Below, piece by piece: positions 1 to 64,000 of a DNA stretch of 64,000 nucleotides. The position numbers were made by a program, and so were the translations under genes. This DNA comes from Boswellia sacra (Eukaryota > Streptophyta > Magnoliopsida > Sapindales > Burseraceae). Location of the stretch: NCBI GenBank assembly GCA_013180625.2, contig SNVD02004611.1:142048-206047 (forward strand), given 5' to 3'. Numbering within the stretch: the first letter of the stretch is position 1; every line of letters begins with the position of its first letter. Under the pieces are notes generated by a model that was given only the letters and a program-made list of their open reading frames with translations, was not told the origin of the DNA and ran no database searches.

Positions 1-14
1 ATCGATTTTATGCT

Positions 15-1742
15 ATGACAACTTTTAATTCAACTTCATATGTTGAGAGACTTTCTATCACTAGACCTCTATTTTTTAATGGAAGTGATTACTCTTATTG
101 GAAAACTAGAATGAGTATTTTCTTGAAATCTTTTGATTATGATTTATGGTCTATTGTTTTGGAAGGACCTTTGTTCCTACCAAAATTGAAAATGGAGAAA
201 GCATGCTTAAAGAACCTAAAGAGTTTAGTGAAGATGATAAAAAGAAATTGAGTTTGAATGCTAAAGCTACGAATGTTTTGTATTGTGCTCTAGATAGAAA
301 TGAGTTTAATAGAATATCCACTTGTTCTACGGCACAAGAAATATGGCACACACTTGAAGTAACTTATGAAGGAACTAGTCAAGTTAAAGAATCCAAAATT
401 AGTATGCTAGTTCATAGTTATGAGCTTTTTTAGATGAAATCGGATGAATCAATTTCTGAAATGTTTACTAGATTTACGAATATTATTAATAATTTGAAAT
501 CTCTTGGTAAATCTTATTCTAATGTTGAAATGGTGAGAAAAATTCTTAGATGTCTACCAAAATCTTGGGAGCCAAAGATGACGGCAATTCAAGAAGCAAA
601 GGACCTCACCAAACTACCATTAGAAGAACTTATGGGTTCTCTCATGACTCATGAAATCACCTTGAAGGAGAATGAAGAAGATTTCAAGAAAAAGAAAAAT
701 ATCGCTTTCAAATCTTTAACAAAAGAAGATGATGAGTCTGACGATGAAGGAGACGATGAAGATCTTGCATTCATCACAAGAAAGCTAAAAAGGATGATTA
801 GAAGAAACCAAGGATTCAAGAAGAATTCTAGAAAGGAGTGCAAAGGGCAAAGCTCAAAGCAAGATAAGAAAAATGATCAAGTCATTTGCTATGAGTGCAA
901 GAAATCGAGACGTGTAAAGATGGATTGTCCTTACTTCAAGAGTCAAACAAGAAATCCAAAGCAATGAAAGCCACAAATTGGGATGATAGTGAAGCTAGCT
1001 CCACCGAAGAAGAAGATTGCGAAGTGGCAAACATGTGCTTCATGGCTTTAAGTGAAGATGAGGTAAGTATTCTAAACTATGATCCTAAACTTTCATATGA
1101 TGAATTACTTGAAGCATTCCAAAATTTACATGTGCAAGTTGATAAACAAAATTCAAAAATCAATGCTTTCAAAAAGAAGTCAAAAATCATGTTATCTCAA
1201 TTAGAAGAGTTGGTAGAAATAAATGAAGCTTTAGAATATGAAAATGAAATTTTAAAGCAAAAAGATTTTGAAAGTTTGGAAAGTCAAATACATTTATTAA
1301 AAACTGAAAATGACATTTTAAAACAAAAGGATTTTGATAAATTGGAGAAAGAAAATGCTATTTTGAAAAAGGAAAATAATGACTTAAGAAATATTGTTGA
1401 TAGTTTTACAAAAAGCACAAAAAATTTGAATTCTATGTTACAAAACCAAAGGTGTGTTTTTGATAAAAGAGGTTTATGATATAAAACTCATAAAAATCAA
1501 AAGTATTTTAAAAATTATTTTGCTCTTGCATCTTCTAGGAATAATCCTAATCATTCATGTACTTATTGTGGAAGAAAAGGACATAAAGTGCATTCTTGCT
1601 ATATTAAGAGAAATCCTAATTTGAAACAAATATGGGTTCTAAAAAGTACCATAACTAACCCCCAAGGACCCAAGAACTTTTGGGTACCAAAAAGTTACTC
1701 CTTGAATGTTAGTTGTAGAGACAAAGGAGTGGCAAACACAAG
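15..1742 (+). pseudogene. Ty1-copia gag (capsid/nucleocapsid), frameshifted
   Basis: Gag packages the retrotransposon RNA in cytoplasmic virus-like particles. The start is ATG at 15, with the FNGSDYSYWKTRM motif typical of copia gag. The frame shifts near 170, and a TAG at 431-433 interrupts it just before an ATG. A first zinc knuckle near 889-930 reads CYECKKSRRVKMDC, where the expected histidine is arginine, so it is defective. After another shift comes an acidic and then strongly heptad-like Lys/Glu-rich coiled coil (about 1040-1440), which repeats an EILKQKDF-type unit. A TGA follows at 1477. A second, intact CX2CX4HX4C knuckle (CTYCGRKGHKVHSC) lies near 1558-1599. The last part runs to the protease motif in another frame. 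Four open segments cover it. Confidence 0.85.
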
Positions 1743-3114
1743 TGGTACTTAGATAGTGGATGCTCAAGGCATATGACCAGAGATGCCTCCAAGTTCTCAA
1801 GATTAATCATGAAGAAAGGAGGATATGTGACCTTCGGTGATAATGCCAAAGGAAGGGTAATCGGACATGGTGATATTGGTAACCCTTCTTCACCTATTAT
1901 TAAAGATATTTTGCTTGTTCATGGTTTGAAACATGATTTGATTAGCATTAGTCAATTGTGTGATAAGGGATATTTTGTTACTTTTGAGCCTAATAGATGT
2001 GTGATTAAGGATGTTAGTAACAATAAGACATTATTTGTTGGTAATAGATGTGGTAATATTTATACAATTGATATTGATGTTAATGATCATGTAGAAAATT
2101 GTTTCATTGTTAATCATGATGCTTGGTTATGGCATAGAAGGTTAGGTCATGCTAGCATGGACACAATTTCAAAAATTTCTAAAAATGATTTAGTTGATGG
2201 TCTTCCAAAAATAAAATTTGAAAAGGATAAGATTTGTGATGCTTGTCAATTTGGAAAACAAGTGAGAACTTCTTTTAAACAAAAGAAATTTATTTCAACA
2301 AATAAACCTCTACAATTACTTCATTTGGATTTATTTGGACCATCAAGAACTCAAAGCCTTGGTGGAAAGTATTATGTTTTTGTTATTGTGGATGATTATT
2401 CAAGATTCACTTGGGTGTTATTCTTGAAAACTAAAAATGAGGCCATACAAGTTTTTTTAAAATTTGCAAAAAGAGTCCAAAATCAAAAAGGGTATTCTAT
2501 TATGTCCATTAGGAGTGATCATGGTGGTGAAGTAGACAATGTTACATTTGAAAATCTTTGTGATGAAAATGGTTTTGAGTATAATTTTTCCTCACCTAGA
2601 ACTCCACAACAAAATGGTGTTGTTGAGAGGAAAAATAGGACTATCCAAGAAATGGCTAGGACCATGTTACTTGAAAATAATTTGTCAAAATATTTTTGGG
2701 CCGAAGCCGTTAATACCGCATTCTTTATAATCAATAGAGTCCATATTAGAGCTTTAATAAAGAAAACTCCTTATGAACTTTGGAAAGGAAGAAAACCCAG
2801 CATTGGATTTTTTAAAGTTTTTGGATGTAAATGTTTTATTTTAAACACCAAGGATAACCTTCGAAAATTTGATGCAAAAGCCGATATTGAAATTTTTTTG
2901 CTACTCCAACCATAATAAGGCATGTAGAGTTTTTAACAAAAAGACTCTTACTATTGAAGATTCTATGCATATTGAATTTGATGAAACTAATGTTATTTCT
3001 TCAAAGAATTTAGATGATGATATTGTTGAGGTAGAAAGGCAAATCAAGGAATCAAGGCTTGATGAAAAAAGCCAAATGAATTACAACTTCAACAAGAAAA
3101 GCTTGAGGAAGTAA
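1743..3114 (+). pseudogene. Ty1-copia pol: protease and integrase, frameshifted at the end
   Basis: The segment opens with the aspartic protease active site (LDSG near 1749-1760), which cuts the polyprotein. GAG-pre-integrase and integrase follow: an HHCC zinc finger (H and H in the WHRRLGH region near 2130, then CDAC near 2236-2247) and a DDE core. The visible catalytic residues are D in LHLDLFG near 2320, D in IRSDHGG near 2510, and E in VVERKN near 2620. The long open stretch is 1773-2915 (380 codons). Near 2885 the frame shifts at the GKG/GYS region downstream of the core, and the C-terminal tail continues at 2869-3114 in another frame. All catalytic residues are present, but the polyprotein is broken. 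Confidence 0.9.
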
Positions 3115-3200
3115 ATGATTCTTCCCAAGAATTACCAAAGGAATGGAGGTATGCAAAAGCTCACCCTAAAGATCTCATTATTGGTGAACCATCACAAGGT

Positions 3201-3821
3201 ATGAAAACTAGATCTTCTTTTAAGAACTTTTGTAATCATTTTGCTTTTGTCTCTCAATTTGAACCAAAATATTTTAAAGAAGCCGAAAATGACGAAAGTT
3301 GGATTTTGGCTATGCAAGAAGAATTGAATCAATTTGAGAGAAATCAAGTTTGGGAATTAGTCCCTAGACCCAAAAATCATTCTATTATAGGCACTAAATG
3401 GATTTTTAGAAATAAAGTAGATGAAAATGGCACCATTATTAGAAACAAAGCTAGACTTGTTGCTCAAGGATACAATCAAGAAGAAGGTATTGATTATGAG
3501 GAAACCTTTGCACCGGTTGCTAGATTAGAATCAATTAGAATGTTGTGTGCATTTGCATGTTATAAAAATTTTACATTATATCAAATGGATGTCAAAAGTG
3601 CATTTTTAAATGGTTACATTATGGAGGAAGTATATGTAGAGCAACCTCTTGGTTTTCAAAATCATGATTTTCCAAACCATGTTTTCAAACTCAAAAAGGC
3701 ACTTTATGGCTTGAAACAAGCACCAAGAGCATGGTATGATAGATTGAGCAAATTTCTCATTGATAATGGTTTCGAAATGAAAAAAGTTGATACTACTCTT
3801 TTTGTTAAAACAAAAAAATGA
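3201..3821 (+). pseudogene. Ty1-copia reverse transcriptase, N-terminal and palm region
   Basis: RT copies element RNA into DNA. The open stretch carries copia RT landmarks: W-x-x-A-M-x-E-E-L near 3298-3330, GTKWIFRNK near 3390, [11 protein letters not shown] near 3448, [12 protein letters not shown] near 3507, the [10 protein letters not shown] block near 3583-3612, and [16 protein letters not shown] near 3692-3738. The frame is lost near 3815, just before the YVDD motif, which continues in the frame starting at 3787. An upstream linker (about 3120-3200) reads in the same frame. The order of motifs and their spacing match a complete palm domain; only the frameshift disrupts it. Confidence 0.92.
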
Positions 3822-4786
3822 TGATTTATTAATTGTTCAAATCTATGTTGATGATATTATATTTGGTGCTACTAATGTCTCTATGTGTGAGGAATTTTCA
3901 AAGTGCATGCAACAAGAATTTGAAATGAGCTTAATGGGAGAATTAAATTTCTTCCTTGGACTTCAAATCAAGCAATCAATGGATGGGATCTTCATAAATC
4001 AAGCTAAATACACAAGAGATCTTCTCAAGAAGTTTGGCATGGATAATTCAAGGACATATAACACACCTATAGGTACATTAACCAAGCTTGACAAAGATGA
4101 GAAAGGAAAAGATGTTGAGGTAACAAAATATCGAGGTATGATTGGCTCTCTTTTGTATTTAACTGCTAGTAGACCTGATATTATGTTTAGTGTGTGTATG
4201 TGTGCTAGATTTCAATCTTGTCCAAAGGAATCTCACCTTAAGGCTGTCAAAAGGATATTTAGATATCTTCTTGGAACCATAAATCTAGGTCTTTGGTATC
4301 CTAAGTGTGATAATTTTGATCTAATTAGTTATTCCGATGCGGACTTTGCTAGAAGTCTTCTTGATAGAAAGAGCACTAGTGGCTCTTGCCATTTTCTAGG
4401 ACATGCATTAGTCTCATGGTTTAGTAGAAAACAAAATTCTGTTGCCTTATCAACCCCGGAAGCCGAGTATATTGCAGTAGGAAGTTGTTGTGCACAATCT
4501 CTTTGGATGAAACAAATTTTAAAAGATTATGGTGTGGTATTTGATCATATTCCATCAAATGTGACAATACAAGTGCCATCAACATTTCAAAAAATCCCAT
4601 ACAACACTCTAGGACTAAGCATATAGAGATTAGACATCATTTTATTAGAGATCATGTGCAAAAAGGTAATATTTCTTTAGAATTTGTTCCCACCGATAAA
4701 CAATTAGCCGATATATTTACTAAACCCCTTAGTCAAGATAGATTTTGCATAATTAGAAGAGAATTAGGCATGTTGGATATGTCTTA
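3787..4786 (+). pseudogene. Ty1-copia RT end (YVDD) and RNase H
   Basis: This frame carries the RT catalytic YVDD (about 3844-3855), the GELNFFLGLQI block, the SRPDIMFSVCMCARFQ linker and RNase H with YSDADFA near 4330, KSTSG near 4370, LSTPEAEYIA near 4447 and a CCAQSLWMKQ stretch. RNase H removes the RNA strand during replication. A frameshift near 4580 moves the final 65 or so codons (ending in TAA near 4786, with the FVPTDKQLADIFTKPL block) into another frame. The usual terminal residues of copia pol are present, so the 3' coding end is not truncated. Confidence 0.9.
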
Positions 4787-4877
4787 ATTTTGCTTTAATA
4801 TGATAATCTTTGAATGGTAGCATATGTTAAGGGGGAGAATATATTTAGAGGGGAGTAGTTAATTTGATTACATTTTT

Positions 4878-5078
4878 TTGATGATAACAAAAGAGGAAGA
4901 AATAGTTGGATTGCTTATATTCATAACAAGTACCATTTTTTTGTTTATTCTTGATTTTATTTTCATTCTTTATTTTAGATATTATTTGAAAGCAATCAAT
5001 GGTTTGTCATCATCAAAAAGGGGGAGATTGTTAGCCCTAAGGCTACATGATAATTTTGATGATAACAATACACATTGA
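4878..5078 (+). CDS. Small hydrophobic ORF between pol and 3' LTR (doubtful)
   Basis: A 66-codon ORF begins about 90 bases after pol and runs over the polypurine tract into the LTR. Residues about 10-37 are very hydrophobic (Ile/Phe/Leu-rich) and would form one membrane span. SIRE-type copia elements sometimes carry an env-like ORF here, but this one is far too short, and its last third is simply translated LTR. An earlier purine run (GTTAAGGGGGAGAAT near 4826-4840) precedes it. I treat it as a remnant or chance ORF. Confidence 0.2.
   Translation: MMITKEEEIVGLLIFITSTIFLFILDFIFILYFRYYLKAINGLSSSKRGRLLALRLHDNFDDNNTH
5015..5028 (+). promoter_or_regulatory. Polypurine tract of copia element
   Basis: The purine-rich run AAAAAGGGGGAGAT ends directly before the TG that opens the 3' LTR. 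It primes plus-strand synthesis in LTR retrotransposons. Position and composition are as expected. Confidence 0.85.
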
Positions 5079-5289
5079 TTCATTGTGATTTACTAACATG
5101 TTTATTTATGTGCAAGAGTAAAATCATTGAAATAATTGTAAAATCAAGAAGAGGCTTATTAAAATGAAGTGTTGAAGCTAAGGAAAAGACTACATGTTAA
5201 AGGCACCAAAGTTTAAAAACAAGATTTGATTCAAGGAATGTGACACATGAGCAATGTTCAATCAATTTATAACATTTCATATGTTTTAA

Positions 5290-5890
5290 AGAAATTCAAA
5301 TTTCAAGTGTAAGGTTGTCCAAATCATCATGCAAATTGAAAGACACATGGAAGCAGTTGACATGAGCACTGAATACTCTTTTGGATATATGTTGAGCTAG
5401 AAAAATCAAAATGACTTGATTCTTGTGGCATTGGAAAGAGGACTTAATGAGGCACATTTCATATGTTTTGAAGAAATTCAAATTTCAAATGGAAGGCTGA
5501 CATAACTGACATGCAATTTGGTGGACTGACACAGAGAAGAAAAATCAACTCACATGAGCACCGAATGGTTTTTTGGCCATATCTTAAGATAGAGATATCC
5601 AAATGCTTAGATTCTTAATGTTTTGGAAAGCTTATTCAAATTTGCAGATCTTTTGTGTTTTGAAAAAATTCAAATTTCAAATGGAAGGCTGACAGAATTA
5701 TCATTCAATTTGATGGACTGACACAAGAAAGAAAAATCAAGTCACATGAGCACTGAATGGTTTTTTGGCCATATCTTGAGATACAGATATCCAAATGATT
5801 TGATTCTTGATGCGTTGGAAATATTATTCAAATGTGCAGATATTTTATGTTTTGCATATTTTCAAATTTCAAATGAAACATTGACAAAAA
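5290..5890 (+). repeat. Tandem ~180-bp U3 modules in copia LTR
   Basis: Three to four degenerate copies share AAATTCAAATTTCAA, a GACATGAGCACxGAAT core, a GGCCATATCTTxAG core and CTTGATTCTTxATG. The same series is present in both solo LTRs, so the array predates their spread. Reiterated U3 blocks may act as an enhancer; this is inference. Confidence 0.75.
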
Positions 5891-5966
5891 TGACAGAAAA
5901 AATTATAGTTTTTATGGTGGGCAGAAAATTTGGAGATGGTGTCTTAACTTGATTAAGTTCATCTCA

Positions 5967-5985
5967 TTTGCCTATAAAAGAAGCC
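5967..5985 (+). promoter_or_regulatory. Probable TATA region of copia LTR promoter
   Basis: The stretch TTTGCCTATAAAAGAAGCC sits in mid-LTR where the U3/R border is expected. It is conserved in the solo LTRs (near 14212 and 18830, as CCTATAAAAGGAGCC). Conservation in three copies supports a functional TATA box. Confidence 0.6.
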
Positions 5986-6179
5986 ATTCTCCCATGCATT
6001 CAACAAGAGCAAGAGAAGCATCTATCAAGCAAAAAACAAGAGAAATATCAAGTCTAGAGAGCTTTTATATTCTTTATCTACTCTTTGAAGAGAGTTATAC
6101 TTTTGTTGTAAAAATTTTCTTTGTTCTTGTATTGTGGTGAGAGTGAGATCTCCTTGTAAAGGATAAAAGTTATCCTTGA

Positions 6180-6439
6180 GAGAACTCTTGGTGTGGTGTT
6201 ATCAAGAGTTGAAGAAAGTTGCCTTGGTGAGGTTGTTCATCAAGAAGAACTATTGGTGTGGTGTTATCAAGAGTTGAAGGAAGTTGCCTTGGTGAGGTTG
6301 TTCATCAAGAAGAACTCTTGGTGTGGTGTTATCAAGAGTTGAAGGAAGTTGTCTTGATGAGGTTGTTCATCAAGAAGAACTCTTGGTGTGGTGTTATCAA
6401 GAGTTGGAAGAAAAAGTCTTGGTGAGGTTGTTCATCAAG
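6180..6439 (+). repeat. 65-bp minisatellite in copia LTR, 4 copies
   Basis: Four units of 65 bp, each starting AAGAACTCTTGGTGTGGTG and ending GGTTGTTCATCAAG, follow one another without gaps. The solo LTR at 13205 has 2 units (14425-14554) and the one at 17825 has 5 full units and a partial one (19054-19409). The last unit is always the diverged version with GGAAGAAAAAGTCTTG or close to it, so growth and loss happen upstream of it. Confidence 0.9.
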
Positions 6440-6754
6440 CAAGTTGTAAAGATTTCTACAACTTAGTGGAAAGCTTAGCTCGTGGAGCTAGGAGCCTGTG
6501 GACGTAGGCAAGGTTTGCCGAACCACGTAAATTGAGTTTGCACTCTCTCTATCCCTATCTCTTTATATTTACTTGCACTTGTGATTGTTCTTTATTGATA
6601 GTTTCTTGATTGCATTCTATTTTCATCTTCTTCACCTTTATTCTCAAAGAAAGAGTTAAATTATTTTGATCTTTCAAGAAAAGTTTTTTAAATCCGTTTT
6701 TATAAAAGCCCAATTCACCCCCCCCCCTCTTGGGTTGCCATACCTGGGTCAACA

Positions 6755-7606
6755 TAATACAGGTTGAAGAAACCATCCAAATTTCTCTTTGGATAACCAA
6801 AACACCATGAAACATCCTCAACAACCATTTCAACAAGAAAAGAAACTGTTCTTAGAAGAAGCTTCGGTCCTACTATTAACAAACACTACTAGCTTCATAA
6901 AAAGAACTGGTCAATTCATGGCTGAAACCCGAAATAACTTTCAAAACCAATCAGCCCAAATTAGAAGCTTAGAAACTCAAGTTAGTTAGTTAGCCAATAT
7001 GATGGGTGGAAGAACATAAGGTAAATTGCTTAGTACTACTGAAGTGAACCCAAAAGAGCATTGCAAAGCTATTATCTTGAAGAGTGGTAAAGAATTGAAA
7101 GAACCTATGAAAGTTGAGAGACCAAAGGAGAAGGTAGAAGAAGAATTACTTGTTACTCCCATGCCACTATTGAAGACTATTGATGAAGAAGTGCAAACCA
7201 CACCAGTGACTATTCAAGAACCAGTGCCTAAAGCTCCTTTTCCTCAAAGGCTACAAAAGAGTAAGCTTGACAAGCAATTCTCTAAGTTTTTGGAGGTCTT
7301 CAAGAAATTACATACAAATATCCCATTTGCAGAGGTCTTAGAGCAAATTCCAAGTTATGTCAAGTTTATGAAAGAAATACTCTTAAAGAAGAGGAAGCTA
7401 GAGGACTATGAGACAGTTGCATTAACTGAAGAATGCAATGTCATATTGTAAAAGAAGCTACCACCAAAGCTTAAAGATCCAGGGAGTTTCTCTATTCCTT
7501 GCCCTAGTGGTGAATCTTTCTTTACTAATGCATTGTGTGATTTGGGTGCAAGTATAAATCTAATGCCTTTATCTATTTTTAGAAGGCTTGGTCTAGGTAA
7601 GACATG
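6755..7606 (+). pseudogene. Athila gag C-terminus and protease, with stops
   Basis: Gag forms the particle; the protease matures it. The frame at 6789-6989 gives the gag tail with RNNFQNQSAQIRSLETQV. It is followed by a stop and, from 7026 on, by the linker typical of Athila (HCKAIILKSGKEL near 7060; FPQRLQKSKLDKQFSKFL near 7240; LEQIPSYVKFMKEIL near 7340). A TAA at about 7449 breaks the frame, which then reopens through [13 protein letters not shown] to the aspartic protease motif [13 protein letters not shown] near 7533-7571 (DLGA in place of DSGA is normal for Athila). Another stop follows near 7605. Confidence 0.85.
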
Positions 7607-7906
7607 ACCCACTACAGTCTCTTTGCAGTTAGCTGACGGTCTATTAAGCATCCAAAAGGAGTGATTGAAGATGTGCTGGTCAAAGTAGACAAATTCATCT
7701 TCCCATATGATTTCATTATGCTTGATATAGAAAAGGACAAGGATGTGTGCATTATCTTGGTAGACCATTTTTGACAACTGGTTGGGTATTAATTAATGTC
7801 TAAAAGGGTGAATTGAGATTACGCGTACAACAGGAAGAGGTAATATTTAATGCTTTTAATGCTACGAATATCCGGATGACATTAGAAATTGTTTTCAAAT
7901 TGATGA

Positions 7907-9130
7907 GTGAGTCCTATTTTATTAAAACATAAAAATTTACCTTTGAATTCATTAGAAGCTAGGTTGCCATGTTCTAGTTTGCTTGATGAATTTGATGAAT
8001 GTGAAGTAATTGAGTATGTGAATTGGATAGACTCTTTTGGGCAAAACCATAGGAAATATTATGAGCCTTTGGGACAGGGATCTACAAGACCTTTACCCTT
8101 TATTGAAAAACCACCAATTCTAAAGCGAAAGCAGTTACCTAGCCATATATATATGCTTATCTTGGGGAGTCATCTAAACTTCCAGTTATTGTATCTTCTA
8201 AGTTGACTAGTGTAGAAGAAGAAAAGTTGTTAATAGTGTTGAGAGAATATAAAACTACTATAGGTGGTCTGTTTCCGATTTGAGAGGAATTAGCCCTTCC
8301 ATCTGCATGCATAAAATTCTCATGGAGGAGAATTTTAAGTCATCAATTTATGCACAAAGAAGACTAAACCCTACCATGAAAGAGGTAGTGAGAGTTGAAG
8401 TGTTAAAGTGGTCTGGGGTAATCTACCCCATATCAGATAGCTCATGGGTTAGTCTAGTACAAGTAGTTCCTAAAAGGAGAGGGATGACTGTTGTAAAGAA
8501 TGAGAATAACGAGTTAATTCCAACTCACACGGTCACTACATGGCATATTTGCATAGACTATAGAAAGTTGACAAAGCCACTAGGAAAGACCACTTCCTTT
8601 TATCCTTTGTTGACCAAATGCTAGGTAGGTTGGCTAGACATGAGCTCTATTATTTCTTGGATGGTTATTCCAGATACAATCAAATTGCCATAGCACATGA
8701 AGACAAAGAAAAGACCATTTTCACCTGCCCCTATGGCACATTTGCCTTTAAAAGAATGCATTTTGGGTTACGCAATGGTCCAACCACATTTCAAAGGTAC
8801 ATGATGACCAAATGCTAGATAACTTAAAGTTAGTTCTCAAGAGGTGTGAAAAAACTAACTTGGTTCTAAATTGGGAAAAATTTCACTTTATGGTCAAAGA
8901 GGAAGAGTTTTGGGTCATAAGATATCATCCATAGGTATTGAGGTTGCTAGAGCAAAAATAGAGACAATTGAGAAACTACCACCACCAACATCTGTAAAAG
9001 GGATTAGAAGTTTTTTAGGCCATGCAGGTTTCTATAGGAGGTTTATTAAGGATTTTTTGAAGGTTTCCAAACCACTTTCAAATTTACTTGTGCAAAATAG
9101 CCCGTTTGTCTTTGCTGAAGACTGTTTTGT
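7907..9130 (+). pseudogene. Athila reverse transcriptase lacking the catalytic DD segment
   Basis: Three open pieces make this up: the pre-RT linker (7907-8206), RT fingers/palm start (8280-8624; GISPSICMHKILMEE, PTMKEVVRVEVLKW) and palm (8618-8818; YYFLDGYSRYNQI, FKRMHFGLRNGPTTFQRYMM). Directly after TTFQRYMM the sequence jumps to the LVLKRCEKTNLVLNWEK block near 8830. About 30 residues that normally carry the F/Y-x-DD catalytic pair are missing. The thumb side (VLGHKIS, GIRSFLGHAGFYRRFIKDF, 8871-9206) is present. The enzyme cannot be active. Confidence 0.85.
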
Positions 9131-9156
9131 AGGCTTTCGAGACTCTAAAAGCAACG

Positions 9157-9803
9157 TTGGTGACAACCCCTATTGTGGTAGCACCGGATTGGGAGTTGCC
9201 TTTTGAGCTAATTGTGATGCAAGTGACTATGCAATGGGTGCAGTGCTTGGGCAGCAACGGAGCAAGGTGTTCAATGCCATATATTATGCTAGTCGCACCC
9301 TCAATGATGCTCAACTTAATTATGCTACAACTAAAAAAGAGTTGCTTGCCATTGTATTTGCTTTTGATAAGTTTAGGCCATATTTGATTGATAATAAAGT
9401 AATTGTGTACATTGATCATTCTACTATTAAATACCCGATGGCCAAGAAAGCTGCAATGCATAGGCTCATTTGCTGGGTGTTGTTACTACAAGAGTTTTAT
9501 TTAAAGATTAGGGACAAGAAATGCATAGAGAATTTGGTTGCTGATCACCTTTCTCGGTTAGAACTATCAAAAGAACAAGAAGAGTACATTCAACCTATTG
9601 ATGATAATTTTTCGGATGAACAACTCTTTCTTATATCTTTTAACAAAACTCTTCCATGGTTTGTAGATATGTCAATTTTATTGCAGCGAAGATCATTCCA
9701 TTGGATATCTCCTATCAACAGAAAAAAATTCTTTGTTGATGTTAAGCATTATTATTCGGAAGATCCCATTCTCTATAGACATTTTACAGATCAAGTTATA
9801 TAG
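9157..9803 (+). pseudogene. Athila RNase H region
   Basis: The open stretch 9234-9803 begins in the MGAVLGQ block that follows the first catalytic Asp (the DASDYAMG region near 9215 in the neighbouring frame). It continues with [45 protein letters not shown] and [12 protein letters not shown], all RNase H landmarks of Ty3-gypsy. A frame change near 9205-9234 and a stop after 9803 separate it from RT and integrase. The spacing of motifs is normal. Confidence 0.85.
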
Positions 9804-10880
9804 AGATTGTAATAGAGGAAGAGATGAAAGATATTCTAAAGCACTACCATGTACTCGAGTGTGGAGTTCACTTTGGAGGACAATAGACAAAAGCAAAAGT
9901 TCTTCAATCAGGTTTCTTTTGGCCCACTTTATTTAAGGATGCTCAGAAGTTTGTTGCCAATTGTGATAAGTGTCAAAGAACAGACAATAATTCTAGATGA
10001 CATCAAATGCCATTAAAGATTATGCTAGAAGTGGAGTTGTTTGATGTATAGGGCATCGACTTTATGGGACGATTTTTGTCCTCTTACAGCAACAAGTACA
10101 TTCTTTTGACAGTGGATTATGTGTCTAAATAGGTTGAGGTGGTGGCAACACCAACTGATGATGATAATGTAGTGCTTAACTTCTTAAGAAAGCATATTTT
10201 TACAAGGTTTAGTATGCCAAGAGCTATAATAAGTGATGAAGGCACACATTCTTGTAACAAGTAATTCACAGCTCTTTTATCTGAGTATGCTGTGAATCAT
10301 AGGAAAGCTCTTGTCTATCACCAACAAACTAACGAGCAAATAGAGATCTCCAATCATGGGGTAAAGAGAATTTTTGAAAAGATATATGGTCGCAAACTCA
10401 AGGAAAGATTGGGCAAGAACGTTGGATGATACATTATGGGCATATCGAGTCGATCAAGACACCAATTAGAATGTCTCCTTATAGGCTAGTTTTTGGAAAG
10501 ACATGTCACCTATCGATTGATTTAGAGCATAGAGCTTATTGGGCAATAAGGCAGCTAAACATGGACTTACAAAAAGCTGGTGAAAAATGATTTTTGCAAT
10601 TAAATAAGATGGAAGAATTTCGTGTTGAGGCCTATAAGAATGCAAAGATCTACAAAGAGAAGACCAAGGCATGGCATGACAAGTAGATTCTTTGAAAAAC
10701 TTTATCACCTAGTCAACATGTACTTTTATACAACTTTCAATTACAGTTGTTTCGAGGGAAGCTTAAATCACGACGGTCTGGTCCTTTCATAGTAGTTAAG
10801 GTTTTTCCATATGGTAATGTAAAAATCCGATATCCAGGTGGAATTACATTCAAGGTCAATGGACAAAGATTGAAGCCTTA
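9804..10880 (+). pseudogene. Athila integrase, multiple stops
   Basis: Integrase inserts the cDNA into the genome. No long frame survives, but reading across stops shows the zinc-finger end (NCDKCQRT near 9960), the first core Asp (GIDFMGR near 10055), YILLTVDYVSK, the second Asp (IISDEGTH near 10230) and the core Glu (QIEISNHGVKRIFEKIYG near 10340). It also shows the C-terminal part with the plant gypsy LFRGKLKSR block near 10750 and the [10 protein letters not shown] region near 10825. At least eight stops or shifts are visible, several of them Trp or Gln codons turned into TAG, TAA or TGA. Confidence 0.8.
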
Positions 10881-12788
10881 AATGAGTGATGAAGCAGAAT
10901 TATAGAACAACGCCATGTTGCTTGATGAAGTTTGAAAGGAAGAAGAACGTCCGATTAATGACGCAAAACAAAGTGCTCCTTAGGAGGCAACCCAAGTTAT
11001 ATTTTGATCTTATATTTTTCCTTACTTGATTTTTTTTTTAATTTTTAAGTGTGTTTTTCATTTCCGATCCTTTTTGTGCACTTATGTTAGGTTGTAAGTG
11101 TTTTCAGGAAAAAATCCAGCTTCAGAGTTAAGTTTGGGGGAGTCATAACAAAAATGTGGCGCTCCTGAGCCACATGTGTAATGCTACTGTGCAATCATAA
11201 GACAGAAAGATTGCACTCCTATACAAAAAAGTTGCACTTTTGCATCTAATTAGTTTAGATTTTCCCAAAAACCTGTAAACTTGCGCCAACAGCGCAACTA
11301 GAATCCTAAAATTTAGAATCTTAGGTCACACCCATGCCTATAAATACCTAAGGTTTATTGATTTTGTCCCAAAAACTTGGTGCTTTTGCGCAATTTAATA
11401 TGCGTGATTGTGCTAAACTACCACGAATTTAAAAATTGTTATCTTGAGAACTAGCGCTGCTGCACCATTTGTCTTGTGCGCTTGCATGAAAAAATTAGGG
11501 CAAAATTAAGGGGGTTGACATTATGCACTTGTGTGTCTATCTGTGCTCTTATGCCACTTTGTATTATTACAAAAAAAAAAAAAAAAAGACTTGTTCTGGC
11601 CACCATTTTTCAAACCCACTTCAACTCTTTCGTCTCCCTACTATGCCACCGCCTTTGATGACCACGACTAGTGCCGCCATGCTTGCATTTGCTTCCCTAG
11701 TCACCTTCGCTCGCTCCACTACCCACTATCTTTCATGTTCTCTCTCTCTCTCTCTTTCTCTCTCTCCCTCTACACAAAATCCATTCTCTCGATCTCTTTC
11801 TTCCGTGTTAGAGTTAGGTAAGTCACATCTCACCTTCGTTTTTGTAGCCATTCTTTCTCCATTGCTTTAAGTTTATATACATGTGATATTCTTGTTGATA
11901 TTGGAATGCTTATGGCTACCGTAATAGGTAGATTTGATACATGGAGTTTATGAGGATGAAGGATGGCATATTATTGGGAGTGTTGTTGTTTTCATGATTT
12001 TTGTTTATCCGAGTTTGAATTTTGTTGCATTGTCTTTGAATGGTTGATTTTTAATGTAGTTTGTCTTGGGGCCTCAATTAGCTATTGAACAGTTTATGCT
12101 TTCATGGATTTTACATGAGTTCTTTTTTTTTTTTAATTTAGGGTTGTGATTGCTCTATTGTTCAAGGTAGTTTGACATGTGGAATGGGTATATGCATAAG
12201 TAAGGCTAGATGTTTTATTACATCCTTGGAATGTAAGGGTACATGATATATTTTGAAGGATGCATTTTGCTTATTACATGTGTATTGCTTCCAAGTGTAT
12301 GGTGTTTGAAACATGTTAATGGAGTCATGGTTGCCATTATTGCATGTGTTTTTATTTGCTAATTTAATTTTGAACTTAGGATGATGTGCTTTTGTTTTGT
12401 TGGCATTTGTTTTGAAGAATTTTGAGTATTAAAATGGTTCTGATCCTTTTAGCATGACAAGATAGTTGGATGATTAGATATAGTTGAATAATAAAAATCG
12501 ATTTTTTCTTTTACTATTCATACATTATTCAATGGTTTTCAAGTTGCTGCTTTATTATGCACTACGGATTTGACATGATTTTATCATTCAAAATATTTGT
12601 CTTGCTCATGAGTTATTTCAGATGAATAAATGTTTTGGTTATATGTATTTGCTCAAAATTGTTATTGGTTTTTGAGTACAACAATAATCTTGACTTTTGC
12701 AAATATAATTTGGGAGAAGAATACAGCTTGTTGGATGTAAGCAAACTTTAAACATTTGGGAGTGTATTGTTTGAATTGTGTACAAATC
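10881..12788 (+). other. Athila spacer between pol and env-like ORF
   Basis: There is no convincing coding sequence. It holds the Athila-typical purine run AAGTTTGGGGGAGTC near 11133 (an internal PPT-like copy), a poly-A stretch near 11570, and a CT microsatellite (about 11737-11770). The ORF across the CT run is low-complexity. Long non-coding spacers here are usual in Athila. Confidence 0.6.
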
Positions 12789-13204
12789 CATGGAACCTAA
12801 GAAACGAAAGGTTTCTAAATCCACCAACGCCTCCGTATCAGCCCCTCCTCCTTAATTTGATCAGCATGTCCTTAAAAGCACTGATACTACTTCCTGATAC
12901 CAAAATGCGATTCTAGATAAAAGCTGTTTACAGGAGTGAGGAATTGACACCTACAATGTTGTGTTATAGAGCACACTAGGCAAGCATACTTGGCCGACAT
13001 TTATGGCACAGCCGAAGCATGCCATTGTACCTATGGTCTTTGAGTTCTATGTCAATGCCATTGAGAGGACTGGATACATTGTATATATGCGTGGGAAGCA
13101 AGTTTCTTTTAGCGTGCTATCATTAATCGATTTTACAAGCTACATGATATTGGTCACTGTGAATACTATTGGTACAAGTAGAATCTGAACTTTGATGACA
13201 TCTT

Positions 13205-14882
13205 TGTTAGCCCTAAGGCTACATGATAATTTTGATGATAACAATACACATTGATTCATTGTGATTTACTAACATGTTTATTTATGTGCAAGTATAATAT
13301 CATTGAAATAATTGTAAAATTAAGAAAAGGCTTATTAAAATGAAGTGTTGAAGCTAAGGAGAAGACTACATGTTAAAGGCATCAAAGTTTAAGAACAAGG
13401 TTTGACTCAAGGAATGTGACACATGAGCAATGTTTAATCAATTGGTCATATATATCTTTATAGATGTCCAAATGACATGATTCTTGATCCTTTGCAAATC
13501 TTACTCAATTTATAACATTTCATATGTTTTCAAGAAATTTAAATTTCAAGTGAAAGGTTGTCCAAATCATCATGCAATTTGAAAGACAAATGGAAGCAGT
13601 TGACATGAGCACCGAATACTCTTTTAGACATATCTTGAGCTAGAAATATTAAAATGACTTGATTTGTTATGGCATTGGAAAGATGACTTAATGATGCACA
13701 TTTCATATGTTTTGAAGAAATTCAAATTTCAAATTAACGGTCGACATAATTGACATGAAATTTGGTGGACTGACATAAAGAAGAAAAATCAACTCACATG
13801 CGCACTGAATGGTTTTTTGGCCATATCTTAAGATAGAGATATCCAAATGCTTTGATTCTTAATGTTTTGGAAATATTATTCAAATATTCAGATCTTTTAT
13901 GTTTTGAATAAATTCAAATTTCAAATGGAAGGCTGACAGAATTATCATTCAATTTGGTGGACTGACAAAAGGAAGAAAAATCAAGTTATATGAGCACCAA
14001 ATGGTTTTTTGGACATATCTTGAGATAGATATGTTCAAATGACTTGATTCTTGATTCTTTAGAAAGCTTATTCAATTGTATAGATCTTTGATGTTTTGCA
14101 TATTTTTAAATTTCAAATAGAGCATTGACAAAAATGGCATATAAAATTATGGTTTTTATGGTGGGCAAAAAATTTGGAGTTGGTGTCTTCACTTGATTAA
14201 GTTCATCTCATTTGCCTATAAAAGGAGCCCTTCTCCCATGCATTCTTAAAGAAGAAGAGAAGCATCTATCAAGCAAAAAACAAAAGAAATATCAACTCTA
14301 GAGAGCTTTTATATTCTTTATCTACTCTTTGAAGAGAGTTGTTCTTTTGTTGTAAAAATTATCCTTGTTCTTGTATTGTGGTGAGAGTGAGATCTTCTCG
14401 TAAAGGATAAAAAGTTATCCTTGAGAGAACTCTTGGTGTGTTGTTATCAAGAGTTGAAGGAAGTTGCCTTGGTGAGGTTGTTCATCAAGAAGAACTCTTG
14501 GTGTGGTGTTATCAAGAGTTGGAAGAAAAAGTCTTGATGAAGTTGTTCATCAAGCAAGTTGTAAAGAATTCTACAACTTAGTGGAAAGCCTAGCTCGTGG
14601 AGCTAGGAGCTCGTGGACGTAGGCAAGGTTTGCCAAACCACGTAAATTGAGTTTGCACTCTCTCTATCCCTTTCCTTTTTGCATTTACTTGCACTTGTGA
14701 TTGTTCATCATTATTATTCTTTTGATTACATCTTTGATAAATTCTAATTTCATCTTCTTCACCTTTATTCTCAAAGAAAGAGTGAACTAATTTTTGATCT
14801 TTCAAGAAAAGTTTTCTAAATCTATTTTGATAAATAAAATTCCAATTCACCCCCCTCTTGGGTTGCCATACCTGGGTCAACA
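13205..14882 (+). mobile_element. Solo LTR of the copia family (1678 bp) with ATCTT duplication
   Basis: It is collinear with the LTR at 5029-6754, from TGTTAGCCCTAAGG to CCTGGGTCAACA. It is flanked by ATCTT at 13200-13204 and 14883-14887, a perfect 5-bp target duplication. No internal domain is present, so it arose by LTR-LTR recombination after insertion into the Athila env-like ORF. It contains two 65-bp minisatellite units. Confidence 0.95.
14425..14554 (+). repeat. 65-bp minisatellite in solo LTR, 2 copies
   Basis: Two units of the minisatellite described at 6180-6439. The second unit is the diverged GGAAGAAAAAGTC type. This is the shortest of the three alleles. Confidence 0.9.
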
Positions 14883-15275
14883 ATCTTTGCTTATCTCACT
14901 CTAGCGGGTACACAGCGAGGCTCTTCGTGGGCTCATCAAGGAGAGGCCAATATATTTCCTACTTCTGTCATGCGTATTGAGTTATGTGCATTGGATCTTT
15001 TTGTATGTGCTAAGATGTTACCTAACACTCGTCATGGAGAAGTTTCAAAGGAGAAGGCCGCCCCTTTGTATGCATTCAAGCATGGAATGTCTATTAATGT
15101 CGGCCAGTTGGTCGTGGACAACATCATCCATTACATTCGAGCCAAGATTACTGGAGGACTTCCATATCCATCTCTTATCACTTCTCTTTGCCAAGTTGCT
15201 GGGGTAGTTATTGATGCAGCTAAGGAGAGATCATCCCGTTGGCCTAATTGCTATGTAGTTTCTTCAGACACTTAA

Positions 15276-17373
15276 GTAAGCACGCATGAACGCTATCATG
15301 AGATAGCAGCCACAGCAGTAGCCGCCGCCTCCATCTTACCCATTGACCATTTCTTAGCGAATGGACCACTTTGACCATGAGCTTTAGGAGACTTAATGTG
15401 AGCTCGCTTGGCTCACGACGACATCACTTATGTTAAGCAAGTGGCTATATATCTGATAGAGACCCAGCGGTCATTCCAATAGTTCTTCATTAGTCAAAGG
15501 GCTGCTCTAGACTTATTTCCACCTCCCATACTTTTTGTTAAGAATGAGTGACAACCCACTGAGGAGCTTCCTCAAGGTTCGATGATTGACAAGGGGGATG
15601 ACATTACATAAGAGGGTGATTTTGTCTACACTGGCACACGTGCTGATGATCTTGGAGTAGATCTTAGTGAAATTTTGGGTGATGATCTTCAAGATGATTA
15701 GGATCTAGCATACTCTTGAGTTTTTCAAGGGAGTTTTCTGATTTTCTTTTTAATCTATCTTTGTTTTTGCGCACATTGAGGGCACTATGCTGCTCAAGTT
15801 AGGGGATGCATTACTTTTTTTTGTTAATGGTTGTGTGTTTTTGTTTGTTTTGCATAAAATATGTGTTTTTATTCAAAAAATGAATAAATAAAAATTTTCT
15901 TGCTTGCACTATGGTGGCCAATGATAGGATGATGATTGTTAACATGAGTAAATCTTAGAAATTGAAGAATTTTGCATGTTATCCTTCGGTTTGATTTCAT
16001 TGATAGTTTTATCTTATTTTCAATTCCTTAAGCACCATTTGAGTACTTCAAGTCATGATAAATGAACTTTGTTGTTGATTCAAAGAAAGCTTATGTAATG
16101 TAAATGTAGACTTCAAAAAGATTCTAGCTAGAACTTGCTTGATTGTTGCTTGAGGCGAAATTATAGACAACTCAACATTAGGGAAATGATTTAGGCCATC
16201 TTTGGATCATTTGTGTCTTTTAAGCCAACCCATAATTTAAATTGAGCCCTAGTTGTCCCCTTTGACACTATTTTTGCCTTTTTCTTTCTTAACTCAGAAA
16301 TTTATCCCAGCCACATATGCAACATATCTAAACAGTGTCCCTTACTCATAAACATAGAATTCTTTTAAAACTTTTGTTGTTTTCCATTAATGAGGGTGCA
16401 TAAGGGAGGATGGGAGGTGTATTGATGTTATTTTATATAGCTAGATATGTGGTTTCTGAAATTTAAGTTAGTTGTAGTTTCGATTCTTTGCATTATTCTC
16501 TCTATTTAAAAGAAAAAAAAATTGGATAAGTTGGTTTTGTTGCCTTTTTAGTTTAAGTAAGTAAGTTCTGAGGATGTCTTAACATCCATTACCCTAAGAC
16601 CAAATGGCTTGGGAGTTACTAGCTGAAAGCTTGTTACACGAACTAAAAAGAAAGCTTAAAAGAATCAATATTGCACTATTTAGTTAAAAAATTATGAAAA
16701 AAAAGATAAAATCTCGCAGTCAATCAAAAGAACTTGGAATATGGAGTTAGGAGTGTATTTGTAGTGTAACAATCAATGGTTGTTAAAATGCAAAAAGGGG
16801 AAGTGAGTTTAGTTGAAGCTTGATCGAGTTGTAATGAAAACAATGGTTGAGGAGGGTTGAATTTTTTATGGAGATATGAAAAATTTTATATGCTTTGTGA
16901 GTGAATTGAACTGAAAAATTTGACTCTTTCCATACCCTTATTACCCTAGCCATACATTATAAGCTTTAAAAAGTTCTAATTGATCTTTGGTGTTGAGTTT
17001 GTCTACAGTAGTAGAGAGCAGCATGATTAGCAAGCTTATGGAGTGTCGGTTTTCATACAACACATATACATTTTATTTGATTCATTTTGTTGCATAATCT
17101 CATTTGAATTACAATCAATGATTTGAGAATGACTTATCACACACGCACTTGAGGAATTGGAAATGGACTTGACTAATTTTTAATAAGAATCCTAGATGTT
17201 TTGCAAGTTTGAAATTTCTTATGAGTTATAAATGATGCAAGTTTTGAGGCCAATCGCAGTGTTAAGTACAAGCTCCAATTTGAATGAATAACTTTTGATT
17301 CATCTATGCTTGTCTTCTTTTATTTTTGTTAATTATTTTATTTGTTGTTTTGCTTGAGGACTAGAAAAATATT
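15276..17373 (+). other. Athila 3' non-coding region
   Basis: Between the env-like stop and the 3' LTR no coding sequence is recognisable; short decayed frames continue to about 15710. A purine-rich CTCAAGTTAGGGGATGC at 15795 resembles a decayed PPT copy. The rest is AT-rich non-coding sequence as in other Athila elements. Confidence 0.5.
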
Positions 17374-17384
17374 AAGTTTGGGGG
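17374..17384 (+). promoter_or_regulatory. Polypurine tract of Athila element
   Basis: AAGTTTGGGGG lies a few bases before the LTR. This is the characteristic Athila PPT. Confidence 0.75.
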
Positions 17385-17824
17385 TATTTATCAGTTGAAT
17401 TTTATTCACTAATTCAATAACCTTAAATTTAATTTTTTATTACCTTTTGAGTAAAATAAGAGAAAAATAACGTGCTAATAAGGTTAATTGTAGATTTTTT
17501 GGAATCAAATTTGATTTGTAATAAAGCACAACACAAATAGGAGTAAAAGGGTTTAAAGAAGAAAATCTCAAGATTTTAGAACCAAAGAAGTGGAGCTCCA
17601 ACACAAGATAGGTTTTGACATGGTGCAAGTTCCCGCAAAATAGATCAAGAATCAAAGACATTGCACTCCTGTGCAATTGCAGACATACTCCTATGTGAGT
17701 TCATATCTGGAAACATTCAAAAGTCCTATTTTAGTTAGGATTCGGATTCCTTCTCATTAAAAGAACAATTAGGCATATTTTGGGTCTTTTCTTGGGTGAG
17801 AGAGATGCCATTAGAGGTACTTTG

Positions 17825-19726
17825 TGTTAGCCCTAAGCCTACATGATAATTTTGATGATAACAATACACATTGATTCATTGAGATTTACTAACATGTTTA
17901 TTTATGTGTAAGAGTAATATCATTGAAATAATTGTAAAAACAAGAAAAGGCTTATTAAAATGAAGTGTTGAAGCTAAGGAGAAGACTATATGTTAAAGGC
18001 ATCAAAGTTTAAGAACAAGGTTTGATTCAAGGAATGTGACACATGAGTAATGTTCAATCAATTGGTCATATATTTCTCCAAAAATGTCCAAATGATGTGA
18101 TTCTTGAGCCTTTGGAAAGCTTGCTTAATTTATAACATTTTATATGTTTTAAAGAAATTCAAATTTCAAGTGTAAGGTCGTCCAAATCATCATGCAAATT
18201 GAAAGACAAACAGAAGTAGGTGACATGAGCACGAAATACTCTTTTAGACATATCTTGAACTACAAATATCCAAATCACTTGATTCTTATGGAATTGGAAA
18301 GCTGACTTAATGAGGCACATTTCATATGTTTTGAATAAATTCAAATTTCAAATGGAAGACTAACATAATTGACATGCAATTTGGTGGACTGACACAAGGA
18401 AGAAAAATCAACTCACATGAGCACCGAATGGTGTTTTGGCCATATCTTGAGATAGAGATATCCAAATTCCTTGATTCTTAATGTTTTGGAAAATTTATTC
18501 AAATATTCAGATCTTTTATGTTTGAAGAAATTCAAATTTCAAACGGAATGCTGACAGAATTATCATTCAATTCGGTGGACAAACACAAGAAAGAAAAATC
18601 AAGTCACATGAGCACTTAATGGTGTTTTGGCCATATCTTGACCTACAGATATCAAAATGACTTGATTCTTTATGCTTTGGAAAGATTGTTCAAATGTGCA
18701 GATCTTTTATGTTTTGCAGATTTTCAAATTTCAAACAGAACATTGACAAAAATGGCAGACAATATTACAGTTTTTATGGTGGGCAGAAAATTTGTAGTTG
18801 GTGTCTTCATTTGATTAAGTTCATCCCATTTGCCTATAAAAGGAGCCCTTCTCCTATGCATTCAGCAACAAAGAGCAAGAAGAAGAGAAGAATCTATCAA
18901 GCAAAAAAAACAAAAGAAATATTAGGTCTAGAGAGCTTTTATATTCTTTATCTACTCTTTGAAGAGAGTTGTACTTTTGTTGTAAAAAATTTCTTTGTTC
19001 TTGTATTGTGGTGAGAGTGAGATCTTCTTGTAAAGGATAAAAGTTATCCTTGAGAGAACTCTTTCCTTGGTGAGGTTGTTCATCAAGAAGAACTCTTGGT
19101 GTGGTGTTATCAAGGGTTAAAGGACGTTGCGTTGGTGAGGTTCATCAAGAAGAACTCTTGATGTGGTGTTATCAAGAGTTGAAGGAAGTTACCTTGGTGA
19201 GGTTGTTCATCAAGAAGAACTCTTGGTGTGGTGTTATCAAGAGTTGAAAGAAGTTACCTTGGTGAGGTTGTTCATCAAGAAGAACTCTTGGTGTGGTGTT
19301 CTCAAGAGTTGAAGGAAATTGCCTTGGTGAGGTTGTTCATCAAGAAGAACTCTTGGTGTGGTGTTATCACGAGTTGAAAGAAAAAGTCTTGGTGAGGTTG
19401 TTCATCAAGCAAGTTGTAAAGATTTCTACAACTTAGTGGAAAGCTTAGCTCGTGGAGCTAGGAGCCCGTGGACGTAGGCAAGGTTTGCCGAACCACGTAA
19501 ATTGAGTTTGCACTCCCTCTATCCCTATGCTCTTTACATTTACTTGCACTTGTGATTGTTCTTTATTGCTATTCTATTGATTGCATTCTATTTTCATCTT
19601 CTTCACCTTTATTCTCAAAGAAAGAGTTAAATAATTTTGATCTTTCAAGAAAAGTTTTCTAATTCCGTATTGATAAATAAAAACCCAATTCACCCCCCCA
19701 CTTGGGTTGCCATACCTGGGTCAACA
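17825..19726 (+). mobile_element. Solo LTR of the copia family (1902 bp) with CTTTG duplication
   Basis: Third copy of the copia LTR, TG...CA, flanked by CTTTG at 17820-17824 and 19727-19731 (perfect). It lies inside the Athila 3' LTR. It has the longest minisatellite (19054-19409), which explains most of its extra length. No internal element sequence remains. Confidence 0.95.
19054..19409 (+). repeat. 65-bp minisatellite in solo LTR, 5 copies plus a partial
   Basis: A 5' partial unit (about 31 bp) is followed by five full units, one with a 3-bp deletion. Single-base differences between units (ATCAAGGGTTAAAG, TTACC, TTCTC) show they are not recent perfect duplicates. Confidence 0.88.
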
Positions 19727-20574
19727 CTTTGAAGGCCAAGAAATCAAACTATGACTTTTGGAGGCACAAATCAAGATTGAATCTTAAAGGAATCTTCAAA
19801 ATTTCTAGTTCGTTCTTCCCTGTTTGTACTCAATGATTTCAATTCGATTTTGTGTTATTTCTTTTTACATTATGAACTAAATTTCTTTTTCTAGGGTTAG
19901 GATGTAGCCAAGTTTGATACTCTAACTATTCAATTCAATATATTAATATTTATTCAATTCTTGTTAAGTGAATTATTCAAACACTTAATGGTTGTGATTT
20001 TCTGGCCAACTATTGCATGAATTGAGATATAAATTAGATTGAGAAGTGGATTTATATTAGTCCTTGAATAATTTGCCATGAATTAACTTGAGATAGAGAT
20101 ATGATTGTGAGTTATGTAAATGTACGTAATTTCTTGTGTTTAATAGATAATTATAGGTTGTTAGATGAGACAGAGATGTGATTCTCCCCATAATTATATA
20201 TTGTTATTGCTTGAGAAAGAATAACAAATACTTTAGAGAAACTGGTTGTCAACAAGTTGATAAGCATTAGTTAAATTGGATTGAAATAATAGAATGGATA
20301 TTTTAGGTGAAACCTGATACCCTAAATTTTAATTCATTGGATTCTTCTCAATTTAATTTAAACATTAGTTATTAGTGTTAATTTTTCATCCAATTATTTA
20401 GTTAGTTAATTTTTTAAATTTGCTATTAAAAATTTTATCATTAAAAAAATCAGAGTTAGATTAAGTTTAGTAGTTAATAACCAATCTTTGTGAGAACGAT
20501 ACTTATTTATCATTATATTACTTGTTACGATTCTGTGCACTTGCAGATTTTGTATAACAAAAACAATGACAATG

Positions 20575-21603
20575 ACTTAATTTATGAAAATTCCAAGATA
20601 AAAAAGATCTAGGGTGTCAAATTTCACCTAGATTAATCAATTCAAATTCCCTAATCTAATCAATCCATGTTTATTCCTATGTTGCTAGGCGACTCAATTA
20701 ATCATTAATCTTTCTCAAGCATCAATACTCTACCTTAATAAGCCACAAATACATCTCTGTCAAACTTACAAACTTATTCAAATGCGTTAAACCCAAGAAA
20801 TCTAAAATAACTATACAAATTCCATAGATATCTCTATCCTATGATAAATTTATGTTAATTCATTCATTGGCAGAAACAATCATCACTTCTTAGTTTCAAA
20901 TTGAATCCCAATATCATGTAATAGTTACCCAGACAATTACAAGCATTAAGCATAAAATCAAATACTCAACATAATACAGATTAAGCATCAGTAAATCAAG
21001 ATTAAAATAATCCAAATATCATAATTTGGATATATCTTAGGCCTAGAAAAGAAAATTAGCTCATACTGGAATTAACCATAGCATAAATCATTGTTTGAAA
21101 TGTAAAGATGAATAAAAAAGAAGACAAACTAGAAGTTGACGAACAAATCTTGCTCCCAGTCGTCTTCCTTGACCTCTTGGAAGCCCAAGACACGTTTTAT
21201 GAGGTCTTAGTTATATATGTAGGATTTTAGGACTCCCAATCATATAGATAAAGTACTATAAAATTTTTAGATACGAACTAGCATTGTGGCGCATATTTGG
21301 TTTCATTGCAGTGTAGAACTCCTTGCCTAAATTTTCAATTTCTTCAGATTAACACACGTCGTGGCCTATATGTATCTGCACTACAGCACAAAAAATTCTA
21401 CCTCACTTCTTTGATTTGATGCATAATAGCATAGAAATTGAACAAGTCTTGGACAATTTTAGCACAAAGTCCATATTTTTCCAAAATCAATCTAAAACTG
21501 CGAAATAAACATAAAACACAAATAAAATCTAGAAACACTCAAGAACAAATAAAAAATCAAGCTTAAAGTTATTTAATAAGTGAATAAAAAATTCACTTTA
21601 TCA
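20575..21603 (-). repeat. Truncated Athila-type LTR in inverted orientation
   Basis: Read on the minus strand from 21603, it starts TGATAAAGTGAATTTTTTAT and follows the same order of blocks as the Athila LTR: GACAGAGATGT, GCTTGAGAAAGA and GGTGAAATTTGACACCC are all present. It stops near 20575, so the last 200 or so bases of the LTR are missing. It begins only about 15 bp after the forward LTR ends, making a large imperfect inverted repeat. Confidence 0.75.
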
Positions 21604-23239
21604 AGTATATCATAGAGTTAGGGGTACAGGTTGCAAGCAAAATCCACCTTGAGAAACTTTCTTATTCTCCCCAACTTAAAAATGAAATTGTACAATTAAT
21701 ATTCTATAGAAGGGTGCCGCTAGTTTGGTAGAGATCCCTTGCCACCATGTGGGCATGGCTTAGGGTTGGAGCAATTCTCTTCGATTGAAAGTGAATGTTC
21801 TATCTTTTTCTAGTACCCCATTTTCCCGATTGAAAGTGATTTTTCCATCTTTTTTTGGTAACTCATCCTCCTTTTAAGCGTACCTTATTATTTTATTTCT
21901 TTATTCACTTCAATTGTTTGGTCTATCTCAAACCATTCAAAGAAGCACAATTGATGAAGAAGACTGGTGTGCAAGAGGAGAAGATGGAAGAGCGGAGGAA
22001 TGATAGTCGAGTTGGAATAATCAAACCCATCTCTCAACGCTTTCAAAAACAAATGAAAACGAGCAGAAAGCTTAAGTTAAAGGAGATTAGTTGGAGATGG
22101 AGTTTCCCCAACAAAGTTGTTTACCTTTTCAAGGACTTTCTTGTAGAGCCTATCATAAGCATCCCAAATCTTTTGATTCAGCCACTCAAAGGAATCCTTA
22201 TCAATAGAAATGGACCGTTCATAAGCAATAATAGAAGGTACAATAGCCTAAAAAAGGAAAATGATATTTCCATATGGCCTTGGGAGAAGCATGGAGATAG
22301 ATAAGGTGCAACAAAGAGTTCTTGCTAGTTTGGCAACATTAGCAGTAGGTTGAGTGTTAGAAGGGTTGCTTGCATGAAAACAACCTAGCTCCACAAACAA
22401 AATGACTCTAGTCAATACACAAATGCACATACTTGTTGGATGGGTTATAGACAAGGATTCATTTCTTCCTTCAACATTCACTTGAAGAATGCTGATTAGA
22501 AACTGAATGAGAGATGGGAAAATATACTAGTCCAACATTGAGAAAAGGGAAATTTCCACACACATAAACATGGAAGTAGGCTAAAATACGCGTAATTTAC
22601 TTAAAAAATGACTATAAAGTTAAATGATGTTTTCATATGAGTAATGACTCTAAAGTTTAATGAAGTTTTCGTATGATTAAAATCAACATTAGTATATCCT
22701 TACATGATAATGTGCTCATGGACAAAAAAATAAAAAAAAAAATGAAAAGGAAAGTTTCAAGATGAGAACTCAAATCAATTAGGTGAAATTTCACCTGAAT
22801 GACCATATGTCTTGATCAACAAGCAACCTATACAATTTTTGAAATACAATAAAAGCTATTAGAAGATAGTGAAACTGAATGACCATCCAATCAAACAAGT
22901 AAATAATAAAAAAGAACCTATACAATTTTATACAAGAAAGAGAAAAAGAAATTAGGTGACTGCTTCAACTGGCATACATTGATAAACTTAAAGTCTAAAA
23001 AATCCAACAAAACATATATGAATCGTGAAAACTCTGAATCACTTAAAAATTGATACCATACCTTTTAGCTAAATTTTGGAAACTCAAATAGGCTGCAATC
23101 TCAAAAAACCATAATTATATAGCCTTGAAGTTGTTAAGGAGTAATAGTACGAATATGAATCAACGAGAAAAGCTTGTTGGAAACTCACCAAAGAAGTGAA
23201 TTTGAAGAGTTATAATTAATAGAGTATGTGATGGATTAG
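21604..23239. other. Unassigned sequence between LTR fragments
   Basis: No gene is supported. A 149-codon ORF at 21855-22304 has no recognisable motif. Its middle (about 21953-22110) is a dispersed repeat that recurs at 50678-50830. From 22600 on the sequence is AT-rich and featureless. Confidence 0.4.
21953..22110 (+). repeat. Dispersed ~150-bp repeat, copy 1
   Basis: It shares GAGGAGAAGATGG, AGTTGGAAT(A/G)ATCAAACCC and CAACGCTTTC blocks, in the same order and spacing, with 50678-50830. The two copies differ by scattered substitutions. The family is not recognised. Confidence 0.65.
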
Positions 23240-23463
23240 TGATAAGTGAAATTTTTTTTCACAAATTGAGTATCTTTAGGCTTAATATTTGAGTGGTTCT
23301 TGAGTTTTTTATTTAGGATCTTTAGGATTTTATTTGTGTTTTGTTGATTGATTTACAATTGAGGACAAAAATTAGTTACTCGGGCAATTTTTGGAGCAAT
23401 TTGGAACGTGTGTTGAATTCATGTCATTTTTTAGCAACTTTTTTGATTGAAACATCATACATG

Positions 23464-23900
23464 CACTACAGGAAAAATGACTTTTTGCGACGAAATATTT
23501 CGTCGCAAAAAGTCAAAATTTCGTCGCTATAAGTTTTTGCGAGGAAAAAAAATTCGTCGCGTTCCAGTCGCAAAATGTGAGTCGCAATAGGTTTTTCTGC
23601 GACGAATCTTGAATTTCTCGCAAAAAGACTTTTTGCGAGGAAATTTTGGTCGCAAAAAGTGGTATTTTGCGACAAAATATTTGTCGCAAATAGGATTACG
23701 TCATGTTAACTTTTTGCGACAATATAAAATTCCTCGCAAAAAAACATATTTTGCGACAAATTTGAATTTTGTCGCAAAAAATTTTATACCAAAATCATAT
23801 TTAAAACAAATTATTTTCATTGTAAATATCTTTTGCGACGATTTTTTGTCACTAAATCCGATCTTTAGCGACAAAAAAATCGTCGCGAAAGACCTAATTT
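23464..23900. repeat. Left subterminal motif array of CACTA 1
   Basis: Dense direct and inverted copies of (T/A)TTTGCGA(C/G)(G/A)AA and complements (TTCGTCGCAAAA) at spacings of about 15-40 bp. This is the standard layout of CACTA subterminal repeats. Confidence 0.85.
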
Positions 23901-24959
23901 TTTAACATAATTGATTTTTTTAAGAATTCATAAAATTTATTTTAATTTGTTATAAATTCGAAAATAAAATAGCAAAATTATGACATTATGCAACAGAATT
24001 CTTTGTAAGAATAATTTTATTAAATAATAACAAATTACAAAAATTTAATACAACTTGGAACTTTGGTTGTACATGGAAAAATAAAAAAAAATAAAAAAAC
24101 AAGATAATACAACAAATACAAAACTTCATCCTCCACTAAATTTTTTGTTTCTTGATTTTATATCAATCTTCAAGTCTTCAAATGTACCACACCTTCAATT
24201 ATACCTATTAAAAACAAAAAAGAAGTAAAATATTAATTAGTAATAATATAGGATATGAGAGATAAGTGTATACAAAAAAAAATGTTAAAGAAATAAAGAA
24301 CTTAAGATTTTTAATTGCATTCCCTCTTCCAAAATACCATTAAACAAAAAAGCATAATATTAATTGACAATTAAAAAATAAAAATTATATGAATCTTGAA
24401 AGTAAATATATTACAACATAAAAGAAAAAATGAGTAAAAATATTTACCTTGATAATAGTGTTAGGGAAAGAAGAGAAGTAGATAAAAATGAAAATGAAGA
24501 GGAAAGTAGAATAGATGAAAGAAAATGAAGTAAACCAAAGAATTAGGTGGTGTATATATAATAAAGGCATTGATTTTTTGCGATGAAATTTGGACATTTT
24601 GCGACGAAAAATTTGTCGTAAAAGAATTTAAAAAATATGAAATAAATAGGAGCGGTAAAAGTCCGCCTAAAATTTTCTTTTTGCGACAAAATTTTGGTCT
24701 TTAGCGACAATGTTTTTGTCGCTAAAGGTGTAAAAATTTGAAATTTAATAGGCGGGAAAAGGTCCGCCTAAAATTTAGTTTTTGCGACGAATTTGGATTT
24801 AAATTTTCCTCGCAAAAGACCCCATTTTGCGAGGAATTTTAAAGTGGTCGCTAAAAGTCTAAAATGCTAATCTTTAGCGACAAAATTCTAATCTTTTGCG
24901 ACAAAAATTTTGTCGCAAAAAGTCTTAAAAAAATATGAAAATTAAAATCTAAATCTAAA

Positions 24960-26570
24960 ATTAAAAATATTTAAATAAACAATACTTAGACTTGGATAAT
25001 TATAAGTTTATTTATTAATTAAATTTTCATTCATAATTAAACTTATATAATATTGGATTGGTATTAAATAATTTGATGACAAATTAATAAATAATATAAC
25101 AACCATATACAATAGAAATAAAAAACATTATATGGTATTTAATTATTTTTTATTGAGTATTAAAATGTTAATAAAATAGGTACAACAACTCAAGAATTAT
25201 TTAACAAATGTAAACAATAGTTAGACATTTATACATATGTCATAGTTGTTATATGAAGAATTACAAAAATAAATTTCTTTAATGATCAATAAATAATTAA
25301 TTATTTATATTATAATCATATATGTAACAAAAAGATTCTATTCATTTTAGCTATAATTTAATTTAATTATCTATTTCTTTTAAAAACACTAAAAATATGT
25401 TTTACAAATTTAAAAAATTAATTTGTGATGGAGATAATTTAATTATTAACATATAAACGTATGTCATAATTGTCATATGTATTAAAGTCTTAAGAAAATA
25501 CACACAATTCAACTATCATTAATAAATGCATAATACTTAAACATCTATACATATGACATAATTGTCATGTGCGAGTTATTGAAAATAATTTTTTAATACT
25601 TTAATAAATAAATGATCAAATATTCATATTATAATTATTATGTAACAAATGCATTTACTTTTAGTGAATATATTTTTTATTATTTATTCATTTTACAAAT
25701 GCTAACAATTAATATTTAAAATATCTTGACAAATGCAAACCATAAGTTTGTAATAGTTGTAATTTAATAATTAGATATCTATATATGTCATATTTGTTGT
25801 TATAAGAAATTGAAAATAAGCTTTTCTAATTTGATTAGTAAATGATTACTTATTCATATTATAATTATATAAAATGTAACAAAATTGCATTTATTTTCAA
25901 GTATAGAATGCCTTTAAATTAATTATCCATTTTTTTATAAAAATAACAATTATTAAAAATATTTTTTACAATTATAAAAAATATTTTTTCATATAAGTAA
26001 TTTAATTATTAGACATATATACATATACATATGCTACAAGTATCATATGTATTACGAATTGAAAATCAGTTTTTGCCATTTACCAGGAAATGATTAATTA
26101 TTCATATAGTAATCAATATGTAACAAATGTATTTATTTTTTGTTATAGAGTTCATTTTAATTAATTATCTCCCTTAAAATAAACCCTAACAATTGTTTAA
26201 AATATCTCAACAATTTACTCAAAGCTATACGATAAAAATTAAAAGTCTAAGAAAAATATACTATCTAAATTAATACACTTTATAACAAAAAAATAAAAAA
26301 CATAATTATAGGCAACATTACATGATTATTAATTATTTATTTATTTATGTTTATTTGACATATAATTAACATTGAAAAATAAATTCGATTTTTAGAAGTT
26401 GGATTTTTTTTCCAATCTCGTTTTCATCAATTAAAAATTAGTCATAGTAATACGTTTATCATAATTGTAATTTAGCAGTTAGACATATATAAATCATACA
26501 TAAATTAGATTATATATAAATAATTAGCAATAAATTTTATGCTTGATTATTGGATTATTAACGATTCATA
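24960..26570. repeat. Degenerate ~240-330 bp tandem repeats inside CACTA 1
   Basis: Two landmarks recur in order: TCATATTATAAT(C/T)A...GTAACAAA (near 25305, 25620, 25850, 26095) and ACATATGTCATAATTGTCATA-like blocks (near 25215, 25455, 25545, 25790, 26025). They mark about four to five heavily diverged units. The same series is visible in CACTA 2 at 45640-46560. Confidence 0.6.
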
Positions 26571-26572
26571 TC

Positions 26573-26605
26573 ACACACACACACGCACGCACACACACAC
26601 ACACT

Positions 26606-26642
<37 letters not shown>

Positions 26643-26646
26643 ACAC
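26573..26646. repeat. (CA)n microsatellite
   Basis: An almost uninterrupted AC run with a few G/T/C changes, ending in TATATATA, inside CACTA 1. A shorter relative stands at the matching place in CACTA 2 (46677-46700). Confidence 0.9.
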
Positions 26647-26944
26647 ATATATAGAGTTTATTTTAATTATTTATCTCTTTTACAAATACTAATCTTAATA
26701 GTTTTTCACATTTAAAAGCATGAATGGAATCACAAATGGTCTTTTTTTTTAATAAAAATTTATATGAATATCCAAATGGCCCTACTATATTTAAAAATTA
26801 TCAATTTATATAAAATCAAATTAGATTTTTAATACTTTCTTTATTCTTTTTTTTAGTCATTTTTTAAACAAAGACTTATATATTAGACGAATCATAAACA
26901 AAGAGAAGAAAACAAAAGAAGATAGTTATTAAGTTTTAATTTTA

Positions 26945-27984
26945 AAAAAATAACTTTTTGCGAGGAATTTTTTGTCGCAAAAGGTCTATTTTTTGTCGCA
27001 AAAGGTATATTTTTTTCGAGAAAATTTTCCTCGCAAAAAGAAATATTTTGCGAGAAAATTTTCCCCGCAAAAAGTGACATTTTGCGAGGAATCACGTTTT
27101 TCTCGCAAAAGGTCCAATATTGCCACGTGTGTATAGTAAATTAAAATGGCTTTTCGCGAGGAATTTTTTGTCGCAAAAAAACATATTTTTTGCGAGAAAA
27201 TTTTCCTTGGAAAAAGTCACATTTTGCGAGGAATCACGTTTTTGTCGCAAAAGGTCCAGTATTGCCACGTGTGCATAGTAAATTAAAATGGCTTTTCGCG
27301 AGGAATACTTTGTCGCAAAATAATGGACCTTTTGCGACAAAAAATTCCTCGCAAAAAGTCACATTTTGCGAGGAATCACGTTTTTGTCGCAAAAGGTCCA
27401 GTATTGCCACGTGTGCATAGTAAATTAAAATGGCTTTTCGCGGGGAATGTTTTGTCGCAAAAAATAGATTTTTTGCCGCAAAAAATCAATTTTTTGCGAG
27501 AAAATTTTTCTCGCAAAAGGTCACATTTTGCGAGGAATTATTTTTTCGTCGCAAAATGTCTAGTATTGCCATATATGCATGGTAAATTAGAATGGCTTTT
27601 AGCGGGAAATTTTTTGTCGCAAAAGGTCTTTTTTTCGCGAGAAATATAATTTTGTCGCAAAAAATGTTCATGTTGCTATAAAATTTTTGTCACAAAATCC
27701 CATCTTCGTGTAATACGTTTTGCGATGAAAAGTTTGTCGCAATAGGTTTTATATCGTCGCAAAAAATGCTTCCCCAATTAGTCACTAGAGTTTTTAGCGA
27801 CGAAATGAATATTCATCGCTAAAGGTTTTATTTTGCGACGAAAAATTCCTCGCAAAATATCTTTTCTTTTGAAATGCTAACTTTTGTGACGAAATTATAA
27901 TTTTGTCGCAAAAGGCCGCTTTTTGCGACGAATTTTATTTCGTCGCAAAAAATTTTGTCGCAAAAAACTGTTTTTCTTGTAGTG
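26945..27984. repeat. Right subterminal array of CACTA 1 with ~145-bp units
   Basis: Besides the GCGA(C/G)GAA motifs there is a longer unit of about 145 bp, marked by TATTGCCACGTGTGCATAG followed by AATGGCTTTTCGCG. It is seen four times (near 27118, 27262, 27404, 27566). Each unit has several binding-site-like motifs, so the array multiplies them. Confidence 0.8.
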
Positions 27985-29137
27985 ATGGGAGTAGCACTAT
28001 AGCATTAGATCAGAAGGGCTACAACAACAAATTTATGCATTGACCCAAATTTCAATCAAGTAGGTTAGCGCCAAGGTGCTAGTGTGAATCCGAAAACTTC
28101 CAAGTTTAAATCCTAATCAATTTCAGTTTCCTAATTGACATAACATGTAACCAAGCAATCATACAATTCACTTAGGGTTTGATTGGAGACTTCTAGGATG
28201 CAAGGGAGGCTAGGGAAACGGGTTACAACAATTTTGGAGACGTGTTTTTGACATTCACATCAAGTTTTCTTCAAGATTTTTAGTTCTTTTCTGAAATCTC
28301 TTTGTAACCATGTCTACAATTTGATTTTTGGTTTGATTTGCTTATGAAAATAAATTTTATTCTAAGTTTAAGATATAACTAGATTACGAGATTCAATTCC
28401 TTGGATTCAATATATTGATGTTTATTCCAATATTGTTGAGTAATGTGCTTAATGATTGTGATAGTTTGACCAACTTTTATGAAACGTGAGATATAAATTG
28501 GGATTGAGAAGTGAAGTTATATTTGTCTTTGATTGAATTAACGCGAATTAACATAAACAGAGATTTTTATGTGATTTGTGCAGCCTTTATGAATTTCTTG
28601 TGTTTAATGGATATTTCTAAGTTATTAGATTTGACAGAGATGTAAATCTTACTTTTTAATAAATATTGTTGTTGCTTGAGAAAGAACAACAATTACTTGA
28701 GTGAAATTGGCTGGCAACATAGGAATAGATATTAATATTATTGGATTAAAGAATTAGGATTGATTAATCTTGGTGAAATTTGACACCCTAGAGCTTTAAT
28801 AAATTAGAATTTTCATAACTTGAATCATTGTTATTGTCTAATTTGTTTAGTTTTAGTTTAGTTATTATTTTAGTTGATTTTTCATCAAATTGTCATTCTT
28901 TTGCCATTGTTCAAATAAAACTAGATTTAGATAAGGTTTGGTAATTAGTAATCAATCTCCATGGGAATGATACTTTATTCATTATTATCTTACTTGTTAC
29001 AATTCTGTGCACTTACAAATTCTGTATAACAATTAAAGAGACAAGAAATAGAGAAACAGATAGAAAGAGGGAGACTTGGTAAGAAAACCTAGTGTGCATT
29101 TTGTAGTTGCTAATATTGAAGTATAATTTATAGGATT

Positions 29138-29415
29138 GAGTTTGAACGAGGAATTGAGTGAGAGTTTAGTAGCTTACCGAAATTGAGTGAAGGGATAGTA
29201 GCTTATAGGAATCGAGTGAGGACAAGGAATTGAGTGAGGGGGCAGTAGCCCATCGGAATTGACTGAGGACGAGGGATTGAGTGAGGGCGTAGTTGCTCAC
29301 ATGAATTGAGTGAGAGGGTAGTAGCTTAATTACAGGAATTGAGTGAGGGTTAGTAGTTAATATGAATTGACAGAACTAGGGATTGAATGAGAGGGTAGTA
29401 ACTTATAGGAATTGA
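29138..29415 (+). repeat. Imperfect minisatellite (GGAATTGAGTGAGGG-type)
   Basis: About eight to nine imperfect units of 28-40 bp carry GAATTGAGTGAG followed by GGTAGTAGCTTA or variants. Units vary in length and are interspersed with GACGAGG/GACAAGG. It lies just outside the Athila-type solo LTR. Confidence 0.8.
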
Positions 29416-30378
29416 CTTCGTGAGGTAGACTAGTCCGTTTTGAACTTATCACCCAAATTACGATGGCAAATATCAATTTCACACGCTTGCAAGCTGTGAA
29501 CGGAAAAAGTTAAAATCCCCGGATTGATCTGCGTTTCTCTTACGTCCAAGGCCAGTTGAATCAATTTATCTTCCTTTTTGCTGTCTCCACGAAATGAATT
29601 GATCAAAAGGAAGCAAAAGTTTAATAAATATAATAATTTATAATGAAAAATATTTATATTTTATATTTATATAAGATTAAATTAAGTATTTGAAAGTATG
29701 ATGTGATATCAAATTTTCCATACTATTGTCATTAAGTATTATATAATAATTTATATATAAAATTAAATTTAAACATTAATTCCTATTTTATTTTGTGAAT
29801 GATTTTACAAACTTTGTTATGTAAACATTCTCTCAAGCTTTCAGTGTATATTGATCATGTTTAAGAATATAAAATCCAATATTTAAAAAAAAAATTACAT
29901 CTCCACTAGGTACCAAATTCCAATAAAAATACAGATTTAATGAACCACCATAATTAAAGTGATTAAGAATAAAAAGAAAAATTATTAAGTTTTGACTTTT
30001 GAAAATTTTTTTTAATAAAAGGAAAAGAAAAAGAAAAATAGGAGTATTTTCAACTTTGATTGTGAGTAAATGTGAAAATTTTTAGACAAAATAAGATTAT
30101 TAATTTGGATGTTGCACATAAATATTTTGAAAAAAAAGTATTATATTTTAAATTTATTTTAATTATATAAGATATTTAATTTTAATACAAATTTTTTAAT
30201 AATATATTTATCTCTCTTTAACTTCTCTGTTTATTACAATGTTTTATACCTAGTCTATTAGTCATTATTCTTTATATTATTTAAAATTTAATTTCAAGAA
30301 TGGTGAAATTAAACTAGCATGAGAGAGACGGTCCAAATTGTAGGTGTAAAGCTTGCCGGTTAAGCTAGCGGTGAGAGA
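29416..30378. other. AT-rich intergenic sequence, nothing recognised
   Basis: No open frame, structured repeat or terminal motif is supported in this stretch up to the hAT target site. Confidence 0.5.
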
Positions 30379-30386
30379 GTTGGCAA

Positions 30387-31661
30387 CAGTGGCGGAACTA
30401 GAAATTTGTCACAGGAGAGGCACAATAGCATTTTTAAATATTTATAATTTCTATGATAAACAATAAAAAAAGAAAATTCATTGAAAAATAAAAAAATACA
30501 CTTAAATAAGGGGATATAATCAAACTTATCCGTTACAATAAATTTTAACACAATAAAGTAAAATGTAAAATATTAAAATTTAATAGTTAATTTATTCAAC
30601 AAATACAAAATCATAATCGTCCTCTACTTATTTTCATATTTTGAAAACGTTGCATGATTACTTCACTATCAAGTTCTAAGTCGCAAATCTTGTAAAATTA
30701 ATATTAACACAATTTTGTTTTGAACTTTTAGCACTTGTGTTTGGACTTTATGTCAATTCAAAAGTAGATTTTCTTTTAAAATATCTCTCAATAATTGATA
30801 AAAAATTAATGATCGTATTATTTTCTATTCAAAAAGACTATAAACACATTAAATAATAAAAAGCCTCTCAAATTAAATCAATAAAGAAAGTGAAGAAATT
30901 TTGAAGTTATGAGATCTGAGACTGAATTTAATTAGTTTAATTTAACACCGGCTTTTAATTGACATCACAATAAAGGCCAATTAATCAAAGAAGTAATAAG
31001 AAAATGCATCATCAAGTTGACTCTTCATCTTTTAGTATTAGTATGAAGTATCCAAATCATTGCTTTTATTTAATTAATTCATTGTAATGGTTTAGTAAAA
31101 AGTAAGACAATATCTCTTTATTTACATTGCAACATCATGCTTCTAAAATTAGCTAACCATGAAGCATTAAAAAAATATACATAAATTTTATTTAAAAAAT
31201 ATAACGGTCGAAATTAATTATAATAATGATCATGGTACAAATTTGCCTGAAAGGAAGGAGAAAATTATTAATTGTGTGTCAAGTGTAGACTATCTACAAA
31301 AGAAAAAACAAAAATTTGAGAAAAAGAAATCTGCGAATTATAGGAGAAAAACATTAAAAAAAAGTGAATAATATTTTATGTATGAAATAAAATAATAAAA
31401 TATGAAATATAATAAACTTACCAGAAAATGAAAGAATTTGTCTTTTTTTTGTGCTACAGTAGCTTTTGTAGAGTGGAAGAGCGGTAGGACAGGTTAGGTG
31501 AAGTGAGACGGCTACTAGACAATGTGAAAATAAGGAATTTTAGGTGAAAATTAGGCATATATAAAAGGGTATATTATTGCTATTGAAACATAAGGAGTAT
31601 AACAAAATTTAAAATTTTTAAGGGGGTGGGCCCCACTGGTCCCCATGTAGGTCCACCTATG
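30387..31661. mobile_element. hAT-type non-autonomous transposon, 1275 bp, with 8-bp duplication
   Basis: The left end reads CAGTGGCGGAACTAGAAA and the right end, on the opposite strand, CATAGGTGGACCTACATGG; 10 of the first 14 bases agree. GTTGGCAA flanks both ends (30379-30386 and 31662-31669), a perfect 8-bp duplication as made by hAT transposases. No transposase-like frame is visible, so the element is non-autonomous. GTGGCGGA ends are a familiar plant hAT signature. Confidence 0.88.
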
Positions 31662-31709
31662 GTTGGCAACATGAGTCAGAGAAGTGAGAAGTGATGAAAG
31701 GGTTGGACA

Positions 31710-31743
31710 GTGGACCGATTTGTTATAATATAAACCGGTCCAC
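31710..31743. other. 34-bp imperfect palindrome
   Basis: The arms GTGGACCG-TTT and AAA-CGGTCCAC flank an AT-rich centre (TTATAATAT). It could form a short hairpin, but nothing shows it is transcribed. Confidence 0.6.
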
Positions 31744-32322
31744 TAGTTACACCTTACCTCACCTTCTCTCATTATAACATTCTGATCTCTTCCGCTAGCT
31801 AGTTACAATCACAAAATAGAATAATATTGCATGCAAGACTTAAGTTCCACGGAAATTTTGGAATATGAATTGAAGGTGCATTAACAATATTGACATCGCA
31901 TGATGATTTAGACATGACCTTGCAAGTGGGCTTGGAAGTAGGGTGGTAGCTTCTTTTGTCAAATTTACCCCACAACTAAACTTATTTTGCTAATTTGCTT
32001 TCTATATAATCTGGAGTTGTTGAGTGTCATTTATTGGAGATAAAAAATATGACAAGTATATATAGGACTTAGATCGCCTCCTAATATGATTTTTTCTATT
32101 CTTTTTAATAATCTTATGCTATGCAGCTTTATAATTAATGAAGTCATGATGAAGTTAGTTGGTAAGTTACTGATTTATTTTAAGATTTTGTTTATTCATT
32201 TAATTTTTTTCAATGATAAAATTAACCTTCTAAATATCCTTTAGCACTTCAAAAACTTCTCTATGACTCCCCAAGTAATAAGCAAAGACAAAAACTTCAA
32301 ACATAGAGGCTAAGGTCTACTC
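31744..32322. other. Intergenic sequence, nothing recognised
   Basis: No gene or repeat is supported between the palindrome and the Harbinger-like element. Confidence 0.5.
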
Positions 32323-32325
32323 TAA

Positions 32326-33691
32326 GGGGTTGTTTGGTATGGGGCATTATAGACTTAGGAATGGGAATATGATTCCCAACCTCTGTTTAATATTCATATT
32401 AAGCATTTAAACCTTAGCATGTTCTTTTCCCATGGTTTATAAATTACTCTCTAACGAGGTAATACCAACCCCATTGAACACTACTTGAGTTTAGGATGCT
32501 TAGGAAACTTAAACCCACGGAGAAGGAAAAAGGAAAAAATCGCTTATCGACCTTATCGATCTCTGTCCACTCTTTTTCCAATCTTCTTCTTTCTTATAAC
32601 ATCACAAACAGACCCATACCTGTTCCCCATACCTTGGTATATCCAGAAATTCCAAACTTAGTCTCAAGGGGCCATCCAGATTCCCATATTTTTCTTTGGA
32701 GCACTTTCTTGGTGGGTTTGCTTTTTAAGAAGAATTTTTTTGTAGGTATAAATTTGGATGACGAGGTTGTCAATGATGAGTTTTATGTGTATCAATTTTT
32801 TTTTTGCATCAATTTTTTTTGGCATAGGAGGGGAAGTCGTAGGAGTTCTCATCAACTTGTTTTTTGACATTAAAGATGGTGAAGGAGATTTTGGGGAGGT
32901 GAGACAGATTGGAGGTGGACTCGATAAGGTTGGGGATGGAGTTCTTGGAGTCATTGAAGTAGGTGAGGAAGTTGAAGGTGGACAAGTCAAGTGAGTTGTG
33001 TTTGGTGGCGATGGGAGAGATGCTCGAGCATCAACTGGTGTTGGCCGTGATGGCCATGAGTGGTGTGCAGTGGTGGTGCAATGGATTTATGGTGATGAGT
33101 GGGGGCGATGGTGTAATGGTGTTCAACTGGGTTTCTGTTTTCCAATTGAACAAAGCCAATTTATTAAAAAAATGAAATATTAGAAATTAAGAAATCAAAT
33201 ATTAGATAGAGCCAATTTCTGGGTTTGAAATTTATGGATATGATTTTTGGATATTTTGTTTGTGAATTTTATATGATTTTGAATGTTTTTTGGTGGATTT
33301 GATTGGGTATTTGGTGTTTGTGAATTTCTGGTTTGAAATTTTTGGATATTTTATTGGGAATTTTTCAATGGTTTGGAATTTAATTATATGAATAATTTAA
33401 ATATTAGAAATGTTTTTTTTATATCATAATACTAGAACATTAAAATAAAATAAGTATGTTTGATATATTAGAAAAATTTTAATTATAAAATTTATTCAGA
33501 CGTTAAATAAAATTAATACATTTCTTGTATAATCAAAAGCAGTAATCTAATTCCCATAGCAATCAAAAATAACATTCATATGGACAACCAAACGTAGTAA
33601 TATTAGTTTCCAAGATATTAGATTCCTATAATCAGTTTCCTAGTAGTTCAAATCCCATTAGTTAAAGTAAACCCCTGTATCAAACACCCCC
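32326..33691. mobile_element. PIF/Harbinger-like non-autonomous element, TAA duplication
   Basis: The left end GGGGTTGTTTGGTATGGGG and the right end (opposite strand) GGGGGTGTTTGATACAGGGG form terminal inverted repeats. They are flanked by TAA at 32323-32325 and 33692-33694. The GTTTGGT core and the 3-bp TAA target fit the Tourist/Harbinger group. Short frames inside (for example 32496-32867) show no transposase motif. Confidence 0.65.
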
Positions 33692-33803
33692 TAAGTCATA
33701 AATCGAATTTCACACAATTTGTTTTTTTTATTTGATTTTGATTGGTGAATTCTAAAGGAGAGAGATCTAAAATATGGAGAAGAGGGAAAGTCCATATTAT
33801 AGA

Positions 33804-34528
33804 TGTTAAGACCATGGATCTCCCAAAACTTTACATTGGTATGATATTGTCCACTTTGGGCCTAAAACCTCATAGATTTGCTTTTGGATTCTATCCAAAA
33901 GGCCTCATACAATGGAGATCTTGTCCATACCTATATGCCTATAATCCTCCCCATGTCTAGTCAATATGGGACTTTGGTTGCAATCCCAACAATCCTCTCC
34001 TCAAACAAAGGACCACATCATTGTGATATTTTTTTGGGTCTCCCCTTAAACGACTATCCATCCGTTCCTATCATCGAGTTTCGCTACCTCGAGAGCTACT
34101 CTATCTAGGCAAACTCCTCTTCATCATGTTAGGATCAGGACACGTTCATGAAGCATCTGCAGCATATCGTCTTGATCCATTAGAGCCTAACTACGGATCC
34201 AATTGTGAGCTTTTAACTGAGGCCCAGGGCCTACCACCTTCGTTTCGCATAACTGGAGCCCACAAACCTTTGTTCAGCACTCCGACAATTTTTCGCACAC
34301 ATTCTTTTGGCTAAATCTGGGCCTAGCTTTGATACCATTTGTTATAATTATGGGGCTCCCAAAACTCTACATTGGTATGATATTGTCCACTTCGGACCTA
34401 AGTCCTCATGGATTTGCTTTTATATTCTACCCAAAAGGCCTCATACTAATAGAGATCTTGTCCATACTTATATGCCTGTGATCCTCCCTATATCTAGCCA
34501 ATATGGGACTTTGGTTGCACTCCCGACA
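33804..34528 (-). mobile_element. TRIM retrotransposon copy 1, complete (725 bp)
   Basis: Two LTRs of about 188 bp (33804-33991 and 34340-34528) flank a 348-bp interior. Right next to the right LTR is the complement of a primer-binding site (TGGTATCAAAGC, 34326-34337, matching the initiator Met tRNA 3' end), so the element runs on the minus strand. The flanks ATAGA (33799-33803) and ATAAA (34529-34533) are a 5-bp duplication with one change. No coding capacity: a terminal-repeat retrotransposon in miniature. The same family recurs at 51194-62694. Confidence 0.85.
34326..34337 (-). promoter_or_regulatory. Primer-binding site of TRIM copy 1
   Basis: On the minus strand TGGTATCAAAGC lies just inside the 5' LTR. 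It is complementary to the 3' end of initiator Met tRNA, with one probable mismatch (A for G). Confidence 0.75.
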
Positions 34529-34904
34529 ATAAACAGTGATTTGGATTCCCTTCTAAGAAGAGGGAAAGTAGATATCATGGATTTAGAGATAAGAAAATTT
34601 GACAAGAAATTTGATTTGATTGTTGTACCCAAGATAATTTGATTAAAAAAACCTACCATTGGATCTACCTGAAGATTCATAAGATAAATGGCTTGAAGAA
34701 GCAGACTCTACAACCTTCAGATTAGATGTAGAAGAAAATGGAAATAATGTTCATGTTATTTTCTTGTTTCTTTCTTTCATTTTTTTTAAAATATTTGATA
34801 GGCGCTCGGGGTATCTTTCATGCATGTATCCTTATATTTCTTAGTATAAGTCTATCATTGTGGTTTTTGGATTCTGCTATTTGGTTAAACTATTTTGGTG
34901 TTTC

Positions 34905-35725
34905 GTAAACTATTTGAAAACTAATTGTTCAGAAAGTTGGTACTCTAAGAACCTATTTTTATATTAAATTGAAAAGCAAGGAAGAGGCAACTTTTGAAAA
35001 TTTAATTTTGGGAAGCTAAAATTTGGATAGACTAAAATATCAAAATTATCTCTATAATTTAATATAAATCCAAAAATACCCGTAAATATTAAAATTAATT
35101 AATTAGTTAATAAATTATAAAATTAAAAATGTTTTATATTTAAAAAATAATTTAAAACTGTTAATAGGGCAGTGTCCTTGACATTGACCACCACCGAACA
35201 ACGGGGGGAGCAACATTACCAGCTCCAGGAAACTTACAAGAAGTCAATGTGTATGAATCCTCTGATGGTTACGTCACTGTTATTGAAAATCAATTAGGTA
35301 AGACGGTTAAAGTTCCGTTTGATCTGGCTGATTTCCAACCAAAATGACGAAATCATTAATGGATTCGTACACAGTGACTTTCAAAGGTCTCCTAGAGCTA
35401 GTGTTGTTGCTTCATGCCCTAGAAGGCAGCAAGTGGCAGCTGACGAATGATGGACGGAGGTGGCTCTCCAATGATTTTTTGAATTTTTATTTTAATTTAT
35501 TTTGATTATTATAATAAAATAAATAAATATATTTAATTTTTATATTTTATTGTAATATTAAATTTAAATATTGATAATGTAAATATTTTGTAATTTTTTT
35601 GTATAACTTTGTATTTTTATAAAAAATTAGCTTTTGAAAATCAAGTTTACCGAACACATATTCATAGCTTTTGAATTATACGTCAATTTTGAAAAGTTAA
35701 TTTACTAAACATTATAAATATTTTA
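34905..35725. mobile_element. Probable degraded DNA transposon (weak)
   Basis: GTTTCGTAAACTATTTGAAAA near 34911 and, on the opposite strand, GTTTAGTAAATTAACTTTTCAAAA near 35705 resemble terminal inverted repeats of a hAT-like MITE family. No target duplication could be fixed. The interior holds a coding-like piece (35171-35347). Confidence 0.3.
35171..35347 (+). pseudogene. Unidentified coding-like fragment ending in TGA
   Basis: An open stretch of about 58 codons ends in TGA 35345-35347, with balanced amino-acid use unlike its AT-rich surroundings (for example YESSDGYVTVIENQLGKTV). There is no ATG start. I do not recognise the family. It looks like the last exon of a host gene caught inside the probable DNA element, but it may be chance. 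Confidence 0.35.
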
Positions 35726-36599
35726 AGACAGCATAGCTAATAGTTGATTCTTCTTGCAAAATTTTTTGACAACAGTTTCCCACGACACGACGATAAACAC
35801 ACCGAACCACTACATGAAGGAAGCTCACAGTCACACTTATTTTTCAATCATTTTATCTTGTTTTTATCTCCATACACATACTCCATTATAATGATAATTC
35901 ACTAAATTATTCGGATAACCATTTTGACAAGGGTCAAGACCTATAATGATATCAGCTTTCTTTGTGGTTGAACAATGAGGGCGATTAATTAACAACAATT
36001 TTGTTACGGAATTGAACTATTAAACAATTTTGTTACGGAATTGAACTATTAATTAATATGGTTTCAAAACCCTCATTACTCATGGTTTACAAGACGAATG
36101 AACAACATAATAAACATATAGTGAGAATAAAAACTGATATCACTTGTTTTCTTTAAAAAAAAAAAAAAAGATTAAAAAGCAAAGCGTTTGGACCAATTAA
36201 ATTCCTCATTTGAATGATTATTGCAAAGACATTTATTTATTTTTAACAATTTTTTATCTTAAGAAACTTACATTAATTCCTGACACCACCATCAAAAGCT
36301 AGTGAAAGTATTTGTTGCTGTCGTAATCTTCCATCAAACATTATTAAATCAAAACAGGTTTCTTTTAATAAATTAATCCTTATTGTTAATTAACGTCGTC
36401 AAGTAGATTAACCAAATAAACAACTCTTGATTTGTTTTCTTAAAATTATGAACAAATTTTCTCGGATCCCAAATAACCCATTTATTGCCATCTCGCTCAC
36501 TCTTTATGGGAAAAAAACCAAAAAAAAAAAAACAAAAAACAAAAAACACACGCATTTAAGGTACCATTATAAACTGGCGAAGTCCACACGGTTTTACAA
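35726..36599. other. AT-rich sequence, nothing recognised
   Basis: It contains an exact short direct repeat (AACAATTTTGTTACGGAATTG-like, near 35993 and 36024) and a poly-A/CAAAAAA stretch near 36510. No gene is supported. Confidence 0.5.
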
Positions 36600-37086
36600 G
36601 TCAAGCGGGGATACATTCAAAGCTCAAGAAGTGGAAGAAGACTTTGAAGATCATGCTAGCACTAGCGAGGTTTATACCTGCTTGTTTCACTACCTTAAGT
36701 CTAAGTGCTGTGAAGTTCAATGTCAGTCATGGAAGCAAAGATAAATAGTATCACTAGACCGTTGAATGGAAGAACTTTGCAAAGAAAGATCAGGTCTTGG
36801 ATTACAAAAGACTGCTAGAAGTACATCAATTAATATTCTAAGACAACTAGAAGGCAAACTTGTGCCACCTGCGCTGGCTTTTTATGGAAAAGATGAAGAT
36901 AGAACGAAATGACATTAAATGGTGTTAAGGGCTAAACCAAGCGATGTCAGCTTTAGTGTCATTCCGGTTGGTGGCATTGGCGGACTTGGTAAGATGAAGC
37001 TTGCTTGACACATGTTCAACGACAAGGTAGTGGAAGATTTCAAATCCAAGAGCATGGATCTTATACTTTTACGAACTCCCAGATGA
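36600..37086 (+). pseudogene. NLR disease-resistance pseudogene (RPP13-like CC-NB-ARC), 5' part
   Basis: NLR proteins sense pathogen effectors in the plant cytoplasm. Reading across shifts gives the end of the coiled-coil domain (ASTSEV, KINSITRPLN near 36740), then a linker (GKLVPPALAFYGKDEDRT near 36851-36905) and the NB-ARC start (KPSDVSFSVIPVGGIGGLGKMKLA near 36936-37005). In the last, the P-loop G-x-x-G-x-G-K-T-T-L is damaged (GGIGGLGKMKL). Then comes HMFNDKVVEDFKSKSMDL. Stops and shifts are frequent. The sequence ends at the CACTA terminus at 37087. The 3' part is beyond that insertion at 48255. Confidence 0.78.
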
Positions 37087-37312
37087 CACTACAGGAAAAA
37101 TGACTTTTTGCGACAAAAAATTTCATCGTAAAAAGTTAAAATTTTGTCGCATTAAATTTTTGCGACAAAAATAAATTCGTCGCGTTCTAGTCGCAAAATG
37201 TGAGTCACAATAGGTTTTTTTTGTGACGATTCTAGAATTCCTCGCAAAAAGTCTTTGTAATTGATTTTGACAGAATTTCAGTATGTTCCTTATGACTAAT
37301 AGGAATACTATT

Positions 37313-38130
37313 CTATGCTAAAATGCATGGAAAAACAAGCAAGTGATAGTCAGAGTGACATGGACCAATCTGAACAATCATGCTATAAGCTAGCAACAAA
37401 AAATTAATTGGTCGATTGGTGCCCAAACAGTACGAAAATTTCACTCTATCCTCTTGAACTTGATTTTGGTTAGAAGAGGGAAGCCAATTGAATTGTGCAA
37501 TCTTATGCATCACCCTATACTTCTTCTTAAGATATTACTGATCTATACCATCCCTCAAATTCCACTCAATGTCTTCTCTACCAGTCAGTTCTTTATTCAC
37601 TACAGCCATATGAAAATGCTCATCTAAAGAATGCAAACTGCCTATTGGAATATCGAAGAATGTGTTTATGATATTCGGAGAGAATTTCACAAACTTTCCT
37701 CTACAATAAACCTTGTGATAATGAAAGCTTTTCGGATCATCAATGGCATTTGAGATATTTGCATCACAGGGGATTGGAAGTTGTTTACCATACGAATCCA
37801 GTATATAGACTCAAGAAGATCACTCAAACCATAGTTGTTGAAGTCAGTAAGCTTTACTGGCCTTTCCATATACAACTTCCTTTGTGAAGTGTACTTCAAA
37901 AATGTTTGCTTCATGTCGGCAATGAGAAACTTGTTGTACTTTGGTTTTACTTTGTCTTTCATCTTCTTCACTAGAACTAACTCATCTTCGCTCATGGTTG
38001 GATCAATAGAAACCTCTGTATGAGTTTGTTGAGACTGAGATGACGGTGCACTGCTGCTCCTGTTGTAACCGGAGTCACTTTGAAAAGATAAAGAACTGTT
38101 GGTCTTTGAATTCTCACATGTGGTCACCAT
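37313..38130 (-). pseudogene. Env-like / putative plant transposon protein ORF
   Basis: From an ATG at 38130 there is a Ser/Gln-rich opening, then an acidic-basic segment (SEDELVLVKKMKDKVKPKY) and FLKYTSQRKLYMERPVKL near residues 75-95. This resembles the N-terminal half of the putative plant transposon protein domain found in third ORFs of plant retrotransposons. The main frame ends at 37687, and a second piece (37313-37513) continues in another register. It lies downstream of the copia PPT-like run, where SIRE-type elements carry an env-like ORF. It could instead belong to another decayed element. Confidence 0.5.
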
Positions 38131-38422
38131 TGTTAGGGTTTGCTGGTCTACAACAATTTCTCAGAACACAGAGAGAGAGAGAGAAACAGGATGAGGGACA
38201 GTGGAGAAACTGTAGAATGGGTATGGAATGAACAGGAGAAGCCCTAACTTAATTTCGTAATATATTAGGCTGAAAATTTTTGTTTCAAAATTTAATATTT
38301 TTCGAAAACCATAATTCCCTTTCCAAAACCATTTAATAACTGTCATTAATGAATAGGAATTCAAATTTTGATTTCCATTAGACTAAGGAGTTCTAATAGT
38401 GTTAGGATTCCTACCACTGAAA

Positions 38423-38437
38423 CTTCTCCCCCTCAAT
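38423..38437 (-). promoter_or_regulatory. Purine tract downstream of copia 2 pol
   Basis: On the minus strand TTGAGGGGGAGAAG sits between the RNase H end and the env-like ORF. As in the copia element at 1-6754, where a first G-rich run also precedes the true PPT, it may be an internal copy or the real PPT. Confidence 0.5.
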
Positions 38438-38975
38438 TCAATACAATTGACATGGTACTTTGATACATACACACACAAGAAAAGTCAAATTTCGGATTGG
38501 CACAAAGAATATCATATGTTATGAAAAATGTAACAGAAAATAGTTAACAATAACGAAACAACAATATCTGAACATCATATGAATTATTCTAAGAAAGCAT
38601 ATTTCAAAGCTATTTTATTTACTTTTAATTATTTTATCACTTAATCCAATTGAGTGATCAACTTGAGCATGCTTCTTACACACACCAAAGTTAGTCTCAA
38701 TGTGAATTTTCTAAATAAATACAGTAGCTTTCACACATGTATAGAGGTAGCCCTTTTCCATTTGAGTGGGTGATCTCAACATATTTCCTAGATACAATGA
38801 AGTTACTCTCAATAGATGACTTTCACACATCATATACTGGTAGCCCTCTCTATATTTTTCATTTTTAAACCAGTATTTTATCATTCATATAATTTTTATA
38901 TCACAGCTCACACATGCTTAATCAGAAGAAAACTTATGATATTAAAAATACAAATAACATAACAGTAAGCAGTAT

Positions 38976-39600
38976 TTATTTAGAAAACTGACAGATGCTT
39001 AAGGCCTTTCTTAGAATTTCAAATCTTGCTGTATCCAATGCCTTAGTGAACAAGTCAGCCAATTGCGTATCAGTGGAGATGTGTTCAATGTGTATCACCT
39101 TGGACTCTACAAGTTCCCTTATAAAATGGTATCCTATATCAATATGTTTTATTCTAGAATGCTGAACTGGATTTTTGAAAATATTTATAGCACTAGTATT
39201 ATCACAAAGCATAGTTATAGGCTTTTGTTCAATACCATAATCACTCAACATTTGCTTCATCTACAATAGTTGTGTGCAACAACTCCCTGCTGCTATATAT
39301 TTGACTTCAACAGTAGACAAAGAAATAGAATTCTGCTTTTTGCTTTACTATGAAACTAATTTAGTACCAAGATAAAAACACCCTCCTGATGTGCTTTTTC
39401 CATCATCTACATTTCCTGCCCAATCAGCATCACTAAACCCTGCAAGATAATCTTTTGTATCTTTAGAAAATCATATACCATAATCATCGGTTCCTTGCAC
39501 ATATCTGATGATTCTCTTACCTGCTGCCAGATGTGATTCTTTGGGATTTGCTTGAAATCTTGCACACAATCCTACACTAAAACATAAGTCTGGTCTACTT
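38976..39600 (-). pseudogene. Ty1-copia 2 RNase H
   Basis: The C-terminal open part (39260-38976) carries KPITMLCDNTSAINI, HSRIKHIDIGYHFIREL and the TQLADLFTKALD block ending the polyprotein. Upstream, broken frames give the SRPDLCFSVGLCARFQ-type linker and DADWAG/KSTSGG-type motifs near 39390-39440. The stop at 38976-38978 closes pol. Confidence 0.82.
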
Positions 39601-39608
39601 GTTGTGAG

Positions 39609-40409
39609 CTATAGCAGGCTACCAATAATGCTTCTATACAAACTTGCATCAACATTTTTTCCTACATTGTCTTTTGAAAGTTTAAGGTTAGTATTGATAG
39701 GAGTTTTCATTGGTTTTGATTTCTCAAGCCTAAATTTCTTTACAAGATTTTTTGCATATTTTGATTGAGATATGAATATCCCATCATTCATTTGCTTAAC
39801 CTGCAATCCAAGAAAGAAATTTAGTTCTCCTACCATGCTCATCTCAAACTCTTCCTGTATCAACTTAATAAACTCATTAGTTTTGCGTTTGTTAGTTTAT
39901 CCAAATACAATGTCATCCACATATATTTGAGCAACAATAAAATAGTTAAATGCATGTTTGATAAATAAAGTCTTATCATTGCTATCTCTTTTATATCCTC
40001 TGTTGATCAAAAAATTTGTCAACCTTTCATACCAAGCTCTAGGAGCTTGTTTCAAACCATATAAAGCTTTGTATAATTTGTATATAGGATGTTTAGGATC
40101 TTCGAAACCCTTAGCTTGTTCAACAAAGACTTCTTCATTAAGATAGCCATTTAAAAATGTTGTTTTAAAATCCATTTGGTACAACTTAAAATCAAGCAAA
40201 CAAGCAATTGCAAGTAGTAATCTAATTGATTCAAGTCTGGCTACTAGTGAAAAGGTTTCATCAAATTCTATGTCTCCTACTTGTGTGTAACCTTGTGCAA
40301 CTAGCCTAGCCTTATTTCTTACTACCTGTCCACTTTTATCAGTTTTGTTTTTGAATATCCATTTAGTTCCAATGACATTTGCATTTTCAAGCCTAGGAAC
40401 TAATTCCAT
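39609..40409 (-). pseudogene. Ty1-copia 2 reverse transcriptase
   Basis: The open frame 40409-39897 contains [51 protein letters not shown] and the catalytic YVDD near 39906-39917. It then meets a stop within the FG(stop)TN stretch. The second piece (39863-39609) carries GELNFFLGLQVKQ and SQSKYAKNLVKKF. In MDFKTTFLNG the usual VKSAF has changed, but the catalytic Asp residues are there. Confidence 0.88.
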
Positions 40410-41050
40410 ACTTCATTTCTTTTAAACTGATTAAGTTCTTCTTGCATTGCCTGAATCCAAACATCTTCTTTTAAGGCTTTTTTAACATTTTTTGGTTCAA
40501 CTAAAGAAACATAACATGCAAATCTTACCTGATTTCTTTCCTTGCTCTGAGTCTTCATCATACCATCTGGTGTTCCAATGATAGAACTTGTTGGATGTGC
40601 CTTCTAAATCCAAGTGGGTGGATCTTTTCTTTCATATTCATTCCTTATTGAATTTTTGTTCAAATCTGAGTTGTCAGTTGTTACAGTTACGTTGGGTGTA
40701 ACAGCAACTGTTTTCTCTTTCACAACAGAGTCATCTTTATTACTGTAGCTGTCAGAATTTGATTTTTCTGTTTCTTCTGTAAAGCTAGTTATGTTTTCCT
40801 CTTGTGAGTACTTTGCACAATCATCCAGATCATCCAATACTACATTTGCAGATTCCATGACTGCCTCAGTTCTCAGATTGTAAACTCGAAACGCTTTGCT
40901 GTTTTCTGTATATCCCACAAAAACTCCTTCATCATTTCTCAGATCTAATTTTTTTAACTACTCTCTGCGATTTAAGATGTAACACCTGCATCCAAAAACA
41001 TGAAAATATTTCAAATTCGATTTTCTACCTTCCAAAATTTCATAAGGTGT
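40410..41050 (-). pseudogene. Ty1-copia 2 integrase C-terminal tail and RT linker
   Basis: Coding-like pieces link the integrase core to RT. The open part 40918-40604 starts in GYTENSKAFRVYNLRT, typical of the copia integrase C-terminal region, and goes on through an acidic Ser/Asn/Thr-rich linker. Confidence 0.75.
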
Positions 41051-41803
41051 CTAGTTAGTGCCATGTCTTAGAAAAACTCTATTTGAAATATAACAAGCAG
41101 TACTTTTTGCTTCAGCCCATAGCCTTTTGGTCAACTTTTTGCTATTGAGCATCACTCTAGCCATCTCTTGAAGAGTTATATTCTTTCTCTCCATAATGCC
41201 ATTCTGTTCAAGTGTTTTGGGAGCTAAAAATTCATGATCAATTCCATGATATTTGCAAAAGTTAGCATAGCTAACGTTTTCAAACTCCTTTCCATGATCA
41301 CTTCTTATTCTCACAATCCTACCAATGTTCCTGTTTTGCTCATTTTCAAGTTTAACATAAAGATTCCTGAAAGCTTCAAAAGTGTCAGATTTTTCTTTAA
41401 TAAAATCAACCCAAGTGTATCTAGATAAATAATCCATACAAACAAATATGTATCTCTTACTGGTAATGCTTTCAATTTGCATAGGACCCATAAGATCCAT
41501 GTGAAGTAAATCAAGTATTTTGGATGTGCTAAGATATAGATTTGATTTGTGGGAACTTCTAATTTGTTTTCCCATTTGACATGGTCCACAAATTTCATTA
41601 ACTTTGTTATCAAGTTTAGGGACTTCTTTTACAGCACCTAACTTAGTTAATTTAACCAAGTCTTTGTAATTTAAGTGTCCTAATTTTTGATGCCACAATT
41701 CTAAATTCGAAATCCTAGCTTGAAATGCAATCTTTACCAAATAACAATTATCCGAAGATCTATTACCTTCTAAAATGCATTTACCAAAATTATCTAAGAT
41801 CAT
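41051..41803 (-). pseudogene. Ty1-copia 2 integrase core
   Basis: A 250-codon open frame shows the zinc finger (WHQKLGH and CGPC) and the DDE core: D in LLHMDLMGP, D in IRSDHGKE, and E in GIMERKN. The usual PQQNG before the Glu reads LEQNG. The Arg/Lys-rich segment after the core is present. The frame is continuous, although flanking pol is broken. The protease region (41804-42240) only survives as short pieces. Confidence 0.88.
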
Positions 41804-42763
41804 GCATTTGTTTTGTGTGAAATTAACAATATACTTGTCATCACATATCTAACTAATACTAATAAGATTAGCTTTCAAACCTTTGACCAACAAGACATTT
41901 TGAAAGTTGGGTAGGCCTTTGAAATTTAAAGTGCCTTTACCAATAATCTTACTTTTTGCTCTATCCATAGGTGACATTTCCTTCCCTGTATGCTTAAAAA
42001 TCTGTTAAAAACTGTTTATTTCCAGTCATGTGCCTGGAACAACCCCTATCAAAATACCACAAATCGTTAGATGATTGGTTAAGAGGAGTAAGAGCAACAT
42101 GGCATATTGTCTTGTCTTTATTAACCCACTACAGTTGTGATTTTGGTAACAGTTTGAACTGTTTTAATCTTTTATGTAAAAGATTCAACAATTTAAAGCA
42201 TCTAGGCCTGATATGTCCCTTTTTACCATAAAAATAATAAGTAGGAATGAATTTTCTTACCTTTTCAGGACTGGATTTGAAAGAATTCAGAGGAGAAACA
42301 AGTGTTTCATTACTCTTTGAACTAGGACTCGACCTTAAAGAGTTAAGTTCAAAATTTTTACCTGATGTTGAAGCTTTTACAAAAACTATTTTTTATGAAG
42401 ATGTAATATTACCTTCTATATATCCTAATCCATGTTTGTTGGACTTGTCTCTTCCAAGACTCAAGACCTGATCAAGTTTGACTGCCCCAATTTTGAGTCG
42501 ATCAATATACCTTTTGCTTTCAACCAGTTATGTTGTAATTTTCTCAATATATGCTATTTTGTCTGTCAAAACAGTCTCAAGTTCTGTGATATGTTTTTAG
42601 CATATGATTTTTCACATTCCAACACTTCAATCTCCTTCTTCAAGGTTTTGATTTCTTCTTTCTGACTCATCCATTCACTATAGAGTGCATTGTAAGTTTC
42701 TTGCAACTCATAATATTTGGGACCATCCTCTTTATCTGAATGATCAACGCTGATTTTTTTATT

Positions 42764-43831
42764 TTATGTTATGTCAGACATAAGAACTTTCCCTTTATCA
42801 GATGTAGATACTGTAAATGCAACAAAATTACTCATGCAATCTTGATCTTCTGAATCCGATTCTGATTCATCACTCCAAGTAGCTGTCAGGCCTTTGTTCT
42901 TTTTCTTGAGATTAGCAAATTCAGACTGAATATACCTATAACTAGAACATTCATAACACTGAATCTGCCCTTTCTTATCAAGTTGTTTTGACTTCTTCTT
43001 ATCATTCTCCTTGTTGAACTTTCTGAATTTTTCTTGATTTGAGTTTGATGGTCTTCCTTGATTCTTTTTCCTGAAATTTCTTTTCATGAACTTAACATAA
43101 TTTCATGCTAGAAAAGCTATTTATTTAGAATCAGTTTCATCAAGCTCATCATTACTTTTATCCTTAGATTTTTCAGTTTTAACATTGAATGCAATGCTTT
43201 TTCCTTTTTGCTTCCTAGTACTTTGATTAATTTCAAAGTTTTGGAGAATGCCAATCAGTTCATCAACCCTCATCTCATCAGTGCTTTTAACTCCCTCAAT
43301 GGCAGAAATTTTAGTTTGAAATTTATCTGGGACATACCTAATTATTTTGCTAACAATTTCTGCATCAGTGAAAGTTTTTCCAAGCATGTATGTCGAATTT
43401 GTGATATGACATCTCTTAGAGTAAAACTCAGAAATTGATTCATCCTCACGCATCATCAAATTTTCAAATTGAGAATTTAGTTTCATCAATTTAGATCTTT
43501 TAACAGATACGGTACCTTCATGTTTTATCTCAAATATGTCCCATGCTTCTTTGGTCACTTTGCATCTAGAAATCTGTTCGAAATTGTTTAAGTCCACTGC
43601 AGTAAAAATTGCATTGAGAGCCTTTGAATTCCAGCTGGAACGTCGGTATTCTTCATCAGTCCATTCATCCTCAAGTTTAGGTTCGGAATCACCAAAAGCA
43701 TTCAACTTTGTAAGCGGTGTCCATCCTTTAAGCACACTAGTCCATGCCCTGTCATCAAGAGATTTGATATACATCATCATTGTTACCTTCCAATATGAAT
43801 AATTACTATCATCAAGAATAGGTGGTTGCAT
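42764..43831 (-). pseudogene. Ty1-copia 2 gag
   Basis: An open frame from 43831 to 43121 encodes the capsid-like part (DDSNYSYWKVTMMMYIKS, then SKALNAIFTAVD and MREDESISEFYSKRC). After a stop it continues at 43087-42764 with a Lys-rich segment and a ruined zinc knuckle, CYECSSYRYIQSEF. There the His is Tyr and the last Cys is Phe, so zinc binding is lost. Further broken gag/spacer sequence runs to about 42250. Confidence 0.85.
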
Positions 43832-43910
43832 TCCAGATCCTTTATTGCGAATAAACTATATTCTTCCATATCAACCTGATCGTTTTCTGCACTTGTCTAT
43901 CAGTGAACCT

Positions 43911-43922
43911 TCTCTGATACCA
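43911..43922 (-). promoter_or_regulatory. Primer-binding site of copia 2
   Basis: On the minus strand TGGTATCAGAGA follows the 5' LTR end by two bases (AT). It is complementary to the 3' end of initiator Met tRNA, the usual primer of plant copia elements. Confidence 0.88.
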
Positions 43923-43924
43923 AT

Positions 43925-44795
43925 TGTGAGTTATGGAAGTATACAGTTATAAGAAATATAATAGTAAACTGTAACGTAAATCAACACAGGAGGATTTTTA
44001 CGTGGTTCGGTTATAAAACCTACATCCACGGACAACTATAAAGCTGCAATTCACTAAGTTCTTGTTTGTACAATCTTTAGGATCTTTTACAGTACTAACT
44101 CACTCTCATACACTGACCTAATCTTTGTAAAACAAAATCCTGCCAAGATCTTAAACTCTGGTGACACCACCCACTCTCCGTCATAAATAACTTAACAACA
44201 TACTGTTAAGTTATACATAACAATAACATCTGACGCTAAATTACATAAACACTTAACTCACAAGTTCTCTCAAGTGTCTACTAACTCAATCAGACCTAAT
44301 CAAATATTCATGCACGATTTTCACCTCTCATACATGAGTAAAAAACTCAAAGAATCAAATCAATGATGCATTCCAATTTGCGTTGAAGCTCTCCTCTCAA
44401 TCCTTGGAATGCCCTGACATGAATTCCCACAACCAACCGACTAATCAACACACCAAGTTATGTAAAAATAACTTTGTATATATAGTGATATGCCTGGATG
44501 AGATCTCCTTATAATCATATAAAAATTCTAATCAAAATCACATTAGGATAAGGAGAAATATAATAGGAATAGATTTAATTAAACTCTTAAAGGAATTAGG
44601 ACACAAATAAATACTCTCCTATTTTAATTAGGATACTGGAAAAAATATCCTAATCTAATGAGATATTTATTATGAATCAAATATTTCCTAAAATATATAT
44701 CTAGAAACAATAAATAAGAAAAAAAATCATATTCTAGTTTTATCACAAGTTGTACAAGATAACATTTGCATGGCGCATGCACGTTGACACCAACA
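43925..44795 (-). repeat. 5' LTR of copia 2 (871 bp)
   Basis: On the minus strand it runs TGTTGGTGTCAACGTGC... to ...CTTCCATAACTCACA, TG to CA. Directly outside (44796 onward) CACTA 2 sequence resumes, which fixes the outer border. No partner LTR is found in the window. Confidence 0.75.
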
Positions 44796-46989
44796 AAAAT
44801 TAAAATAAATAAAAATATATTAAACTGTTAAAGAAAATATATTACAACACAAAAGTAAAAGAAAGAGTGAGAATATTTACCAAGAATAATACTGTTGGAA
44901 AAAGAAAAGGAGTAGAGAATTAGAAGTGATGGAAGAAAATGAAACAATCCAAAATATTAACCCATGTATAAATAATAAAGGTTGGATATTTAGCGACGAA
45001 ATTTTAACCTTTAGTTGCGAGATAGTTTTTAGCAGGAAAAAGTTCGCCAAAATTTCATTTTGTAACAAAAATTTTGACCAAAATTTTGACCTTTAGCGAC
45101 AAATTTTTCATCGCTAAAGAACTTGAAATTTTCAAAATTCTTTAGAGGGAAAAAGTTCGTCTAAATTTTATTTCTTGCGACGAATATAAATTTGTATTTC
45201 GTTGCAAAAAATCTCATTTTGCGGTAAAATTAAATCATCACAAAACATCATATTGTGATAAAATATTAATCTTTTTGTGACGAAAATTTCCTCACGAAAA
45301 GTCTAAAAAATTTAAAATGCTAGAGACTCTCTTATTTGTCATAAAAAGTATACAAATATGAAAATTATAATAAAAAAATAAGAAGATTTTGAAATTAATC
45401 ATACTTGGACTTTGATAATTATAAATTTATTTAGTAATTAAATAAATTTATCCAATATAATTAAATTTATTTAATATTAGGTTGATATTAAATAATTTAA
45501 TGTGAATTAATTAATCATATAATAACAACATACGTTAGATATATAAAATTATTGCATGGTATTTAGTTTGTTTTAATTGAGTATTAAAGTATTAACAAAA
45601 TACATACAAATCAACTATCATTAATAAATGTAAAATAGTTAGACATCTATACATATGACATAATTTTCATGTGCGAGTTATTGAAAATAAGCTTTTTATA
45701 CTTTGATGAGTAAATGATCAAATATTCATATTATAATCAATATATAACAAATGCATTTACTTTTAATGAATATTTTTTATTATTTATTCCTTTTACAAAT
45801 ACTACCAATTAATATTTAAAGTATCTTTAATAAATGTGAACCATAAGTTTGTAATATCTGTAATTTAATAATTAGACATCTATATATGTCATAATTGTTA
45901 TTATGAAAAATTGAAAATAAACTTTTCTAATTTGATTAATAAATGATTAATTATTCATATTATAATTATATAAAAATATAACAAAATTGTATTTATTTTC
46001 AGGTGTAGAATGTGTTTAAATTAATTATCCATTTTTTATAAAAATAACAATTATTAAAATATCTTTTACAATTATAAAAAATAATTTTGTCATAGAAGTA
46101 ATTAAATTATTAGACATATATGCATATGTTACAAGTATCATATGTATCAGGAATTGAAAATTAGCTTTTTCAAGTTATCAATAAATGATTAATTATTCAT
46201 ATAATAGTCAATATGTAACAAATGTATTATTTTTTTTTGTTATAAATTATTTATCTCCCTTAAAATAAACCTTAACAATTGTTTAAAATATCTCAATAAT
46301 TTAATCAAGGCTATAAGACAAAAATTAAAAGTCTAAGAAAAATACACTGTCTAAATTCATATACTCTATAAAAAAATAAAAAATAAAAAACATAATTATA
46401 TGAAACATTACATTATTATTAATTAATTTATTATTTATGTTTATTTGACATATAATTAAACATTAAAAAATAAATTAGATTTTTACAAGTTGGACCTTTT
46501 TTCAATCTCATTTTCATCAATTAAAAAGTAGTTATAGTAATAAGTTTATCATAATTGTAATTTAGTAGTTGGACATATATAAATCATACATAAATTAGAT
46601 TATATCTAAAGAATTAGTAATAAATTTTATACTTTGATTATTAAATTATTAATGATTCATGTTTGACACAAACACATAGACACACACACACATATATAGA
46701 GAGAGAGAGGGAGAGATAGTTTATTTTAATTATTTATCTCTTTTACAAACACTAAATTTAGAATATCTCAATAATTTTTCACATTTAAGAGCATGGATGA
46801 AATCATAAAGGGTTATTTTTCTTTTGTAAAAATTTATATGTATATCCAAATAATCCTACTATATTTAAAAATTCTCAAATTTACCGAAAATCAAATTAAA
46901 TTTTTAATACTTTCTTTATTCTTTTCTTTTTATCATTCTCCAAACAAAGACACAGACAAAAAGAGGAAAAGCAAAGAGAAAAAATATTA

Positions 46990-48251
46990 AGTTATCAGTT
47001 TAAAAAAAAAAGACTTTTTGTGACAAAATTTTTCTCGCGAAAGGTAACTTTTTGCGAGGACACCAATTTTGTTGCAAAAAGTTGTCTTTCTCGAGGAAGA
47101 TAATCTCGTCGCAAAAAAGTAACATCTACACAGGACTTTTTGCAACAAATTTTTTCTAGCAGAATCCTAATTTCGTCACAAAATGTCAAGAATTGCCATG
47201 TGTGTATAATAAGTTAGAAGGGTTTTTCGTGACAATTTTTCCTTCAAAATGTCACTTTTTTGCGAGAAATTTTTTCTTGCAAAAGGTCACATTTTGCGAG
47301 GAATACAAATTTCAATGCAAAATGTCAAGTATTATCATGTGTGTGTAACAAGTTAGAAGGGATTTCCGCGATAATTTTTTCATCGCAAAGGGTCATTTTT
47401 TCTCACAAAAGGTCACATTTTGCGAGAAATACGCATTCCGTCACAAAATGTCAAGTATTGTCGCATGTATGTAATAAGTTAGAAGGCCTTTCTGCGACAA
47501 CTTTTTTCTCGCAAAAGGTCCCTTTTTGTGAGAAAAAATTTCTTGCCAAAGGATGCAGATTGCAAGGAATCCTAATTTTGTCGTAAAATGTCAAGTATTA
47601 CCACGTGTGCGTTATAACTTAGAAGGATTTTTCACGACAATTTCTTCCTCATAAAAGATCATTTTTTTTGCGAGAATTTTTTTCCCCCAAAAAGTCACAT
47701 TTTGCGAGGAATCCTTATTTTGTCGCAAAATGTTAAGTATTACCAAGTGTGTGTAGTAAGTTAGAAAGGCTTTTTGCGACAATTTTTTCCTCGCAAAAGA
47801 TAACTTTTTTGAGAGAAATTTTTTCTCACAAAAGGTCATATTTGTAAGGAATCCTAATTTCGTCGCAAAAAGTCAAGTAGTGCCACATGTTGAAGGGCCT
47901 TTTACTAGAAATTTTTTCTTGCAAAAGACATTTTTTCGCTAGAAGTGTAATTTCGTCCCAAAAAATGTTCATATTGCTACAAAATTTTTGCAAAGAAAAT
48001 TTAATTGCAATAGGTTTTATCTCGTCGTGAAAAATTCTTCCCTAATTAGTCACTCGAGTTTTTAGCGAGAATATAAGTATTCATCGCTAAAGGTATTATT
48101 TTGCGATGAAATTTTTCTCGCAAAATATCATTTTTCTTAAATGCTAGCGTTAGTGACAAAATAAGAATTTTATTGCAGAAGGCTACTTTTTGTGACGAAT
48201 TTGATTTCGTCGCAAAAAACTTCGTCACAAAAAACTATTATTCTTGTAGTG
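46990..48251. repeat. Right subterminal array of CACTA 2 with ~140-bp units
   Basis: Six units are marked by CAAGTATTGCCACGTGTGTGTAAT-like blocks followed by AAGTTAGAAGG (near 47190, 47327, 47447, 47590, 47728, 47870). Each is mixed with GCGA(G/C)AAATTTTT and complements. It is homologous to the four-unit array of CACTA 1 but more decayed and longer. Confidence 0.8.
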
Positions 48252-48254
48252 GGA

Positions 48255-48650
48255 GGAACTAATACTGTTATGTATAGGAGAAGGCCTTATTCAACAACCA
48301 GAAACAACTTGGAAGAGTTGGACGAAGAATATTTCCGTGATTTATTATCAAGGTCAATTTTTCAACAAAAAAATTAAAGACGTTTCTGAATTCATAATGC
48401 ATTATCCTGTTAATGATGATTTGGCCCAATTGTTCCCTTGGGATATGAGTTTTATTTCAAACGATGAATTGATTGTTCATTTGCCGTTAGAAAGATTCAA
48501 AAGAAGTAGACACATTTCTTACACCCGTAGATTTATGAAGGAAGAAAAAAATTTGAAGTAATTAATCCACAGAGTTAAGCACTTGAGAGCATTCCTTCCA
48601 TTAGCGTCAACTTCCTAGATAAAAGAGTACTTGAGAACTAGTGCAGTTTT
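48255..48650 (+). pseudogene. NLR pseudogene, later part (winged-helix end to LRR start)
   Basis: The frames give a stretch matching the end of the NB-ARC region of RPP13-like NLRs: EGLIQQPE-like residues, LDEEYFRDLLSRSIFQQ (about 48318-48370), a decayed MHDLVNDLAQ motif read as MHYPVNDDLAQ near 48397, LERFKRSRHISYTRRF near 48487-48534, and VKHLRAFLPLAS near 48573. It shares strand and subfamily with the fragment ending at 37086. About 300 residues (kinase-2, GLPL region) are absent, so the locus lost sequence besides being split. Confidence 0.78.
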
Positions 48651-48708
48651 TTTGAGATTTATCGTGGAAGCTCAACAAATTGAGGGTTTTATCTTTGAAA
48701 GATTATCA

Positions 48709-49426
48709 GGGTATGTTTGGTGCGCGACACGGTATAGTACTATTTTACTATATTGTATTAAATAGTGTAATACATGTGGTTGCTAATTTAGCATAGTATT
48801 AATTAATACAAAGTACAACCCTTAGATGCATCAATATTGTATTAAATTATGTAGAATTAATCTATGACATTAGTATTACATTGTATAGCACTAATAAAAA
48901 ATATCAAAATTATCCCTATAAAATTCTATTTATCAAACAATATCTTTTAATTTTTAAAATTTTAAAAATAAATAAAGATGTATTTAATAGATAAATTATA
49001 AAATCAAATTTATTTAAAATTTATTTTCTAAAAATAAAGAAGGGATGAAGGAAGTCATCGCCCCCACTATGTGACATTAGAGGTCCACTGCCCTTGTTGG
49101 ACCAATTGGCACCTAGCATGCCATAATAAACTCGAATTGTCTAATAGGTCTAGCGGGGGCATTGGACCCCAAGTAATTTTTTCAATAATAGCAATTATTC
49201 GATAAATTACTAAATAACTAATTTTATAAATAAACTAAAAAATATTTATACTTTGTATCTCTTTTTTGAAAAAAAAATGTTACTTTTTTGTACAAATTAA
49301 TACAATACATAAGTATACCAAACACTGTATAATTTTGACATAACATTATTTTTAGTACTATACAATACAATACTATATAATATAATACTATACTATACTA
49401 TATAATGTTGCACACCAAACATACCC
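48709..49426. mobile_element. Harbinger-like MITE, 718 bp
   Basis: The left end GGGTATGTTTGGTGCGCGACA and the right end (opposite strand) GGGTATGTTTGGTGTGCAACA match at 19 of 21 bases, forming clear terminal inverted repeats. The flanks are TCA (48706-48708) and TTA (49427-49429), two of three bases alike, compatible with a TNA-type target. No coding sequence. Confidence 0.78.
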
Positions 49427-49429
49427 TTA

Positions 49430-50605
49430 CATCATAAAACTGCGCAATATTTTATACGAAGTTTGATACATTTATGGAACCATAATTTGTCTAACACTAT
49501 GATAAGAAGATTACCTAAGTTGACAATTTCACTATACAATTTGTAACACTCGCCTCGCAGTTGATTTGCCTTCTTTGATACCAATTACATTTTTGTAGCA
49601 ATCTTAGGTAGTTGAATTAGAATCCTCTACTGATCTGAGCTTTATCTTAGTTTTTATAGATCTTGTGTTGTATTTTATGTACTAACTTTTAACTTGACTC
49701 AATGCATGGCCTAAATTTTCCAACTCTTAAGACTTTCGATTCTCAAATTACAACAAGCGTCAGGTAATCCTGAATAATGGAGCACGTGTATAGATTTTTT
49801 ATGCTTCGCAGAATGAGACCGTAGGCAAAATATATATCTATATACACAGATGAGGCCAAAAATAATATAAAAGTTAAAAACTAATCATAAAATAGTAACA
49901 ATATCAAATCGATTTGTAACTAAAACTTTATCTAAGAAATGCTTGTACGTATAATATGACTCTTTAATAATGTTTTCTAGGTAGCAGAAATGATTAAAAA
50001 AAAGCTATGAAAGAAAATTGGTTTTTCAATTTTTTTTAATATAATTTTAACATGGACAAATAATTAGGAATTTGATGGAAGAACGATGTCTTCACCTTGC
50101 TTCACATAAACATTCTAAAATAATATTTAATCACAGTCTAATGTAGTGACCTTAGTCAATTAATTGGATGTAAGTGTAATTTTGATGTATGCATTGGCCA
50201 ATTTGTTGGGATGGGTGGGTTTACCTCGCACCAATACTTACCATTCTGATGTGATGGTTCTTGTCTTTTATGGGCTAAAAGTCTCCCTGATGAGGATCTT
50301 TCTCATTACTCCCAAAATGGCACTAAATTATAGTCTTTTACATGGTTAAGCTACATGGGCCACAAGTAAAGTGATTGCGAGTTGAAACAGAAATTAAGTT
50401 TAGCTTTTGGTAAGTGGTAATGTATAATATCAGGTTTATCACGTGATAAAATCACCTAAATACCAAAACAAGATTGTGAGAGTATCTTCACTAACAATAG
50501 CACAATAATAATCCACTCTTTCTTTGCCAACAAACTTGTACAAGACGTACGTTAACTAGAAGCTACGGTGGATTAATTGCGAGAGTGGGACCTTAGCTTG
50601 TTTCC
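49430..50605. other. AT-rich intergenic sequence, nothing recognised
   Basis: No gene, terminal repeat or structured element is supported. Small frames such as 50164-50349 show no motif. Confidence 0.5.

Positions 50606-50641
<36 letters not shown>
50606..50641. repeat. (CT)n(TA)n compound microsatellite
   Basis: A CT run of nine to ten units passes directly into a TA run of about ten units. Confidence 0.92.
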
Positions 50642-50642
<1 letters not shown>

Positions 50643-50677
50643 GCCTTAAAAATTGTTACTCTAAGCATCTAGCTGCA

Positions 50678-50830
50678 ACTTATGATGAGGGTACGCAAGG
50701 AGGAGAAGATGGGAGAGCCAAAGGAATGATGGCCATCGAGTTGGAATGATCAAACCCATCTCACAACGCTTTCTAAAACGAAAGAGAATGAGCAAAAAGC
50801 TCAAGTTGAATGGAAGTTTCGTCTTCCTCT
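50678..50830 (+). repeat. Dispersed ~150-bp repeat, copy 2
   Basis: It shares block order with 21953-22110 (GAGGAGAAGATGG, GAGTTGGAATGATCAAACCC, CAACGCTTTCTAAAA). Frames differ, so there is no sign of coding constraint. Confidence 0.65.
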
Positions 50831-51188
50831 ATCAATTTTACATATGTTATTAAGCATATTAATACTCTTTTTAAAATTCTCTCCTATATTTTATATCCTA
50901 AATGACATGTATTTAATAAATAATTTACAAGTGGATGAACTGATGATATAATTAATAATATATGAAATTATAAAATAAATGCCAATTTTATTTGGGATGA
51001 GTATTACCACTCTTTTTTTAATCATTATTCCAAGAGCTTTATGTTTGCTAACTTAGTAATATTAATACACTTCTTAGAGGTAGAGGTAATGTTAGGAAGT
51101 GCAATATCCTTCCTTGGATAGGGTGAACCTGTTTTACTTAAGTCTTTTTTAGAAGGGTGATGTTCCTACTAAAAATTTTTGTAGTTTT
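50831..51188. other. AT-rich flank of TRIM copy 2, nothing recognised
   Basis: No feature is supported before the ATTAA target duplication. Confidence 0.5.
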
Positions 51189-51258
51189 ATTAATGTTGAG
51201 ACTGTGGACCTCTTAAAACTCCACATTATTATGATATTGTCCGCTTTGTGCCTAAGCC

Positions 51259-52120
51259 CACTACAAGAAAAAATGCCATATTTGGCGGTCATAAAAACGA
51301 CACCAATGGCACCGCCAAATATGGTATATTTGACAATATTTGGTGGTAGGTCAAAACGCCAAATATGGTGTCAATAGTATTTGTCATATAAGAACGCCAA
51401 ATATAACCCATAATATACTGTTAAAAAAATCACATATTTGTCACTTTTTGTGACAAATATAGAGGTTTCTAACGGTCAAAATTTTGAATTGTAACATATT
51501 TATCGCTTTTTGACCGATAAATATGGCATAGTAACGGTCAAATTTTTTAAATTTCATCATATTTGGCGCTTTTTGAACGATAAATTTGATTCTCTACTAT
51601 ATTTATCGCTTTTTGTCCGATAAATATGGCATGCCAACGGTCAAATTATTTAAATTTCATTATATTTGGCGCTTTTTGTCCGATAAATATGAATCTTCTT
51701 TCTATTGTACCATATTTATCGCTTTTTGACCGATAAATATGGCATGCCAACGGTCAAATTGTTTAAATTGCATCATATTTGGCGCTTTTTGTCCGATAAA
51801 TATGGCATGATAACGGTAAAAATTTTTAAATTTCACTATATTTGGCGCTTGTTTATGGTTATGTAACGGTCAATTTTTTTAAAATTTACCATATTTGACG
51901 TTTTTTGATCGATAAATATTTCCTACCATATTTATCGCTTTTTGCCCGATAAATATGACATGCCAACGATCAAATTATTTAAATTTCGTCATATTTGGCG
52001 CTTGTTGACCGATAAATATGATTCCATGTTTTATTATACCATATTTGTCGCTTTTTACCCGATAAATATGGCTGTTGTACAATATTTATCGGTTTTTGAC
52101 CGATAAATATGGCTTTGTAA
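51259..52120. repeat. Left subterminal array of the Pack-CACTA
   Basis: Many copies of ATATTT(G/A)(G/T)CGCTTTTTG(A/T)CCGATAAATATG, mostly one orientation with inverted halves (CATATTTATCG / CGATAAATATG), are separated by AACGGTCAAATTTTTTAAAT-type spacers. The motif differs entirely from the GCGACGAAA type of CACTA 1 and 2, so this is another transposase family. Confidence 0.85.
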
Positions 52121-52408
52121 TTACAGATATGGTTTTGCTCCTTAAGAAACATAGTAGTACTAATTTTTGTTATTTTTCTACCCTGTACGACTTTGTCAAT
52201 ACTCCAATTTGGCATATACAACACACACAAATAGCTCCTCTCCTAGATTTATTATACACTATTGAAATAAATGATCTATGCGAGTGTTTAATTAAAAAGA
52301 GATATAAATAGTTCTTTGTAACAATCATAATAGTAGACATGTCAATAAGCAAATTAAATAGCATCAGAAAAAGAACAACTGAAGCAAATTTAAGGACACT
52401 TGCAGTTC

Positions 52409-52458
52409 TTAACCAGCAGCCACACTTTTTATTCGTTGCTCCTGCATTTCAGCACTTA
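52409..52458 (-). pseudogene. Candidate captured last exon, gene unidentified
   Basis: On the minus strand a good acceptor (TTTTGCAG) precedes 16 or so codons (SAEMQEQRIKSVAAG) and a TAA at 52409-52411, followed by AT-rich 3'UTR-like sequence. It sits downstream of the GC4 exons on the same strand. It does not match the GC4 exon expected next. Confidence 0.35.
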
Positions 52459-53064
52459 CTGCAAAAGTAGAGCAGATTGCAACCCCAAAAATTAGTCTTA
52501 TGGTACTAGAACCTAAGCTTACAATATTTGACAGTAATTTAAAGCATACCAATCATTCACTTTCAATTATGTCATGACATTTTTCGGCATATACCAAATC
52601 ATTCACATAGTTGTTGCATGTTTAAGAACAGTGAAAGAGACACTCACCATGTAGCCTTCTGTTAAACCAAAAACCTACTCAATTAATTTCACCATGTGCC
52701 TCAGTCAAATTTCAACATAATTTTAAACAGAATCTCATTTCAACAAATAATTTCATTTGAAGTCATCAGAATCTGTCATCAAATTTCAGCATATTTTAAT
52801 GAACTTCAAATGGGCAAAGTTCATATCTGTATACAAAATAAATTAGGACCAACTAACAACATAGTAAGTTAACCTGTTATACTAAAGCATGATAACTCCA
52901 AGGGATGTCCAACCATCTCTCCCTCCCCTCCTAAAATAACGGTATATATAGTCAAGAAATATATGAGGATTGTAAGAGAAATAGGCCAATTTGGAGCAAC
53001 CTACCAAACTGCTTTCTAAAGAAGCTAAGGCAAAATCTGAAATTCAGGAAAAGGATATATGAAC

Positions 53065-54928
53065 CTGGTTATCAGATGCCATGTTTGTACGTGTTTCGGC
53101 TGAATTTCCTGCCAAAATGCCACCCACTAAGCGTCCAGGTAGACCCAAAACTCCACAAACAACACCTTTACCTGCACCTTGTTGAGCAATGCCTATTCTC
53201 TGCTTTTCTTCATCAGTGAAGCCAAGCATGCGAACCATAAGATCCAGAACCTGAAATCCACCATTAGTAATTATGGTGATGTGCCAATTAAAAAAGAAAA
53301 CTAACGAAGGCAGCTACTTTAGCTTGGATGGAAGAAAAGGCATCTCTGTTCCCCTAACATCTAAAATGCACAAGTTGAAGTTTAAAGTAGAGATAATGTA
53401 TAACCAAAGCTTTAAAATGACTGAAACAAGACAAGACTTGCCAAAATCGACCAATTTCTTGTGGCTATGTGGGTTTTGCAATAGTGTATACCTGATATGT
53501 TAGATTCTTTTTTGACAATAAGATGTTGGTCTTTGTTAATCATCTTCTCTTCTTTCACCAACTGGTACCTGCCTCACTTCATCCCTCAAAGTTCAAATAG
53601 AAGGGATTGGGGACTGGGGGAGAAGGAATCACCACTTTCTTACAATCATCTAAAAGGCAAAGATTTGGCTGAGTGGGAACCTCAACCAACTTTGAATCAT
53701 GAATAAGCAAGCATGTATGAAAATGATGTACAAAAGATCTTCATCTTCAAACTTTATTTTTATTTATTTGTTCTTTGATAGGACATCTTAAAACTTTAAT
53801 AATCATAGTAAGAAGCATTCTTACCTCTTTACTATGGTTTTTTTGGAAGTATGTAATCAATAACTTGATCAAAATACGCCTGCAACATTACCAAGCAATG
53901 ATCAAATTTTGCAGTTTCAACTTCTATGTGTTGAACATGGGAAGATTCATTCAGAAACAAAAGAGATTGGATCGCATAATGTTCTGCTGTAGCATCACTA
54001 TTTTTTAGATGAATAAATCCAACAACAAAAATAACAGAGACTTAATTGCACGTCTAGATTTCTAAAAAGCTAACCTGTCAACAAGAAAATCAGAATCCAC
54101 AGACATTCGGTTGAGCCTTGTCATGCTTTGCTCAAGAGCCCGACGTAATTTTGCATTATCTTCTTCAAGCTTGTTTACTCTACCCTTTCCCTCTGCCAGC
54201 ATCTTTTCAGTTTGTGAAAGCTTAACTAAAGTTTCTTCCTTTTCCCTCCTTACTACCTGTGCTAGCTCATCCGCATCCTGGTGAAGGAATATAGTTTCAA
54301 AAACATGATGCAAACTCACTTTTCAAAATTCAAATGCACTTCTGTTTATCCAGGACACTGGGGAATTTCTACAGACTTAAAAGGTAACATCTGAGGGGGA
54401 TCAGCAGATTTTAGTGTTTGCATGCAGCTGACTACAACTAATGCAGCACTAAAGTAGTGAATCATCCATTCTAGTTCTTGTGTGAGATAGCTAATTTTAG
54501 TGTTTCCATGCAATATTTCATCATAAGAAAATATTTGTGTGAAATTCAAGCCAGAAGGTCTATAAATTGTATCTAAAGATGAAAATAGTTCCAATCAAGT
54601 TCCAAAAACAGAGAGATGGGTCATACTTTCAAACGCTCAGAAAGCTTAGCTGATTCTTCTCTTGCCAAAGCCAACTCGCGTTCCAAATTTCCCTGTGCAT
54701 ATGACAATATAGCTGGTATAAAATCCAAAAAGCCCATTCTTTCAGTAGTAAAAAACACAAAAAACAGTTAAAAATCTGTTACCTTAGCTTCAATTTCAAC
54801 AAAGTACTGGCCAAGAGCAGTTTGAAGATTTAAAAGTTCAATATCTGAACCCTTTGGTGTTCATTATTCTCACAAAGCTTTTCAATGATCTTACTATCCT
54901 CATCCATTTTTTCCGATTCCTCATTTTC
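53065..54928 (-). pseudogene. GC4: Golgin candidate 4 (GC4) gene fragment, five exons
   Basis: GC4 is a coiled-coil Golgi tether with a GRIP-related ARF-binding domain. Minus-strand exons with GT-AG borders: 54928-54783, 54692-54627, 54277-54075, 53879-53825 and 53250-53065. They encode EESEKMDEDSKIIEKL; NLERELALAREESAKLSERL; the long coiled coil ending MTRLNRMSVDSDFLVDR; the ILIKLLITYFQKNHSKE segment; and VLDLMVRMLGF through KGVVCGVLGLPGRLVGGIL to ASDNQ. The last four exons keep one reading frame. In the first, two originally separate exons are joined near 54845 with loss of the region between, shifting the frame. The N-terminal half of the protein and the C-terminal exon are absent. Confidence 0.85.
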
Positions 54929-55134
54929 CTAGAAAATGATGAAGAAAGAGAAACCAGCTTCAATTTTCTTTGTCCATGTCTTTTTCTGGCTTTCTTTTTC
55001 TGTTTCTTTGTAGCAAGGTCAACTTGGACAACCACTTCATCATTAGCATCAATCAAAGGACCTAAATGCATATCAGCATCCTTGGTAACTACTTCAGTGA
55101 GTTCCCTGAGCAAGTTGCAATAAAAGCGAGACAT
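54929..55134 (-). pseudogene. Unidentified coding-like stretch upstream of the GC4 exons
   Basis: From an ATG at 55134 an open frame runs 68 codons to the GC4 exon border, with TEVVTKDADMHLGPLIDAN and a very basic KKQKKKARKRHGQRK segment. Composition looks like protein, not AT-rich intron. I do not recognise it; it is neither GC4 nor coatomer. The frame continues into the GC4 exon out of register. Confidence 0.35.
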
Positions 55135-55215
55135 CAGAGGCCAAACCAGTTAGTTCTCTAAAAGCTAATAAAGAAACAGAAACAAGCACAATCGGCATCA
55201 TGCTTATATTAGACC

Positions 55216-55344
55216 ATCTTCAAGAATAACTTCACCTTCTGCTTTCAAGGATTCCAAGAATTGGTTTGTCCTTTGGGTTTTACCACGCTGCATTCCAAGA
55301 CCCTTAGGAGGAGCCGTGGCAGATGAAGCTGGACGACCTGATGA
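55216..55344 (-). pseudogene. Coatomer subunit delta (delta-COP) fragment
   Basis: Delta-COP is part of the COPI coat on Golgi vesicles. About 43 codons on the minus strand read [18 protein letters not shown], then [19 protein letters not shown] and ILED. This is the linker between the longin-like N-terminal and mu-homology domains of plant delta-COP. No stop occurs in the fragment. It is one exon or part of one, with no further delta-COP sequence nearby. Confidence 0.8.
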
Positions 55345-56373
55345 TACGAGTATACAAAGAGATAAGAATTCTCTCCGATTCCTAAACCATTACCAAAAGT
55401 AATCCTAAAACAGATGTATCAGTAGAGTTTAGAAAGAGGGAAGACAAAAACTTCTTAACAACAGAATAAGTGTAAGCTATCTACCTAGATACGCAAGAAG
55501 ATGGAAATTAACAACATCAACACACACGTAAAAATTAGAAACAAAATCAGATTTTGCATTATAATAATGCTCAAACCATCAAACATGTAAAAATGAAAAA
55601 CTCTCAAGAGTATCTGAAACTAAGAAACTAAAACCCGACACAGAGAGAGAGAGGGGGATTGTCCTCAAACCATTCACAAAAATTAAAACATTATAATAAT
55701 GCTCAGCTCTTTGGATAATGCTTAAACATAAATTTAGTAGCTAAGAAACGAAAGAGCTAGAAACAGAGCATTTCCATTTCTGAACATGGCATCCAAATAA
55801 AAAGAATAACTGGAATTAAAAAGAACAAGGAAGGTAGTGACCCCAAACCTTAAATGCAAAGTGGGGATTTGAACTTGCCCCAATTGTTACAGCACATTTG
55901 ATTTTACATCAAAAGCACTGCATAAATTAGCTTTTAAGCTGAAAATCTGTCATACACAGAAGCATTGGTGTCAAAATCTCTTCTTTTAAGAGGAAAACTC
56001 CTTATTGGGCAAATAAATTATAGTAATAAATCAATTCTCAATCGAAGTTGATTAACATTCATAAGAAACTCCATGTTTGAAGAAAATTTGGTTCAAGGGA
56101 GTGACGAAAATAATGTAACCCACAAGAATCATAAAAATCTCCACAGTTTCCTACATTCTCAGCAACAAGCACATAGTCTCATTTTCCTCACTAAAAACAA
56201 CCAAAACCCACCAAACTTTCTTCAAGAAATCGCTCACATTTGATCCTCAAAGACTTGAAACATGTTTCTCGACCTCCAGGAAGTCAAAAAAATGAAACCA
56301 ACCCAGTAACCACATTCAAAAACAAGATTACCAAAAACACAGACATACAGAGAGAGAGAGAGAGGCTTCAGAC

Positions 56374-56606
56374 CTGGGATTCCTTGTATGAACCGGAAGC
56401 TCTCGGACAGCCACTCATTGGTTTGTTCATTAAATATTGTATAAATGAGACAAATGCAACAGCAAAAATATTGCAAAAAGTTCTTTGAATTACTAGTTTT
56501 TCAGCAAACACATATCTTAACAAGAATAAAGCTAATCAAAGGAAGAAAAGAGAAGGGTGTGGAAGAAAAAGAAGTATTTATGAAAGGGTGGTGAGGGATT
56601 TATATA
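56374..56606 (-). promoter_or_regulatory. Candidate captured promoter and first exon, gene unidentified
   Basis: On the minus strand a TATA box (GGACTATATAAATCCC, TATATAA at 56606-56600) is followed by a pyrimidine-rich leader and an ATG at 56430. Nineteen codons lead to a possible donor at 56373 (CCCAG then GTCTGA) and a CT-rich intron-like stretch. The set looks like a gene 5' end, but I cannot say of which gene. Confidence 0.4.
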
Positions 56607-56725
56607 GTCCCGCTTATCCTCCACCTCAGATAAACTTTTAATACAGTTTACTAAGGGCGTCTCTTGAAATGACAGTGCTTAATTCATAAATCTACCCATA
56701 TTTCTGAAAAATAACAAATATTTTT

Positions 56726-56789
56726 GGAACATAGGCTAGTAGCATGAGACTTATTGTGGAACATAGGCTAGTAGCATGAGACTTATTGT
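56726..56789. repeat. Perfect 32-bp tandem duplication
   Basis: The unit starting GGAACATAGGCTAGTAGC and ending ACTTATTGT occurs twice head to tail with no difference (56726-56757 and 56758-56789). Identity implies recent origin inside the Pack-CACTA. Confidence 0.95.
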
Positions 56790-56993
56790 TATTAGGATAG
56801 GACAGATGCATCATATGATCAAATTAATGATTCCGATACTCCACCGCCCAAAACTTTAAGATAGAAAACTGAGAGCATATAACAATTGAAAACTTTTGTC
56901 TCAAATTTAGATTGTTTCAAATTGATTAATAACTATTGCCAGGTTTAGATAAAAAAAAACAACTATGATCTTTTCCCAACAGATTAATAACTA

Positions 56994-57740
56994 TTGCCTA
57001 AGATTAGACCCTGCCTCATTTCGAATATTTGCATCAGCTGATTGCGCAGCCAATAGAAACTGAGTAATCTCCATTGCCATGTTCCAACACTATCCCTAAA
57101 TTATTAAACAGAAAACATTAGCAGAGATGATAGAAATCAGTACTAGTAAAATTTCAAATAAATTCGAAATAGTTCAAGAGCAAAACAAATGGAATCAAGT
57201 TGCACAGATGCGCCACAACATTCATCAATCAAATTAAGCATCGAAATATCCTTTTCAACATGCTATATCAATTGACTGACTAACTAGAAATTAAAAAAAA
57301 AAAAATGTATCAACTAACAAATTTCACAAAAATATCCATATAAATTTCACTCATTTGCATCCCATATATTCTATTATCAATGCTCATACCCATGCGCACA
57401 ATAATGAAAATTTGCAGGAGATATAAGACAGTAATCTTACATATCAGTAACCATTAGATATCCAGAAATACAAAAGCAAGCAATAAATCTAAGAAAAGAG
57501 AAAGAGAAATAAAACCATAAGCAAGCTTAAAGACATTCTTAGAATCATTAATTCACGAAGTCTGAGCAAGACCCAACAAGTGAACCACAACAGATCTATT
57601 CACGAAGGGAGAAAAATAAGGAAATTGGAGGAGAAAAATACCTGAAATTAGTTCAAAGTAAACCACGACAGACACTATATCTTCCACTGAAGTTTGAGTG
57701 GAGCTACGGTTTCTCTTTCTCTCTCTCACTCTCGGTAGTG
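56994..57740 (-). pseudogene. KPNB1: Importin subunit beta-1 fragment: 5'UTR, leader intron and start codons
   Basis: Importin beta-1 carries cargo through nuclear pores. On the minus strand, ATG at 57080-57078 opens 29 codons (MAMEITQFLLAAQSADANI, then RNEAGSNLRQ) that match the N-terminus of plant importin beta-1. They end at a breakpoint with TAG at 56993-56991. Upstream is an AG acceptor (near 57097), a 540-bp intron with GT at 57641-57640, and a 5'UTR exon ending at 57642. That exon holds a CT-rich leader (about 57700-57740). The promoter-proximal region was therefore taken along. A GATTAATAACTATTGCC direct repeat (56922 and 56982) marks the junction. Confidence 0.82.
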
Positions 57741-59085
57741 AAATTATTGAAGAGAGAAATAGAGATCAGAATTTTGAAAAAAGAAAAAAAAATTTGAAAG
57801 AGTTCACAAGGTCTTCAAAGGGCGACTTGGTGAGATATAAACCTGGCAATCATATTCGTGCATTATATCTTTCAAATAAATAGTTTCCTATTGTTGACAA
57901 AACATTGACTTTGCCAGGCAAAAACTACACATAGGCGCTCAAGGACAAATAAGTAAAACAAGTGAATGTAAGCCAACAATTTAAGGTAAAGCTAGTTTCT
58001 TTTCGAAACCTCAGCAACCAAACAAAGTATATAACAATAATTCAATAGCATTAAGCAAAAGTGAATGAAACCCAGTTGAGCTAAAGCAGCAAGTAAACAC
58101 CTTGGAGATAATTTTCAAGTCAAAGTTGTTAAAATGGTCAGGCAGTAATCTTCGTAGCATAGCTTTGGTTGCTAACTTTTGAGTTGATCACATATAAAAC
58201 AAAATCCATGACACACCAGGTGAAAAACATGAGGAAAAAATGTGATGCAAAAGGCCAGTCTGCAACAAAGTCGATAAAAGAATGCTTAAAATTGCTTTGA
58301 AACAAAACTTGTGATATCCTTAGCATTAAAGTGTACATTTACTAAAAAATAATTTTTTTTTTCTTTCAACAAAATAACAACCAGTACACTATCATGGAGT
58401 CCTTTATTAAGCATTCATAGAGATTTAATTCTTAGAAATTTAACCATGCATAAATATAAAGTATAGAAATTTCCATGAGTTAGGCCTAACAAATTCACAA
58501 ACTTATAAGAAAAATGCAGTAGAAAGTTAAAACTAAGCAACTAAACAAGTTTCTGCACATACCAGATTAATAAAGCATGGAACCTGAGTAAATGAAATTG
58601 GAGAATCTCCTGTGTCATTCTTATATTTTTAATTGTATTCAATGATCAAACTAAATATTTTTAGGTCAAAGTTTAAGTAGTCATAGGCTGCAACAAAGTT
58701 AAACCATTGATATCATCATATTACTTTAATTAGTAAGATTCTTAAAATAAAAAATAAAAAATAAATTAAAAAAAATATACCAACCTGCAGTTATCGAATT
58801 AATCTTTCCTTATGAGTTCCCTTTTTTGTAACCTTTGTATAGCTCATAATTTATCTTGCAAGGACTTTTGCACCGCAGATTTAAACCTTGATCACATGCA
58901 TGTTATTTCTAGATCTAAGAAGAAAACCAAATGATCAAATTTCATTTCTGCCATGCAAAACACATATCACATTCAAATTCCAATAAAAAATCAAATGATT
59001 ATTAATTCTATTAAAAAAATAGATTAAAATTTTCCAATAAAGTATAAGCAAGCCAAGTATAAGATATAACAATCCAAACATCTAC
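57741..59085. other. Pack-CACTA interior without identified gene
   Basis: An ORF at 58338-58138 (minus) is rich in Phe and hydrophobic residues, but I do not recognise it. The rest is AT-rich, intron-like. It may be intron sequence captured along with ABCC13 or the importin promoter. Confidence 0.4.
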
Positions 59086-59197
59086 CTCAGACTCGAAAGC
59101 CCTTATGGTTGATGATCCATCAAGTATCTCAGTAAATGATGCATACATGGGAGAACGAGAAATACTATCCAGCCTTCGCAGTTCCCTTGATGTTGAC
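59086..59197 (-). pseudogene. ABCC13: ABC transporter C family member 13 (ABCC13/MRP) exon fragment
   Basis: ABCC13 is an MRP-type ABC transporter. One exon on the minus strand encodes STSRELRRLDSISRSPMYAS and then FTEILDGSSTIRAFESE, the cytoplasmic loop of the second membrane domain. It has an AG acceptor (TTTCTACAG at 59200-59198) and a GT donor (59085-59084). The upstream codons for FFYR are in place before the acceptor. No stop occurs in it; no other exon of this gene was found. Confidence 0.78.
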
Positions 59198-59750
59198 CTG
59201 TAGAAAAACTGAAGAATTCCAAAGTAGACGGATTTGAACTTTAAATATAATTCTGTTCCATTGACAATCAATTTAAGACGGAAAAATCATACGAATTTTT
59301 ATATCCTAGTTTTAATTAGTTCAGGTCCAATCTTGGTTGCATCTTAAATTCCTAGAATCAGATATTCCAGAAGATATATTAACTTATGATACTTCAACCC
59401 TTGAATCAAAGACTCACAAGACAAATGTCCTCGTCAGTAAACCTTCAAACATTGTACCAAATGTCCGATGCTTAGTAGAAAAGGGTTTGCCACATTAACT
59501 AATACATATTTTAATGGAAATCCGTCTAGCTAATTTCAAGTTCAATTAAAGCATAAGGAAATTAAGTCTGAATTTCCACAGCCAAGAATAAAACCGGCAT
59601 GAACCACATAAGCTTAAAAATTTTCTAGAAAACAAGCAAAAACCAAGTTTAATGGTAGAAACTTATGAAGCCAACCAGCAAAAGAGTCATACTAAGAAAA
59701 AGGGAGTAACTACAATAACGAGGCAAATATCAAAAGGATAAGAAGAGTAC

Positions 59751-61060
59751 CGTTTCAACAGCATTCTCAAACAACTCTCTTGCCCTTTCAAGTTTTGTCT
59801 TTCCATATCTCTTCACAAATTTTGAGAGGTATGTGACTCAAATATCTTTTACATGAGGGTACTTGAAAATCTTGACACCTTTTTCATACACTTTAAATGC
59901 ATCTTCAAAGTATTTATGCTCCTACAAAAGTTAAGAGTGAAAATATCATCATATATAATCTGATAAAGGAACAAGGAATACAACAGGAAACCAAAGGAGA
60001 TATATACATACTTCCAAAAGTAATGCATATTTTATGATAATATGAGGTGTGGCAATTCTCAAATCCAATATCTACTCGTACACAGCTCGTGTGGACTCCA
60101 AAGAAGCGAGGCTCTCTTCCAAATCAACATAAAAGGTCCAAAGTCTCAAGGATTTATGCAGCTTCATCTGAACTGGTTCATTTCCATCAGCAGCCACTGC
60201 AAGTGAAAAAATAAACCAACAGATCGAAGATTAGGAATTGTTCCACAGATAGCCTATGACACAAAATGAGACAGAATAATGATTACCTCTTCGTTTGACC
60301 TCTATTGATGGCTCGGCTGTGGCTCATCTCATCAGATCCAACGCTCCTTTAAAATTTTTATGCCTCAACTCCATTTCTGCCCACTCACACCAAACACTGG
60401 CCAGGTGGTCCACAGTCTTGTAGTTCACTTGCACTATTTTATCAAAAATCACTCTTGCATTGGCAACATCCTTGTGGTTCTCATAAAGCTTGGCAAATGC
60501 AACCCACAGAGTGTGAGGCTTTCCCACAGCTTTCATGGGATCAATGGTCCTCACTTCCTCTGTGTATGTCAAAATCTGCTTCGTGGGATTACCTCCAAAT
60601 ATCTTGACCCTCCTATGCCACTGTTCCACATTATGTGGATTTTGTCTTAAGAGAACACTGTTAGCCAATTCTGGCATCCTATTTATCAGATGCTCCAGTC
60701 GAGCCAACCTCAAATCCACATCCTTGTCATCATGTAACCAAAACCCATGAAGAATCTTCTTCTCAAGTTTAGCAATTGATAAACTGACATCTAGTTGAAC
60801 ATCTTCATCTTCCTCAAAGCCATTCTCCTATAGCCATCCTCTTCTTCCTCATCACTCGACTCCATAGTCTCCATCTTATGTGCAACCATACTCCCCTCAA
60901 ATTGAGAGTATGCATCAAAAATAGCACTAAAATCCCTCACAGTAACCACTGTTGACATCCCTTCCTCAAATATATCTCTTGCCTTCTCAAACAAATTTCT
61001 CCTAATATAATAATCAGCCAACGATGTCCACAACCTCCCAACCTCGTCAGTAAACAAGTA
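59751..61060 (-). pseudogene. SYF1: Pre-mRNA splicing factor SYF1 (XAB2) fragment with stops
   Basis: SYF1 is a HAT/TPR-repeat protein of the spliceosomal NTC complex. Minus-strand exons: about 61060-60287, 60196-60012 and 59921-59751, with GT-AG borders. They read FTDEVGRLWTSLADYYIRR, ARDIFEEGMSTVVTVRDF, DVDLRLARLEHLI, NPHNVEQWHRRVKIFGGNP and VDHLASVWCEWAEMELRH; then NEPVQMKLHKSLRLWTFYV; then HKYFEDAFKVYEKGVKIF and FVKRYGKTKLERARELF. A frameshift lies near 60800 and stops near 60328 (Arg to TGA), 60077 (Arg to TAG) and 59838 (Trp to TGA). It covers the middle HAT repeats, about 290 residues of some 900. Confidence 0.88.
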
Positions 61061-61189
61061 CCTGAAGCTAGCTATCTATGTACCAGAATGGCAACAGTAG
61101 AAGTAAGAAGAAGACCTACACATACAGACAACTTTTAAATCAAGAGCTCGTTTCTCAGGTTGGTTAAAGGATTAGATTTTTTGTAGATT

Positions 61190-61700
61190 CAAAGCCTCTG
61201 CTTCCCATAATCACCACACTCAGTCCCAACCTCTCCACCTCCAAGCACAGCCTCTCCTTCATGTCGTGGTCCTTCACTATATGGATCTTGAACGGGAGTT
61301 GCGCCTCCACCAACGGCTGTGCCAGATTGTTCGCTTTCATCGTTGTGAAAAGATCAAAATCATCTTTGAGCTTCTGCTATGACTCCTCCGACTCCATCAT
61401 TTCCACCGGGAGCTCAATCGCTCCCCAGTCCGTGCCTTAGAGGACGCTGGTGGGACGCACGTGGAGGAGGATGATGTTGTCGCCTTAACGCAGGTAGTTC
61501 TGAACCGCCCATTTGACGGTAAAGGCGCTCTCATCGCTGAGATCGACGGTGATCCCGATTTTCCTGTGGTCCTTGATGTCACCGTGGAAGTCGACGGGAA
61601 TCATGGCGAGTGGTTATGGCAGAATGAAGCGGAGGTCCTGGAGGAGCACGGCCGAGTGGTTAGAAGTTTAGGCTTGCCGTTCAGGGATTAGGGTTAAGCG
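61190..61700 (-). pseudogene. PHOS32-like universal stress protein fragment with stops
   Basis: Plant PHOS32-type USPs are small cytosolic ATP-binding stress proteins. The minus strand reads an N-terminal AVLLQ-like linker, then RKIGITVDLSDESAFTVKWA, IILLHVRPTSVL, TDWGAIELP, DDFDLFTTMKANNLAQPL, PFKIHIVKDHDMKERLCLEV and LGLSVVIMGSRGF. It breaks off near 61190 before the C-terminal ATP-binding GS. Stops at 61487-61485, 61439-61437 and 61379-61377 are all in one frame. GC content is clearly higher than in the rest of the window. Confidence 0.85.
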
Positions 61701-62490
61701 AAACATCTCTTTCCTTATATACGATATGAAATTTTGAGAAAATCCCCATCTATTAAGACTTGTCAAAATTATCCCTGTAAATTACATAATAATCCATATA
61801 TTCTATAAATTTTCAAATACTTTATAATACGGAGTAAGACAAAAAGTTTTGTTACTGTATATGCTTGTCTACATACTTGGCACTATCTAAAAATGTGAGA
61901 AATATATAATAAAGTCAAAACAGTGAGTGACAAATATGAACAAAATGTGAGTTTGACTTTTATATTAAGGTTATATTTCTCACTTCTTTAAAAAACCGCC
62001 AAATAAAAAAAATTCAAAGTGACAAATATATGAAAAATTCTTGTAGTGGCCCTTGTGGATTTGTTTTAGATTATATCGAAAATGTCTCATACCAATGGAG
62101 ATCTTATGTATGCTTATATATCTACGATCTTTCCCATATCTAGCCGATGTGGGACTTTGGCCGCACACCCAACAACCCTCCCCTCAAACAAAGGACTACA
62201 GTATTGTGATTTTTTTTCGAGCGTCCCCTCAAACGATTATCCATCCATCTGCTCCATCGAGTTTCGCTATCTAGAGAACTACTTTATCTAGGTAAACTCC
62301 TTTTCAATCGTGTCGGGGTCAGAATAGGTCCATGAAGCATCCGGAGCACATCGCCTCGTACAATAGAGCCCAACCATGGACCCAATCGTGAGTTTTAACT
62401 AAGGCCCAAGGCCTGCCACCTTTTTGAAGTAATCAGAACCTACTAACCTTTAATTCGGCTTTTCGAAAATTCTTGCTAAGCCTGGGCCTA

Positions 62491-62503
62491 GGCTCTGATA
62501 CCA
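62491..62503 (-). promoter_or_regulatory. Primer-binding site of TRIM copy 2
   Basis: On the minus strand TGGTATCAGAGCC, two bases inside the 5' LTR, is complementary to the initiator Met tRNA 3' end. Confidence 0.88.
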
Positions 62504-62505
62504 CT

Positions 62506-62694
62506 TGTTAAGACTATAGAACTCCCAAAACTCTACATTGGTATGATATTGTCTACTTTAGGCCTAAGCCTTTATGGATTTGTTTTTGGATTCTAACCAA
62601 AAGGCCTCATACCAATGGAGATCTTGTTTATATTTACATGCCCATGATCTTTCCCATATCTAGCCGATGTAGAACTTTGGTTGCACACCCAACA
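62506..62694 (-). repeat. 5' LTR of TRIM copy 2 (189 bp)
   Basis: On the minus strand it starts TGTTGGGTGTGCAACCAAAG and ends in TCTTAACA. It matches the LTRs of copy 1. The AAAGTTC(C/T)ACATCGGCTAG block near its start is shared by all LTRs of the family. Confidence 0.88.
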
Positions 62695-62699
62695 ATTAA

Positions 62700-63507
62700 G
62701 ACTTGTAAGTGGGCTTGAGTGTCAGCTAGAGAAAAATTTGAACTACTTTTGCTTGTTTTGTAGCCCAAGCATGGTATAGGAAGAAACTTTTCAAAGATAA
62801 TTTAAGTTCATATGTTCTAGATAGGTTTTGCAGATTTCTTATTCAAGATACTGTTAGAACAAAACACAATTAAATTTAAATAATCAAGAATAAGAGGGAT
62901 TGTTAAAAAGAAAGATATTCATTTGTGCATTTGTATGGATAGAAAAGAAGAGAATTATGGACCAAAATAAGGGTCCCTGAAAAGTTCAGATGGCTTTAAT
63001 TACGCAAATTGACAATTTGTAATCCATTTCGATGGCTTTGTAATGCGAAAATTTTCCTTTTCTTCATGCATATTATTATCATACCGTATTTGGATTTCTT
63101 AATCCATTACTTGTTATGATTCTGCAAGCGTGTGTTCAAGGAAGGAGTTAGTCCTCCTTCCAAACGCATGCAGTAGATATATGGTTTTTCTATTGAATAT
63201 AGTCACCTATACCTTTGCCTTTGCAGCTAATGTGATGTCTAAACTTGATTAGAAAAGTAACTTTCGACTCTTTGGTGTTATTGCCATCTTCTCAGGATCT
63301 CTTTCTTCAGCCTCATTAGTTTCCATTACTCTCCCATTCAGCTCTGGATGTCTTATATATCTTCCCTGGGGTGTCCTTATACCTATAACTTTTGCCCATC
63401 AGCATGCCATTCTCAATTAGAAGGCTTATAATTGGCTTAAAAAAAAGATCAAGAAGACTATTTCCAAGTTCTCATACTGTTGCAAGAGCTTTAAAGGAAA
63501 CACCTTA
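62700..63507. other. Intergenic sequence, nothing recognised
   Basis: No gene or element end is supported here. Short frames have no known motif. Confidence 0.5.
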
Positions 63508-64000
63508 CACTACAACAAAGAGGACTTTTTTGTGGCGGGTCGAGACTATCGTAAAAGCCTTTTGACGGTGACTCACACTCTCTGCAAAATCAATTGCAGT
63601 AACAGATTTTACGACAGTTTATAACTACCAAAAAAATACTTTTACGGTGATTTAATCTTTCGACGTAAAAGACTATAAAGAAACTACATTGGCAATTACA
63701 ACACCTTTTTGCAGAGGTTTAAAACTGCAGTATATAATTAAGTTATAGGAATAAAATATAATCTTCGTAGAAGATATATATTTTTTTTTTACAGAACTAC
63801 TGTAAATGACATAGTAAACCGTCATAAATAGTTTCCTAAGGATTTTTTTTGTGACGGTCACAAAACCGCTATAAAAAGTTTTTTTTTTTTTGTTGGAGGG
63901 GGTGGTGTTGCTAGGGGCGTACGGATTTGCTGTTTACTATTATTTACTGTATATAGATTAATTAACCTGTTTTAAAAAATTATTTTGATATAATCTTCAA
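63508..64000. mobile_element. Start of a CACTA-like element, right side outside window or lost
   Basis: CACTACAACAAAGAGGAC at 63508 is followed by repeats of GACGGT and TTTTACGxCxGT in both orientations (63565, 63610, 63640, 63850), looking like a CACTA terminus plus subterminal motifs. The sequence loses this pattern after about 63890. The other end is not in the window. Confidence 0.5.

Follow-up and report, generated by a model that had tools for sequence, protein, structure and literature searches.

How cut-and-paste transposons come to collect pieces of host genes is an unsettled question, and it is raised by a locus on contig SNVD02004611.1 of Boswellia sacra, where CACTA ends enclose exons of several host genes. 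We analyzed a 64,000-nucleotide stretch of this contig (the window), for which an original prediction had proposed a Pack-CACTA transposon with fragments of at least six host genes on one strand. The sequence at 51259-62048 is a non-autonomous CACTA transposon of 10.8 kb. It lacks 2.6 kb that its sister copies retain, and its seven one-strand fragments were likely gained serially, by break repair that copied host genes.

The element is a single insertion

The predicted CACTA termini, perfect GCC duplication, and subterminal array were all seen again, with junctions reading GCC-CACTAC (51259) and GTAGTG-GCC (62048). The terminal inverted arms (51258-51284 and 62023-62049) are 27 nt long and 74% complementary. 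In the left subterminal array (51427-52120), a 46-nt unit recurs in 12 degenerate copies, and the only subterminal repeat at the right end is a weak 21-nt pair. Sibling loci match the left end up to position 52570, at 94-95% identity for C4631, C5399, C1326, C5733, C5576, and C4816 and at 85% for C1806, and because these alignments stop there, this position marks the inner edge of the exchangeable cargo. The right terminus is presumably the canonical 5′ end of the element, the polarity being taken from the transposase strand of C5576.

It was found that the flanks, when joined across the element, give an uninterrupted alignment with a repeat paralogue elsewhere in the window that lacks the insertion (79% over 447 nt). 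Therefore, both ends belong to a single insertion, and the possibility that two unrelated elements had contributed them was ruled out by this empty-site match together with the sister copies described below. The assignment to the CACTA (En/Spm) group is based on the CACTA inverted ends, the 3-bp duplication, the subterminal repeats, and a related copy that encodes Tnp2. No transposase was found among the 10 frames within the element that were scanned with Pfam, the longest frame being that of SYF1 (167 aa), and Rfam at gathering scores gave no match across the window.

Table 1. Features of the element and its target site (window coordinates).
Feature	Position	Strand	Remarks
Target-repeat paralogue without insertion (empty-site equivalent)	33797..34240	+	
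Left target-site duplication GCC	51256..51258		
CACTA terminus and subterminal repeat array	51259..52120		common to 39 other loci, 80-95% identity (left-end count: 40 loci scored out of 1283 candidates)
Conserved subterminal stretch	52121..52570		sibling loci diverge beyond its inner edge
GC4 fragment, exons and introns	52946..54967	-	96.7% to donor L038
Junction of 2604-bp deletion	54962..54967		AATTTT at both edges of the sisters' extra stretch
TGS1 (trimethylguanosine synthase) fragment	54962..55209	-	97.2% to donor L045
Coatomer delta (COP-delta) fragment	55215..55551	-	96.2% to donor L037
Captured segment without gene name	55594..56467		93% to candidate donor C7103 (L032)
Importin beta-1 5′ region including first coding exon	56995..57836	-	90.5% to gene L041
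ABCC-type transporter exon with intron flanks	59066..59423	-	about 96% to L039 and L040
Filler, 15 nt	59424..59438		its last ten bases, together with the four that follow (CCTCGTCAGTAAAC), duplicate sequence from the far end of SYF1
SYF1 fragment	59439..61055	-	96.7% to donor L029; begins mid-exon, stops in intron
Universal stress protein (USP) fragment	61177..61610	-	92.4% to donor L034
Right terminus	61605..62048	-	84.5% to L035; common to other CACTA copies
Right target-site duplication GCC	62049..62051		

Captured fragments and their donors

The six predicted gene pieces are present, but the count is now at least seven, since a TGS1 piece (54962-55209) had been missed. All seven (GC4, TGS1, COP-delta, importin beta-1, ABCC-type, SYF1, and USP) lie on the minus strand, as had been proposed. 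Parent genes were found in the same genome for six, the ABC exon being the exception, and each of these genes runs past the captured piece; the six donor loci are on six different contigs. Divergence from the donor was 9.5% for importin, 7.6% for USP, 3.8% for COP-delta, 3.3% for GC4 and SYF1, and 2.8% for TGS1.

The protein of the SYF1 donor shares 96% identity with that of mango. The SYF1 piece was identified directly (Pfam 1e-30, PDB 1e-68), whereas the USP piece itself fell below the Pfam cut-off (0.0014) and its donor gene matched PF00582 at 7.5e-27; the label PHOS32-like is one that we assume for it. COP-delta (PDB 3e-9) and importin beta-1 (PF03810 2e-8, PDB 6e-7) were likewise identified through their donors; in PDB searches with single pieces alone, nothing significant was obtained for USP, for COP-delta, or for the 5′ piece of TGS1. 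The first piece we take to be from GC4, a golgin-type gene; its donor gene was found, though no library names it. The predicted name ABCC13 held only as far as an ABCC-type exon (PDB 2e-11), because the chain named ABCC13 scored just 0.003. Two candidates for the donor of this exon, C2976 (L039) and C7062 (L040), leave no certain donor.

The importin gene L041, given its 9.5% divergence, may be a paralogue of the true donor; another candidate, C6321 (L031), was rejected because its junction is broken in the same way as that of the element. The stretch at 57837-59065 carries no gene name. A TATA-like sequence, ACTATATAAATCCC, is found on the minus strand at about 56600, outside the unnamed captured segment.

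Sister copies and stepwise capture

Further copies with the same ends, sought over the source genome assembly (638.6 Mb), included two full-length sisters, C5305 (13394 bp, duplication ATA/ATA) and C6548 (13446 bp, imperfect duplication ATA/ATG), which are about 98% identical to the window copy where aligned (2.0% different). Another sister, C5140, is cut off by a contig end. In the two copies read through (C5305 and C6548), CACTA ends again enclose the same gene order, in contrast to the occurrence outside a transposon that would have told against the original prediction. Two more full-length copies with the same cargo exclude a chance assembly, and their flanks differ from those of the window copy, indicating that the cargo moved as a unit. 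The 2604 bp that the window copy lacks lie around the TGS1 piece, and the sisters keep TGS1 methyltransferase exons that were deleted from the window copy. This stretch was excluded as an insertion in the sisters, since it extends the TGS1 and GC4 pieces on either side. In the GC4 piece, 151 bp of one exon are also missing, both in the window copy and in C5305.

Other copies represent intermediates. In C3185 and C4776 the ABC and USP pieces are present with no SYF1 between them, C5011 has a longer USP piece than the window copy, and sibling C1806 has an insertion of about 2.1 kb, which includes a NAD-binding-domain frame, within sequence that is unbroken in C5399. The spread of donor divergence (3 to 10%) and the copies without SYF1 therefore indicate stepwise capture, and the seven pieces were, judged from sequence, most likely added one by one. 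Intermediates with and without SYF1, with long and short USP, and with and without the TGS1 loss, combined with donors in the same assembly and repair-marked junctions, permit a direct comparison of capture models.

Mechanism of capture

The SYF1 junctions have a 5-bp microhomology and templated filler, the expected residue of template-switching repair; the other junctions compared have little or no microhomology, so that clear repair marks are seen at SYF1 only. In the route we favor, transposase from relatives would have moved the window element, and breaks in the element would have been repaired by synthesis-dependent, template-switching copying of host-gene stretches. Alternatively, two neighboring elements could lose their facing ends and move jointly, enclosing the DNA between them, which is the published model for Arabidopsis Pack-CACTAs (Catoni 2019, as cited in excerpts of PMC13317346 and PMC8903248). 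In L041, a stretch resembling a CACTA terminus (about 70%) precedes the importin gene at a distance of roughly 0.9 kb, in keeping with this hybrid-element route. However, SYF1 in the window copy is flanked by two other captured pieces and is absent from that place in C3185 and C4776, an internal gain that the Pack-TYPE model in these excerpts fits poorly; moreover, no internal CACTACAA end was found within the element, and the six donor loci are scattered over six contigs. We consider the hybrid-element route unlikely and serial break repair the better account.

Helitrons are rolling-circle elements, unlike the CACTA element here, and are not known to have inverted-repeat ends or target duplications. 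The window element is like those of maize in having acquired gene fragments in steps (PMC3288121); this and the following comparisons draw on excerpts of the cited papers. A close likeness is to Tgm-Express1, a soybean CACTA element in the wp allele whose ends enclose exon and intron pieces from five unrelated host genes (PMC1947982). That element is 5.7 kb long with five donors and lies within a gene, from the promoter of which chimeric transcripts are driven, whereas the window element is 10.8 kb (sisters 13.4 kb) with seven donors, lies within a repeat, and is known from sequence alone. The Tpn1 family of Ipomoea nil (339 copies, mean 7.1 kb) is also non-autonomous, with conserved ends and interiors swapped for host gene sequence, but belongs to another plant, and the excerpt gives no report of cargo direction (PMC5105172). 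Among Pack-TYPE elements of Arabidopsis, rice, and maize, the maize Pack-CACTAs have the most distinct donor loci; there, element direction was arbitrary and the excerpt contains no test of cargo direction (PMC8903248). Wheat 3B CACTA elements account for 140 capture events, some of them chimeric; some captures were transcribed and under purifying selection (PMC4290129), in contrast to the window element, in which exons changed faster than other cargo.

Orientation of the cargo

Multi-gene Pack-CACTAs are thus known from Tgm-Express1 and Tpn1; what would be new is a one-way cargo pattern, at which our small sample hints. Nine siblings were evaluated by a both-strand Pfam search of 90 frames beside the array, and 8/8 host donors were on the strand of the window cargo, with right ends located for few siblings. 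Three of the nine siblings gave no host-donor match, 5/8 donors lie within, or next to, sequence that loci have in common, and three (Pyr_redox_dim, LIM_bind, and Xan_ur_permease) are found 8.5 to 9.8 kb into the retrieved sequence, possibly beyond the element. C5576, whose right end has no matching duplication, encodes a Tnp2 transposase on the cargo strand (PF02992 6e-94, PF13963, PF13952). An excess of A over T was found in 235/245 500-nt bins of 15 elements, copies that share sequence (C5733, C5576, and C1806 cut at 6000, 7500, and 8000), compared to 54/101 bins in the rest of the window. The value was 9/13 for C1729 and 13/13 each for C3303 and C1203; flanks were also positive (C5305 +0.138, C6548 +0.049, C5399 +0.152; C4816 +0.01). 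This skew is weaker evidence than the both-strand Pfam test.

We tentatively suggest, as a reading somewhat less likely than not, that this CACTA family is a one-way collector, in which pieces are gained repeatedly by template switching and only those in transposase sense persist, giving spliceable sense exon arrays from which antisense to essential genes is excluded. The cargo would read in the same sense as the element itself is transcribed, and pieces captured the other way round would be filtered out afterwards. The most likely cause would be antisense transcripts, which could damage essential donors or expose the element to silencing. Alternatively, orientation might be set at capture, by R-loop strand invasion of transcribed genes from one fixed element end. 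The detected donors are uniformly oriented and seem to resemble broadly expressed housekeeping genes, in keeping with such an origin, but nothing separates R-loop capture from a filter after capture, and we regard it as somewhat unlikely. Chance and small numbers are a rather improbable explanation: the eight donors of the both-strand test give a two-sided value of 0.008, which becomes 0.06 for the 5/5 left when the three possibly outside the element are removed, and several segments have no assigned strand; with the seven donors of the window, 15/15 agree (6e-5), though those seven prompted the question, and the A-over-T excess points the same way, despite the shared sequence and positive flanks. 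In grapevine, a PPR piece lies in the opposite direction within a CACTA element, according to an excerpt of PMC2528002. If the one-way pattern held in a full census, it would mean that capture is tied to transcription or that antisense cargo is selected against, and it would explain how such elements can give rise to chimeric transcripts in sense instead of silencing their donors through antisense RNA.

Coding potential and transcripts

The original prediction also envisaged new proteins, which are unlikely to come from the window copy. Three stops, along with a 1-bp deletion, interrupt its SYF1 piece; three stops also occur in its USP piece, which falls 1 bp short of the length found in the two sisters, and the GC4 piece has its 151-bp loss. 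Exons were not more conserved among the copies than other cargo, diverging by 2.0-2.4% versus 1.2-1.6%, and coding function is therefore unlikely. A working chimeric gene under selection might be argued from a 281-aa SYF1 frame that is open in both sister copies, and from private SYF1 changes of 24 non-synonymous to 13 synonymous against 890:232 sites, which is below the uniform neutral ratio. Yet a transition-rich spectrum may account for the synonymous excess, and with the faster exon divergence and the stops, frameshifts, and deletions of the window copy, we consider such a gene highly improbable.

As to the small RNAs that were suggested to target the parent genes, the C5576 sequence indicates that the cargo probably reads in the same direction as the sibling transposase, and element-driven transcripts would thus match the donors in sense rather than antisense. 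The suggestion that the transport theme of the cargo may be coincidence looks right: the gene pieces seen in siblings come from unrelated genes (ribosomal protein S24, LOG-like, SBP-box, mitochondrial carrier, and others), though they include a further coatomer piece (beta′).

Ends, insertion site, and copies of the element

On the plus strand, the left end of the element reads GCC followed by CACTACAAGAAAAA at 51259 and the right end reads TTCTTGTAGTG followed by GCC at 62048. At the left, a 46-nt unit recurs in twelve degenerate copies, forming a subterminal array. The flanks joined across the element aligned unbroken to the repeat at 33797-34240 (79% over 447 nt). Therefore, 51259-62048 is a single CACTA element of 10790 bp inserted in repeated sequence, which bears out the CACTA termini, GCC duplication, and array of the original prediction, and its assignment of both ends to one element.

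In the assembly of the same genome (638,608,913 bases, 7431 contigs; the window is C2324:142048-206047), the left 862 nt of the element were matched by 39 other loci among 40 scored (1283 candidates). The proposed search for more copies with the same ends yielded two with the whole cargo, on contigs C5305 (13394 bp) and C6548 (13446 bp), and another, on C5140, ends at the contig edge. The window copy differed from C5305 at 214/10744 sites and from C6548 at 215/10723, and the two sister copies differed from each other at 200/13313. Both sisters contain an extra stretch at window 54962-54967 (2604 bp in C5305) that is absent from the window copy, is bordered at both edges by AATTTT, holds TGS1 exons (PDB 3gdh, 7e-19), and in its GC4-adjacent part has sequence also present in the GC4 donor locus. 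The window copy has a 32-nt tandem duplication at 56722-56785, 31 nt of which are absent in both sisters. The left 1312 nt were matched by six siblings at 94-95% and by C1806 at 85%, with divergence beyond; among these seven, the right end was matched only by C4816 (84%) and C5399 (74%).

Donor loci and decay of the cargo

A locus was accepted as a donor if the gene ran past the captured piece, rather than for end-to-end intactness. The parent of each fragment was sought in the same genome, as had been proposed, and six such loci were found (SYF1, USP, COP-delta, GC4, importin beta-1, and TGS1; see the table); for the ABC exon there were two candidate loci at about 96% (L039, L040). Because locus L045 joins the 103-aa frame found at 54838-55149 to the TGS1 domain, this frame is the 5′ part of TGS1. 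The best match of the SYF1 donor protein was mango (96%), and the next among named plants was Dipteronia (92%). The host probably belongs to the mango family.

Exons differed among the three copies by 2.39, 2.34, and 2.01%, and other cargo by 1.54, 1.58, and 1.18%. In the window copy, SYF1 has a 1-bp deletion and three stops absent from the sisters, and three stops also interrupt the USP piece, whose length is 1 bp below that in both sisters; 151 bp of a GC4 exon are missing in the window copy and C5305. C-to-T plus G-to-A was the largest class of changes, a pattern that appears to resemble methylated elements, and because of this spectrum the private changes of SYF1 (24 non-synonymous, 13 synonymous) are not read as constraint.

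Probable order and mechanism of capture

Donor divergences span 9.5% to 2.8%, and this spread suggests captures of different age, although the importin value may be an overestimate if L041 is a paralogue. In C3185 (L030, sequence inspected) and C4776, the ABC and USP pieces are separated by about 607 nt, with no SYF1. Since L039 and L040 also have this stretch next to their ABC exon (by eye), SYF1 likely took the place of part of it. The USP piece is longer in C5011 (L036). The USP-side junction of SYF1 lies at TAAAC, shared by both partners, and the ABC-side junction carries CCTCGTCAGTAAAC, a repeat of sequence at the opposite end of that piece. Junction microhomology and repeated filler are marks expected from template-switching repair, by which SYF1 would have been gained. 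The remaining junctions compared with donors had little or no microhomology.

C1806 shows a second internal gain: a stretch of about 2.1 kb that includes a NAD-binding-domain frame is bounded by positions mapping to 3166 and 2878 of C5399, and the element sequence at its sides is therefore present twice. C4816 (L021), C5399 (L014), and C1326 (L016) contain an internal duplication, in which about 600 nt near 2600 have an 80% match near 9000.

Direction of the cargo

The five longest stop-to-stop frames per strand inside the array were scanned against Pfam in nine siblings (C2698, C2559, C5539, C1806, C2620, C806, C5576, C1729, and C3303; 90 frames), with host-family matches accepted at E up to 0.001. 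C5399, C4816, C5733, and C1203, parts of whose cargo overlap the scanned siblings, were left out. Ten minus-strand frames matched host families, representing eight donors: Pyr_redox_dim, MEKHLA, FragX_IP (two elements), LIM_bind, Mito_carr, NAD_binding_8, Xan_ur_permease, and NIPA (two frames), with FragX_IP in C2698, Mito_carr, and NAD_binding_8 slightly under the curated cut-off. The plus strand of the nine siblings gave no convincing Pfam host donor: two frames were retrotransposon gag, a frame adjoining a gag matched TSC22 at 0.001 plus two weaker coiled-coil-type families, below cut-off, and two more matches (0.005 and 0.006) were also below it. The test frames of C806, C5576, and C3303 had no Pfam match.

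Right ends were located for a minority of siblings, and some test frames may fall outside elements. FragX_IP, MEKHLA, Mito_carr, NAD_binding_8, and probably NIPA lie within mobile sequence (shared between loci or flanked by element sequence), whereas no such sequence places Pyr_redox_dim, LIM_bind, and Xan_ur_permease there. The two-sided chance of a single strand is 0.008 for 8/8 donors and 0.06 for 5/5; including the seven donors of the window, it is 6e-5 for 15/15, but those seven prompted the test. Frames picked by eye outside the test (S24e, LDcluster4, which we take to be LOG-like, SBP, Mito_carr, FragX_IP, and coatomer beta′) were all minus. In C2698, pieces of MEKHLA and FragX_IP are fused in one 79-aa open frame (L025:4340-4576).

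C5576, whose left 4.4 kb are common to other siblings, has frames for Tnp2, Transpos_assoc, and DUF4216 in minus orientation, with no further CACTA-like end in between, and the right end is thus likely the canonical 5′ end, with the cargo in sense. No matching target-site duplication was found at the right end of C5576, and for this reason the polarity is likely rather than proven.

Relation to known elements

The predicted Pack-CACTA element with host gene fragments stands and is extended, and its kind is already known. Several donors are described for Tgm-Express1 (PMC1947982), Tpn1 (PMC5105172), maize (PMC8903248), and wheat (PMC4290129), single captures for Chenopodium CACTAs (PMC8978399), and stepwise gain for Helitrons (PMC3288121); a Pack-TYPE survey assigned element directions arbitrarily (PMC8903248), and a PPR piece runs the other way in a grapevine CACTA (PMC2528002). 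The titles and abstract openings searched, a set without Catoni 2019 and Kawasaki and Nitasaka 2004, announced no test of CACTA cargo direction. What is worth pursuing is the apparent one-way cargo across a CACTA family, together with the internal capture steps.

Donor loci, cargo segments, and other features (window positions unless a locus, L, is named)
Feature	Position	Strand	Remark
SYF1 donor	L029		96.7%
USP donor	L034		92.4%
COP-delta donor	L037		96.2%
GC4 donor	L038		96.7%
Importin beta-1 donor	L041		90.5%
TGS1 donor	L045		97.2% for part held by window copy
Further cargo segment	55594-56467		93% to C7103
Further cargo segment	57837-59065
CACTA-terminus-like stretch	L041:1-159		about 70%; ~0.9 kb upstream of importin beta-1 gene
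Extra serine/proline-rich frame	L031:140-424 (C6321)	-	adjoins importin piece; no match in Pfam scan
Insertion-target repeat	33797-34240; 34361-34529; 62506-62695		copies within window
Second CACTA-type element	23464-27984		ends CACTACAGGAAAAATGAC... and ...GTTTTTCTTGTAGTG, matching ATG duplication; different family, TTTTTGCGACGAAA motif
CACTAC ends of similar type	48251; 37087; 63508	-; +; +	no obvious partner
Broken LTR-retrotransposon frames	434-4623	+	copia-like, by eye
Broken LTR-retrotransposon frames	7020-9800	+	gypsy-like, by eye
Broken LTR-retrotransposon frames	39900-43855	-	copia-like, by eye
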